From Hyaloperonospora brassicae (lineage: Eukaryota; Oomycota; Peronosporomycetes; Peronosporales; Peronosporaceae): 64,000 nt of DNA. The first letter of the stretch is position 1. Each line of letters opens with the position of its first letter. Made by a program: the position numbers and the translations under genes. A model generated the notes under the pieces. That model had not been told where the DNA came from, ran no database searches, and was given only the letters and a program-made list of their open reading frames with translations. Below are positions 1 to 64,000 of this stretch, one piece after another. The stretch spans positions 1 through 64,000 of the forward strand of contig CANTFL010001406.1 of assembly GCA_947650285.1 (NCBI GenBank). The letters run 5' to 3'.

Positions 1-320
1 AGTGAGTCGAAACCGTTTCGAAGCGATGCAGTCTCACGAAGGCAAGTCGGACGAACCTTAACAGTTCGAACAAGTGTGCTAGGCGGTAGCACATGCTGGT
101 GGATAAGGTTGCAAGATATGCTGTGAGGTAGCATAGGCTGATGGATGGGGTTTTGTGTATGAGTGTGGAGATAGTCACGTGAATTACCGTACTGAATGAT
201 GTGGAATGAGAAGGATCGAGGTCGTGGAAGTTGCAAAGAATGGAGTACCTAAGAAAAGAGACGATGATCGAATGCTTATACGATTATAAAAAATGATCGG
301 GATTGGGCACCGATCTTGAA

Positions 321-3095
321 CTAAGACGATGGAGCAGGCTTGAAATTGTTCTGTGGACGGGGAATCTGCGATCCGGGGTGATCCCAATAGGCGTTGCGGA
401 ACAGTTTGCGCCAAGGATTCTCTTGGTCGGCTATGTCTAACGCCTCTAGCAAGTCAGCTGGGTCGTTAGAGTGTCCTAACCCTGGATACCAAATTCGTTC
501 TTCATGTGGGCGCGGATTGTGGAGGAAGAAGGGAATCAGCAGGATGTCGAGATCGCAGTAGCCAGCGATCGTGCCGTTAAGTATCCTCTTCAAGAAGTTC
601 ATCCAACGCGCTCCAAAGCGAGATCGGCGTTGCTTTCGTTGACGCCGGAACGTTTGCATAAACCGTTCGGATCGTCGCTGGGCCGGAGATATCTGGAAAG
701 CATGAGTAGATTCCCATAGAGCTTGCCGATGAGTGGACTCAAGCTCCAGGTAACGATGACTTATGTCTTGATACCATCCAGTCATGGTGAACGATATCGG
801 GTTCACGGGGACCACGATATTGTCCCAGGGGGCCGTAGCGTAAAGAGCCTGGATGGGCTGCCGCGAAATCAGCCTAGAGGCCCAAGTCCCCGTCAGCGGA
901 GCTCGCCCATGACTGTGGAAGGGGAACAGAAAATTCGTGGGTTTGGAGTAGTGGTGAAACAGCAGCTCAATGGTCATGGTCCTCACGCAAACCATTGCGA
1001 TCCGCGAAACTGACCATGGAGCGATCTCGGAAGCTACCCGTCGGAAAGGCGCCAGATAATTGGGAATCCACCGATCCTGTGGCTGAGGAGTGGCGGAAGA
1101 TTATCGAAATCAACGGAGGAGATGACTCGGTTAGCCACTTGGCGCGCCGGAAGGGTGATGCGGTTTTCGCTATCGGACAAGTAGCGATCCGAAAGCGCAG
1201 TAGACCCCGGAGGCGGACTAGCGGAGCCAGTCTCGCTGTGTGTTTCCCCTGTCGGCAACACCTCCACATCTTATACGTCTCCATCATCTTGAATTATAAT
1301 TACGGGGGCAGCCGCGGCCGGAGAGGATGGATACGAAAGATAACGGGGCTCCGGAGCGTCTGGAGAGAGATCGCGACAGTGCGTGAGCTGGTGCGGTAGC
1401 TGCGGAATAAGCGGAAGTGACCTGGGCAGCCGGAGAGAAGTCTAAAGTCGAAGATCGGGCATCCGATCTAGGTTGACGACGAGCGGTCGATCTCGAGCGG
1501 GACAACACGGAAAGGGTCGAATCCCCCGAGCTAAAGTCCGACTCGGTTGGCTTCTCACTTCCCGATCCAGTCCTAGAAGACGTGGACGAGGGCGGCAAAG
1601 AAGAAGAATTGGGTGAAGGCTCGGGTGGGGTCAATCTGGACAGTTTCTTGGAGGGCGTTACGGGATTCAACGACAATAGCCGGGAGGCCACACGGGTGGT
1701 GGAAGAATTTCTGGATCGTGATTATGGTCGAACACGCCGACGCTTGGTAGGCGGTCCAGACGATCTCGATCTGGACCTACGGGCAAGCGATCTCGATCTC
1801 TGGGTAGCGAAAATAGGTGGCGATCCGGCCAGAATAGCACTCTTGGGCGTCGATCGAACGGTCAGTTCAGACGACCGGGACCCGAGTACAGCACTGTTCA
1901 GGGTGTAGAGGAGGGCACGGTGTTCTGCTATGGCCCGATCCCGATCGTGTTCCGCCACCTGTAGCTGGTCGTAGACCGTGAGGTGTTCCGCAAGCTGACG
2001 ACGGAGGTTGGTGTTTGCCATCTGCGAAAGTGCCAACTGACCCTCCAGAAGAGTCAAGCCATCCACTTGTTGCACGAGATCGCTAATTGAAGCCAGTCCC
2101 TCTGCGATCTCCACCTGAGACCGATCCAATTCCTCCTTTAAGTGCAAAAGATCTATGTGAAGGAAAGACCGGTCGGTGGTCAGCTGGTCACGCTGCTGTC
2201 GGAGAGAATTGATTTCGGCTTGGAGCGAGGAGATTGGAGCCCTCAAAGCGTTCACCTGTCGTTCCAAGCTGCCTTGATCTTCATCGTTGGCACGTAACAA
2301 AGCATGTAGCCGAAAAATCTGCGCAGATTGATCTCGATGTGTCCGCAGAGCTCGTTTACAATCGCTCAGAGAATGTACTGCGTCGACGTAGCGGCCTTGC
2401 ATCAAATCATATCGACGCTGGACAAAAGAGACGAAAGGTGCGGCCGATCTGTACAGAGAATCAATCTTGTCTTGCGAGCGATTTCTCCGGGCGACCGCAT
2501 CTCGGTATGACTGCTGAAGCGCATGAATTGTATCGGTTTGGCTGCAGAAGGTAGTCTCTCGATCCCACAAATAAGAGATCGTAGCCAACGTAAGACGAAC
2601 GTCGTCGGCAGAAACTCTCGGAACGAAGCCGGTGACGCCCGCAATTGGAGCATACCCTGTACGAGACTCACTAGGGGCCAGAATGTCGGAGCTGAACGCA
2701 CCCAGAATCGCCGGAGGTGCAGGAAGTTAGGACGGCTCAGAGGGACGATCGGGCGATCCCGTGACGATCGATGGCGACCCGACCGAACTGGAAATACTTG
2801 GAGACTCGTGTCGATCTGGAACAATTGGAGCATACATCCCGCGGTCCGTCGATCCAGACGGCAAGTTGCGGGCTGGGGACGAAGGTCCGGTCGGCTGTCG
2901 ATCTGGCGATCCCGGGGCGATCGGTGACGATCCGGCTGGGCCTAGATGGCTTGGAGACGCATGTTGATCTGGGACGATTGGAGCACACCTCCCGCGATCC
3001 GGCGATCCAGACGACGGGTCGCGATCCGGAGACAGAAGCACGGTAGAGCCTTCTGACGAGATCGGCGAAGTAGGGAGATGCGGTGGAAAGGCCAT
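321..3095 (-). pseudogene. Decayed long antisense gene of element E0 (Ser/Pro/Asp repeats, coiled coil, Ser/Arg-rich part)
   Basis: Several open stretches on the minus strand lie mostly in one frame and look like one broken gene of about 900 codons. From the start at 3095: about 120 residues rich in Ser/Pro/Asp with repeats around APIVPD and GSPDR; a TAA at 2727-2729; then about 290 residues (2588-1722) of long coiled coil with heptad Leu and Glu/Gln/Arg, ending in a basic RRSRSR/KRRR tail; a second stop at 1722-1724; then a Ser-rich part to 1284, again in frame. From 1284 to 1000 the frame changes at least twice. The last part (995-321) is Arg-rich with aromatic clusters. I recognise no catalytic domain. 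It starts upstream of an LTR-like stretch on the opposite strand, the place taken by the antisense frame in element A1. The product could be a structural or RNA/DNA-binding protein, but that is inference. Confidence 0.5.
1722..2588 (-). CDS. Coiled-coil protein segment of the E0 antisense gene (288 codons open)
   Basis: This is the longest uninterrupted piece of the E0 minus-strand gene. Residues about 20-230 are almost wholly helical, with regularly spaced Leu and many Glu, Gln, Arg and Asp, and no predicted membrane segment or signal peptide. The last 35 residues are Ser/Arg-rich and end in a basic cluster that resembles a nuclear localisation signal. The upstream DNA stays open in the same frame back to a TAA at 2727, so the Met at 2588 is probably internal to a larger protein rather than a real start. 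The frame is also open just downstream of its stop. No enzymatic motif is visible. Confidence 0.4.
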   Translation of the reverse strand: MATISYLWDRETTFCSQTDTIHALQQSYRDAVARRNRSQDKIDSLYRSAAPFVSFVQRRYDLMQGRYVDAVHSLSDCKRALRTHRDQSAQIFRLHALLRANDEDQGSLERQVNALRAPISSLQAEINSLRQQRDQLTTDRSFLHIDLLHLKEELDRSQVEIAEGLASISDLVQQVDGLTLLEGQLALSQMANTNLRRQLAEHLTVYDQLQVAEHDRDRAIAEHRALLYTLNSAVLGSRSSELTVRSTPKSAILAGSPPIFATQRSRSLARRSRSRSSGPPTKRRRVRP

Positions 3096-4062
3096 GAGAC
3101 GGACTTGAGTGGTTGGAGCGAAGTTGATGAGTGACTACACTGCGGTCAATTGATGTACAATGGACTTCAGTACAGGGGGCGGTTGTGGTGAAGTCTCTAA
3201 TCAAATTTTGTACTAGGATCGGTGGCTACACATTTGGGACGCCACTTACTGGTGGAAAAAGAGGCCATGGGACTTGGCGATCCAATAAGAAAAACGGGAT
3301 CGGCGATCCGATCCAACTGTCGTCAGACTGATGGGTATGGAACGATCTGAGACGGGGTGATTTGGGACAAGACGACAGTTAGGACGATTTCCATGGAGCG
3401 ATCTGGGACAAGGATCTGATATCGGGCGATGTGATGTGACTCTGTGACGAAGGTGTGACCTCCTGCAGACTGGTGACACTCTCTACGGGTCTCCCAAAGG
3501 GAGTACTGGTTTAGGTTAATTATGGACCGATCTGGAAGTGGGGATGTTTGTGGGGGTCTGTGGGACCGTTGTAAGAATTGTGGATGGTCCCATTGTGCGG
3601 ATAAACCGTTTAGTATAGTATCGGAGCATGCACAATGAACGGAAAAGACATATAGGGCCGGATAGCACTGTGTCGATCCTCAACGATCTCGAATTGGACA
3701 CCAGATCGGCCATGTTCCCTGCTGGTTATGGACATATCAATGATGGAGATATTGTATGATGATGTACATGATTTTTGGAGATCCATGAGTGATGTCCCAA
3801 TAGTTCAGACCGAAAGAGCCAGTGGAAGTCGGTCGAATTGACGTCGCAAAATGGATCTAGACACATTCCACATCTTGGATACTATTTTGGACTTTTCGGT
3901 ACTAAAATTGGGTATTTGGTACCATATTTGGAATTTGGTCCTTTTTGGTGTCTAGGTACGATATCGGGAGTATTGGCGCTATCTTTGGAGTACAGGTCAC
4001 GAAATTTCGACACGTGTTCAAGGGGGCGGTCAAGCTTAAAGGTGATATCGACTTGGACAGTG
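3096..4062. other. Gene-poor GATC-rich stretch, probably start of the E0 LTR
   Basis: No coding frame can be supported here. The DNA is rich in GATC and GATCT/GATCC motifs (for example around 3278-3430) and has a guanine-rich tract at 3172-3182 that could be a polypurine tract next to an LTR start. The left LTR boundary cannot be fixed because the partner LTR lies outside the window. Confidence 0.3.
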
Positions 4063-4880
4063 ACCTACGGTTGGGAATAGGCTTAATGATAGGTTGGACA
4101 TTGATTTGGTTGGTTAATAAACAGACTTGAACTCTACTTCTTCTGCTCACGACGCACGTTCTCCTCCCCTCTTCTCCGGGCAAGATTTATTTGGCTTCCC
4201 CGGCGGTTCAAGGCACGCGTGTTACAGGGACACAGAAGACCGATCTTGGATCGTTGGCCAAGATCGAGAAGAGCGATCTCGGGATATCTGGCCCGGATCG
4301 ATCAAGTACTCACACTCAACTCAACTGCTAGGGTAGCGGCCACACAACAAAGGAAAAGGAAAAGGATTTTGGACACAAGATCGCGAGACGGCTCAAGTGG
4401 TCAGAAGATCTGGACAAGGCGTTCAAGACAAGACCGAGCGAGATCGAAGCGATCTACTGGACATATCGGCGTGTTTCATTTTGGCGAAACCAAGAACCGA
4501 TCTGTCCATATTGCGCACTTCCGGCAAGATCGGCCGATCCCGAGACCAGATCGGACCGATCCCAACGCAAGATCGACGCAAGACTATTATTTGCTGAGTG
4601 AAGATTTCCGCACAGCGAAGACCCCGATCCCGAAGACTAATCGAGATCGGTGTGATTCAAGATCGAGATGGCGACATCTCCAAATAGAGATCGCCGCGAC
4701 TCAAGATCAGGATCGCAAAACCCCGTTCGTGGTGTGAAGATTTCCGCACCGGAAGCGAACGCTCAACCCCAAACCCTCAGCGAGATCGACATCTCCCAAG
4801 GCCATTACGAAGAGCTCAAGTAAGCCCAACCGACAAGTACACAAGGTGAGGACAAGGCTATACAGCAAGGCACGGATCGG
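4063..4880 (+). repeat. LTR-like stretch of element E0, related to the family B LTR
   Basis: This stretch shares landmarks, in the same order and orientation, with the right halves of the LTRs at 26815-27333, 30791-31902 and 43050-44181. These are a segment reading roughly GATTTGGTTGGTTAATAAACAG (compare GATTGGTTGACATATAACAG), the block AAGATCGCGAGACGGCTCAA at about 4378, a GTGAAGATTTCCGC-like block near 4733, and CAAGTACACAAGGTGAG near 4833. It is diverged and GATC-rich. Because gag-like sequence does not follow on the right while a gene remnant lies on the left, I read it as the 3' LTR of an element extending left of the window. Confidence 0.5.
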
Positions 4881-5858
4881 AGTACCCCCTCCGTGAGTCG
4901 GCAAGTCTGGGCAAGTAGAAGATCGACACTCACAAAAGTAATTTTGTAAGATCGACTTCACGACAAATATCACTTTGGAATTTGCCACCCACAAACACCT
5001 TGTTTCTCCTCTCTCTCTTCGCTGCCACTCCCTGTGCTTCGCTGCGATTGCTACCGACAAAGCGCTAAAGCTGTTAGGTGGAAATCGATAAAAGAAGCAC
5101 GAGCAAGATTACCAAAGAATAATTTCAACAAAGACGGCATGTCGCGCATTGGACAACTGTCATGAGGTTGTTTTGCTTGTACTACCACTGTGAAAAACTT
5201 ACGTAGACTGATTACTGCGAAGGCAAGTGCTTTGAAACCTCACATACAATGCATACGCAGGAGAAGCTCGAATAGCTGATCAATCACGCTCGATAGAAGG
5301 ATAAATAGAATTATAAATAAAGGATTGATAAAAATATATCCTTTCTTCTTATATTTGCAAATAATACATTTCTCAATATAGCTAGCTACCCGCTAAACAT
5401 CCAAGACGCTCGTCTAGCACCAAATAGATTTTATGTCAGCTATCGTTATGGCCTAAATTAGCCAATGAGAAAAAAAATGTCCAAATAATTGGTGAAAATA
5501 CTATTCCTTTCAGATTTACCTCGCAGAATAAATATTTTATATACAAAGTAAGAATATCTTTTATCCAATTGATAGTCAAGGTCTTTAAAGACGCTTTCAT
5601 GCTTTATTTTTTTGACTTATTGCGAGTTCGGTGCAAACCACCTGTATAGTCGATTATCTTATTCGGCCAAATTTATAAGAGAAAAAGGTAATTTTAGCGC
5701 CAGTCCGCAAGCGAAATCGCCTTTTCTTACGATCCCGTCGCAGTGCACACAATAAGCTAGTATTTGGTTTTCCACGTTTCCAAAATCAACTAAGGTACTA
5801 ATTAGTAACCATAACCCACATACCGCGCCTCAACAAATGGTAGCGGCACTTCCAGAAT
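4881..5858. other. AT-rich intergenic stretch, nothing recognised
   Basis: The first 200 bases have CT-rich runs (about 5003-5040). From 5080 on the DNA is AT-rich with frequent stops in all frames. I see no gene, RNA or clear repeat. Confidence 0.5.
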
Positions 5859-6215
5859 ATGAGGGGTATTGCTGCACCTGCAGTGTCACCCAAAATCAAT
5901 GTGATTCCAAGAGCCAAAAAGAGCCTATGGAAGAGACTGTCACTGCGTCCGGACATCACATTATTTTACCCTAGGTTTCATGGAGATCTGACGTTCATCG
6001 AAATGTTCTGGGGAGAATCTAACATACATGCTCAAAAAATTGCGAATGCGCATACAAAGGCCTCGAGCAGATTGTCCCAAAATCTCTAGCATCCGTCTCT
6101 CTCACCACCATTCGTCGCCATGCTCGCAAGTGCGTTTAGTACATATATCGAACGATCCTGACTATGAAGGCCGCCAAATACGCCGTAACGAAGTATCGGT
6201 CGCACCGTAATGTAC
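5859..6215 (+). pseudogene. DDE-superfamily transposase remnant (Tc1/mariner-like C-terminal part)
   Basis: The frame from 5859 contains FYPRFHGDLTFIEMFWGE (about 5968-6020), which matches the conserved block around the last catalytic acidic residue of eukaryotic DDE superfamily endonucleases (typically FxPKFHCELNFIExFWG). After a frame change, about 6101-6205 reads LTTIRRHARKC and then KAAKYAVTKYRSHR, which matches the usual C-terminus of that group (TIRRWxHR … YxxKKYKSHR). The two parts are in different frames and the second has an internal stop, so it is a pseudogene. The N-terminal two thirds and any terminal inverted repeats were not found nearby. Confidence 0.6.
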
Positions 6216-6814
6216 ATGTTCAATACTAGCATATGTGAACGTTTTAGCTGCTACCAACTTTTGTGCTTTGCAATGGTTTTGGTAAAACGTGATGGGCTCT
6301 GATAGATTTGGATGATTGACTGCGTCGTTTTATAGTACATCGAGGATATATAAACGCAAAACAATGCCGTTTAGGGTGAATGAAGACAGCCAGTTTCGTA
6401 CTTAAGAGTGCAACAATGGTTCTATTGCGCTGATTCGTGTACTTAAGAAAGGATTGCATGTGGAATTTTTCGAGATAATTGAGAGAAAAAGAGGTCTACG
6501 CGGGGAATTTGGGGCGGCTAAATGTGGCTCGCCGCGATACAAAATGGACGAAATTATCCGAGTGTTAGGATCCTCTACCTTCGCGAAAATTTGTCAAATC
6601 AAAATCCGAGACTTAAGCAACGAAGCTAGATGTATACTCCAGCCATCTATGGTCTTAGATTTGTGTTTAAAAAGTACGGTAGGAGGTGCAGCTGAGTGAG
6701 AGGGATCGGAAAATGCTATAAATTTTAGATGAGGAACACTAGAATCTTAAGAAATAGACATTAGCCGATGTGTCTCTCCCTACACAAATATAAAAGAGAC
6801 GACTGAACCTTGGC
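6216..6814. other. Intergenic stretch with one unsupported small open frame
   Basis: An 81-codon open frame at 6454-6699 (+) resembles nothing I know and has no recognisable domain. I do not call it a gene. The rest has no coding signal. Confidence 0.4.
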
Positions 6815-7309
6815 GACAAGACAACCGTTGGCACGCTTTCTGGAATGACAGATGTTCTCGAAACTGAGGGGTTCATCACGGACGACACTTGGCTACATGC
6901 AGGTCGAGGAAACCTCTTTCGCAGGAGACTTGATCATTGTCAACGATTGTCGATCACGGACTGCTCCACATGGTCGAGTCCTTTCGTTGTGGTGATACAC
7001 TGTCTTGGCGATGCGGTTTCCACGCGAAAAAGACAGAAATGTCGACCCCACGCTTTGGTTTCCCAACGATGGGATAGAAAAACGACTTGTCGCAACAACA
7101 GCTCGACATGCTCGTAGAAACGAGACGGCACAGCATTGTCGTCGTTGACGTCGTGGTCGCACGCATGCATCGAGTCAGTCTGAGCACAAGTGAGTATCCT
7201 AAGATGTGTCCAGGCTAGCAGATGGACTGAGAAACATTCGCCTGGCACGGTTGAAGCTATGTGCTTCTCGCGTTTCGCCGTTGTAGTCGACGTTTGCCTC
7301 GCGCCGCTT

Positions 7310-7326
7310 GCTCATTCTCGAATTCG
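7310..7326 (+). promoter_or_regulatory. Candidate oomycete initiator upstream of the secreted-protein gene
   Basis: The sequence GCTCATTCTCGAATTCG fits the first half of the oomycete core promoter (GCTCATTYYNCAWTTT); the second half is only partly matched. It lies about 45 bp upstream of the ATG at 7360. A transcription start here excludes the in-frame upstream ATG at 7261 and supports 7360 as the start codon. Confidence 0.55.
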
Positions 7327-7359
7327 CTCTCCGTCCGACGACCCACCACCAGATCAACT

Positions 7360-8160
7360 ATGCGACACCGCGTTGCGCTGGCTCTGCTCGTAGCCACCTG
7401 CGCCGCACGCTTCGTCAGCTCCACCTCCATGGACGACCGTGTCAACAAAAAGACCGAGACCAAACCCGAGACCGAGACCGAGACCGAGACCAAGACCGAG
7501 GGAGAGGACGTGAATGGGGACGACAGCATTCAGGAGGAGAGGGCTCCAAGTTGGAGTAACTTGAAGGCAAAACTTCCTGCAGCCATAAAAAACGAACGAG
7601 ATGTGACTGCAAGCGCGTTGAAGGCAATCGCCACCAACACAGACGAGGCTGGAGCTGGACTGAAGAACGCTGCTAACAAAGTAGACGACATGGGGGATGA
7701 CGCGTTGAAACTTGCCAAAGTCGGAGATGATGCGGCCGTGGTCGCCAAAAAGTCATGGTCAAAAAAGAAAATAGCGGTCGTCACGTTATCTGTGTTGGGA
7801 TTGATCGGTGGGCTCCTCGTTTTCTTTCACAAAATGACCAAGGTACAAGGGGTGGCGGCTCCGGATCCACGGTTGACGGCAACGGACAGCTCGTCGAGCT
7901 CAGCGACGGACTACTCGTCGGGCTTAGGGACGGACTACTCGTCGGGCTTAGGGACGGACTACTCGTCGGGCTTAGGGACGGATTACACGTTGGGCTTAGG
8001 GACGGACTACACGTCGAGCTCAGCGATGGACAGCTCGTCGAGCTCAGCGATGGACAGCTCGTCGGGCTCGGCCATGGGCAGCTATTCAGGCCCGGCCATG
8101 GACAGCTTGTCGGGCTCGATGTTGGACGAGTTGGCGGCCCTGGGTTTCGAAGATGAGTGA
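7360..8160 (+). CDS. Secreted EER-motif candidate effector with a transmembrane segment and C-terminal repeats (copy 1)
   Basis: The 266-residue product begins with a clear signal peptide (residues 1-21, hydrophobic core VALALLVATCAA). An acidic Thr/Glu/Lys repeat (residues 31-48) and the motif QEER (58-61) follow, as in the dEER part of oomycete host-targeted effectors. No RxLR precedes it, so membership of that class is uncertain. Residues 65-135 form an Ala/Asp/Lys-rich helical part. A strong hydrophobic segment (about 138-157) follows KKSWSKKK and could anchor the protein in a membrane. The C-terminus is about ten copies of an 8-residue repeat of the type TDYSSGLG/AMDSSSGS, ending LDELAALGFEDE. 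The frame is intact and has no intron. An upstream in-frame ATG at 7261 precedes the candidate initiator and gives a non-secretory N-terminus, so I start at 7360. The paralogue is at 57484. Function is unknown; a plant-targeted role is inference. Confidence 0.8.
   Translation: MRHRVALALLVATCAARFVSSTSMDDRVNKKTETKPETETETETKTEGEDVNGDDSIQEERAPSWSNLKAKLPAAIKNERDVTASALKAIATNTDEAGAGLKNAANKVDDMGDDALKLAKVGDDAAVVAKKSWSKKKIAVVTLSVLGLIGGLLVFFHKMTKVQGVAAPDPRLTATDSSSSSATDYSSGLGTDYSSGLGTDYSSGLGTDYTLGLGTDYTSSSAMDSSSSSAMDSSSGSAMGSYSGPAMDSLSGSMLDELAALGFEDE
7880..8130 (+). repeat. 24-bp minisatellite inside the secreted-protein gene (about 10 units)
   Basis: Units of the form ACGGACTACTCGTCGGGCTT plus AGGG are repeated head to tail. 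Three units (about 7909-7980) are identical and outer units are diverged. Each unit encodes eight residues, so gain or loss keeps the frame. The paralogue has about six units. Confidence 0.85.
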
Positions 8161-8776
8161 GACTCGGTTTCAGCATGCGGGACCCGTCTGAACGTCGCCA
8201 TGTCGTAGCCGCCAGACCGCTTTGTTTGATGGTACCAATACAATCTTATGCCACTTCGTTGTTTGTTGCGTTATTCGTCTCGTTTGCTTTGTAGACATAC
8301 TGAGTCAGTTACTGACCTTGTGACTCGCAGCGACCGACCGACCAGACACACAGACCCCTTCGTCTCGTGCGTTTTGGTCTCCGATGCGTCTGTGGTACTC
8401 CCTTCCCTCAAGTCTCGCGCTGCTCCCGTCTCGATGTGCTTCGTCTCCAGTGTCTCTGGTCGATGCTGCAGTCTCCGAGCTAACAACAGAGCGATCATAT
8501 ACCCCCAACAGCCAACAGATTGTCGACCAGCAGCGCGACAGCAACCACATCGACGAGAAGCTCTGGCAGCAACGTATGCGATCACTGCTGATGTGCTACA
8601 GCAGGAGACGACCGACTGATTGACTGTTGCGCTGCGGTACGAGATGAAAGCACAGCGACGAATCTGTCTGGAAACGCCAACTGTATAGCTGGCAGCGGCA
8701 CGTGTCGTGCCGTTTTCTCTCCTCCCTCTCGCTCGCTCGCTCTCTCTCTCCTCACTCTCTCGCTATTCGTGTACAG
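8161..8776 (+). other. Downstream of the secreted-protein gene; pyrimidine tract with probable intron acceptor
   Basis: After the stop at 8160 there is no supported gene. At 8713-8776 a long CT-rich tract ends in GTGTACAG, a good 3' splice site, directly before the frame that leads into the COMM-domain region. The other R1 copy keeps the tract (about 58745-58808). An upstream exon probably lies between 8450 and 8700, but I could not fix its frame. Confidence 0.45.
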
Positions 8777-9442
8777 GTTCCAACAGCAACAACTCGACGC
8801 CATTAGAGTAAACGAGAAAGCGCTGCAGAACGAACTTCTGTTAGTCATACCTGCAGCTGTGTCGAGACTGCGTCGTGTGCTCGACAGTACCAGTACGTGG
8901 GGCATTGCTGCGGCCGTTGGTTGATGGCGTGTCAATGATATGAGACAAGCACAAGGTCCACCTGCTTCATGATGGGCTGATGTTGCTGGTGTTGCGATGT
9001 CAATCGGACTTTTGACTTTGCTCAAGTCGTGGACGTGGACGTGTCGTGGCGACTGGACCACGTGCTATATTCGAGTGGGGCTGGAAGTGATCATGAATCA
9101 CTGTACGTTGTGCAGCTGCATGTGCAGCCGCTTCGTCCTCGTCATGACTTGGGACTCCAGATGGAAGTGTTCACGTGCTCAGTGGAAGAGTTGCGAGTGC
9201 TCATGTATCGCATCCACAGGCGACTGACTGCTCATGAAGTGGAGAAGCTGATGACGGGAACGCCGTCAAAGGTCCGACTCACGAGCACAGGAGCGCGTAG
9301 AAACACAGGCACGTGTGATGAAGCGAATAGTTGCTGCATCGAGCGAGTCTTGGTCAGGAAGGCCGTGTTGTTGGGACTGGCCACGTTGCTTCAGCAGTCG
9401 AGTCGGTCCAAGTCGAGAGGTGTGGCACTGCAAACAGACTGA
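8777..9442 (+). pseudogene. COMM-domain (COMMD) family gene remnant, copy 1
   Basis: After the pyrimidine-tract acceptor the DNA reads QQQLDAIRVNEKALQNEL and then LRRVLDSTSTW, a helical part placed like the N-terminal domain of COMMD proteins. From about 9005 comes FDFAQVVDVDVSWRLDHVLY, then YVVQL, then VFTCSVEELRVLMYRIHRRL. This is the order and spacing of the C-terminal COMM domain (VDxxWRxD … phi-x-L … F-x-x-S-x-x-x-L-x-x-L). COMMD proteins form the Commander endosomal complex. Between the two parts are in-frame stops near 8920-8975. The second R1 copy has a frame change at the COMM domain entry. I therefore call it a decayed or partial gene; an intron across the break is possible. Confidence 0.5.
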
Positions 9443-11740
9443 CATTACTTGACAATGCTTTTCGACAATGTCGTGGCTGCCGTTTGCAGGTACGATGTCC
9501 GTCTCTCACTTCGCGATAGCTCTTTCTCGAGTGTCGCTTCTCGTCGAACCATGCGCATGTGTCGACGATGGACTAATGTGAGCTCTCGGCCACTGGCGCT
9601 CGATCGTGGTCATGCGCGGACTGGAGTCCGACTACTCGTATCAGCTGTTCGGTCTCGTCCGTTCGCTTTTCGGCTTGACAGTGGTCATCCGCCAACTCGT
9701 GCTGCTGCCCGACGCACGTCTCGATCGTCAAGCACTGACGTCCAGTCCCTCGATCACGCGACCAACTACTGAAGCAAGAGCAATACCGACCGACTTCCGT
9801 ATCACGACGGACTAGTCATCACCCCCTTCACCGCAGATGACATCGTTGGTCTGGAGCGCCGGTACACTGACCTGTTCGAGGTCATTAGCGGTGGACGGAC
9901 AGTGAGCAAGTCATGTCCACATCCCTCGACCATGACCAAGTACGCTTCTCGACAACGACAGTGGTGGCGATGTGGTCACTTGTGCGGACGAAAGAGATCC
10001 GGTCAATCAGTGTGTACAGACTGCCAACAGTGCCGGCACTCACCGAAGTTCTGTCATCTGCGCAGCGACTCGATTGTCGCCTATAAGCTCGATCCACCAC
10101 TTGTGCTCCAAAAGCAGTTCAGCTGGCCTGTCATGCTCGAAACGGTATATCCTCTGCTCCCTGCCAGACGGTGTCCAGGCGCACCAGGCGCATCTTCGAT
10201 ATGAAGCTGTAGATGCACTCTTGGAATTGCACGGATCTGGTCACTACCTCATCGATCCGATTGATGACACTACCCCATCGATTCGATCGATACGTCTCGG
10301 CTCGGACAATCGTTCCATGCGCGAAGGACACGTTGCAGACTACAGCGGATTGGCTTTCACAGTGAGCACACTCATACGTGGTCAACTGCCATGTGTATCA
10401 CAAATCATTGCAACACACATCACTTGCAACACGCTGCACTCCATACCGAAGCGTTTGTCCTCGTTCACGCCAAGTTCCTGCTTTCAGTTGGCTTGTCTTC
10501 GTGGTTGGACAAGCACCAAGTGGGTCGTGCTATCATTGTCCGGGCAACAGGCTCGACCAACTCAGCATACTCGTTTCGTTTCGTGCGCACTGTGAAGCCA
10601 GCACTCGCCATCCCGTCAGCAGAGAAGTCGTTGTCATGGCCACGTCCACCACCACCTTCGCACGAGATATTTCGAGCTCGAGCGGAACTGGATCGGATGT
10701 TTTCGCGTCACGTAGCTGGCGTCTGCTTCGGCGTGCTCTCGACTGCGATCAGGGAAAGCTGCTTCATGGTTACTGCCACCAGCGTGTGGGTCACCGACAG
10801 CCACATGACGACAGATGGAGCGATACGGCAAGATACTGCAGACGTCTGTGCACCTGACTGCCTGTGGTATCGAATCGCCGGTGAGTTCGGTGCGACGTCG
10901 GTAGCGGCTTGCGCGAAGCAGAGAGTGCTCATGGCTTTTGTGGCTGCTCTGTCGATCGAGACTGCCAAGCTGAAGCACCACTGTGCTATTGAGCTGAACG
11001 AAGTGGACGTGATGCCATGTCATGAACGGCTTCTTGCAGAACGCCTGGCACAGCAACTTGCTGTCGATAGATACCACGGAGTCGCTTGACCCATACACGA
11101 AGATGCCAACGCGATGGGCCCGTTGTTGCTGTTCTGCAGCCTGTCGATGGTCGCCCCGCTGAAAATGGAGCACTTGTTGCGTGGAAAACCGCCACCAGAT
11201 CCCGCGATGGTACTCCATTGAGGAACCGGCGGAAGACAGAGAGACAGAGAGATAGCAAGCGCGACCGCACAGCGAGTGTCACTGGGACGCCGCAATCCCG
11301 ACTCAGTCTACACTGGCCGCGCGTCTTCTGGTCGTTCACGTTCCATCCTGTGATGACTCGTGACGCGTCCAAACAGCGCCTGCAGACCCCACTGAAGCTG
11401 TTGGCCAACATGACGGACCTTCTTGATGCTGTGCCCACCCGCTCGTCTCCGCGTGAACGTCCGAACTCGCTCCGCTCTCGCCGGCTGTCGCACCAGATCA
11501 GTCGGTCGGTCGATCGATCGGTGACAGACCCGACGCCATCCGATGAGCGCTGGCAGTGGCTCGACGTGTGGATGACGGACTGTGCCACGTGCACAATGTG
11601 GCACCTATTGTGCACGGGAACGCATGCCTCCTATTTGTAGTATCGGTTTCGACGGGGAGCGCGAGCACTTGGCGGTGGTCCTGCGCATTGTTGCCTGACG
11701 TCCGTCGGTTTTATTGGTAGAAACATCGTTCGTAGGGACT
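9443..11740 (+). pseudogene. Unidentified decayed coding-like region of R1, copy 1
   Basis: Several open stretches change frame: 9449-9772, part of 9840-10380, 10391-11089 (232 codons) and 11086-11640 (184 codons). The 10391-11089 frame reads like a real protein piece (EIFRARAELDRMF, then IAGEFGATSVAACAKQRVL). It is colinear with 60400-61100 in the other R1 copy, where the frames break at different places. The part at 9827-9905 reads VITPFTADDIVGLERRYTDL, also conserved. I do not recognise the family. The region may be two adjoining genes with introns or one multi-frameshift pseudogene. Confidence 0.35.
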
Positions 11741-11939
11741 GGGCGTTTGTATCGTTACCTTATTCTATTATTATTTGGAGAGACATGACGTGACTGTACT
11801 ACACGTGCATTTCTACTTAGTTTATCCTGTAATATTGGAATTGACGTGGATAGATTGTGACACCGCTGCTACCATATAATCATTAGGTATAATGGATAGG
11901 CGCGCGGTGTATTTAGCCATAATGCTAGGTGTATTTAGC

Positions 11940-12245
11940 CTATCCCAGACTTTGGTTGCAGCAAAAGTAAAGCTTTTTTTACACACTCAAGACAACATCT
12001 CTTGTATCTGATATGTCCTAGCTTAATTTTTTACATATCCAAATTTATGATGACGTCTACTCATCACCATTACGCGCGTCTAGCAGCGATTGGTGCATTG
12101 GCATAAACTCAGTATCGACCAATGTGTAGACCCTAGAATCATCCCAACAATATCGCTATATTTAGTGACATTGTAATAAATTGTTCAGTATAATAAATTC
12201 GATATTACCAATTCTTACGATGGTAATTTTATGTAACGGGCTACC
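11940..12245 (-). repeat. Truncated LTR related to family A (minus orientation)
   Basis: This stretch is the reverse complement of 46915-47215 with good similarity. It contains LTR landmarks of the family A type: the TGTAACGGG motif at about 12234, an AAGTGACAATAAAGAATATT-like region in decayed form, a GCGCGTAATGGGTGGTGAGT-like block (reverse strand, about 12073-12095), and a TAAAGCTTTT region. No internal element sequence adjoins it, so it is a solo or truncated LTR. Confidence 0.55.
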
Positions 12246-12285
12246 ACGTTAGACCAAACAAACCGCGAGCTCGAATAAATAATGT

Positions 12286-13140
12286 TTGTGTCCCTTTACG
12301 CACGAACCGGGTCGGGAGGTTGCTTCTAGCTGCGCCATTTTGCTTCTTGTTTGTTTCAAGGCATATGACACGGTCCCACTGGAATTTCTGTGTGAGGTGT
12401 CAAGGTATCTTGTATTCGCAGACTCATTTATCGCGATGCTTCGCTGCCTTTATGACAACACCACAGCAAGATTTTCGATGAACGGGAATATCATCGGTCC
12501 CTACCCGACGCGGTCGTCACAAACATCAACAGGATTGTCTATTAGCACCGATGCTGATTCTACTCGTGGCAGAGATACTGACTATGTAGCCCTTGTGCAA
12601 GTAAACGTATGATTGGTCTACGGCATTTCAGCTTTCCGGACCAGGATCAAATTCTCGTCTTTTGTTGACGATCCGACGGTGCCCTTCAGCATGCGGAGCA
12701 ACAACCACCGTTGGTGACCATCCGTGCAGTGTTTCGGCTAGCTGTGTGATCGATTTGTTCAACCAGCGAAGAGTGTACGCCCTCGCTTGATACAGCGGAT
12801 GCGATCACGAATCATGAAGGGATATCTGTCCTCCAACATGGGGACACGACTAGGTAACTAGGGTATTACCAAGTGGGAACTGGGGATCTCGTTGACGACC
12901 ACTGGGCATGACAAGTCCAAACGTCTAAATCATCTCGCGACAGCGGCAATCATTCGAACCAGCGTTGCGGTCAGAATGTTGCTGTTCCATGCTATCATGC
13001 TCCCTACGTATTGCTCACCTCAGCGGTCTTCAGGATCCTATAGTGGGCCAAAAAGGAATGGCAAATCTTTAATAGCAACCTTAATGGCATCATTCCACAT
13101 CGATAACCGGTAGCAGACGTAATTCAATCCAAACCTGCTA
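12286..13140 (+). pseudogene. LINE (non-LTR retrotransposon) reverse transcriptase fragment
   Basis: The frame at 12286-12612 contains CFKAYDTVPLEFL, then FADSFIAMLRCLY, TTARFSMNG and GPYPTRS. This is the classic order of LINE reverse transcriptase blocks (LDFxKAYDTVxxxFL … TTxxxxxNG … GxRQG). The first catalytic Asp of that block is replaced by Val-Cys. A second frame near 12630 gives FSSFVDDPTV, the [YF]xDD active-site box. Further downstream come pieces of the thumb region. The same segment, inverted, lies at 63450-64000. Multiple stops and frame changes show it is dead. Confidence 0.7.
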
Positions 13141-13237
13141 TATGCTCCACGAGTCGCGGAAAGGATTGTTTTCATCTTTGTGGACGTCGCAATTTGTACT
13201 CAGAATTTAACGCAGCCACGAAATGGTTGATACGCAA

Positions 13238-13701
13238 ACAGTTAGGGGGCGCGCTCTTGTCCGATTACTGAGAAGACCTTGTGTTGACTAAACACAAGGC
13301 CGCGTGTCCCCGACGTCACGTTCACGTAGAGAGGAAGCGCAACCGAAACAAACAGAACCCGAAAGCTCAGTTTGAGGGAAATTAGAACTGTATTAAATAG
13401 AGGTATGTTTATTTAATAAATTATCTTTGTCTTCATCTGACTATATTAAACTACGATCTCCTATGTGGCTTTCTTGCTCACCACCCATCGCGCGCGTCCT
13501 GCAGCGGTTGGTGATTTATCTGGTCGATGTACGGTGTTCATCAACCAAGAAGTGAAGCAACCACGAATATTACACTCGGGGGTAAGATTTTGCCTAAACT
13601 ACCTTTTATCGAGTAATGTCAATAATATACTACCTAAATCGATAATGTTTAGAAATAAATACATTCGTATTAATTGTATGTAACGGTCTCATCCCGTTAC
13701 A
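13238..13701 (-). repeat. 3' LTR of A2
   Basis: It aligns with 21038-21310 over its left part. Shared blocks include CTTGTGTTGACTAAACACAA, AGAACTGTATTAA and the poly(A)-type AATAAATTATC region. The inner end is the palindrome-like TGTAACGG…CCCGTTACA at 13679-13701, equivalent to the A1 LTR start. The outer terminus is mutated (AGTTAGGGGG instead of TGTAACGGG). Confidence 0.75.
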
Positions 13702-13891
13702 TTAACCCTTTCGACCATCAGTCACTCTAGCGAGTGATTTGATTGATTGGTGACAGAGTGACCACAGATGGGTCGCTCTGTGGGAAAGAGAGCACTTGTT
13801 GGTATTAAACAATTCATTCCAGCTTTTCAACGCATGACGAGTTCGTCCACGCGCTGCGCGAACAAGGCCGCCACTGAAGCGGCCGCAACGG

Positions 13892-15619
13892 ATGCGTGCA
13901 GCTGGAGAGCAAGCAGTCCAAGACTCGGAAGCAGGCACCTCATCGCCTGCTGATACTGATAAGCAGCCGGCAACACCCGATGTTGCAGGTGCACGTGGTC
14001 ATCCACGTGCAGCTTCTTTATCCGCAGCTTTGGCTGCAGGTGGTATTCCCATGGACGCTGACCCCGATATAAAGTTGATCTATTCGGACGAGTCGGACCC
14101 TCCGTCCGACTCAAAGTTGCCCGCAAAGCCCGACCGTAAAGTTGTGGGTGCGGGCACGACTGTCGCACCTCGTAGCAGGCTCGACAGGACTACGCTATGA
14201 TATGTTCAGCTCATCCGACAAGTCTGAGTACTCGTCGCGGCAAAAGAACCGATGGCGCTCGAGTTTATATGATGCGAGTGCGCAACACAAGGACATTAGT
14301 CATCGTGACGATGGCGATGACTCTTCACGGAGTCATCGAAGCCGTAGCAATTTGAAAGGATTGTGGCGACCGCAGTGCCATCATCTATGTCTGCACTGAG
14401 CAAGGAAAACAAGATCGAAATGTGTTACGTTCTTCTCCATAGGACAAACCATTGATGCCTGTTCAACGCAATATGAATCAGTGGTATGGTGAAATCACTG
14501 GGAGTTGTCGAAATCCACTCTGTGATTCGTCAAGATCGATGGTCTAGATGTCAGTGCGAGTGATCATCGCACTGAACATGAGCAATACATCGATGTATTT
14601 TTCAGACACCGATGGTATTAAGGCAACCTCGACCGAGACGAAGTTTCGTTGGTGCAGAATAAAACACTTTCATCGGCAACATTGAAAAGGTTGGTTATGA
14701 CGCTTGGTTTAGTAAATACATTGCAGCTCTTTATAATTTTGAAGATAGCTCGCCAACCGGTGCTCGTTATATTTTGCTCCTATTGGTCTCGAGAGGAAAA
14801 TTAACCCTGCCTCTCGTGGGGAGTCAATTGTCAGAGTTGTGTTGTCAACTCTATTCGCGTTCTTAGGAAGGCCTACCTCTCTAATCATCCCGGTTGGAGG
14901 GCTCGCATCTCGGCTGAGATTCACAAAGGAATTGAGACTCTGCCATCTCTTAACGAACGCTCCGGGCGTTCGTTAAGAGATGGCTTTCCTTCGACAAAGA
15001 TGGCATCTCGTCGTGCTGATCGACGATACCGTGTACATCTAACATCATCTAAAAACGGAGCTTTTAGCTGTTCCACAAGGGTAGATACCCTTGCCACTGG
15101 ACGAGGTAACTCGCCCTTGATCATAAAATGTCACAGTTCAAGATACGCTCTAAAATGAAGCTTTGACCACCGTGTGAGTCCTCTTAATAGTTTGGAGAAG
15201 GAGATAAGCCCTCCTCCAATTCGTTCGACTCACCATCTCGACAAGCATGAGATGGATCGCGCAATCGCTGCATTGCGCGAGGATTTGTAGCACGAGAAGG
15301 GTATGAGGTACGCTCAACCGATTCTGTGCTGAAGAACCACAAAGATCGGGAGGGTGATCGTGCGAAGGATCGTGCCGATAATGCCCTCGCACAGCTTCAT
15401 GTCGAGCAAGATGCCCTTTCCCTCAGTGACGAGCTGACCACATCTCGCAGGGAGATCAATCACTTGAATGTTAAGGTCCTCTCACTCTGCGATCAAACTG
15501 ATCGTCTGGAGCGCGAGCGTACGAATCAGATAAAAATTCTTTAGCGTAGGGGCTATTTTCATCGTCGAAAGAACGCTCGTACTAACAGAACAGGAGGATA
15601 CGCTCCACGTAAAACGTAG
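13892..15619 (+). pseudogene. Antisense gene of A2 (homologue of the A1 antisense frame)
   Basis: On the strand opposite to A2 pol, starting 190 bp from the LTR, are recognisable pieces of the protein encoded at 55281-53674. These are AGARG followed by DPDIKLIYSDESD (13892-14110); YIDVFFRHRWY (about 14600-14636); FVGAE*NTFIGNIEKVG (about 14650-14700); STRVDTLATGRGNSPLI (about 15072-15124); HHLDKHEMDRAIAALREDL (about 15230-15288); and a coiled coil with KDRADNALAQL and DQTDRLERER (15326-15544). Order and spacing match A1. Stops and frame changes between blocks show decay. Comparing codons with A1 over the coiled coil, differences fall mostly on third positions of this antisense frame. The function is not known. 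Confidence 0.65.
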
Positions 15620-15930
15620 AATACGTACGCATCCTACGTGGCAGCTCAATAGTGTATGCGTTGTCTTGTCGGAGCAGCACCCGAAAGGGGCCGACATTTT
15701 TGGGCAGCAGTAAAATGCTTCACACGTTAGTCTCTACATGTCTAAATAGATTTACCGTTACAAGTAGTAATATATAGCCTTCAATAAAAGAAAGAACAAT
15801 TGCTCTTTCATTCTTGTCAGCGTCCCGTTTCAGCCTGTCTAATACGTGAGAGTTGGAGATCTGCACGAAACAAACCAATATTTCTCGATCCAGCGGAAAT
15901 ACTTCTGCTGACGGGACATTATTTTGTTCA
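14990..15930 (-). pseudogene. A2 pol: integrase C-terminal part and chromodomain
   Basis: Read on the minus strand, about 15125-15060 gives ERILN, then SYLVQWQGYLPLWNS, the chromodomain core seen in A1 as [17 protein letters not shown]. Further upstream is the GPY/F-type module near 15600-15750. The Trp that ends the core is followed by a stop in A2. The chromodomain of chromoviral integrases binds histone marks and guides insertion. It lies antisense to the plus-strand frame described separately. Confidence 0.6.
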
Positions 15931-16039
15931 GTTCCGTTGTGCTAACTGCAGAAAGAGCCCTTTCCTAATTCTTTCATTCATCAATGGTGTCATCATCCTA
16001 GCTGGAATAGTCGTTGGAGATGCTAAAAATACCAGCATC

Positions 16040-16960
16040 GTCATTATCATCTGATTCAATACTAGCGTCATCGCTATTAACGAGATGGTCTTCTTCATCG
16101 ATGTAGACTTGATCAAAATTGGCATCATACGTGACGACGTTGAAGCAGACACGTGATTAGCAAGAGCCAGAACGGTTTGTGCACGACCGATTCCCTCCCT
16201 CCTTGTCCAAGATCCACACTTTAACAGATTGGCAGACGTGAATGGCGCAAGCCAATCACGAAGAACGGTGTGTGCTGTGTAGAAGCATGCACCGAAATAT
16301 TGATGGCGAATTCCACCATCGGTAGGATTTCGCTGCAACTCGAGAACGAGTGGACGTATACCCGCAAAATCTCCTTTAGGACACGATTGGCACGTTCCGT
16401 CTGACCATCGGTTTCGGGATGTTCAGATGTCCACATCTTAAGCCGAATTCCGAGTGAACGGAACACGGATTGCCAAAAGTCTGCCGTGAATCGAGGATCA
16501 CGATCGGACACGAGTTCACGGGGTAACCCCTGGAGTCAAAATATCTTGTCGATGAAGACACGAGAACAACCCTGTGCCGTGATCGACTCGGGTACTGCAG
16601 CGAGATGCACCATCTTACTGAACCCGTCAACGAACGCAAGAATGCCATTATTCTTGTGGTCGCCTTCGAGGAAGCCAAAGACGAGGTCCATGGAACCGGA
16701 CTGCCATCACCCTACCGGTACAGGTAGAGACTTTAAGGGTGCACAGGATATAGAGATAGGCTTTATCCGTTGGCAAACCTCGCAAGAACGAATGAACTTG
16801 CGCACAAACTGATACTGGCGGGGCCAGTAAAAGGCAATACCTACCGCAAGGTAAGTCTCTTCTCTTCCACGATGGCCACTTGTTGGGGCATCGTGACATA
16901 TATACATACAGCGCAAGCGCAATTTGTTATTAGGGAGAATGAAAACACGAGGCGTGTCCC
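16040..16960 (-). pseudogene. A2 integrase core
   Basis: The zinc-binding part appears at 16922-16707 (CHDAPTSGHRGREETYL, then CEVCQRIKP). The first catalytic Asp is in SGSMDLVF (about 16690). The second is in SDRDPRFTADFW at 16511, and the Glu in DGQTERANR follows at the normal DD35E distance. FVDGFSKMVHL near 16650 is unbroken here, whereas A1 has lost a base. The rest is interrupted by frame changes. Confidence 0.75.
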
Positions 16961-17118
16961 TGGCAACTGCCGTTTAGTACAGCAACCCGTTGCATATAGT
17001 GTACCGATCCGATGAGAAACAATACAAAGCCTTTACAAACCTTTTAACGACTCACGAGATGGATTTCCCAGATGATCCATCAAGGGCATAGGAGCCTTGT
17101 ACATTGCGAAGGCCTTCC

Positions 17119-18560
17119 TTAAAAGGTCAATTTACATTGACTACGGCACACACTGACTGTACGTGTCGCAACAGTGGGCCTATCATCTCTGTTAAATTGC
17201 GCGATCGGCTCGAGATTAAGTCGGCGCGAAAGCGTATCAGCGGCGACGTTCGGTCGTCCTGGTATATATTCGACGGAGAAGTTGTATTCGTTGAAGCAAG
17301 AAAGCCACCTCGCCATTCTTTGCGAGAGATGTGGACTGTTCACGGCCTTTCGTAGAGACGCATGGTCCGTGTAGACGATGAAAGGTCTTACTCCCAAGAG
17401 ATAGACACGAAACTTAGCCAGTGCATATTTTATGGAAAGGAGTTCCTTGTCATGCACTGGGTGATTACTATCAGCTACTTGCAGCTGACTCCATTGATAT
17501 AAGGTGACGCTATCTGCGCCATCTGTGTCAAATTGCATCAATGCGCAGCCGATCGCAAAATCGCTAGCGTCACAGACCGCTTGGAATGGTCTGTCCTGAT
17601 CTGCAATCGCCAGTATGGGCGATTGCATCAAGCTTTGCTTAATACCTTCAAACGAACGCTGACAGTCAGCGTTCCATGACCAACTCACATTCTTCTTGAG
17701 TAAAGAAGAAAGATGTACCGTCATTTCGGTGTAGTTGCGAGAATACTTGTGCAAATACGCCGCTAGCCCAAGGAACTTCCTTAGTCCCTTGACATAGACT
17801 GGAACTGGCCCGTCGGTGATCGCCTTGATCTTTTAGGGATCAGGGGGTACGCCGTGTTTACCCACGATGCACGCAAGAAGTGGTATTTCGCTAGCTGCAA
17901 ATGTACATTTCTGGAGGTTGGCGTACAACACATGCTTGCGCATCAGTTGAAGAATCTGACGAACGCGTGTTCAGTGGACTTCCACGTTCGCCTTTACGTT
18001 CATAGTTAAGCTACGGACGAACACATCGTCGAAGTAACTCGGTGTGAAATCTCAAACCGGTGTTAAAAGATTTGTTACACATCTGTCGAACGTTGCAGGG
18101 TCGTAACTCATCCCCTGTGGCATCACTAGCAACTCTCACAGCTTGCCGATGGGGTTGCTTACTTCTGTGTACTGAATGTCCCGTTCACGCATGAGGATCT
18201 GATAGAAGCCATCCGTCAGATCCATGGACAAGAAGATATTACTCTTAGGCATGCCATCAATGATAACGTCCTTCCTCGGTATCGGCGTATGAGCCGGTAT
18301 TGTTGCAGCATTCAATTTGCTGAATGAGTGCACTATCCGCCATCCTCATGCGGCCTTTCGCACACAGAAGGTCGGAGAGCTGTGAAGGGATGTTGATTCC
18401 CTCACAAGGCCCGCTGCTAATCGATCGATAAACGACTTGCCGATAGCTAGTACTTGTTCACTAGGCAGTGACAACTGCTTCATGACACAGTACTTCGAGC
18501 CCGGTTTGAGCTCGATCTCGTGTCGAGTTCTTTTACCTTAGGCAACTCGCAAGGCGCGAA
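17119..18560 (-). pseudogene. A2 reverse transcriptase and RNase H
   Basis: The finger/palm part is at 18333-18136 (IPRKDVIIDG, SMDLTDGFYQILM, with the first catalytic Asp). The active-site box SYFDDVFV is near 18040. A 211-codon open frame at 17754-17119 covers the thumb and RNase H: CDASDFAIGCAL, then VHDKELLSIKYAL with the catalytic Glu present, TDHASL, and AADTLSRR. Frame changes between these parts make it a pseudogene. Confidence 0.8.
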
Positions 18561-18639
18561 TTCAGGCAACACATCCCATAATTCTATCGAATTCTTAAAC
18601 AAAAGATTTGCATGAAGCGACTCTCAGGTATGAGGCGGT

Positions 18640-19883
18640 TATCGCTTAATATGAGTCTTCTCACCAACAATCTCTTCCATAGATGAGATGCTGAGATCCC
18701 GTTCGTTCTCGGCAAATACTGTTACCGGCCGACAATCGGTCATATACTCATCCTCCGTGACGAGTATGCAGATCTGCTTGACTAATCCACAGCGCAAACC
18801 ACGCAAGGACCGTTTCGATAGCAATTATAAAAAAATCGAAATAACATCAGATCAAGAATATAAGCGCCTAAACTTGATCCGACATTGGACAAGAAGTTCA
18901 ACGTCAAATTTTCATCCTGGGTTGTTGTTTCCGTAGGCTGCTGAAGACTTGACCGTTTCGGATGCATGTAGCCTAATCTCTCAGCAAGTAACTCTTGAGG
19001 AATTTCTTCCTCAGGTAAATGGGACTTATATCCTTGACGTCTTCTGACTGTTGCCGTGCAACCACATCAGGGACTGATCCTCTATGGTCGACTCTCCAGT
19101 CGACCCAGGATGTCCATGTTGCCCTTTGGAGGCAACAGGTTTCTTTTGTATACGATGCTGCCCGCTCGGCGTGCATCCAGGTCCCAATCCACTCGGCTTG
19201 TTCGAGTGGTGGACCTTCGGCGCAGCCTGTTCTTGTGTACAGCCGCCGGGAGCTTGCCCCACATTGTAGTGATCAACTACACTGTGATCTTGTGCAGTCG
19301 TGCTAACGACCGTACCGCAAGTGAGGTCATCGCACTCACTCGCAGAACATCCACACGCTTGTGGACGCTCCAAGACGTTCATCAGATGGCCATCTGATGA
19401 ACAAGCGGCAGGCATCTTCACGGATCGATGCTGCCAGCTCACCCTTGGCTCGTACTTTCTGAGCCAAGGTAATCCCAGGATGACATCAAATTTGTCATCC
19501 AGATCTAGTACGATGAAGTCATCATCGCACTGTTCACCCTTTAACGTGTAGTAGATTCCGACTACATGTTTTTCAACGATTGTCGATATGCTGTGGCAAG
19601 ACTCACCGTCATCCTCGTTGGAGGGATGTCGCGCTTAATGAACTTGAGTTATTTACCTATATTGACGGTGGCGAATAAAGTTCTCTATAGCCTGACTGTC
19701 ATCAAGAGCACGAAGTGATAAATCTTTTGTCACTTGCAACTTCAAAGTGATGAGTGATATCTCATCATCAGGTGCAGAGACACAAAATGATTGTGTACCT
19801 AGAGCACCTTTCGTCAAGAGCTTTGCAATTTCTATATGGTTGCTGGATGAGTAGGGCATTCCTCCCCCACTGACGCCGACCAT
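18640..19883 (-). pseudogene. A2 protease and protease-RT linker
   Basis: The start at 19883 reads MVGVSGGGMPYSSSN, then SLRALDDSQAIENFIRH where A1 has ALVDCGASNKFVRRH. The catalytic Asp-x-Gly of the retropepsin is therefore lost. Downstream, 19442-19026 is a continuous linker with VLERPQACGCSASEC. The 26-bp palindrome at 19377-19402 is shared with A1. Confidence 0.65.
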
Positions 19884-20960
19884 TTTTTATTAATTCACTT
19901 CGCTGTTGCGGTTTTGCAACAGAGTTGGTCCTACGCCCATTGCCCTTCTTATCAAATGACTGATCGTTTAGCTAAGAAATGTTTGGAACTAGACGTGGGG
20001 CACTACACTCGTATGCGTAGTGCCCTAACTTCTGGCAGCAATTACACTTCTGCAATCGCTTGTTGTTCGAAGAGCGAGGTCCCTCGCGTTCAACATAACA
20101 GAGTTCCACTGGTTCTTGACTTTCGGTCTCTTGTCGTCTCGGTGGACGATAATAGCTCGAGCTAGCATGAGCTTGTCTCATGCTAAAGTCTTCCTGTTCC
20201 GCTGATGCAATATCATTTTCTATATTATTCAACTGTAGGCGTAACAGGTGGCTCCTGACGGGACCGTCTGTGAGCCCTTGCATGAACTCAGTAATCAACG
20301 TGTGTTCGTGTCCTGGTTTGGCAGCTATACTACTCGCGAGGAGTCGTTTATGCTGAGAATAAGCGTGTACATCACGCTTACCTTGCTTAAGATCTAGGAG
20401 ATCAGATCGAGCCCTGACTTCAGCCCGTGTCCTTTCAAACGTTTGCTCGAGCCGGGTATGAAAGTATTTCAGCGACTCAAAAGCGTATAAGTTGCTCATT
20501 TCTAGCCCTAAGTCCTACATTTGGCACGTTCCGCTTAGTGAGCTTAAGCAATTGTGAGTATGATTTGCTCATCGTCGATGCGACTTGCCTATATGACTCT
20601 GTCTAATTTGACGATACACCTCAACAGGAAGGCTTCTTCGACTCCTCTGTACTTAAAGATATCGACCTTCAAGATTTCGGGATGATGGGCGTGCGTCGTT
20701 CAGCCCACATCAGCATTAAATTGATGCTGTCTCAACTGATCGGCCTCCTGAGAGCCTTTCTGGTCAAGCGAGGCTACTTTCTCTCATTTGGCGACAATTT
20801 CATTTTGAATGAACCTGGCTATGGTGGCATGTATTTAGTCTCTATCAAGAGACTGTAACATGGTGTCAATGGTGGCTTCGTCTACGGTAGAGCTCATACG
20901 TCCTAATGCACTCTATTTGATGTCACTCACATGGTTACAGCCTCTACGCGTGGCGTGAAA
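19884..20960 (-). pseudogene. A2 Gag
   Basis: The open frame 20499-19972 contains QGKRDVHAYSQH, GPVRSHLLRLQL, AEQEDFSMRQAHA and the nucleocapsid zinc knuckle CNCCQKLGHYAYEC (C-x2-C-x4-H-x4-C). The N-terminal third (about 20960-20500) is present but broken. The sequence AAAAAAT precedes the protease, as in A1. Confidence 0.75.
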
Positions 20961-21022
20961 GCTTTTAACCTCATCCAACATGTTTATATTGAATGCGGTT
21001 GTTGTGGCCGTTAGACGGACTT

Positions 21023-21035
21023 CAAAGTGCTACCA
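21023..21035 (-). promoter_or_regulatory. A2 primer-binding site
   Basis: On the minus strand this reads TGGTAGCACTTTG two bases inside the 5' LTR, identical to A1. It pairs with a tRNA ending CAAAGTGCTACCA. The first eight bases match initiator-Met type primers but the rest does not, so the tRNA is unassigned. Confidence 0.65.
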
Positions 21036-21037
21036 GG

Positions 21038-21310
21038 TGTAACGGGCACGCTTTTGTCCGATGACTGAGAAGACCTTGTGTTGACTAAACACAAGGCCGC
21101 GTGCTCCCGACGTCACTTACGCGTAGAGAGGAAGAGCAACCGAAGCAAACAGAAATTGAAAGCTCAGTTTGAGGAAAATTAGAACTGTATTAAGTAGAGG
21201 TATGTTTATTTAATAAGTTATCTTTGTCTTCATCTAACGATATTAAACTACGATATCTTCTAGGTGGGGTTCTTGCTCACCACCCATTGCGCGCGTCCAG
21301 CAGCGGTTGG
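21038..21310 (-). repeat. 5' LTR of A2, outer end truncated
   Basis: It starts at the inner end with TGTAACGGGC and aligns with 13238 to about 13510. Similarity stops at the GCGGTTGGTG block near 21305, where unrelated DNA begins. The outer quarter is missing. Confidence 0.7.
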
Positions 21311-21939
21311 TGGTTAACGAAGTTTGCTCGTCAAACAGAAATAGTTCATATAGCTGAAAGTTGTAGATTCTACGCTACATTTAGTAGCACTTGTGGTCAT
21401 TTAACGCCTGATTCGTTAAGAGTGATCCTTTGTAAGATGGGAAATATCTATCTCTCTTCGTGAGCACCAGAGTGTCGCGCATGATTAATATACCACGGCT
21501 GTAGTCCAGGATCATATGGATCTTCTTTTGTCGCAAAGCTTGGACGTGCTTAATACACAACTTGAGGATTATTTGCAATACGAAGCGAATCTTGTAGGAA
21601 AATCCTATTTCCAAATGTCGTCGGCTATGCCGATTTGACTTGTATTTAAATCCGATAAAAAGACTAAGCATCGACCTGATAAATTAGACATCACACGCTA
21701 CTTGGGTAAGAGAGAGAAAATCGCATCCTCTGGAACCACGAAAAAAGATGGTATTCATACGTTGCGTATGATATTAATTGGATTACAGCGGGTCGCAATG
21801 GCGATCAACAAGGTCGATGATAGAGCGAGAGAGTGGGCATCTACGTGCAGCGCGTCCGTCGATGTAATTATCTGAATGGGTTGAATTGAAGCTACAACTA
21901 ACCCTAAAATTTGCTTCACCTAATCATGCATATCGCGTG

Positions 21940-22260
21940 TGATCTCGCTTTTAATCGATCAATCAGAGTAATAATAAGTTGTCGGACTATGTCCAAGCGT
22001 TGTGGACAATCATAGCTGCTATGCGGAGCGACCCCCTCCCAGCGTTAATACATGTGACGGTGTTTGTGGAAGGTCTTTGCCCTGGTCTACCCGACCTGAA
22101 GTATTTCGTGACCACCTTACTATCTTAGACAATGCTGCTGTCGACATATAACGATCTTTGGACATCAACCTTTAGTTTGCTAAGCTTTTTTGGAACGAAA
22201 ATAGCACAAGATCTACTTGAACAAGCTCTAAGAGCACCTCAGCGTTCGCTAAACCTGATA
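21940..22260 (+). pseudogene. F3 Gag fragment
   Basis: The reading SNNKLSDYVQALWTIIAAM followed by LPALIHVTVFVEGLCPGLP matches the retrotransposon Gag block of oomycete gypsy elements (LSDYVQxLRTLIAAM … VTxFMEGLRTG). Stops follow. Confidence 0.55.
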
Positions 22261-22639
22261 CTTTAAAATTTAGCAATGATGAAGGTGACAGTTATGGTAA
22301 AACCGGGCTTCAAATTGTTAAACATCGATGTGACATTCGAAATGGATATTCGTGCGAAATTCTTAAGCCCTAACGCCCAAAATGCCTTTTGGCTCAAGCA
22401 AGGCCAATATCATATGAGTGTAGTTACGTTAATGATTACGGAAAATCCCAAATTCTGAATTGATGCGGCTTGCTTAAGTGGGTGTAAAAAAAGGTTCTGT
22501 TTAAATCATGGAGTTAAATTAGATCTGGGCTCATTCCTTTGGATCTCTATACCTTGTAACACGGAAAATGTAAAAATGTTGAAATTGCTTCTTGAGACAG
22601 AAAGTGTAAACCGGTTCGATAATTATTGGACGTTTTTAT

Positions 22640-22770
22640 CGATTTAAAGGCATCGAGAAATTGTGCTTGTTGTCATTTCCTGGAAGGGAGTCAGCCGTAT
22701 GATAATTTGCTCAGAGCTTAAGGTAGAGAAACTGTTTTCGTTTGTCTGGCAACAGGACACGTGTCACAGG
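22640..22770 (+). pseudogene. F3 protease fragment
   Basis: FIDLKASRNCACCHFLEGSQ occupies the place of the retropepsin active site (normally [ILV]DCGASRNFxxxQSLxxS), with Gly changed to Lys. It is followed by TVFVCLATGHVSQDQ, matching the VxLATGxxV strand. Confidence 0.5.
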
Positions 22771-23939
22771 ACCAAATCTCGTTATAAAATCAAATGCAAA
22801 GTAGTTGTACTCAGTTTGTGTGGAACGCTGCTCAGTTTTTTTAAACTGGACACTAAATAATCTCATTTTAGAAATGACATCTCTATTAACTTAAGAATCA
22901 TAAATGGATTGGAGGTTTATGACATTAAGCGCAACACGCACGATTTCTAGCGTAGGTTTTGACATTCATATACCCACCCTTGGTAAAAAAAAGCGCTTTT
23001 GTCTCGAGCCAATACATGGATTAATTATGGTGCTTTATATTGAAATTTTAAAGTTACTTGACATCAAACATGTCAATAAACTTAGTCCCGAGCTAAAATC
23101 ATCTAAGAAAGATGACGCGTCATCATTTGCATTGAGAGATTCTCATGATGATAGTGGAAATTGCTGCAAGCATAAATAATCTAGGGCCAATACATTCCGA
23201 GAAGAGCTCGCAAAATATGCGTCGAGTAGCTCGTATCAATTTACTGAGTGAAGTGTTCGAGATAAGAAACCTATCACTAAATGTCGATCACAGCATCAGC
23301 TCTTGTATAGAGCACGGTATGATCAGCGATAAACCAAGGATCACTCTTGTACCGACCTCTATGAGGTGTAACGTTCCTACAATGAGACGCCAGCGAGGTT
23401 AGACAACAATTGTAAAAAACAAAGCATCTTTGACGATGCATTGTGATAACGGTTATAAAGCTCTATATAAACTTGTAAATGGAGTAAATAGTGACTTTGG
23501 TGGCAGTGTTAGCCTTGCTAATTTATCCTTAAAGGCTGGATTTGATCTATAACAAATTTCAGATGTTAAGTTTAGATAGGCCTAAAAGGTAGGCGATTTT
23601 TCAGATCTTTTTATAATTCGCTTCGACTCTAAGCTATCATCATCGTAACTCATGGATGGGTCGGTTCTTTAAGACACGAAGATGACAGTCGGTATCCGTA
23701 GTTCGTCCGATATATCTGAAGTTTTAATGTATCCCTTCTGTCCTTTGGTTATGAAATTTAAGGACGTGATGTGTTGTAATTTACCATCTGTCTTACCTGT
23801 CGATTGATGATCATAATATCAACCTTATTCCTGATACAGCGTTACACGGCAGTGGCACTTACTAGAGATTTTTTTGACATCATTAACGATTCATTTCATA
23901 CTAAGCTCGTGGCAATAATGAAATAGGACAGTAAGTCTT

Positions 23940-24440
23940 CTATTCTACGCTCAAATTTTGTGTCAAGAAGCCGAATGGTCTGCGGTGTTTATTCGCGCAT
24001 AAATATTATAAATGCACCCATCATTTCGACCTAGATATTTATTCCGCGAAAGGATGTACCTCAGAACGCCATGGTAGGATGTGCTAGATTCAGAGTACTC
24101 GATCAAGCCGATAATTATTACAAATTGCATGGTGAGCCTTAAATATCCCGCTAACGGCGGTAACCACTTCAAGCGATATGCTTTGTGACTGGCTTGTAAT
24201 TTCATAAGGGCGGTACAATTCCCCGGATACATCACATCGACTCGTGACGCGGTTGTTTAAACCTTATCGAAGCTATGCACAGGCGTACTTCGAGGACATT
24301 ATACCCATATTCGTGCATCAAATGTCGGTCCGACGTGGATAATTATATTGATCTTTTACGATCCGTGCTCGAGCGCATGCGCACGAAAAAGCCTTACGCG
24401 AACGCATTTTAAAGGCTTTGTGGCTTTAAATATATCTATT
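23940..24440 (+). pseudogene. F3 reverse transcriptase
   Basis: In shifting frames the DNA reads IPRKDVPQNAMVG, VLDQADNYYKL (the first-Asp block LDLxDGYYQ), SSDMLCDWLVIS, SHRLVTRLFKPYRSYAQ, AYFEDI…FVH and LLRSVLERMRTKKPYAN. This is the standard block order of gypsy reverse transcriptases. The active box YFDD has become YFED. It is not functional. Confidence 0.65.
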
Positions 24441-24769
24441 TTTCGAATTCTTCATTGGTAAACAAGGCTTATGTTCAAAATCAGCTAAAGGTTAAGCCGT
24501 ATTCTATCGGCTAGTTTTAGGACCAAAAAGGCTAACAAAAGTGTATCGGCCTCACCAACTTTCCACAAGTACAGTACAACACATGCAGACATGACTTGGC
24601 TATTATCTGACCATTTAAATCAGGTTGTGGAATGATGCTGGACTAGCACACAAAACGATGCTTATGTAGCTATTACAAAACCCTCCTTTAAATCCCAGTT
24701 TTGGCTCTTCTCGATCTTGCGCTGCTCTTCAGTGTCGTCTGTGACGCTTCATATTTTTTATTTGTTCAT

Positions 24770-25010
24770 TATTGCAAGATGAATCCGATAATCATGAGCG
24801 TGTTGTCGCGTATGAATAGCGGCACTTAAAAACGGCAGACATATGCCATCAAGATAATGGCTCAGTGTTGCTTGCAATAGATTATTTGATCTCGTCGAAT
24901 TCAGATTTTATTGTTTTAGCTTGAGGCCAACTATAAATCATACATATCATTGGCATTACAAACTGCGACACAGTCACCTTATCTGTTTCAGAAAATTGCT
25001 CGTAGGATTA
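24770..25010 (+). pseudogene. F3 RNase H fragment
   Basis: The reading LQDESDNHERVVAYE, stop, RHLKTAD corresponds to the gypsy RNase H block HERVVAYxSRQLKxAE. The catalytic Glu and second Asp blocks are not readable. Confidence 0.45.
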
Positions 25011-25369
25011 ACTTATTACCACTTACAACTTCGAGGTAGATAGAAGGCGGGATAGCAAAAACTACAATCCGATGCGTTATCGCACAGTCCTGTCTATGAG
25101 CTTACAAATATTACGTCTATGTCATCGTCCATTTTGGAATTCATTTGTACGGCCTATGCCCGTGACGTTCATTTGGTAGCTGTGTGCGTGCATTTAGGAG
25201 CTAGGGGTTCAACGTCTTCGATATATAATTGACAAAACGCTTGCGTGCACGACTGCATCGTTGTTCCATCGATCATATTCCATCGTGCTAATACACGGAT
25301 GTTATAATTCGCCTCGTATCGTTCATATAAACGCTAAAAGTTACATTATCGTATTTTTTACGAGGCGCG

Positions 25370-26420
25370 TAATATTGCGTTAAGTGGTCATCTCGGTCAA
25401 AAGAAAACATATAGCTCTGTGGGTCAACGTTGCTGCTGCCTTAAATTTTACATACAGATAGGCACGTTGTGCGTACGTTCAAAGAGCTTCAGCGGGCCAA
25501 ATGCCCGTCCCATACGGCTGCGCCGCTGATAAGTTTACCCTGTCCGTCTGGTTTTAAAAAATCATTAGTATGGACTTTGTGTTTAATTTACCTAATGATA
25601 TGTAATGCTACACTGGCGCTTTGTTGACCGTTAAAGAAAGATGGGTCACTTGGCGGCTGTGTTAGTAACCATTGAAGTAGAATGCATAATCTGTTCATTG
25701 ATCTAGTGTTCATTCAACACGCCTTTTCTTTAGCAATTATACCGGATAGCGAGTCTTTCTACAATAATTAGTTGTGCACATCCGTCTATAAGGTGCTGGG
25801 AACCCGTTTGACAATTTTACAACTAGAAAAATCCGCATTCCAATGGTTAAAAATAAACCACTGAATCGATTTATTGGTGATATTTTACGTAGTAATTGCG
25901 TTGATACTTTTTAACGATGTAGCACACTACTCCCTGTCGCTAATTTTGCGTTAAATAACGACGTCAATGCCTTGACTGCATAGACTTCGTTCTACGTGAA
26001 GGTCCTTAACCACCATACCGTTCTGTTGACGCTAACAAATTGTCGTTCAGGGATTGGTAGGGGAGAGATGGCCGACCAGGCTACTGATATCATCTCTATC
26101 GTTGCTAGAAAACATATGAGCGAGTTTTCCACAACGCGACCAATGTAGTACGACATGTGCGTGGCGCAATGGCTACAAGACAAAACAAAATGAACATATA
26201 AGCATACGTCAAGAGCAGGGGTTGCATCGAAAGGTATGATGTTGAACACCACATCATTACCTATTGCTTAAAATTGATCTACTAAGATATCGTCCGCTAT
26301 CATCAAGACGTAGTTGCTTACACGCTTTAATGAGCCGTACAAAAAAGTGCCCAAGGAGGACCTTGTTTACACGCTTAACATTCAGACCACGTTGCACTCA
26401 CACCCCGTGTTTATATGGCA
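25370..26420 (+). pseudogene. F3 integrase
   Basis: The zinc module reads NIALSGHLGQKKTYSSVGQ. The core reads SMDFVFNLPND (first Asp), FVDR*RKMGHLAAV, then LFIDLVFIQHAFSLAIIPDSESF, which replaces SDRDPRF and so alters the second acidic site. After VYKVLGTRLTI comes VANFALNNDVNALTA. The C-terminal GPY/F module is TRFNEPYKKV … VYTLNIQTTLHSHPVF near 26300-26420. All are interrupted by stops. Confidence 0.65.
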
Positions 26421-26814
26421 TAGAGGTCTCCAAATGTACTGTTGAGTTTAGCTTGGAAGTGCACGGATTGCCAGCGATAAATAATTCTAAAAGAGCTCTG
26501 ATTATGTGATACGAGCTGGGACGGTTGTCTCACGGTCTTGTACCCAAACTCAACAAGTCGCGAGCTCGTTGGTTGGAAGGACGACAAATGTTGTTTACAC
26601 CAGGATGGATACATAATCTGGTACGGATTTGAACAGTGGCCATGAATTTATACGAGATCGCGATCCTGGAATCATCTGCGTACAGGACGGGTGTGTACCG
26701 CGCCAAGGTTCAAGAGTCGGCTTGCTTGATGTGGGCCACATAGGTACAAAGGGACGATTTTTAAAGAAGGTTAAGCGAGGCCTCATTTATTTGTGTTTCA
26801 GATAGGCCTAGTGA

Positions 26815-27333
26815 TGTAAATAAATTTTGGGTTTGATTGGTTGACATCTAACAGAGTTCAATTTGCTTCTGAGTAACGTGTTGATTTCTCCTCCGGGTTG
26901 GATTTCTAGCCACCCGACTTCAGGAAATGAACAAGGACTCATAAAGCAAAACTTCAGCTGCGATTGGACGCAACGAACAAGTAAAGGCAACGAGTGCAAG
27001 ATCGCGGGACGGCTTAAGTGGTCATTAGGCACGCAGATCAAGCATCGCTGTTGGTCAAGGCGATCTGAACCAGATCAGCGAAACTCATATAGAGACCCAC
27101 CCACAACATACGCAATCATGTGAAGGTTTCCGCGCGATAGCCCAAATCACAAACACGGTCAAGTTCGGCATTAACTCGAGTCCGCCTCGATAATAGAAAC
27201 CCGCCCTACCAACAGGTACACAAGGTGAACAAAGTTTACAACAAGAAATTGGAGAAGCCCCTCCGCTGGTCGATCGTCCATGCGCCAGTGGTCATTATGA
27301 TCGACTTTTGAAACTAGACATCATGCTTTACCA
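26815..27333 (+). repeat. Partial 5' LTR of B1
   Basis: Bases about 27030-27310 are nearly identical to 43878-44155 (for example GACCCACCCACAACATACGC and AACAAGAAATTGGAGAAGCC). Bases 26815-27029 are clearly more diverged from the same LTR. The left part of the LTR is missing. Confidence 0.65.
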
Positions 27334-27549
27334 CAATAATGCGCGGACCGAATTGATTAAAAAGTATGGAATATACTGTTAGTAATTTTGAGAGGTTGTA
27401 AAGATCAATAACACGCCTAAGATAGAAGCACCAGCAAACGTGATATTGTCGCAGACGGGTAAAGATAGATGACAAATACGTCATCTTAGCTTATGAAAAC
27501 GCTTATATAAATTATATTATAAAGAGGAATATCGGTATCTATATTAACA

Positions 27550-29650
27550 AAAAAACTCTGATTCTCCTCCTGATATTGTTTTGAGGACCACGCGAATCTA
27601 TCCGCAAATCAAGATTTGCATGGAGAAAGCCCTGAAAGTTTGAAAAAAGATTTTAAGATCACACCTTCAGTGCCTAAGATATACTGCATAATGTACGAGT
27701 AAAGACGATAGCGGACGGATTATATCACTCCGATCTTATGACAACATTAGTCAATTGAACGGTCAATTAAATGGTAGATGAATTGAAGGTGAGAGCTATC
27801 AACCCATTAGCTGGCTCAGAAATGTCACTGAAAGATACTCCAAAAATTACTTGCTAGCGATTTAGTGCTTCGGATACAAACAACGAGAATATATTGACAA
27901 CCCAGGGCCCCATATTAACTTTAGTTGCTGCATTTAGTATACTAAAGGGGATCAACAAGATTACTCGACTGCTGCATGACGCATGATTTGTCGCATAAAC
28001 ATTGGACGGTAGGAAGTTACCAAAGTGCGATCTGGATCAAGTAATGCGAGTGCGTCAAACGTTGTATGATATGCTGGTTTCCTTAAGGACGAAGGCAACT
28101 TCGATGATTACGTATTATCGAAGACGGAAAAAGATTCGAGAGGATAGCAAACCGGATCCTCACAATATGCCTCAACCAAGTCAGAAGTAGGGTCGACACA
28201 CCCGATCAATAATTAGACTGCTAATATAGTCCTAATATCGGCATTATATCTGCGACCTCGCATGGAGAGGATAGAAATAAATCGCTCTCGACAGCCGTAC
28301 GCCCGAGAGAGGACGTAAGATCGAACGCGCTAGGACAAAAAGAGTTCTTTTTCGAGGCTGCCACGAAAACCTTTCAGCATAACGACGTGACCGATCCCTT
28401 CAGGCAATATATCCAAGCCATACAAATTATACGAGAAAGCAGAAGACATACATCCCTAATGTCAAGATGGAATTGGTCGGATCACATCATATCAGATAGA
28501 ATGCCTAATACCCGGAGGTTGAAATCCTAAGATCCTTCACCAGACGGTCTAAGATGGCCACTCGTAGCAGCTAATTACACGGCGTCATGTGATGACTCAG
28601 CGCTCCGCGGATTTCGATCTCTGCGATCGCGGATGTGAAGGAAGTTCATGGAAAAGACTGAAGTAAAGATCGGGTCAGGAGTTAAATCACCAAGGTCAGG
28701 TCCTCATTCCTACTATATCAATCCCCAGATTTGTTTAAGTGTTTCGCGTTTAAAAGCTCATTTCGAGTCCTGCGAAAAATTGATATATTGCCATCTTAGT
28801 CGATCTACTCGTTGCTTGTGAAACGACATGTCAGAAATATTCCTATGCAATATGGAGGAATGAGCATTTTGACAGGAAGACAGTTTTACCAGGCAAAAAA
28901 GCGATCATTAGAAACACCATTAGATTTCTGAACCGCTTCCATTTTGCGGCGATAAGTGCGAGAATTGCAAATTCGATATGGGGAGTCAGACGTACGTCGT
29001 GAACATGATAATACTAATCGGGGCGCCGGACAATCGCGATCCGACCAAAAAATTGCTACGACTGAGAGATGAATTTTCAATTGAGGTAACGATACGTTCT
29101 TACCCACGTATGGACAGTTGGCAAGTTCAAACCTCCGCAATAACAAATAAGTTTTGAACGGGACCTGCGCCGGATATACATGAGCACCGGCGAATCTAGC
29201 CCGTGCAATTGATGCTATTCGTGAGAAGATAGTAGGCAATGACTCGAATTCAGATCTTAGCAAATCGAAAAAAAAGTTCCCATGGAATGTGTTTGTGACC
29301 GCGATATCCCATAGAAAGAATAAATTATGATATCAGGACACAGATTTGGATGAGAACCGTCCCAATAGCAGTTCGGGTCGTGTCACGATGATTAAAGTTC
29401 GCACCCACTGCGGATCGAGGGAACATGACGATCGTTCATGTTAAAAGAGATTGACGTGCCAGAAGTTTGGATGCAAAGGATAAATATATGGCAATGCTTG
29501 CAAGTGTGTGCAGCGTGTGGAGAGATGCATGAAGGTGGTAAATGCCGAATGAAGGAATTCTACCATCTAATTTGCAAGTAATACGTGCCCAGCGAGCATT
29601 TTGGCATGTATCGGCCAAAGTCAAATCGATGTTAGACTAGGACTCTTGCT
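27550..29650 (+). pseudogene. B1 Gag remnant with zinc knuckle
   Basis: It aligns block by block with 32110-34230 in B2. Near 29495-29600 the reading CAACGEMHEGGKC, then EFYHLICK*YVPSEHFGMY matches the second zinc knuckle and tail of this oomycete Gag type (C-x2-C-x3-H-x4-C). A 62-codon open piece lies at 28002-28190. Stops are frequent. Confidence 0.55.
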
Positions 29651-30279
29651 ATGATGAAAGCTGGTAGTAGCCGGCGTTCTAGGCTTTGTATTTTTGCCTT
29701 TTTTTGAACGACAACAGAGACGTCAAGATTTTAACGATCGGATTTTTACGGTCTCGAATATAATTGATTTTTTACCGTCGTCTCTCCTATTTTAAACGTG
29801 TCAAAGGTGACGATTATACTCGATCGTCTGTGACAATGGAGCTCGATCTCGCCCCAATTCGCTCGCGCGTATATTGGAAGTAATATAATCCAAAATCGGT
29901 GGAGATAAGCAAGCAAAGCTGTAGGCAAGTGAAACAATTATTATACTTTATACTTTTCGGCTCCGCCGCAGCATTATCTTTCTTCGACACCAAGTTTGCT
30001 TGTTAGGTAGGATGTGTGAGTGATGAAAGTCGAACGCAATAGTATATTGGGATCGAGGAGAATGTCGATATGACTATGGGACTGATCAAGATAAAGGTCA
30101 CGTGAATTGTACAGCTAGTATGAAATTTCGACATATAGTTTGGAGGTCAAGCGGGGAAAGATGCTATTTTACGTATGTGTTTATAATTCCGGCAGGTAAT
30201 CATTTAAATTTATGCGACGGGACGTTATGAATACCGGATGAAGTTCCAATAAATTTATCAGGACGGAGACCACCATACC

Positions 30280-30470
30280 AAGTAAATTGACAATGATATA
30301 TTCAAACAATCGACTTATTGGTATCCCGGGAAGCAAGACGACAAAAATAAGGATAGGATTTTACCATTCGAGCTTCAAACTGGGGGTCAGCGGAGATTTG
30401 GCATGGGTGCCGACGAAGACGGCGTACCTGGCAAGGTCATGTTTTTTATTTTACAAATGTAGGTGCACGT
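30280..30470 (+). pseudogene. B1 protease-RT connector fragment
   Basis: The open stretch reads IPGSKTTKIRIG and then LAWVPTKTAYL. It matches the connector of family B polyproteins, which B2 carries as EWVPTETNAPIRI near 34990. Confidence 0.4.
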
Positions 30471-30790
30471 GATCTGGTGCTACATTATGTGACCTCGTTA
30501 ACCTTACCGATGCTGAGAACGTGATCACACAATCACTCTAATAAATTTTCGTTTGATAGCGGCGGTATAGGTAACGGCTAACTTTAGCATCCGAAGCTAA
30601 GCTAGAGCGAGAAGGTAAAGAGACCAAGGCGTCCACGGGACTATTGGTAAATCTTTTTACGTACATACAACCGACGTAAATTATCATCCGTTTAGATAAA
30701 TGAGGAGAGAAAGATAGAAAACCTACACCGATTGCATCGCGACCCGATATGGATCCTGGAGAAATAGAATGGCGACCGGGGCGAGGATGG

Positions 30791-31902
30791 TGTAGCGACC
30801 AATGACATTCGCGATACAGGTACAGATCGCGTTCCCGTTATATCTGAATTAGCAAACGGTTGGATTGCCAGTCCCACACCTGGTCGGATCAAGTTCATTA
30901 GACTGTTTGACAGAACCTGATATCAGATCAGAAAGGATGGGACTTGCGACATCAGCTTAAAATGTGACGGACGAAGGTCATAAGTAATAGAGTACTAATT
31001 AGTGTCAAGGGGGCGATCACGATGGCGATCAAGGAGGTGATTAATATCGTGATCGATGACTGGGTATGTGATCGCGATCAGGTTGGTGTGGACCACGATA
31101 AGCGATCGCGATCAGCGGAGCGTGTGCACACCATGTGATCCGCGATCAGCAAGGCCAACGCGATTGAAGAGGTGATCGATATCGTGATCGTTGATCGGCT
31201 ACGTGATCAAGATCAAGCTAGTGTGGGTGCCACTACACAATCTGCGACCAAAAAGGCGTTTGCGATCAGACAAGTATATCAGATGTGTACCACACAAGTA
31301 AAAGGGTACGATCTTCTGTAGAGAGCGACACGAGGCATGCGATGTCTTTGATATGGGTATAGGGTTAAGGTTGTTGGTTTTGATTGGTTGACATATAACA
31401 GAGTTCAAATTGATTCTGAGTAACGTATTGATTTTTCCTCCGGGTTTTAAAACTAGCCACTTGACGTGACAGAGTACGCTACATTTGCATCAGTATCGCA
31501 CCTGGATTGTTTGGCACAATACGCTAAGGCACCCTTACTCCCTACAACTGCAATTGTACGTAGAAAACCATTTGTGGTTGAGGATTTAAGATCGCGAGAC
31601 GGCTCAAGTGGTCAAAAGGCTCGCAAATTAAGGCCCAAATTTGGACAAGGCAATCTGTTATAGATCAGGGTTACATATATCGAGCACTCTACAAGTAGAC
31701 ACGTGATCCCGTAAACAATTTTACCAGATCACGTCAACAACGATCGTGGTGTGAAGGCTTCCACACTAAGATCGAATTTCGACCCCATCGCAACTACGGT
31801 CAAGTTTTTTTTGAAGAATTGGAGTATCCTCTCCATTTTTCGGTTGTCCAGGCGCCCTAGTGATGATATCGACTTGTAAAAATAGCGATAACCACTCCAC
31901 CA
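30791..31902 (+). repeat. 5' LTR of B2
   Basis: Bases 30791-31618 match 43050-43877 with about 11 differences counted by eye. After 31618 the similarity to the 3' LTR drops sharply. The stretch 31015-31316 has 16 GATC sites. Confidence 0.75.
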
Positions 31903-31905
31903 CAA

Positions 31906-31920
31906 TGGTGCGCGTGCTCG
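31906..31920 (+). promoter_or_regulatory. Candidate B2 primer-binding site
   Basis: TGGTGCGCGTGCTCG lies three bases after the estimated LTR end. B1 has TAATGCGCGGACCG at the same place (27337). The tRNA is not assigned. Confidence 0.4.
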
Positions 31921-32109
31921 AATCTTCTGGTGACTCAGGATTTCACCGTGAGTCTTAAGTAAGATTACATTAAACCTGAGATTGAAGCGTCATAGGCCAA
32001 GTAATCGCCATAGATGCGTGAGTCTGAAAGATATCCAGTTGTTAGAGTTATGGAAGGGGCTCTCAAGACAATAAAATAAAACGAGTTAAATCGATCACTT
32101 GATTTATAA

Positions 32110-34320
32110 GAATTTTCTCGACCTCCTCCTGAGGTCCCTTCGTGGACCACCGCGGATCGTGCTACAAAGCATGATGCACAGGTTGAAAACTCATCGGTTA
32201 GATCTGAGCAAGAGTTGCTCATGGTCATACCCGCGATGTAAAGAAAAGAGAAATCGAGGAGGTCGAGGGCGAATAAGACAACGATCAAACTCGATCCAGG
32301 CGATTAATAAAAACAAGATCCCTAAGCCACTTAAGAAGTTGGAGGACGAAGTAAAGATGAAAAGATGGCAACGTGAAGATTTGATCAAGGTGTACGAGCG
32401 AAAAATGATAACGAATTTACAATCCAGCGACTAAGTAATTTAAGTGCTATAGCATAAGCTGATCGAAGAGATTTAAGTCCAGTATCAACCTCGTCAAGTG
32501 CGTCGAACAACTTAAAGGGAATCTACGGGATCATGCATTTGTTTCATGAAGTTGGATTCGTGGAGGAGATATTCGATGTAAGGTAAGTGTTATAGTGCGA
32601 TCAAGATCAGGTCACCTACGCATGCCTATTGCTATTACGAGAAGCTGACCCCTCTTACAGGAAAATACAAGCCTGAAGATCAAGCGATTACCGCGATCTC
32701 AGACATGCTGAAAATATACGACACCGGATCGTCGCACTTTGCTTCAGCGAAATCCGAGATAGAGTCAGACGACTAGATCGGCATTCAGCAAATTTAGCTA
32801 AGCCCCAGTGTGTGCGATCGTCTGCTTGATCGTGCAAAATGAATCGAGACCGAGGCGCGATCGGCGGCTATGCTCGCCTCCGGCGATGATACATCGGCTA
32901 TCAAAGGACACCTGCTATCATATATCGATAAAGCTATGGAGCGATTCAAACAGAGACGACTGATTCAAGCCTATTAAGCGATCTATCCAGTTCGAGAGAA
33001 GAAGAAGATAGAGATCGAGAAACCTATTATCCGGAATTCAAGATGATATTTCTCGGATCGCATCAAGACCGATCGAATTTTGGTGATCCCGGAGAGCATA
33101 TCCCGTACGAATCGGAGCAGGAGGACTTGGGGCGTCCATTAATGGCGCCTGCGGAAGTTTCGTTAAATCAGAGACCGTCTCCCTAGATTATTTGTTTCTC
33201 TGTGATCGGCGAACTGAAAAAAATTAACGGCAGATATCGAGACGAAGATCGCGCTAGAAGCTGGATCAACAAGGACAAGTCGGCGTTTCTCATGAACCGG
33301 ATACCGGATCGAGAAAATTGCCTGGTGTTCGGTGATCAACATACAGGGTCGGCGCAAAATTGACTCAGTCATCTGGGTCGTGGTACTCGTCGCACGTATA
33401 AGTATGATCTGGAAGGCTTTATGGTGCAATATGAATAAATGATGTCTCTAATGCCAGGCAGTCTTACCACGCGCGCAAAACATCCGGAAGAAACATTTCT
33501 TAAGTATTTGCACCGATTGAATGGGGCAGCGATTTGAGTCAAGGTCGCTATTTGAAATGTTAGACACGCCACGCGGCATAAACATGTAGGACATTTTGTT
33601 TCAATACTAAATGATCGTAGTTTAGCATAACAGCTGAAACTACTACAATTAGCGGATGCCGAAGATATGGAAAAACGTTGCGTGCGTATCATCGGATGGA
33701 TACCCGGTACCCGAAGACATCAATGGAATCAAATAAGTTTCATCAACGATCAAAGGCTGAAGCCGATAATGTACCGCCAAAATCAAATCGAGCAGTGCGA
33801 GCGATCGGGGTGGAAAGCAAGAGCAGCGGTTTGGAGTCGGAGGTAAGTGGATCCGAAGATGATGCAGACCTGCGTAGGATTTGTGCGACTTACAGCCTTT
33901 AATCAAGTGAAGTCAAACCAAGATTATCGCACGTCACATGAGAAGTCTGATCGGATGGAGCTACGTGATCACGAATAAAACCCGCAATCTTGCACCCACA
34001 GTGTATCACATTAAAATAAATATCGGGACTGCTAGAAAAAGTGTACTTGCCAGAAGTGCGGCCGTAAATGGCATTCATAGGACAAAGTTTCTACGTGTGC
34101 CGCTTGTATTATTAGTGCATGAGAGTGGCAAGCGCTCTTTGTTAAAGTGCAACAATTTAGTTCGCAAGTGATATGTGCCCACCAAGCAGGCAGGAATGTT
34201 TATGTATGAGGCGGAGGAGATGTTCAACAAGGAAGCTCACCAGAATATAATCTGGTACGAGCCGAGCGTTCTAGGCTCTGCATATATGCATTCGCTGAGA
34301 GACAAGTGAAGGATCAAGAA
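32110..34320 (+). pseudogene. B2 Gag remnant
   Basis: It is broken into many frames. The diagnostic part is at 34045-34230: CQKCGRKWHS, then a CAAC…HESGK-type second knuckle, then YVPTKQAGMF. This is the tandem zinc-knuckle end of family B Gag. Upstream, blocks at 32100-32290 and 32590-32720 align with B1. Confidence 0.55.
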
Positions 34321-34499
34321 GCTAACGATCTGGCCGAGTCAATCTGCTCATATACGTAATGATTCAACTTGTGTCCCTGCGATTTCAAGTGTGAAAAGAA
34401 TTGATAAATTTGCTCGATCAGCTGTGAAGACGAAGATCAATCTCTTACCAGGAAATTCAAGTCAATATTTGAATATCATACCCCTAGAAAGTGGTTTAA

Positions 34500-35260
34500 G
34501 CAGGAGAAATAAATTGGCAAGATCAATAATGAGAAGGCCACAATGCTGTTTGATTCCGGTGCTGAAGAACCAATCATCGATACTACCTTTGCTTGTACGA
34601 TAGGATGCACGATCTACGAAGCTGTACTTAAGAGTATGTAGCTATTGGCGAAAACGAATACATGAGTGTTGTGCGCCTGAAGATCAAGCTCACAGTGGAC
34701 GGTTCACTAGTTTATAATTTTGACCAATGGGTCAGGGGTCAAGTGGATCAGGCGGCTATCTTAGGTATGTACTTCATATTCCCGGCTGTAATTTGCTTGG
34801 ATCTGGTAGACGGAAATCTATCTCTATTCGATGAAGTCCGCATTATTCTAGCGGGGCGTCAGACACGCTATAGATCGATGATTTAAGCAATCAACCTAAA
34901 TGATCAACATGTGGTGATCTCCTTCGCATACTGACAAAATTGAGGATAGGTGTCGCGCCACCAGGAGCTGAATTTGGGTAAGACGAGACGTGGAGTGGGT
35001 ACCGACTGAGACGAACGCGCCGATCAGGATCATCTACCTACAGCTCACCAACTTAAGTGACCGCAAAGGAATTTTTGCGCGGGGCAATTCCACCAGGATT
35101 GTGGAGGGTAGCAGACATGACACCGCGATCGCAAGTGTACGTGTCTGTGGGGTCGTGGCGTTTAACGAAGGGCAAACTTTACCGTTTTAAGCTACAACCG
35201 GTCGGGAAAAAGTCTCACCGGAAGAGAATAAAGGGTCATTAGTGGACCAGCAATCATACT
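34500..35260 (+). pseudogene. B2 protease and connector
   Basis: At about 34510-34620 the DNA reads KINNEKATMLFDSGAEEPII, a retropepsin active site with intact Asp-Ser-Gly. The open frame 34662-34886 follows with VDQAAILGMYFIFPAVICLD (the G-M-x-F strand) and LSLFDEVRIILAGRQTRYRS. After stops come EWVPTETNAP and YVSVGSWR. Order and spacing fit family B. The two parts are separated by a stop. Confidence 0.65.
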
Positions 35261-36249
35261 CCCAGTTAAACAAGATTTGAAACGCCAAAGAATCAAAACA
35301 TAAGAAATGGCGAAGGATTGCAACGCTGTCTGATTACAACCGGATCAAAGCCTGATTAAAGACGATATTTTATAAAAATTACGATAATATTAGAGCGGCG
35401 ATCGCTCTATGATGAACGACCTGCGATCGATAGGGTTACTTGTGACGGATCATACTAGTGACGAGACGCTAGACGATATTCGTATGCAAACCAGGCCGAT
35501 GGAGGATAGCACGATCGTGACAGAGAAGATATGTTGAAACGACAATCCACCTATCATCCAGACGCGTTCCTAATCATGGACGGTGACTCGCAAAAAGGTC
35601 CATACATTAGTACGACAAGACCTCTATAGACGGATAAGAATGGTGTGTGCAACATGAAGAGAAAGTAATTCAGCCAACGAAAGCCTCTTCCTCAATCGCT
35701 ACGATTTAGGGGTGTATAAAGGTTGATCAGTCGAGCGTTTGACATGAGGAGACAAGCTCTGAATTGAAGACGGTCGACAGTAAAGACATCGAGCGGGGTG
35801 ATAACGGTTTGTAGTAAGTTAAGTCAAGTGCCAGCCATGTATGAACGCGATGAGAGATTGTGAGTTACAGGTAACGCCCAATCGGCTGGTGAAAAGGGAG
35901 ACGTCGTGGTGATCGATGCAGAAGGTACGGATGCAGAACCGTCTACCGTGTCAACGTACCGTAACGAAAGGGGAGAGTTGTACATTAAAGATATCGATCG
36001 GTACATGGGGATCCTACTTAAAGTAATTGCGCCTACTGATGAGATATCCTTCGAGGACATCAAGTGGGCGATTCAGGGGAGCCAATGTCAAATGATCAAG
36101 ATTATTTGCGGTAGGTAATATGGTCAAATACCCATCTATTAATCGGCAAAGATAATGCCCTGCCTCCTTCGGTACGTGGAACAGTCCTATAATTGATGTC
36201 GAATGTGCTAATCCGATCGCACAAAGGGTACGAGCAGTAGCATTTAGTT

Positions 36250-37120
36250 TCGAGAAATGCTGGCAGATCCATTCAAGGGACTTTTGACGCCGCAGATTAT
36301 TCTCCCGTCCACTTCTCCGTGGTCATCGCATATTGTTGTGATCATAAAGAAGAATCGAGAATACATTCGATTGCGTGTCGACTATAGACGAGTTAATCAG
36401 TTATCGAGACTGATGGTTTATTCTACGCCTTTGATCTGAGATTTGCTGCAGGATATAGATAAAACTATGTGGTACTGTTCCTAAAATATTGAAAGTGGGT
36501 TTTGGGTTTTGAAGAGGACGGAGATAGCCAGAGAAATTTCGGTGTTGAACACACCATCAGACCTAGATAAATCGCCGAGGGTATCGGTTGAATTAAAGAA
36601 CGCGCCTCGGATTTACCAACGCCTGATCGACAACGCGCTTAACAGGTTTTTATAGATTGGTGCACGTCCAGCTACGGACACTTCAATATCATCAGATATT
36701 ATCCATGTGTTTACCGACAGGAAACGAAATTGTGACTTGAACGCGTGGAGCTTTTGTCGAAGTACATTTATCGAAGATATTGTAATGCTCACCAAGGAGT
36801 GTTATTTTTTTCCACCGCAAGGTGAAACGACTACTGGATGTATAAAATAGATGGAATTAAGCGATCAGGTTGGCCAATATTTTTTGGGACGGCGCAAGGT
36901 AGACTATTTATGTCTTCAGGTAATACTGGAAATTTTTGAGGCAAAACCAAAGTATCGAAGATCATTGTTTTATATACAATTTCCACGTACTCTACGGTCG
37001 ATACAATCGTTTCTGGAGAGCCTCGGCTATCACAATCGATCCATCGAGAACATTTACGTGTACGACTCAGTGCTGCACCTTTTCCGAGGACTCTATTATC
37101 ATGTGATCCGATGATCGTAT
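36250..37120 (+). pseudogene. B2 reverse transcriptase
   Basis: The frame at 36257-36439 reads LLTPQIILPSTSPWSSHIVVI, then IRLRVDYRRVNQLSRLMVYSTPLI. ESGFWVL, LKNAPRIYQRLIDNAL and FIEDIVMLTKE (active box, Asp to Glu) follow, then FLGRRKVDYL and FPRTLRSIQSFLESLGYHNR. The order is that of gypsy reverse transcriptases. It is inactive. Confidence 0.7.
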
Positions 37121-37309
37121 AAATACCTAAGTTTAGAAGAGGTTGTTGGGCGAGACATATTTCCCGCATTAATAAAAGTGCGATCGCGATCGATATTTAA
37201 ATTTTAGGGGCGATCAGGATCCGTAAAGTAGGAGTTGCTTGGAGAAAGCAACGATCGCATTAAGTTTTGTGAGGCTGAATTGAGAGACCACACCTATTAT
37301 GAAACAATT

Positions 37310-37470
37310 TGATCCGAATCGGTCACGTGTCCTTGTGGTTTATGCCAGCAAGTGGGCCGTGTCGGCTGCATTTCTGCAGAAGCATGAAGAGGTAAACTGG
37401 CCGGTCACATTTTTAATCCGCACGCTGAAGCCCAACAAAGTTAACTATGGCGAAGGGATTAGAAAGTACT
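37310..37470 (+). pseudogene. B2 first RNase H
   Basis: VLVVYASKWAVSAAFLQKHE followed by NWPVTFLIRTLKPNKVNYGEG matches the standard gypsy RNase H domain (first Asp region, then SRTLKPxExNY). The rest of the domain is lost after a frame change. Confidence 0.6.
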
Positions 37471-37559
37471 AGTATTGTAAAGTTTGTTGAAAACATGCTA
37501 TACCATTTTAAATCTCGTGTAAATATATTTTAAGTCGTTATTTAATCTTAGCTTGGGTT

Positions 37560-38260
37560 CTCCAAACTTAAGGGCTCAACGGGAAATTAGGCAGATGGGA
37601 TATATTGCTATCAAATTGGGCATTAAATCTTCGTCGATATGAGAAAGGTGAAGATGAGATACTTGTTACTTTCTCAGCGAGTTTAAACCCTCGGCCTGAA
37701 GTGGATGAGATGTTGATCGCGATTGCGCCAAGGAAACAACTTCGACAAACGATCAGTATGTCTCCTCCTTCTTTCAAGGAAGACGAAAGTCTCGGAATAG
37801 CTATTTTTTATGGGTCTGCTAGAGTGAAGAGGAAGGGCAGGGCATGTTGCGCGACCGTATGAATATTACCAGGTTGGAAGGTTGTGGCTCCCGCGTCTGA
37901 GTTCGTCTTTGATATAATTGTCAACGAAGCAGAGTATAGAGGGCTATATCTATGTTTTGATATGTTAAGATGTCAGACCAGGGGACAAGTGATACAATGC
38001 GGAAATTCAAATTCAGTGATCAGACACATACGTGGAGAGATAGACTGCAAGGCGCCGTGTCTACAACTTCTGAGACATAAATTCATAAAAAGTACGGTTT
38101 AGGCTCAAGCATGAGTTTCTACATGTGAGGCGTGATTGGAACGCGAGCGCAGATCGATTGGCTAGTGAAGCTCTGCAGAAATATAAGGGTTACTTAGTGA
38201 TGGATTACCAAGACGGCCAGGATCAAGTAGCTTTAAATCGGCTGTAGGAGTTTCTGATAC
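37560..38260 (+). pseudogene. B2 connector and second RNase H domain
   Basis: The frame 37605-37862 reads NWALNLRRYEKGEDEILVTF, then PRPEVDEMLIAIAPRKQLRQ and FYGSARVKRKG (the D-G-S-A strand with Asp changed to Tyr). The frame 37884-38102 gives VNEAEYRGLYLCFDML, then CGNSNSVIRHIRGEI and CKAPCLQLL, the Glu and Asp blocks of a complete RNase H fold (Asp to Asn in GDS). Near 38110 HEFLHVRRDWN and ASEALQKYKG follow. This second, cellular-type RNase H is separate from the one at 37310. Confidence 0.65.
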
Positions 38261-38569
38261 CACGCAAGACTAGTCAGCTAGTGCAAATAACCGTAATTAC
38301 CCGATATGCCGCGCAGCGATGCATTTCAATAGTTTGTCTAACAGAAGACCATACAACAGATAAGAAGCGAGCGCATCATACAGGCGCAAGACCTAGAGAG
38401 GTGCATTTCTTAATATAAGATCTATCTGACTGGGGATATATCCACTCTTACATCAGCAAAATGCGAAATCATGTGCCTTGATTGCGCCGAACGACGAGGT
38501 CGATCCGGACGGGTTGTTTTTTTGTACAAGATAAGCAAAAAATTAGGAGATCGTGTAGAGCTATTTCAA

Positions 38570-39130
38570 TTGGTGATCCCGGAGCTATTGCAACAAGATT
38601 TTCTACATCATTATCATACCATCTTGTAGGGCGTCCACCAGGGTAAAGGTCAAACTATTAGCGGATCAGAGAAAAGTTTTACTGGAGATGTTCGTATCGA
38701 AAAGTGCAACGGTATGTGAGAGAGTGTGTAGATTGTAAAACATGTAATATACGCCCCTGCAATCGTAGCTGCTCGCTGAGTAACATACAAGCAACGTTCA
38801 GATTTCAGATTTTTGGCGATGAAACATATTCCTTCTTTACCGCGATCATATAAACGGAATACGGATCTGTTAGAATGGGTCGACCTGCTCTCGAAATATA
38901 TGGTTGCGAAAGCGAGTGCATCTCTGAAAGCGCAAACAGTTACGAAATAATACGAAGAATGTGTGTTCAGAACGTTGGCGCATGTTTATCAATCCGTCAT
39001 AATCGAGAGCCAGGACTTATGTCCGATTTCTTTCTTTCGTTTAGTCGTACCTTCGGCCAGGAACAACGAGCTATTATGGATTATAGACCAAACGCAAACG
39101 GCACGGAGGAGAGCATAGTATAAAATCTAT
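38570..39130 (+). pseudogene. B2 integrase
   Basis: The zinc module is ELLQQDFLHHYHTIL … VQRYVRECVDCKT. The first core block reads AMKHIPSLPRSYKRNTDLLE, where Lys replaces the catalytic Asp. The second reads IRHNREPGLMSDFFLSFSRTF with Asn for Asp, and the third DYRPNANGTEESIV retains the Glu. It is inactive. Confidence 0.65.
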
Positions 39131-39489
39131 CAGAGCGATTAGGATGTTTGTGTGGGTTAAGAATTATATCGGTTGGGATGATTATATCAAACGTTTATTA
39201 TAAGAGATCTACACTACACACTATCGGGATCGCGGAGACACTTCATTTTATCTAATTTACGGTTGGGACCTCGGATAAACGTTAAAAGCCACATTATCGC
39301 TAGGGAGTAGATCATCGCGAGACCGAGATCCGCAAGGATGACGATGTGGCATGGAACGCCAATACCAATGAGAGAGAGATGGTGAACAATCGACCGAAGG
39401 ATACAACCGAAGATCGCAATGATCTGCATAATCAGGATCGCGACTCGATTATTATAAGCAGCGGATCGCAGGTATGGTAATTTTTAGAT

Positions 39490-40030
39490 CGTGTGAAGAA
39501 AGAATGCGCTCGTAAGTTAGCGAATATGTGGCATGGACCGTTCCTAGTGATCGACTGGTGCGAGGATAACGAAGCGAGGTCGGACATAGCAGATTATCCT
39601 AATAACTCTTTCCAGTGCTGCATGTGTCAAAGCAAAAATTGTTCGGCTATTTTCTGCTCGAACGAGGGAGCGATTTAGAGTAAACGAAGCGAATAGAAGG
39701 GATATTGACGAGGGGCTATCGCCAGAAGAAAGTTGGGTAAGCAATGTGACAGAAGACAAGTTTGGAATGGAGATAAAAACGGGCGAGCAATCAGGACGAC
39801 GGAAACCTTACAGCAGGGTCACAATATAATTAAAGTTCAACTGGAATGGTAATTGGATCCGTCGTGAGTGGACGAAGCCGAATGATAGTTTGGGACTTTG
39901 ATATAAGATTTATTCGCGATCGCGTATGGCATAATAGATTTATAGTGATGCATCCTTTCGAAAATGAAGATTTTCGAAAGGGTGCATCACTAGGCCATGA
40001 AATTGAGATGAAATGCAAGGAGTTTGCATA
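39490..40030 (+). pseudogene. B2 integrase C-terminus with chromodomain-like remnant
   Basis: KLANMWHGPFLVIDWCEDNEA matches the GPY/F module of this family. SPEESWVSNVTEDKFGMEI then matches the linker and first strand before the chromodomain. The frame 39846-40031 reads VVSGRSRMIVWDFDIRFIRDR, then VMHPFENEDFRKGASLGHE, which may be a folded tail domain. Confidence 0.5.
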
Positions 40031-40039
40031 GGAGGGTGT

Positions 40040-43000
40040 ACGGTTCACATACATTTGTAGGTTATAAACGAAGAAGGAAAGGCGGAATATGTCGTGAGTA
40101 TACAGATCAAACAAATGACAGACATGATCGCGGGAGTCACAGTAAGTAAGTATTTTGCATGGTGGTGATCAAGACATGTACTACTTCGATCGTGGTCGAT
40201 CGGAATGAGCTGACCTGCTTGAATATGAATCGAGAGAAAAGGAGAATGACTAAAATTTCAACGTGATGAACAAAACTTGAGATGAAGGAGAAATATATAT
40301 ATTAATCGAATATAATGGAAAGTCTGGGAAGATCACGGAGTAAGAAATATGCCGGAGATGAGGTGATCAAAGTATAAGATTATTAACAATTGCGGCTCGA
40401 TGCTACTTACGCCTCGGCTCGTCTGAGTCGTCCAGAGACAAGGCAGTGATCAAGTTCGAGGTTTTAGTAGTTTTGCATTCCAACCCATGATCCCACAACA
40501 GTATATCCGATGGGGCCGGAAAGTGAAGAAAGAAGATTTTTTTAAAAATGTACTAGTCGCGATTTCCTTCCATCATCACTCGAAGGATAAAGCGGAGGAC
40601 GGTTTTCCATCGAGGCTTAGATCGCTATCAGCCTTCCCGACGCGCTTGGCAAAACGTGTTCAGCTCCAAATCCGCTTGACGTTGCTGACTAGAAATAAAA
40701 AGGATATTATTCTATTTCCTTAAAGCCCGTCGATGATGATTCTTAAAGACGCGGTATAATTCCACCAAATACTCAAAACATTCGGTCACTTTAATAGAGA
40801 CGGGCTAGAACGGTCTATCGAGCATTTCCAACGTTTTGAATGTATGGTAAATTGATTTGTGCCTTCCGTTTCTAGCATGCAAGGCTACGAAGTAAACCTC
40901 ACTCCGGGCCGATCGCTGGTATTTCCAGTTGGATTCTTCGGCACAAGTTTCATTGGCACAAGTAACTATTTGAGAAGACCAGCGATCGGCCCGGAGAGAG
41001 GTCGACTTCGGAGCCTCATATTCTATAAAGTGAAAGCAAATTTGTTTGGAAAAATGCTTGAACCGGAAGTCTACGTACAGCTTAGCGACACTGGTGTGAC
41101 GCTTTCGACGCGAAGAAACAGTACGTTTTTGAAAGGACAATCGGGGAACGCGAGAGATATACCCGAAAATTCACTGATCTCGCGGTACACGAGTGGATGT
41201 TAACGCGGCATACTAGCCGAGAGCCAACAGATTGTTCACTTCCTCGCGGTCATCACTAGACACGATAACACCTTTAGATGAGTCGCTTAAATGGACGTTT
41301 AGGACTTTGACCTTGTACACTTAGCTGACTTCTCGGGAGAAGTCAAAGTATGGAGAGAAGGAAATTACGAGTTGAAGCTGAACTCTTTAATGAAGATCGT
41401 AAATAAGGGCAAATTAAGTCTAGTAGACGTAGCAGCGGATGAAGCGCGTCGACGGGATGCTTATCGCGACCCTGCAAGCGCTGCGCGAGTGGCATCTTCA
41501 GACGAAATGGATGGAACGCTCATCTCAGGGGACGACGAGAACCAATTATTTGGATTAACCCAATCCTCTAACGATCCTTGCAATTCCGTCGTGAAAAAAC
41601 CCAAGCATTCTGATCTGGAAAATTCTGATCAGAGCCTTTAAGGACTGCCCCATACGATCACTTCGAGGGCGCCAATTGAGACAGTTTAGTCGCTCTTGTC
41701 TATTGCCATGTCGCTGTGACTTAGCTGATCGTATTGGTGGAGCTGATCGCGAAGGTAAAGTTGACTTCATCGACTTCTAACGCTACGCTGGCTTGTGCGA
41801 TTGCGGGAAAAAGAAATTCTGCTTGGATTCCTCCGTCTTCGACAAATCGGTTGATCATATCACCGTATTTCATCGCTTTAATTTGGAAGACGCGTGTAAG
41901 CTGACAGTTTAAGTCAATATCTTTGCCGGAGTCGATGGAGCAGTGGAATTTGGAGAGAAGGAGGCCCCAGAGGCTCAAAAACGCTTGTGCGGGAGACCAG
42001 AATCACTGTCGTTCCGGGGACCTTTGATGACTGAAGCCACTTCAGGCAAGGCTATAACAATTGGAATGCCGGAAGCTAGCTAGTGTAAATCAGCCTAAAG
42101 CTTGTCGCGCTCAGCGACAGAAAAATCGCGATCGGTTTCCTGGTCTTGGACCAAACGTCGAAGACGATTATGTTCACAGCAGTGATCCGCGATCAGACTT
42201 AGAAGCCGGTCTAGCTCGGAGTCTTGATCGACGATCTCGACGCGGTGTCGATCCTTTAGCGCGTTACCCGACGCGGTTTATGTCTCGAGATCGTCAATCT
42301 TTAATTGATCGCGAACACTAGCAACCTAGTACTTCTTGTAGTCAACGTCCGGAGAGAACGGTTTGACTGGAACTGCAAGACCAAGGATATCAAATATTAA
42401 CGAAGAGTGACAATATCATGATAATTCCCTTTTCAGCGAAGCAACAAGTGTATTCATGTCGCGACAAACCTCGTCTAAGTCAGCAGATGTGACATTAAAA
42501 AAGTTAATCAACATGCGCTTAAATTCCTCATCCAATTCTTTAATTTTTGCCCGACGATCGTCTGCTTACTTTGGACCTTCGCGCATTCTTCGCTGCGCCT
42601 AAAAGGCGAAAAACAATCGATTTCAAGACTGCTCGAAGAATCCGCGAAAATAAATTTCGACGTCACGCATGGTGTCTAATTTTTACTTTAGCCGATCGCC
42701 GCGACACTTCTCTTCCCACAGTGATTCTTCCAAAGAGCCGTAACACCTCGCGACATCTCGTAGCTCTCCAAGCGATTTTAGATAGCGTTCAACATGCCGG
42801 CCATTGTCGGACGATCGGCACATGAAGCGGTCGTTACTCGGGTGCTGGGAAGAAGCGGGTGATATATAAGTAGGGATCTGCTTGGATCGGAAACGGGGGA
42901 TGAAGCACCTTTTATGGGTAGAGAAAGGTGCCAGACAGTTGTGGCGTGGACACGGCGAGGGTTTGGAGGTGAGACTGATAAAATGAAGGGATAAGCGCAG

Positions 43001-43049
43001 ATTCAGATCGACACTATATGGCGACTAACGGCGCCGAATACGACTATGG
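40040..43049. other. B2 3' region, content unrecognised
   Basis: Open stretches occur on both strands: 40859-41203 (+, 114 codons), 41372-41641 (+, 89), 41721-41978 (-, 85), 42061-42321 (+, 86) and 42547-42825 (+, 92). None resembles a family I know. The place corresponds to the antisense gene of A1 and E0, but I could not align either protein here. A perfect 18-bp inverted repeat lies at 40903-40995. Confidence 0.4.
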
Positions 43050-44181
43050 TGAAGCGACCTATGACATTCGCGATACAAGTACAGACCGCGTTTTCGTTAT
43101 ATCTGAATTAGCAAACGGTTGGATTTCCAGTCCCACACCTGGTCGGATCAAGTTCATTGGACTGTTTGACAGAACCTGATATCAGATCAGAAAGGATGGG
43201 ACTTGCGACATCAGCTTAAAATGTGACGGACGAAGGTCATAAGTAATAGAGTACTAATTAGTGTCAAGGGGGCGATCACGATGGCGATCAAGGAGGCGAT
43301 TAATATCGTGATCGATGACTGGGTATGTGATCGCGATCAGGTTGGTGTGGACCACGATAAGCGATCGCGATCAGCGGAGCGTGTGCACACCATGTGATCC
43401 GCGATCAGCAAGGCCAATGCGATTGAAGAGGTGATCGATATCGTGATCGTTGATCGGCTACGTGATCAAGATCAAGCTAGTGTGGGTGCCACTACACAAT
43501 CTGCGACCAAAAAGGCGTTTGCGATCAGACAAGTATATCAGATGCGTACCACACAAGTAAAAGGGTACGATCTTCTGTAGAGAGCGACACGAGGCATGCG
43601 ATGTCTTTGATATGGGTATAGGGTTAAGGTTGTTGGTTTTGATTGGTTGACATATAACAGAGTTCAAATTGATTCTGAGTAACGTATTGATTTTTCCTCC
43701 GGGTTTTAAAACTAGCCACTTGACGTGACAGAGTACGCTACATTTGCATCAGTATCGCACCTGGATTGTTTGGCACAATACGCTAAGGCACCCTTACTCC
43801 CTACAACTGCAATTGTACGTAGAAAACCATTTGTGGTTGAGGATTTAAGATCGCGAGACGGCTCAAGTGGTCAAAAGGCACGCAGATCAAGCATCTCCGT
43901 TGGTCAAGGCGATCTGAACCAGATCAGCGAAACTCATATAGAGACCCACCCACAACATACGCAATCATGTGAAGGTTTCCGCGCGATAGCCCAAATCACA
44001 AACACGGTCAAGTTCGGCATTAACTCGAGTCCGCCTCGAGAATAGAAACCCGCCCACCGACAGGTACACAAGGTGAGCAAAGTTTACAACAAGAAATTGG
44101 AGAAGCCCCTCCGCTGGTCGATCGTCCATGCGCCAGTGGTCATTGGGATCGACTTTAAAACAAAACATCGCAACTCCTACA
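43050..44181 (+). repeat. 3' LTR of B2 (mosaic)
   Basis: The left 828 bp match the 5' LTR closely. From 43878 on the sequence instead matches B1 (27030-27310) closely. The end is placed at CTCCTACA by comparison with the other LTRs. Confidence 0.7.
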
Positions 44182-46089
44182 AACTTTACGATGGTTTGCT
44201 TTTGTTGTATCAGAAATCTTGCCTTATGCGTCTTGAGGCACTTGCGTCGCCAAAGATTGATGACCACGAATCGCTGCATTCGCATCAGGATATAGAGCGG
44301 TATTTAAAAACGAGGTTGATTCCGCTATAGGTCTAGTACCGAGTCTTCATTATCTAGAAAAGTTCCACACGCTCGCGAAGACGCTGTACCTCGTGCTTTA
44401 TGTTATTAATCAATCGTCATTGATTGCAATGCTCGATGAGCATGGGAAAAGATACTTCCATGTGAAAATACGTCTGAAATGACGTCGTAGTAAATGCCAG
44501 AACTAGTACTTGAAGAAGTGGAGTGGATACCCTGAGCCATCGAACTTGTTTTAATTAGAGCTTCCGCTACGATATGAATATAAATACGCCGATGATGTTT
44601 TCTTGCGTCGTGCACAGGGTTGTCTTAAGACAAAATATGAACGTTACCAGTAGTGATGTGAGGAATCGAATTGCTTTATCAGCGCTTGGACGGAACCTGC
44701 GGTACCGGCGTAGCCGAAGCGTAGCGCGAACAAGTGCGCAAATGTCCTTTGGCTTTGAGCTTGGAATATGAACACTGGTGCCAATGTTATATAAAGAATA
44801 TCTTTCACTATGACACTTGTTTTCAAAGTCATCATACTGATATGGTGTCGAGTTTAATACACCCAGCGAATTAATCTTTCATCTTTCTCTACATTTGATT
44901 CACGAGCGAATTAATCTTTTGTCTTCCTCTACATGTGATTCACCTGCACACAAGAGTATGGGCGCTTTTTTATCGGTTTAACCGGGTGAAGACGAGATTT
45001 GTTATTAATGTGCGCATTATATATACCTCGCGTAGTTAACTAAGGATTGAGATACCTCTCGTATAGTGCCTGTCGGAAGGCAATAACCTCGGGCGAATGA
45101 TTCTTTAGCCAATGGCCCACGTCGACCGAGGACGGCCACCCGATAAAAGAGGTCGTTCTTCTATGTATATGGAGTGGACACAAAGCCGCAATGGATTTTA
45201 GGTGTTCTATCCGCCTGTAAATGGTGCACAGTAGTTCTATATTAGCGATAGATTAGCTGATGTTTCTCATCAAGCGAATTGATGATGGTAGTATACCCCA
45301 AAACCGATGAATGATGCCACGCCGCCGGCAAGTTGGCTTTGCCACGTTTGGCGATCAAATTTGGTGCCATATGAGGTCGTGCCTCAGTCATGAGTGGGAC
45401 ATACACTGTCCCTTTTCACCATGGCCACTAGAACCGCTAATTCATATACCTTCTCATCGGGATAACAAAAAAGAGAAAATAGTTAAGGACTCTTATGTCG
45501 CGATGCCATAATGTTATGATTTGGACGAACGATAGCCTAAGGGGGTACATACGAACCTCTTTATAGTTATAATTTTTTGGTGTTTTACGGATACTATAGT
45601 CTGGTAGAGGGGTGACGGGCTTACACGTTGGTTGGTAGCCGATACAACATGTGTAGTTTACCCAAGGGATGAGTACCAATTGAAAATGATGTTAATAACT
45701 TTATCCAGTGTTGGGGGCTGATGCGTGTGTACCACCTAATACGCGATGTTTAAAATGGTACCATCCAGAGCATGAGTGTCTAGATTAGGTACGTTTAGTC
45801 TAGACAACATGTTGCATAAAAGCAAAATAAAGTCCAATTATCCTTTTGACTTATTAGAGACATGTGCGTTCTTAAGGCGTCTCAGGTCGTAAGAGAGTCT
45901 AATCTTGTTAAGATATTGACTCCTGAGCACACTGTGCAGTCGATTCGCTACTCCACTAATGTATCTTAAAAAAGGAAATTAACTTCTATACGCGTTGACT
46001 TGTATAATCGAGCTCTTGTAAAGAACTAGCTTGCTCGTTTTGCAGAAGGACTTTATGTGACTAAAGTCTGTACAATATACGCTTAATTC
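44182..46089. other. Intergenic stretch, nothing recognised
   Basis: Only short open frames occur (65-85 codons), with no recognisable domain on either strand. The direct repeat GCGAATTAATCTTT, about 40 bp apart near 44868 and 44908, is the only local structure noted. Confidence 0.4.
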
Positions 46090-46910
46090 TGAAATACATG
46101 ATCCTTGAATGAGGGAGCTAAGCACGTCATTTCTAATGGCATGTACATCATAAACGGTAGCTTAAATAGTATGTGTACTGCCGTAGCTCACGTTCCGAAA
46201 CGGACGTGAAGTTGAGCATCAGTTGACCTCGACATTTACAAGTCTGGGGGTCGTCAGCAAACATCTCCACGCCCGTCTGGATAAAGACCGTTTAAGCATC
46301 GTCCTACATCAGGCTACAAGCGGTATTCGCTGGGTCAGTGGGTCGCCGGTCAAGTGATCGATGTCCTTAGAGCAGACGCTTACGAACGAACTGATAATCG
46401 ACAGAGAACGAACTAAAATGCAACAGAGCGCTAGTGCTTGCAGCGCATCCGCTGCGATATGAGTTTTGTGTTGCCTCCCATCTACTGTCGACAACATTTG
46501 ACTTCAGCTCAATCGGCGGTGCTCATCAATCTTCACTATAGTGATACCTCACACGATGGTGGGTATTGCAGAAGTCATCGTCAATAACGCAGCTCTGGGC
46601 ACATTGCCATACCCACACGTGATGCCAGGTTTGATTATTCTACAGAAAAACTTCCGATCAGTTGATTCCAAATTATCCGGGGCAGGTTTCAAGATTCTAC
46701 GTGCAATTGGCTTAAAACCCGTAGAAAGCAGCATGAGAGACTTATGCACATCCTCCAGGGCTGCGCGGGAGCCGCGCGAAAGCTAATGAGAGATGGACAT
46801 GTATGATTACCCAATAGACTCGATCCAGATGCTCAACTTCTTGGGCAAAAGCAATCGGCGTTCTCAAAAAATGAGCCGAAACTACTTTATGTGCTCATCT
46901 CTTTGTAAGG
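46090..46910 (+). repeat. LINE-associated repeat fragment
   Basis: It is the inverse of 62090-62800 with high similarity. The frame 46541-46786 reads VGIAEVIVNNAALGTLPYPH and is matched by 62413-62183 (-). In the second locus it lies downstream of a LINE reverse transcriptase on the same strand, so it is probably the 3' part of that LINE. I do not recognise the encoded sequence itself. Confidence 0.5.
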
Positions 46911-46914
46911 ATGC

Positions 46915-47215
46915 AGCCCGTTACCATTAATTTTTATTATGAGAATTGGTTAAAAAGAATATTATACAAATCCATTTTAATAAAATGTCACTAAATATAG
47001 CGATATTGTTGGGATGATCCTAGGTCTAGTCATTGGTTGATACTGAGTTCATACCAATGCACCAATCGCTTGTAGACGCGCGTAATGGGTGGTGAGTAGA
47101 CGTCATCATAGATTTGGTTATGTAAAAAAATTAAGCTAGGACATATCAGATACAAGAGATATTGTCTTGAGTGTGTAAAAACAGCTTTACTTTTGCTGCA
47201 ACCAAAGTCTTCGTC
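46915..47215 (+). repeat. Truncated LTR related to family A
   Basis: It begins with CAGCCCGTTACC and includes AAGAATATTATACAA, a CCAATCGCTTGTAGACGCGC block and GGTGGTGAGTAGACGTC, all in the order of the A1 LTR. The end is missing. It matches 11940-12245 in inverse orientation. Confidence 0.55.
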
Positions 47216-47827
47216 TCAGCCGATTACCCTTCCTCTATATACTTAATTGAAGTATCAGGGCACTGATCTTTACTGCTGTTAGTAGGAATGGGCTCCGATC
47301 TGGTAGTCCAGTGCGTGACAATTGATGGCCTGTTACATTCGATGTGCGTATCTTTTTCTACCAATTCAAAGCTGCCCTATCCCTTGCTTGTTTTATATTT
47401 GTACCGCTGAACCTTTCAAATCAACATCCGGTCGTAGTTGATGACGTCGTTGCGTCACTAGATGATGATTGCACCGTCTATTATAATCTCAGGCAATCGA
47501 ATTGATGTTGTTGGAATAAATTCACCCATTACGTCTATTCTGACCACATCGTTCTGCCCTTCAATTGGTCCAATTCTCCTGGCTCAAACATCGGACCTAA
47601 CAAGGCCATTTCATACTGCACAGGAACCGGCAATCATGATCGGACGCACGCAGGGAGGAAAGGTGCTAGAAAGTGAGGTTGTACACTACTCCAGCTGTCC
47701 CAGTCGAGCAAACTTGACTTGATCCTATCATGCCCCTCCGAGCCTTAATTTCCACGCTCAGATTTTTGTTCGTAGAGAGTTCACTTTGTTAAACCGGAAT
47801 TTGCGCTTGACGAACCAAGCGGATATG
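47216..47827. other. Flank of element A1, nothing recognised
   Basis: An 86-codon frame at 47462-47722 (+) has no recognisable domain. No other signal was found. Confidence 0.4.
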
Positions 47828-47832
47828 GGAGG

Positions 47833-48224
47833 TGTAACGGGGCAGCCCGTTACATGGATTTGTCACTTTAGGGAAAGTGACAATAAAGAATATTACGTTG
47901 AATATTCTTTTAACAATATCACCAATCGTGGTGATATTGAAGGGTCGACCAAAGAGTCTGTTCATTGGTTGATATCTTGATGATATCAACCCACCAATCG
48001 CCGCAAGACGCGCGCGATGAGTGGTGACGAGACGTCACCATACACTCAGTTAGATTAGTATAATTTAGTTAAGTCAAACAGAGAGACAGTGGTTCAAAGA
48101 CTTAATTATATTAATATAACAGTTCTGCTTTTACCTTACCCACGCTTCCTCGCTTGCCTTGTGTACGTCTGTCGGGGCACCGATACCCTTGCGTGAAGTT
48201 CACGCAAGGGTGTGCCCCGTTACA
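47833..48224 (+). repeat. 5' LTR of A1
   Basis: It starts TGTAACGGGGC and ends GCCCCGTTACA, an 11-bp terminal inverted repeat. It contains at least six perfect hairpins (arms 8-12 bp) at 47834-47853, 47862-47881, 47885-47910, 47914-47939, 47967-47991 and 48186-48210. The motif CCCGTTACA appears both 13 bp inside the start and at the end. Confidence 0.95.
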
Positions 48225-48226
48225 CC

Positions 48227-48239
48227 TGGTAGCACTTTG
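48227..48239 (+). promoter_or_regulatory. A1 primer-binding site
   Basis: TGGTAGCACTTTG lies two bases after the LTR and is identical in A2. It is complementary to a tRNA 3' end CAAAGTGCTACCA; the tRNA is not assigned. Confidence 0.75.
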
Positions 48240-48268
48240 TAATCCTTTCAAGGACCACAACATCCAAG

Positions 48269-49422
48269 ATGAGCATGTTGGATGACGAAGAGACCTTTCA
48301 CGCCACGCGTGAAGGGTTTACCCATTTGAGTGACATCGAATGGGGTGCGGTAGAACGAATGAGTTCTACCGTAGGCGAGTTCGCCATTAGCGCCATGTTG
48401 GAGTCTCTAGACAGAGACCAACAACATGCCGCTATCGCCAAGTTCATTCAAAATGAATTTGTCGCCGAAAGAAAGAAAGTAGCCTTGCTTCACCAGCAAG
48501 GCTCTCAACAGACCGAGCAGTTGAGAAAACTCGGTGCTCAACAGACAGAGCTGTTGAGACAGCAACAATTCCATGCTGCTGTGGGCGGGACGGCGCATGC
48601 GCGTCGTCCCGAGGTCATGAAAGTTGACATCTCCAAGTACAGTGGAGTCCCGGAGGACTCCATGTTACTATGGTTTGTCGAACTCGACAGAGCCCTAAGG
48701 GATCGTCGCGTCGAAGACGAGCAAATGAAACTCACATTTGCTCAAACGCACTTGGCGGGGGGGGGGGAACTTGGTCCCTGGGACTCGAGAGTAGCGACCC
48801 AAACGTGTTTAGGTCGCTAGATGACTTCAAGTCCCGGCTCAGACAAACGTTTGAGCCGCCACGTGCTGAGTTCAGGGCTCGTTCAGAGCTCCTGAAACTC
48901 AAGCAGGGTAAGCGTGATGTGCACGCTTACGCACAACATATACGACTCCTTGCGAGTAGTATAACTGCAAACTCAGTTCATGAACAAACGTTGATTACGG
49001 TGTTCATGCAAGGGCTCGCAGAAGGGCCCGTCAGGAGCCACCTGTTCCGCCTTGAGCTGAATACGCTTGAAGAAGCGATATCAGCCGCGGAACAGGAAGA
49101 CTTTAGCATGAGACAGGCTCATGCTAGCTCAAACTCTTACCGTCCACCGAGACGACAAGAGATCGGAGGTCCAGAACCAATGGACCTTTGCTATGTTGGG
49201 AGCGAGAGACCTCGCTCTTCAAACAACAAGCGATTGCAGAGGTGCAATCGCTGTCAGAAGTTAGGGCACTACGCATACGAGTGTAGTGCTCCACGCCCAG
49301 TACCAAACAGTACTGAGCGAAATGGACGACCATTCGCCAGAAAGGGCAATGGGCGTGGGTCCAGCGCTGTTGCGAAGCCGCAACAGCGAGAAGGATCATC
49401 AAAAAATGGTCGAGGTCAGTAG
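48269..49422 (+). pseudogene. A1 Gag (one frameshift at an 11-G run)
   Basis: The first 184 codons from the ATG at 48269 (MSMLDDEE) give an acidic N-terminus, a Gln-rich helix (EQLRKLGAQQTELLRQQQ) and the start of the Gag core (VDISKYSGVPEDSMLLWFVE). At 48757-48767 eleven Gs shift the frame. The second part (to 49422) has LGLESSDPNVFRSLDDF, RSELLKLKQGKRDVHAYAQH, FMQGLAEGPVRSHLFRLEL and the nucleocapsid knuckle CNRCQKLGHYAYEC (C-x2-C-x4-H-x4-C, codons 49243-49284). The Gln/Arg/Gly-rich end stops with TAG. Ten or twelve Gs would reopen the frame, so a sequencing error at the homopolymer is possible. Confidence 0.85.
49401..49407 (+). promoter_or_regulatory. Candidate -1 frameshift heptamer at the gag-pol junction
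   Basis: A-AAA-AAT is in the Gag frame five codons before the Gag stop. Slipping by -1 here leads exactly into the frame that stays open through the protease. The heptamer is conserved, in the same Gag phase, in A2. A2 has an indel nearby that puts its protease in the other frame, so the case is not settled. Confidence 0.4.
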
Positions 49423-50678
49423 GGGCGGAGCGCCCTACTGATCCAGCAACCTCAAGAGAATTTGCAAATCTCTTGACGAAAGTTGCTCCAGATACACAAT
49501 CATTGTGTGTCTCTGCACCTGGTGATGACGTTTCGCTCATCACCTTGAAGTTGGAAGCGACAAATGATTTGTCGCTTCGTGCCCTAGTAGACTGTGGGGC
49601 GTCGAACAAATTTGTTCGACGCCATTCACTAGAGGGTCGTAGGCTCAAGTTCGTTGAGTGCGACATTCCCCTCACAAGGATGACGGTTCGCCTTGCAACA
49701 GGCGCATCGATTACCGTTGAGAAACGTGCAGTAGGAATCCACTACACGTTAAAGGGCGAACAGGGCGATGATGACTTCATCGTACTAGATCTGGATGACA
49801 AATTTGATGTCATCCTAAGATTACCTTGGCTCAGAAAGTACGAGCCAAGGGTGAGCTGGCAGCATCGATCCGTGAAGATGCCTGCCGCTTGTTCATCAGA
49901 TGGCCATCTGATGAACGTCTTGGAGCGTCCACAAGCGTGTGGATGTTCTGCGAGTGAGTGCGATGACCTCACTTGCGGTACGGTCGTTAGCACGACTGCA
50001 CAAGATCACAGTGTAGTTGATCACTACAATGTGGGGCAAGCTCCCGGCGGCTGTATACAAGAACAGGCTGCGCCGAAGGTCCACCACTCGAAGAAGTCGA
50101 GGTGGACCGGGACATGGGTCCATGCCTAGCGGGCAGCATCGTATACAAAAGAAACCTGTTGCCTCCAAAGGGCAACATGGACATCCTGGGTCGACTGGAG
50201 AGTCGACTATAGAAGATCGGTGCCTGACTGTGGTTGCACAGCCACAGTCGGAAGACGTCGAGGAAATAAATCCCCACTTTCTGAGGAAGGAATTCCTCAA
50301 GTGTCACTTGCTGAAGGATCAGGCCCTCAGCAACCTGTGGAAGCAAGTTCCCAAGAAGAAACCGAGACGTTGAACGTCTTGGTTAATGACGGATCAAGCG
50401 TAGGCGCTTATACGCTTGATCTGATTGTGCCTCCGAAGTTAACTTCGGAGATAACTCAGTTGCAAACGCTAGAACAAAAACGGTTCTTGCGTGATCTGCG
50501 TAGTGGCAAAGTCAAGCAGATCTGCATACTCGTCACAGAGGATGAGTATGTGGCCGATATTCGGTCGGCCACAGTATTTGCTGAGAACAAACGGGTTCTT
50601 ATCAGCTCATCGATGGACGAAAGTGTCCTCGATGAGAAGACTCGGATTGAGCGATACACATCTCAATCCTGGGAGTAG
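49407..50678 (+). pseudogene. A1 protease and protease-RT linker
   Basis: The protease frame reads SLRALVDCGASNKFVRRHSL (retropepsin site with Asp-Cys-Gly, a known variant of Asp-Ser-Gly), RMTVRLATGASITV, FIVLDLDDKFDVIL and WLRKYEPRVSWQ. The DNA of the active site forms a perfect 26-bp palindrome (49598-49623). After 50070 the frame moves by an inserted base, returns near 50350 and continues with NVLVNDGSSVGAYTLDL to a TAG at 50676. The next codons are in frame with RT (LQANPLYKDLIEFRD), so this stop alone separates the two. Confidence 0.75.
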
Positions 50679-50693
50679 CTTCAGGCAAATCCT

Positions 50694-52259
50694 TTGTATA
50701 AGGATTTGATCGAATTCAGGGATGTGTTCCCTGAATCCGTACCTTGCAAGTTGCCTAAGGACAAAGGCGCTCGACACGAGATCGAGCTCAAACCGGGCTC
50801 GAAGTACTGTGTCATGAAGCAGTGGCTACTGCCTCGTGAACAAGTACTAGCGATCGACCAGTTATTTGACGATCGATTAGCAGCGGGCCTTGTGAGGGAA
50901 TCAACATCCCTTCACAGCTCTCCGACCTTCTGTGTGCGAAAGGCCACAGGAGGGTGGCGGATAGTGCACGCATTCAACAAGTTGAATGCTGCAACGGTAC
51001 CGGCTCAGACGCCGATACCGAGGAAGGACGTAATCATAGATGGTTTGTCAAAGAGTACCATCTTTTCGTCCATGGATCTGATGGATGGCTTCTATCAGAT
51101 CCTCATGCGTGAACGGGACATCCCGTTCACAGCAGTGAGCACCCCCAGCGTTATGCTGCGGGAGTGGCTAGTGATGCCAAAGGGGCTGAGCAATGCCCCT
51201 GCAACATTCAACAGATGTGTAACAAATCTGTTGAGACCGGTGCGAGACTTCGCACCGAGTTACTTCGACGATGTGTTCGTCCATAGCCGAACTATAGACG
51301 GAAAGACGGACGTTAAAGTTCGCAGAGCTCACGTTCGTCAAGTCCTTCAACTTATGCGCAAGCATAAGTTGTATGCCAACCTCAAGAAGTGTATATTCGC
51401 GGCTAGCGAAATACCACTTCTTGGGTGCATCGTGGGTAAACACGGCGTACGCCCTGATCCCAAAAAGATCAAGGCGATCACCTACTGTCCAGTGCCAGTC
51501 GATGTCAAGGGACTAAGGAAGTTCCTTGGTCTGGCGGCGTACTCGCGCAACTACGCCGAGATGACTGTTCATCTTTCTTGCTTGCTCAAGAAAAATGTCA
51601 AGTGGTCATGGAACGCTGAGTGCCAGCGTTCCTATGAAGGTATCAAGCAAAGCTCGATGCAATCGCCGATCTTGGCGATTGCAGATCAGGACATGCCATT
51701 TCATGTGGTCTGTGACGCCAGCGATTTCGCAATCGGCTGTGCGTTGATGAAGCTCGACGCAGATGGCTCGGAGCGCGTCATCTGTTATCAGTCGCGTCAG
51801 CTGCCAGTAGCTGAGCGCAGTTACCCAGTGCATGACAAGAAACTCCTTGCCATGAAATATGCACTGGCCAAGTTCTGGGTCTATCCCTTGGGAGATAGAC
51901 CGTTTGTTGTCTATACGGACCATGCGTCATTACGCACGGCCGTAAACAGCCCACACCTCTCGCAAAGGATGGCGAGGTGGCTGTCATTGTTCGCCGAGTA
52001 TAACTTCTCCGTGGAGTATAAACCGGGACGACTCAATGTCGTCGCGGATGCTCTTTCGCGCCGGCCCGATTTCGAGCCGGACGCACAATCCAACTGTGAG
52101 GATAAGCCCACTGTTGCGACACTGTCAGTCAGTGTCCCGTCGTCAAGTTTACTTGACGACGTACGAAAGGCATACGCGGAAGATAAGGATCTTCTGCGAT
52201 TGATGGATCATCTGGTAAATCCATCCAGTAAATCCAAGAGGGATCTACCGGCTTTGTAG
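50694..52259 (+). CDS. A1 reverse transcriptase-RNase H (521 codons open)
   Basis: This is the longest open frame of pol. RT blocks: WRIVHAFNKLNAAT (residues 88-101), SMDLMDGFYQIL with catalytic Asp128, LSNAPATFNRC (165-175), SYFDDVFVHS with Asp192/Asp193, and LGCIVGKHGVRPDPKKI (243-259). The thumb is LGLAAYSRNYAEM. RNase H has CDASDFAIGCAL (Asp341), TDHASL (Asp409) and VADALSRR (Asp452). In VHDKKLLAMKYAL, Lys383 (codon 51840-51842, AAA) stands where the catalytic Glu is expected; A2 has GAA. The RT looks active on sequence, the RNase H does not. The listed Met is not the real start, since the frame continues upstream to the TAG at 50676. It ends with TAG in a place where integrase normally follows. 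Confidence 0.85.
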   Translation: MYKDLIEFRDVFPESVPCKLPKDKGARHEIELKPGSKYCVMKQWLLPREQVLAIDQLFDDRLAAGLVRESTSLHSSPTFCVRKATGGWRIVHAFNKLNAATVPAQTPIPRKDVIIDGLSKSTIFSSMDLMDGFYQILMRERDIPFTAVSTPSVMLREWLVMPKGLSNAPATFNRCVTNLLRPVRDFAPSYFDDVFVHSRTIDGKTDVKVRRAHVRQVLQLMRKHKLYANLKKCIFAASEIPLLGCIVGKHGVRPDPKKIKAITYCPVPVDVKGLRKFLGLAAYSRNYAEMTVHLSCLLKKNVKWSWNAECQRSYEGIKQSSMQSPILAIADQDMPFHVVCDASDFAIGCALMKLDADGSERVICYQSRQLPVAERSYPVHDKKLLAMKYALAKFWVYPLGDRPFVVYTDHASLRTAVNSPHLSQRMARWLSLFAEYNFSVEYKPGRLNVVADALSRRPDFEPDAQSNCEDKPTVATLSVSVPSSSLLDDVRKAYAEDKDLLRLMDHLVNPSSKSKRDLPAL

Positions 52260-53120
52260 CGATCCTCATCGGATCGGTATAGCACACGCAACGGATTGCT
52301 GTACTATACAGCTGTTGCCAACGACACGCCTCGTGTCTTCGTACCCGCTCATTTTGATTTGCGTTTACGCATCATGTATGAGTGTCACGATGCCCCAACG
52401 GGCGGCCATCTGGTAGAGAAAGGACTTACCTCACGGTAAGTCGCGACTTTTACTGGCCCCGCCAGTATCAGTTTGTTCGCAAGTACATACGTGCTTGCGA
52501 AGTTTGTCAACGGGTGGAGCCTAGTCCTTCATCCCGTGCGCCATTGCAGCCTCTGCTTGTTCCGACAGAGTGCTGGTAGTCCGTTTCAATGGACTTCTTC
52601 TTCGGGTTTCCCGAAGACGCTCACAAGAATTATGGTATTCTTGTGTTTGTTGACCGATTAGAAAGATGGTCCATCTTGCTGCTGTCCCTGAGTCGATCAA
52701 GGCTCAAGGTTGTGCTCGTGTCTTTCTAGACACGGTCTTTAGACTCCACGGGTTACCCCGTGAACTCGTATCCGACCGTGACCCTCGGTTCACGGCGGCA
52801 TTTTGGCAAACCGTGTTCCGTTCTCTTGGAACACGATTGAAGATGTCCACTTCTGACCATCCAGAAACAGATGGTCAGGCGGAACGTGCGAACCGTGTCC
52901 TCGAAGAGATTCTTCGAGGATATGTCCACTCGTTTCCGAGTTGGAGCGAATTCCTACCCATGGTAGAATTCGCCATCAATAATTCGGTGCATGCTTCAAC
53001 ACAGCACACACCGTTTTACGTGAATGGCCTACGCCATCCACGATTGCCCACCCTTATAGAGTGTGACTCTTGGATAAGGGGGGAGGGACTCGCTCGAGCA
53101 AAAACCGTTATGGCTCTTGC
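52260..53120 (+). pseudogene. A1 integrase zinc module and catalytic core
   Basis: Zinc-binding residues are in ECHDAPTGGHL, then, after one lost base, DFYWPRQYQFVRKYIRACEVCQRVEP. A TAG at 52577-52579 follows TECW, where A2 has CAG. Catalytic residues are intact: Asp in SVSMDFFF (codon 52592), Asp in SDRDPRFTAAFW (codon 52774) and Glu in DGQAERANR (codon 52882), with 35 residues between the last two. A base is missing near 52655, inside FVDRxSKMVHLAAV. Confidence 0.8.
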
Positions 53121-54302
53121 TCATCACGTGTCGACGCAAACGTCGTCACGTATGATGCCGATGTCGATCAAGTCGACATCGATGAAGAAGATCATCTCAA
53201 TAATAGCGAAGACGCTATTATTCATTCGGATGATGATGACGATGCTGGCATATTCAGCATTGCCAACGATTATGCCAGCGAGGAAGAAGACAACCTCGCT
53301 GAAGAAGAGAGCAATCTCTTAGCAGTGCGCACGAATCGCACTGAAAGACAAAACAAAGAGTCAGCAGAGAACTTCCTGCTGACTCGAGAAGCGGTAGTCC
53401 GTTTCGTTCAGGACTCCATCGCAAATGCGGTGGACCTTCAGAAACGGAACGCAGACAAGAATGAAAGAGCAAATGTTCTTTCATTTAAGGTTAACGACCT
53501 AGTACTACTGTCTACGGTAAACTTACCTGGACATGCAGTCACTAGTGTCGGCAGTAGTAAACTACTGCCGAAATACATTGGGCCATTTCAAGTGTTGCAT
53601 CGCAAGGACAATGCATACACACTCGAATTGCCACGTAAGATGCGCACGCATCCTACGTTTTACGTGGGGAGGCTTAGGTCGTACTGTCAGTACGAGCCTG
53701 CATCTTCCGATGAAGATAGCCCCCACGTTCAAGAACATCCATCAAGCTCTTGCGTTCGCGCTCCAGACGATTCGTCTGGTCGCGCAGATATGATACCTCG
53801 GTATTCAACCGAGATATCTCCCCGCGAGCTGTCGCCAGCTCGCCGAAAAGAGAGCGGACATCCCGCTCGACCTGAAGCTGCGCCGTGGCATAATCGGCGC
53901 GATCCCTCGCCCGATCAGCCTCGTGACCCTTGCGGTTCTTCCGCACGGTATCTGTCAAAGCATAGCGCCGGTCGCGCTCGTGCTTCAAGTCATCGCGCAA
54001 TTCATCGATTGCGCGATCTATCTCGTAAGGGTCGAAATGGTGAACCGAATCATCTGGAGGAGGTCTTCCCTCCTCCACCACATCCTTTTGTCGATGCTCA
54101 CGGTGATAAACGCTTTCTAGTGGAGCGTATCTTGAATTAACGTGACGATTCAGGATCAAGGACGAGCTACCTCGTCCAGTGGCGGGGGTATCCACCCTCT
54201 TGGAACAGCTGGGAGTCCCGCTCTCAGCTGTTGATGGATGTTGAAGGTCTCGTCCGCCAGTATGACGAGACCCATCCGATGAGTCCTGTGGTCTATCGGT
54301 AA
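53070..54302 (+). pseudogene. A1 integrase C-terminus: acidic linker, GPY/F module and chromodomain
   Basis: The frame has an acidic stretch (DVDQVDIDEEDH … SDDDDDAG), EAVVRFVQDSIANAVDLQKR, LSFKVNDLVLLSTVNLPGHA and the GPY/F module LPKYIGPFQVLHRKDNAYTL … THPTFYVGRLRSY. A 130-residue Ser/Pro/Arg-rich linker follows. After FLVERILN and a TAA (54138-54140), the same frame gives [20 protein letters not shown], a chromodomain core, and ends [13 protein letters not shown] with TAA at 54300. The linker and chromodomain are antisense to the minus-strand frame 55281-53674. The linker's odd composition is what one expects when the other strand is the constrained one. Confidence 0.75.
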
Positions 54303-55281
54303 ACACGCGCCCTAGGCGCTTGTAGACGGATTGCAAGTTTGCAATCGCGTCACGCATCTCCTTCGAGAGATGTGCCCTTCCCCAGGGCAAACTTAGGGAA
54401 TACACGTCCCTATGTGCACGTTGCGAGTTGTCAGCACAACTCGCACAAGGGTCTCCCCATGTGAGGCAAGGAATGTCTGCCTCACTCGATAAACAATGCA
54501 ACCGGTAATTATCACCGGTTGGCGTTCGCCTTTCGGACCTAAGGCGTGTCGCCTCAAGTTTCTTGAGCCATCCTTCTCGTCCAAAATTCTTGACGTTATG
54601 GACGAACGCGTTCCACGCAGCAAAAAGCGATGCCTTGTCACGCTTTTAGCTGACGTTGTACCATCGATGTCGAAGGAAGACATCGAGATAAAAATCTTCC
54701 TCAGCGCGAAAGTTCTTCGCGCTGGAACTCAAGCCGTGAAGCTTAGTTGCATCGAATAAGGGTATTCGATGGTGTTGGCCTGTCTCGTGAGACAGGCTAT
54801 TGATGAGCCGTTCGGGCAAACGCCACGGCTTCGACTCATCACGCTTCACAGTGGTACTCTTGTCGGTACCACGGCTCCCAAATTGACGACGGCTCACGCC
54901 ATCGTCATCACGCTCATGCGAAGACGCACGAGCCGGTGGTGGTGAGCTATTATATTCCTCACCACCTTGATCATCGTCATCACTGCCGAACAGACTGTGA
55001 GGCAAATCACGAGTCCGTTCGTTCGGCAGTGGTCTTGGCGAATACTGAGGCGTCGCCGGTGAGCAAGACGCCTCCGGAGCATTGTCCGAGTCAGACACGT
55101 CTGACTCGCCAGAATAGATGATCTCAATGTCGGGGTCATCGTGCGCACGCGGTGTGATACCGCGTGCACCTGCAGCACCTGTTGCTGCAGGCGAAGAAGT
55201 GGCGGCAGACGACGAATCGTCTGCCGCAGAGGCTTGCACAGCACCGGGCTGTGTGGGTCTTGAGTCACCTCGCATAGACAT
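53674..55281 (-). pseudogene. A1 antisense gene: conserved acidic/coiled-coil protein of unknown function (one stop)
   Basis: From the ATG at 55281, 132 bp from the 3' LTR, one frame runs 535 codons to a TAA at 53674, with a single TAA at 54646-54648. The N-terminus is Ala/Ser-rich, then AGARG and DPDIEIIYSGESD, an acidic part (SLFGSDDDDQGGEEY), basic patches and YLDVFLRHRWY (ends at the internal stop). The second half has SLFAAWNAFVHNVKNFGREG, a Cys cluster (CLTWGDPCASC), [15 protein letters not shown], and a C-terminal coiled coil from DRAIDELRDDL to QTNRLERERKSL. A2 encodes the same blocks in the same order. Over about 75 codons of the coiled coil, differences between copies fell at antisense positions 1:2:3 in the ratio about 13:17:26, which favours coding in this direction. 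Known plant Tat/Ogre elements also carry an antisense gene here, but I see no sequence relation. Transcription would have to start in or near the 3' LTR. Confidence 0.7.
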
Positions 55282-55400
55282 GTTAACTATGCCAGGTCAA
55301 GCGGAAAGTGAATGGAACGGACCCAACAAGTGCTCCCTGTCCCAATGGTGGCCAACGGGTGACCGCCATATTTTCGATAGTCACACGGTGACTATCAGTT

Positions 55401-55412
55401 AAGGGGGGGTGA
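55401..55412 (+). promoter_or_regulatory. A1 polypurine tract
   Basis: AAGGGGGGGTGA lies directly before the 3' LTR start at 55413, the normal site for plus-strand priming. Confidence 0.8.
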
Positions 55413-55804
55413 TGTAACGGGGCAGCCCGTTACATGATATTGTCACTTTAAGGAAAGTGACAATAAAGAATATTACGTTGAATATTCTTTTAACAATATG
55501 ACTAATCGTGGTGATATTGACGGGTCGACCAAAGAGTCTGCTCATTGGTTGATATCTTGATGATATCAACCCACCAATCGCCGCAAGACGCGCGCAATGA
55601 GTGGTGAGTAGACATCGTCATACACTCAGTTAGATTAGTATAATTAAGTTAAGTCAAACACAGAGACAGTGGTTCGAAGACTTAATTATATTAATATAAC
55701 AGTTCTGCTTTTACCTTACCTACGCTTCCTCGCTTGCCTTGTGTACGTCTGTCGGGGCACCGATACCCTTGCGTGAAGTTCACGCAAGGGTTTGCCCCGT
55801 TACA
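55413..55804 (+). repeat. 3' LTR of A1
   Basis: The length equals that of the 5' LTR. About 18 differences were counted, clustered at 55588-55622 and near 55500. Five of the six hairpins of the 5' LTR remain perfect here. Confidence 0.95.
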
Positions 55805-55809
55805 GGAGG

Positions 55810-56936
55810 CGAACGAGCAAGAGTATGTACTTGCTTGCGCCCTGAGTATTGGCGAAAATGCAAGATGGTGAGAGTTCGACGAAGGTCGGCCGACCAATAT
55901 CGGCAGGAAGATGCACCCACAATCGGATGATAGAGAGCTTAAGAATCATTGTTTGTAGGACGTTCAAACAAATATCACTTCTACTTTCAAAGCATCCTCT
56001 ATCCCTATATAGTCTAACACTATGTGGGGAGGTCGAGTATCGTCGACGAGGCCTCCACCACGTAAAATTGGCGATTAGCTTCCCTTTCAGGTGGCACGCT
56101 GCGTTGCCTCCCGTAGCACGCGCAGCGGAGAAAAGGCCTCCCGACTTATAACCTTGGCACCACAAAGGGGACTTTTTGTCCAATGTAATGAGGACAGATA
56201 CAGGACAGTCTTAAATTTTATAGTATAGATGGAGCCCCTAAATTTTCAATAATATAAGAGAAATAATAATTAATAGAGTTAGGGGGTAGAATGTAATCGA
56301 CAGGTGCTACATGCTGTCATTGAGGCGTCTCGGCATGATTTTCGTTCATGAGCTTGTAGTTCAAACAGTTTGGTGTAGCAGCACCTAGCGAGAGGTCATC
56401 GGCTCGACATTCGGTGAATGCAGTAAAAACTTCAAGCCTTCGGGTTCTGGTGTGCCGGAGTTCACCAGCACTGTCCTGTCAGGCAGTGACATCCCCTACT
56501 TAAGGTGTGTGTAAGTGTTTGTTAGAAACACATTACCTAGCAGGAGACTGGAGATGAGTTTTTAGCGATGATTTAGAAGATGCAGGATCAGGTGGGGAAG
56601 CTACAGCAAAGTTTCCTGAAGAAACAAACTTTAGGTAGCAATTTATTTTGTAGTGGTCCCTCGGCAGTAATTTGATAATTGTATTGCGAAAATTTTCAGA
56701 CTGAAATAATCAAAAAATAAGGAAGTCTTTTAACATTTGGCATGGGTCAACCATGAGACACAAACTGTTTCATAAGTAAGGGAAGGTATTAAATAAGAGA
56801 ATGAAAAATCACAGAGACTCTACTGTAAGTGACTCTGAGCAAGTCTCCGTCTATGTCGTCGGTTGCTCGAAGAGCCCATCAAAGGAAGTCAGGGTTGCGC
56901 TAGTGGCAAAGCATTAAAACAGACGAGTACATCTTA
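55810..56936. other. Flank between A1 and R1 copy 2, nothing recognised
   Basis: A 100-codon frame at 55849-56151 (+) overlaps a 127-codon frame on the other strand. Neither has a domain. The rest is AT-rich. Confidence 0.4.
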
Positions 56937-57433
56937 TCGACGTGACAACCGTTGGCACGCTCTCTGGAATGGCAGCTGTTCTCGAAAGTGAGGGGCTCAC
57001 CACGAACGACGCAGAATTCCAGCACGTGGAGAGAATCTCTTACGCTCAGGACTTGACCATTGTGAACGATTGTCGATCACGGGCAGCTCCACATTGTCGA
57101 GTCCTTTCGTTGTGGTGATACAATGTCCTGGCAATGCAATTTCCACGCAAAAAAGGCAGAAATGTCGACCCCACGCTTCAGTTTCCCAACGATGGGATGG
57201 AGGGGTGACTTGTCGCAGCGACAGCTCGACATGCTCGTAGAAACGAGACAGCGCTGCATTGTTGTCATGGACGTCGGGGTCGCACGCATTCATCGAGTCA
57301 GTCTGAACACAAGGGAGTATCATACGAAATGTCCATGCTAGCAGACTGGATTGGGAAACGTCCGGCTGGCACGATTGGGACTATGTGTTTCGCGCGTCGC
57401 GCTGTTGCAGTCGACGTTTGCCTCGCGCCATTT

Positions 57434-57450
57434 GCCCATTTACACATTCG
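57434..57450 (+). promoter_or_regulatory. Candidate oomycete initiator, copy 2
   Basis: GCCCATTTACACATTCG aligns with the copy 1 initiator at 7310. Here the second half (CACATT) is better and the first has one change (GCTC to GCCC). It is 44 bp upstream of the ATG at 57484. Confidence 0.5.
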
Positions 57451-57483
57451 CTCTCCGTCCGACGACTCACCACCGGAGCAACT

Positions 57484-58194
57484 ATGCGATACCGCGTCGC
57501 GCTGGCTCTGCTCGTGGCTACCTGCGCCGCACGCTTCGTCAGCTCCACCTCCATGGACGACCGTGTCAACAAAAAGACCGAGACCAAACCCGAGACCGAG
57601 ACCGAGACCGAGACCAAGACCAAGACCGAGGAAGAGGACGTGAATGGGGACGACAGCATTCAGGAGGAGAGGGCTCCAAGTTGGGGTATTCTGAAGGCAA
57701 AACTTCCTGCAGCCGTCAAAAACGAACGAGATGTGACTGCAAGCGCGTTGAAGGCAATCGCCACCAACACAGACGAGGCTGGAGCTGGACTGAAGAACGC
57801 TGCTAACAAAGTAGACGACATGGGGGATGACGCGTTGAAACTTGCCAAAGTCGGAGATGATGCGGCCGTGGTCGCCAAAAAGCCATGGTCAAAAAAGAAA
57901 AAAGTGTTCGTTACTTTAGTTGCGGCGGCAACGATCGCTGGGACCATCATGTTTTTTATGAACATGAGAAGGGGACCAACGGTGGCGACTACGGGTGGAC
58001 AGTTTGCGGTAATGGACAGCTCGTCGGGCCCAGCGATGGACAGCTCGTCGGGCTCAGCGATGGACAGCTCGTCGGGCTCAGCGATGGACAGCTCGTCGGG
58101 CTCAGCGATGGGCAGCTTTTCAGGCTTAGCGCTGGACAGCTTGTCGGACTCGATGTTGGACGAAATGGCGGCCACGGGTTTTGGCGGCGCGTGA
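57484..58194 (+). CDS. Secreted EER-motif candidate effector with a transmembrane segment and C-terminal repeats (copy 2)
   Basis: The 236-residue paralogue of the protein at 7360. The signal peptide (residues 1-21), the Thr/Glu/Lys repeat (one unit longer), SIQEER and the Ala/Asp/Lys helix are nearly identical to copy 1. From KKPWSKKKK on, the membrane segment (VFVTLVAAATIAGTIMFFM) and the next 20 residues are unrelated in sequence but similar in character. The C-terminus has about six AMDSSSGS-type repeats and ends LDEMAATGFGGA. The frame is intact. The longer frame from 57385 starts before the candidate initiator and lacks a signal peptide at its N-terminus, so it is not used. The role is inferred only from secretion and the EER motif. 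Confidence 0.8.
   Translation: MRYRVALALLVATCAARFVSSTSMDDRVNKKTETKPETETETETKTKTEEEDVNGDDSIQEERAPSWGILKAKLPAAVKNERDVTASALKAIATNTDEAGAGLKNAANKVDDMGDDALKLAKVGDDAAVVAKKPWSKKKKVFVTLVAAATIAGTIMFFMNMRRGPTVATTGGQFAVMDSSSGPAMDSSSGSAMDSSSGSAMDSSSGSAMGSFSGLALDSLSDSMLDEMAATGFGGA
58010..58160 (+). repeat. 24-bp minisatellite in copy 2 (about 6 units)
   Basis: Units of the form ATGGACAGCTCGTCGGGCTC plus AGCG are repeated head to tail, with outer units diverged. Three units (about 58034-58106) are identical. Confidence 0.8.
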
Positions 58195-58808
58195 GACTGG
58201 ACAAGGGAACGTTGGGCTCCGCCTAAATGTAGCCAGAAATCGCCGCCAAATCGCTTTGTTTGATGGTTCCAATACAATCTTTTGCCACTTCGTTTGTTGC
58301 GTTATTCGTCTCATTCGCTTTGTAGACATTCTACTGACCCCATGACCAGCACCGACCGGCCGACCGACCGGACGCAAAGACCCCTTCGTCTCGTGCGTAG
58401 TGGTGTCCAATGCGTCTGTGGTACGTACTTTCCTCGAGTCTCGCGCTGCTCCCGTCTCGACGTGATTCGTCTCCGGCGTCTCTGGTCGATGCTGCAGTCT
58501 CCGAGCTAACAACAGAGCGATCATATATACCCCCAACAGCCAACAGATTGTCGACCAGCAGCGCGACAGCGACCACGTAGACGAGAAGCTCTGGCAGCAA
58601 CGTATGCGATCACTGCTGATGTGCTACAGAAGGAGACGACCGACCGATCGATTGTCTGTTGCGCTGCGGTACGAGATGAAAGCACAGCGACGAATCTGTC
58701 TGGAAACGCCAATTGTATAGCTGACAGCGGCACATGTCGTGCCGTTTTCTCCCTCTCTTTCGCTCGCTAGCTCTCTCTCTCCTCACTCTCTCGCTATTAG
58801 TGTATAGG
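58195..58808 (+). other. Spacer with pyrimidine tract and probable intron acceptor, copy 2
   Basis: It matches 8161-8776. The CT-rich tract at about 58745-58800 ends in TAGTGTATAG. Confidence 0.4.
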
Positions 58809-59463
58809 CAACAGCAACAACTCGACGCTCTTGGGGTAAACGAGAAAGCGCTGCAGAACGAACTTCTGTCAGTCATTCCTGCAGCTGTGTCGAGACTGCG
58901 TCGTGTGCTCGACAGTACCAGAACGTGGGGCATCGATGCGGCCGTTGGTTGATGGAGTGTCAATGATATGAGACCAGCACAAGGTCCACCTGCTTCATGA
59001 TGGGCTGATGTTGCTGGTGTTGCAATGTCAATCGGACTTTGACTTTGCTCAAGTCGGGGACGTGTCGTGGCGACTAGACCATGTGCTGCATTCGAGTGGG
59101 GCTGAAAGTGATCACGAACCACTGTACGTTGTGCAGCAGCGAGTGCAGTCGCCTTGACCTCTTCATGGCTTGGAACTCCAGGCGATTGTGTTGACGTGTG
59201 GAGTGGAAATGTCGCGAGTGCTCATGTATCGCATCCGCAGGCGACTGACTGCTCATGAAGTGGAGAAGCTGATGACGGGAACGGTGTCAAAGGTCCGACT
59301 CACGAGCACAGGAGCGCGTAGAAACCCAGGCACGTGTGGAAAAGCGAATAGTTGCTGCATCGAGCGAGTCTTGGTCAGGAAGGCCGTGTTGTTGGGACTG
59401 GCCACGTTGCTTCAGCAGTCGAGTCGGTCCAAGTCGAGAGGTTTGGCACTGCAAACAGACTGA
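58809..59463 (+). pseudogene. COMM-domain family gene remnant, copy 2
   Basis: It is colinear with 8777-9442: QQQQLDALGVNEKALQNEL, then after breaks DVSWRLDHVLHSSGAESDHE and SRVLMYRIRRRLTAHEVEKL. A missing base near 59040 breaks the entry to the COMM domain, so this copy is more damaged than copy 1. Confidence 0.45.
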
Positions 59464-61774
59464 CATCACTTGACAATGCTTTTCGACAATGTCGTGGCTG
59501 CCGTTTGCAGGTACGATGTCCGTCTCTCACTTCGCGATAGCTCTTTCTCGAGTGGTGCTTCTCGTCGAACCATGCGCATGTGTCGACGATGGACAGACGT
59601 GAGCTCTTGGACGTTGGCGCTCGATCGTGATCGTACGCGGACTGGAGTCCGACTACTCGTATCAGCTGTTCGGCCTCGTCCGTTCGCTTATCGGCTTGAC
59701 AGTGGTCATCCGCCAACTCGTGCTGCTGCCCGACGCACGTCTCGATCGTCAAGCACTGACGTCCAGTCCCTCGATCACGCGACCAACTACTGAAGCAAGA
59801 GCAATACCGACCGACTTTCGTATCACGACGAACTAGTCATCACCCCCTTCACCGCAAATGACATCGTTGGTCCGGAGCGCCGGTACACTGGCCTGTTCGA
59901 GATCATTAGTGGTGAATGGACAGTGAGCAAGTCATGTGCCCCTCATGACCATGACCAACTACGCTTCTCGACAACGACAAGGGTGGCGATGTGGTCACCT
60001 GTGCGGATGACAGAGATCCGGTCAACCAGTGTATACAGACGACCAGCATTGCGGGCACTTACCGAAGTTTCTGCCATCTGCACAGCGACTCGATTGTCGC
60101 CTCCAAGCTCGATCCACCACTTGTTCCAAAAGCAGTTCCGGTGGCCTGTCATGCCCGAACGGTACATCCTCTGCTCCCTGCCAGACGGTGTTCAGGCGCA
60201 CCAGGCGCACGTTCGATATGAAGCTGTCGATGCACTCTTGGAACTGCACGGGTCTGATCACTACCTCGTCGATCCGATCGATAACACTAACCCATCGATC
60301 CGATCGATAACGTCTCGGCTTGGACAATCGTTCCATGCGCGAAGGACACGTTGCAGACCAAAACGGATTCGCTTTCACTGTGGGCACACTCATACGTGGT
60401 CAACTGCCATGTGTGTCACGAATCACTTGCAACACACATCACTTGCAACATGCTGCACTCGACATACGAAGCGTTTGTCCTCGTTCACGCCAAGTCCTGC
60501 TTTCAGCTGGCTTGTCTTCGTGATTAGACAAGCACCACGTCAGGTCGTGCTATCATTGTCCAGGCAACAGGCTCGACCAACTCAGCACGCACTTTTCGTT
60601 TTGTGTGCACTATGAAGCTAGCACTCGCCATCCCGTCAGCAGAGAAGTCGTTGTCATGGCCACGTCCACCACCACCTTCGCATGAGATATTTCGAGCTCG
60701 AGCAGAACTGGACCGGATGTTTTCGCGCCCCGGGTGCTGACGTATGCTTCGGCGTACTCTCGACTGCGATCAGGGAAGGCTGCGTCATGGTTACTGCCAC
60801 CAGCGTGTGGGTCACCGACAGCCACATGACGACAGATGGAGCGATACGGCAAGATACTGCAGACGCATGTGCACCTGACTGCCTGTGGTATTAAAGTCGC
60901 CGGTGAGGCCGGTGCGACGTCGGCAGCGGTTTGCGCGAAGCAGAGAGTGCTCATGGCTTTTGTGGCTGCTCTGTCGATCGAGACTGCCAAGCTGAAGCAC
61001 CACTGTGCCGTTGAGCTGAACGAAGTGGGCGTGATGCCATGTCATGAACGGCTTCTTGCAGAGCGCTTGGCACAACAACTTGCTGTCGATATTACGGAGT
61101 CGCTTGACCCGTACACGAAGAAGCCAACGCGATGGACCTGTTGCTGCTGTTCTGCAGCATGTCGATGGTCGCCCCGCTGAAAATGGAGCAATTGTGGCGT
61201 GAAAACGCCACCAGATTCCGCGATGGTACTCCATTGAGGAACCGGCAGAAGACTGAGAGACAGAGAGAGAGCAAGCGCGACCGCACAGCGAGTGTTACTG
61301 ACACGTCGCAATCCCAACTCAGTCTACACTGGCTGCGCGTCTTCTGGTCGTTCACGTTCCATCCTGTGATGACTCGTGACGCGTCCAAACAGCGCCTGCA
61401 GACCCCACTGAAGCTGTTGGCCAACATGACGGACCTTCTTGATGGTGTGCCCACCCGCTCGTCTCCGCGTGAACGTCCGAACTCGCTCCGCTCTCGCCGG
61501 CTGTCGCACCGGATCAGTCGGTCGGTCGATCGGTGACAGACCCGACGCCATTCGATGTGCGCTGGCAGTGGCTCGACGTGTGGACGACGGACTGTTCGAC
61601 GTGCACAATGTGGCACCTTTGGCGCATGGGAACGCATACCTCCTATTTGCAGTATCGGTTTCGACAGGGAGCGCGAGCACTTGGCGGTGCTCCTGCGCAT
61701 TGTTGCTTGATGTCCGTCGGTTTGATTGGTAGAAACATCGTTCGCAGGGACTGGGCGTTTGTCTCGCGTCCCTC
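59464..61774 (+). pseudogene. Unidentified decayed coding-like region of R1, copy 2
   Basis: It is colinear with 9443-11740. The largest open piece is 59923-60615 (230 codons); 61132-61536 matches 11086-11500. Frame breaks differ from copy 1, as expected for independent decay. No family was recognised. Confidence 0.35.
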
Positions 61775-61879
61775 AGCATATAGGTCCAAAGCTCAGGGGC
61801 AAACATTGACAATATCTTGACACGGCGAGGAGATATTTGCCTCGCAAGAAAGTCATGAAAGAAGAAATTACGATTCAGA

Positions 61880-62800
61880 TTCATTTTGACTGAACTTGCT
61901 TGTTTATTGTTGATCGCAGAATCCAGAAGGTGTTGACATCATTTGCAGAACCAGTAAAAACAGTACGCAAGATGGCGCTTACAGCCGACCAAGCGCTATG
62001 TAGCAGGACCCTCTTCGTCTTGCCGCAATACAGAGTGTAGGATGATAGACAAGATGCCAAGATAGGTAAGGGATGAGAAAAGAAAGTAGTTTCGGGCCAT
62101 TCTAGGAACGCCGATTGCTTTTGACGAAGAAGTTGAGCGTCTGGATCGTGTCCACTGGGTAATGATACATGTCCAACTCTCATTATCTCCCGCGCGGCTC
62201 CCGCGCAGTCCCAGGGGATGTGCATGAGTCTCTCATGCTGCTTTCTACGGGTTTTAAGCCACTTGCACGTAGAATCTTGAAACCCGCCCCGGATAATTTG
62301 GAATCAACTGATCGGAAGCTATTCTGTAGCATACTCAAACCTGGCATCCCGTGTGGGTATGGCAATGCGCCCAGAGCTGCGCCATTGACTATGACTTCTG
62401 CAATACCCGCCATCGTGTGATGTAGCTCTGTAGTGAAGATTGATGAGCACCGCCGATTGAGCTGAAGTCAAATGTTGTCGACAGTTGATGGGAGGCACCA
62501 CAAAACTCATGTCGCAGCGGATGCGCTGCAAGCACTAGCGCTCTGTTGCATTTTAGTTCGTTCTCTGTCGACTATCAGTTCGTTCGTAAGCGTCTGCTCT
62601 GAGGATATCGATCACTTGACCGGTAACCCAATGACCCAGCGAATGCCGTTTGTAGCCTGATGTAGGACGATGCTTGCACGGTCTCTATCCAGAGGGGCGT
62701 GGAGATGTTCGCTGACGACCCCCAGACTTGTAAATGTCGAGGTCAACTGATGCTCAAGTTCACGTCCGTTTCGGGTCGTGAGCTACGGCGGTACACATAC
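61880..62800 (-). repeat. LINE-associated 3' region
   Basis: It lies downstream of the LINE reverse transcriptase on the minus strand. Bases 62090-62800 match 46150-46900 in inverse orientation. The frame 62413-62183 (-) reads AGIAEVIVNGAALGALPYPH. No poly(A) tail was identified with confidence. Confidence 0.45.
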
Positions 62801-64000
62801 TATGTTTGCTACCTTCTAAGATGGGCTGGGATTTGGGATTGCCGTAGTCTAGAGCCCTTTTCGTGGGTACTGTAATCCAGAGTTGCCGTCGCATTATGTG
62901 TGCATCCGCTATCATTCATGCCTGGAGCAGTGAGTAGTTCTTTGATGAAAGCACACACCCCTTGTCCTCCATAATTTAAGGACACACATCCCACCCATAA
63001 GTTGCCGAAAAAGAAGTCTTGTGCTCCTGGATGTACATGGATGTGAGTGTCGAAATGTCTTCGCAATTCTGGAGAAGCAAATTATGCTCTACCGGGTGGC
63101 AACGAGGTTGGTCACAAGCCACTTCGATAATCTGTGGCGGTGCTGTTGTTGAACTCTATTCGATTCTTCCAAGGCAGGTGCTATCACGCCCTGATTTCCG
63201 CGCTTATGTCTAGTTGAGGTAAGTATCCAATCTCCCCACGTGCAATAATAGCGACCACATTTGCGTATCAAGTATTTCGTGGCGTGCGTTTGATTCTGAG
63301 TACAAATTGCGACGTCCAAATAGATGCAACCAATTCTATCCGCGCCTCGTGGAGCATAAAGCAGGTTTGGATTGACTTTATGTCTGCTACCGTTTGTCAA
63401 TGTGGAATGATGCCATAAAGATTTCTATTAAAGGTTTGCAATTACTTCTTGGCCCACTATAGGATCCTAAAGACCGCTGAGGTGAACAATACGTAGGGAG
63501 CATGATAGCATGGAACAGCAACATTCTGACCGCAACGCTGGTTCAAATGATTGCCGCTATCGCGAGACGCTTTAGACGTTTGGACTAGTCATGCCCAGTG
63601 AGCGTCAACGAGATCTCCAGTTCCCACTTGGTAATATCCTAGATACATAGTCGTGTCCCCATGTCGGAAAACAGATATCCCTTCATGATTCGTGATCGCA
63701 TCCGCTGTATCAAGCGAGGACGTACACTCTTCGCTGGTTGAACAAACCGATCACATGGATCGCCGAAACACTGCACGGATGATCACCAAAGTTGGTTGTT
63801 GCTCCGCACGCTGAAGGAGCACCGTCGGATCGTCAACAAAAGACGAGAATTTGCTCCTGGTCCGGAAAGCTGAAATGCCGTAGACCAATCATACGTTTAC
63901 TTGCACAAGGGCTTCATAGTCAGTATCTCTGCCACGAGTACAGTCAGCATCGGTGCTAAAGGACAATCATGTTGATGTTCGTGAAGACCGCGTCGGGTAG
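62801..64000 (-). pseudogene. LINE ORF2 fragment: reverse transcriptase and C-terminal part (runs off the window)
   Basis: On the minus strand, bases 64000-63450 are the inverse counterpart of 12500-13050, including the FVDD box (near 63830). Downstream, 63400-63089 encodes SRHKVNPNLLYAPRGADRIG followed by YLDVAICTQ and CGRYYCTWGDWIL. This fits the post-RT region of LINE polyproteins (KVNPxLLxxPRxxGGIGLxxLxxAxxxQ). Stops and frame changes are present. The N-terminal part lies beyond 64000. Confidence 0.65.

Follow-up and report, generated by a model that had tools for sequence, protein, structure and literature searches.

Conserved short perfect hairpins along Ty3/Gypsy retrotransposons of Hyaloperonospora brassicae point to a role for genome folding

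Introduction

Among the closest described systems is GORS, in which folding energy is raised along a viral genome. The highest virus mean named for it is 23.4%, with single SARS-CoV-2 regions peaking above 50%; its pairings are poorly conserved between relatives and its duplexes are interrupted (PMC7642675). Template switching has been proposed, in the available part of one source, as creating and maintaining hairpins (PMC8794818). Small RNAs of Phytophthora transposons are given as 25-26 nt long in the accessible text of PMC3804510.

The window, meaning the whole stretch of DNA analysed here, comprises 64,000 nt of the oomycete Hyaloperonospora brassicae (assembly GCA_947650285.1, contig CANTFL010001406.1, positions 1-64,000, forward strand). 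An earlier note had described one retrotransposon in it, here called A1, as built of near-contiguous perfect hairpins.

The element and its relatives

A1 (47833-55804, forward strand, 7972 bp) is a chromodomain-type Ty3/Gypsy LTR retrotransposon with gag, then protease, reverse transcriptase, RNase H and integrase in this order, and a chromodomain. The window copy is decayed. It is flanked by the 5-bp direct repeat GGAGG (47828-47832 and 55805-55809), a target-site duplication, and its LTRs, 95% identical and both on the forward strand (5', 47833-48224; 3', 55413-55804), have the termini TGTAAC...GTTACA with the TG...CA ends. On the same strand, the gag region (48269-49422) consists of two overlapping ORFs, the second carrying Retrotrans_gag and a zinc knuckle, and is followed by the protease region (49473-50129, RVP_2) and a 521-aa reverse transcriptase and RNase H ORF (50694-52259; RVT_1, RT_RNaseH). 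The integrase core ORF (52666-53322) has an rve match that is weak in A1 and strong in the copy L029; the ORF of the integrase C-terminus (53070-54140) holds a Tf2-type SH3 domain (SH3_Tf2-1), which in L029 is followed by the chromodomain (Chromo). An antisense ORF region (53674-55281, reverse strand) reads 275 and 211 aa in A1; it is open over 535 aa in L029, with 62% identity to its counterpart in L047. By eye, a TGG-starting PBS-like stretch and a purine tract adjoin the LTRs, and these motifs we take to be the PBS and PPT. No perfect stem lies at the PBS or PPT in A1 or L047.

L047 is one locus of a sister family with 92% identity in gag-pol. The window also contains a related older element, el2 (13247-21312, reverse strand), whose LTRs are 90% identical and which shares about 80% identity with A1 across 6 kb. 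In the comparison with el2, 6 of 78 hairpins had gaps and were left out. The search for relatives among viral contigs and prokaryote genome contigs gave no locus.

Hairpin density

Perfect inverted repeats were counted with arms of at least 8 and loops of 0-10. A1 holds 77 of them, against a mean of 1.2 and a maximum of 5 in 200 dinucleotide shuffles. As the earlier note had it, they occur in the LTRs, in gag and pol and on the antisense ORF side alike; the density in these parts is 6-18 per kb. Examples lie in U3 (47885-47910, stem 10, loop 6), in the protease region (49598-49623, arms 13, loop 0) and in the antisense ORF region (55202-55227, stem 11, loop 4), the last region having 18 hairpins; the 5' LTR has seven, including a tandem run of four where U3 begins. 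Fourteen of the 15 arm pairs given in the earlier note are exact; for the one listed at 53550 the register is wrong, and the actual repeat is 53548-53558/53561-53571. The spacing of 25-40 bp given there is too tight: neighbouring hairpins are separated by a median of 56 nt in the window copy and of 30 nt in L029. Their share of the sequence is 23% in the window copy and 33% in three young copies.

The remaining 56 kb of the window contain 29 inverted repeats, 23 of which belong to el2, so that the 48 kb outside both elements hold six. The suggestion that codon use is insufficient holds. In synonymous-codon shuffles (200 per open frame of L029), the expected numbers were 0.36 for gag (13 observed), 1.0 for pol (50), 0.75 for the chromodomain ORF (14) and 0.63 for the antisense ORF (22). 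Chance, composition, codon usage or assembly artefact is thus a negligible explanation for which no support was found, since both kinds of shuffle fall far below the observed counts, 20 further copies elsewhere in the genome and the sister family carry the trait and one unrelated Gypsy-like element lacks it.

Of 20 further A1-family copies fetched, 19 have two full LTRs, and each of these contains 99-110 inverted repeats; younger copies in this 100-Mb genome thus reach 110. L047 has 101; compared with the 77 stems of A1, 49 are identical there and 4 compensated. Age, taken as LTR divergence, correlates with stem count at a Spearman coefficient of -0.71 over 20 copies, of which 18 have less than 1.3% divergence; L030, in which one full LTR was matched, was left out. 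With folding excess the coefficient is -0.47, and the second oldest copy has no loss. An origin from a repeated insert of the Foldback or MITE type was rejected: among 103 hairpins, 87 of 5253 pairs share a 7-mer, as against 85.6 in shuffles.

The trait was found in two further Gypsy families of the genome, one having stems of 4-5 bp and hardly any longer. Copia loci L042-L045 contain 4-7 inverted repeats in 3.3-3.7 kb (0.35-0.6 expected), and L041 and L046 contain one and none.

Stem length and layout

Stem length is family-specific, with 8-10 bp in A1 and L047 and 4-5 bp, hardly any longer, in L048 and L049. In L029, stems of 8, 9 and 10 bp number 27, 29 and 32 (0.5, 0.1 and 0.1 expected). 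In L048, there are 83 stems of 4 bp and 56 of 5 bp (45.8 and 10.7 expected), followed by 7 of 6 bp and 1 of 7 bp (2.9 and 0.8 expected). Coding does not explain the stop at 5 bp, because 35 of the 56 L048 stems of this length end at a pair touching a third codon position, near the 33 or so expected from the registers. For the 8-10-bp stems of A1, this holds for 15 of 39 (24 expected), and 21 of the 39 end at 1-1 or 2-2 pairs.

The hairpins hardly overlap. No hairpin pair overlaps by more than 3 nt in L029 and one does in L047, compared with 30.4 and 24.8 under random placement; pairs sharing any base number 3 in each (34.8 and 28.5 expected).

The folding-energy excess, calculated in 350-nt windows against dinucleotide shuffles, reaches 47% for the sense and 52% for the antisense strand of L029, and 47% and 43% for those of L047. 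In the flanks and two Copia loci it is -2 to 6%, and none of the Copia loci has a clear excess. Of 27 sampled 150-nt windows, 26-27 show z<-2 on either strand of both elements. G-U pairs make up 4-6% of pairs versus 12% in shuffles, and the longest predicted helix has 14 bp.

Selection on the stems

Purifying selection maintains the hairpins by acting on their stems, also at synonymous sites, and not on the loops. Between A1 and L047, synonymous change amounts to 7.4% in arms and 23.5% elsewhere. Between L029 and L047, changed sites number 43 of 1432 in arms, 37 of 406 in loops and 311 of 3338 outside, and the arm value of 3.0% compares with a minimum of 6.1% among 300 rotated sets; for third codon positions the figures are 24 of 462, 18 of 122 and 225 of 1320. 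Hairpins are gained faster than in neutral simulation and lost after insertion. The L029 branch has 14 pair-making changes and the L047 branch has 6, while neutral substitution yields about two new hairpins per branch, with maxima of 7 and 6 in 60 runs each. L029 and the window copy differ equally in arms (54 of 1431) and in the rest (134 of 3326), which fits decay of a dead copy and alone would give no signal of conservation. In U3, A1 and L047 have a common four-hairpin layout, the stem sequences largely differing except for the first. That selection acts on the hairpins is very probable, and the globally folded genome named in the earlier note as a possible cause gains good support from non-overlap, arm conservation, third positions, synonymous sites and folding excess.

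Ordinary wobble-tolerant RNA structure was rejected, the stem pairs showing no tolerance of wobble. The non-Watson-Crick states at A1 stem pairs are 11 G-T and 10 A-C in L047, and the variants common to A1 copies are 7 and 15 (22-sequence alignment leaving out L033).

Explanations of the folding

The conserved hairpins point to an unexplained job for the folding of RNA, or of single-stranded DNA, in these elements. The object of selection is probably the single-stranded folded form, and the molecule that matters would be the genomic RNA within the replication cycle. The leading explanation, held tentatively and at slightly below even likelihood, is that this oomycete Ty3/Gypsy group has a single-stranded genome selected for dense short perfect stem-loops with recognition by Gag. 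The genomic RNA would fold into an array of short, hardly overlapping hairpins with a stem length set per family, and these stems might offer many dispersed binding sites to Gag/nucleocapsid, read by shape and length rather than by sequence. By such binding the protein could condense and pick its own RNA, with protection from nucleases and silencing as a by-product. That the element's own Gag recognises the stems is a best guess, and a somewhat doubtful one. An extension to a structural identity code is unlikely; in it, each Gypsy family would mark its RNA from end to end, coding included, and its own proteins would measure stem length to distinguish self from non-self. Several observations count against the leading explanation. 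Both strands fold about equally, which favours neither as the active one; inspection by eye of the listed tetra- and pentaloops showed no common motif; A1 has loops rich in A on the sense strand, and those of L048 are A- and T-rich; and wobble tolerance, expected of ordinary selected RNA structure, is absent.

The main rival, itself rather unlikely, is shielding from silencing. Local hairpins in sense RNA, antisense RNA and cDNA would prevent long duplexes, and self-folding small interfering RNAs would load or bind poorly. This could account for stems made of Watson-Crick pairs only, for the equal folding of both strands and for the absence of predicted helices beyond 14 bp, and the conserved antisense ORF suggests antisense transcripts. 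Of 110 stem-loops in L029, 102 span 20-28 nt, close to the 25-26 nt reported for Phytophthora in the accessible text of PMC3804510. The share of 25-mers folding at -4 kcal/mol or better is 44-46% in A1, compared with 15 and 28% in two flanking stretches and 20% in one locus of Copia; however, over half of the A1 25-mers have no protection at this threshold. The 4-5-bp stems of the L048 family, hardly any longer, are not what shielding would demand, and the Copia elements examined lack such folding.

Mutational drive is quite improbable. Here, reverse transcriptase, or host replication, would switch template and perfect imperfect palindromes, and the hairpins would be its functionless footprint. 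Stems that are perfect, wobble-free, strand-symmetric and short-range agree with this, but template switching should place all fixed mismatches of a hairpin in one arm. This occurs in L029 versus the window copy (10 of 13, 6.2 expected, P=0.018), whereas against el2 one-arm cases are at chance: 17 (of 48) versus 15.1, 15 versus 13.6 and 17 versus 14.5. With the signature at chance level in five of six comparisons, which are not independent, template switching was rejected as the main source of hairpins, contrary to the earlier suggestion. There is little difference between left and right arms, and compensated pairs (double changes) are just 8 of 727, fewer than arm copying should give, though protein constraint may hide some. 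Moreover, L048 stems stop short at sites free to extend, and in U3 of A1 copies the stems are mostly constant while loops vary, indels included, a few older LTRs having broken stems.

Very improbable, finally, is a role in the cDNA, in which hairpins of the minus-strand single-stranded DNA would aid reverse transcription or protect the product. The folding excess of L029 and L047 is even larger with DNA energy parameters (73-87%) and there is no wobble preference, but strand symmetry fits RNA just as well. Stems would, on general grounds, hinder strand synthesis rather than help it, which also speaks against this role.

Comparison with known systems

The statement that no such element had been described is uncontradicted among the top matches listed in a full-text search of the open-access literature. 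Should the leading explanation be true, there would be a class of LTR retrotransposons that add a second, structural message to their protein code, with a family-dependent stem length and, on average, a larger folding excess than the viruses in PMC7642675. The cause of global genome folding would become testable, as long-stem Gypsy, short-stem Gypsy and hairpin-free Copia elements coexist in one host.

The A1 group resembles GORS in its genome-wide folding excess, its short duplexes and its many consecutive stem-loops, coding included; in L029 and L047 the raised folding energy likewise runs throughout the genome and not in single elements. Its mean excess of 43-52% exceeds the top virus mean of 23.4% (PMC7642675), with shuffling methods that differ between the two. 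Unlike in GORS, its stems are perfect, conserved in the sister family and of a length varying by family, and A1 is an integrated LTR retrotransposon rather than a replicating positive-strand RNA genome. Dispersed packaging signals are similarly numerous genome-wide stem-loops and candidate coat-protein contacts; as far as the available text of PMC6281560 goes, they share a recognition motif, which the listed A1 loops do not show by eye, and binding in A1 is putative. The genomic RNA of yeast Ty3, from the same superfamily, also has locally stable structures, its well-folded core being about 20% of the sequence, and tiling by perfect hairpins is not described in the accessible part of PMC11381356. 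Template-switch hairpins share perfect stems and compensatory change with A1, but have, in the portion of PMC8794818 at hand, the one-arm signature that A1 mostly lacks. The coding palindromes of nematomorph mitochondria are, from the available excerpt of PMC6649704, likewise numerous perfect inverted repeats in coding sequence; unlike those of A1, they are mitochondrial and long, reaching 284 bp. Transposon RNA is also locally structured in the miRNA-like regions of maize transposons, which the accessible text of PMC10760457 presents as pre-miRNA-like folds with more small RNAs, unlike the short, tiled perfect stems of A1.

Identity of the element and its copies

A1 (window 47833-55804, plus strand) is a Ty3/Gypsy LTR retrotransposon with LTR ends TG...CA and the target duplication GGAGG. 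It carries gag, protease, RT/RNase H, integrase and SH3 domains; a chromodomain was found in L029, another copy in the same genome, and the ORFs are shorter in the window copy than in L029. The closest RT in the databases belongs to Peronospora matthiolae, which points to an oomycete host and probably to a downy mildew. Among A1 relatives in the 100.6-Mb genome, the best 40 of 2126 candidates were scored, and the copy comparison took in 20 other A1 copies. A conserved antisense ORF (window 53674-55281, minus strand; L029 6159-7763, 535 aa) overlaps the sense chromodomain ORF. The L029 version is 62% identical to that of L047, the one locus of a sister family. Its relatives occur in Hyaloperonospora arabidopsidis and P. 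matthiolae, one being named a core-binding-domain protein; coiled-coil families were weak matches.

The window also contains el2, an older A1-related element (13247-21312, minus strand). Another repeat, with 24-bp tandem arrays, is present in two direct copies (86-91%), one upstream of el2 (6791-11754) and one downstream of A1 (56915-61766). An 846-bp direct duplicate occupies 30787-31632 and 43046-43891 (98% identical).

Inverted repeats and their decay

The earlier note described perfect inverted repeats all along A1. A scan for perfect arms of at least 8 bp with loops of 0-10 nt bore this out, yielding 77 repeats in A1 against a mean of 1.2 and a maximum of 5 in 200 dinucleotide shuffles; 14 of the 15 arm pairs listed in that note were exact, and one was off register. 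The 56 kb of the window outside A1 contained 29 inverted repeats; el2 accounted for 23 of them, leaving 6 for the remaining 48 kb. In a folding-energy scan averaged over 4 kb, A1 stood out with z from -4.6 to -6.2 over both strands, as did el2 (-2.2 to -2.8), the remaining bins lying between -0.9 and 0.5. The sole single window below z -4 outside the A1 and el2 bins was at position 40801.

Each of the five copies with identical LTRs has 109-110 repeats, while the window copy, with LTRs 4.85% apart, has 77, close to the 80.5 expected in L029 after 2.5% random substitution. The hairpins therefore characterise the family in its active state and are eroded once a copy has inserted. L047, whose gag-pol is 92% identical to that of L029 and whose LTRs are largely different, has 101. 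For el2, about 55 stems were predicted from an A1-like start after 5% substitution and 23 were found; hence its lineage probably had fewer hairpins already at insertion.

Conservation of the stems

The hairpins are kept by selection, not drift. Between L029 and L047, divergence was 3.0% in stems, 9.1% in loops and 9.3% in the rest, and 300 rotated control sets gave stem values of 6.1-10.2%. Third codon positions changed in 5.2% (stems), 14.8% (loops) and 17.1% (rest) of cases, and synonymous sites in 7.4% within stems vs 23.5% elsewhere. The L029 stems were not conserved relative to the old window copy (3.8% vs 4.0%), as expected from decay after insertion. No hairpin pairs overlapped by more than 3 nt in L029 (30.4 expected), and one did in L047 (24.8 expected).

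Within the compared 6 kb, 49 of 77 L029 stems were identical in L047, 4 were compensated and 24 broken; changes on both sides with pairing retained affected 8 of 727 stem pairs. With el2, itself a decayed copy, as outgroup, the L029 branch showed 14 pair-making and 15 pair-breaking changes, and the L047 branch 6 and 11. Neutral simulation gave about 2 hairpins gained per branch (at most 7 and 6 in 60 runs) and 36 lost, the observed counts being substitutions and the simulated ones hairpins. A four-hairpin chain in U3 is common to A1 and L047 and absent from el2; the first stem is shared, and much of the sequence of stems 2-4 differs. In coding stems, pairing of third positions with each other is the rarest register (11/72), as expected if stems arose mostly by synonymous changes.

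Positions up to 6 nt outside stems were changed more often than elsewhere, both between L029 and L047 (96/821 vs 311/3338) and between L029 and L037, another A1 copy (45/821 vs 94/3338).

Stem length in other families

A query with a Peronospora protein revealed a second Gypsy family, represented by the pieces L048 and L049, which showed a folding excess of 16-20% and no excess of arms of at least 8 bp (1 vs 0.28 expected in L048, 1 vs 0.32 in L049). With a minimum loop of 3 nt, stems of 4, 5, 6 and 7 bp numbered 83, 56, 7 and 1 in L048 (45.8, 10.7, 2.9 and 0.8 expected) and 62, 47, 5 and 0 in L049 (36.3, 7.5, 2.2 and 0.7). In L029, stems of 8, 9 and 10 bp numbered 27, 29 and 32 (0.5, 0.1 and 0.1 expected), with a smaller excess at 5-7 bp. 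The stems of the second family are also conserved at third positions, with changes at 3/133 in arms, 7/55 in loops and 52/478 in the rest for L048, and 6/139, 9/58 and 47/469 for L049.

The last pair involved a third codon position in 35 of the 56 5-bp L048 stems, close to the figure of about 33 that our arithmetic from registers gave. Among the 39 A1 pol stems of 8-10 bp, 15 ended at such a pair (24 expected) and 21 at 1-1 or 2-2 pairs. Thus A1 stems extend until coding blocks them, whereas L048 stems end earlier, coding not being what limits their length. In a third family (L050, 1.9 kb), stems of 7-10 bp numbered 14 (about 0.5 expected) and the folding excess was 12-14%. A Gypsy-like control from a record labelled Wolbachia plasmid (L051) had no stems of at least 8 bp and an excess of 3-4%, and six Copia loci (L041-L046) had just -2 to 6%. 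In four of the latter (L042-L045; 3.3-3.7 kb each), perfect inverted repeats numbered 4-7 (0.35-0.6 expected), and folding showed no clear excess. Stem length is family-specific in this survey, which covered one host genome and three groups of Gypsy elements, two known only from 1.9-2.7-kb pieces.

Possible mechanism and alternatives

The hairpin trait is under selection, and the selected form is most likely a folded single strand, of RNA or of cDNA. We infer that the stem-length set point is best accounted for by an element-encoded reader that would measure stem length; as such a reader fits best, Gag may be guessed to play this part.

The main rival is that the hairpins shield the element from silencing. 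The stem-loop span is 20-28 nt in 102 of 110 L029 hairpins, near the 25-26 nt given for Phytophthora transposon small RNAs in PMC3804510. However, a fold of -4 kcal/mol or better is reached by only 44-46% of the 25-mers from A1, and the short-stem L048/L049 family is at odds with shielding. Template switching, one of the causes suggested in the earlier note, would fix all mismatches of a hairpin in one arm. Among hairpins with at least two one-sided differences, such cases against el2 stayed at chance level (L029 17/48, 15.1 expected; L047 15/44, 13.6; L037 17/44, 14.5), as did both L029/L047 comparisons, albeit with tiny samples (2 and 4 cases). Only L029 against the window copy showed an excess (10/13, 6.2 expected, P=0.018), so such events may have contributed to a minor extent. 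Ordinary RNA structure was rejected, G-T not being favoured over A-C in L047 (11 vs 10), in variants common to A1 copies (7 vs 15) or in single-copy variants (26 vs 29).

Folding strength and geometry

The selected stems are nearly all Watson-Crick and could therefore act on either strand. Base pairs in the predicted folds bridge short distances (17.5-19 nt at the median, 38-44 nt after shuffling), predicted helices reach 14 bp at most, and G-U pairs make up 4-6% vs 12% in shuffles. Stems of at least 8 bp are concentrated where the loop is 0-15 nt long; a second, weak excess lies at 21-50 nt (16 each in L029 and L047, about 3 in shuffles), and hardly any such stems have loops beyond 50 nt. Stems of at least 7 bp with loops of 16-70 nt enclosed another hairpin in 8/43 (L029) and 12/49 (L047) cases. 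In L029, loops are enriched in A on the sense strand, at 35% compared with 24.5% outside. The PBS and PPT of A1 contain no perfect stems.

In 350-nt windows compared with dinucleotide shuffles, the folding-energy excess was 47% (sense) and 52% (antisense) in L029 and 47% and 43% on the two strands of L047, against -2 to 6% in two flanks and -1 to 3% in two Copia loci. The novelty of the trait was judged against the open-access literature that was searched. For comparison, a coronavirus paper (PMC7642675) gives 7.5-10.7% for HCV, about 15% for SARS-CoV-2, a top genome mean of 23.4% and single regions above 50%; the 43-52% of L029 and L047 was obtained by a different shuffling method from these values.
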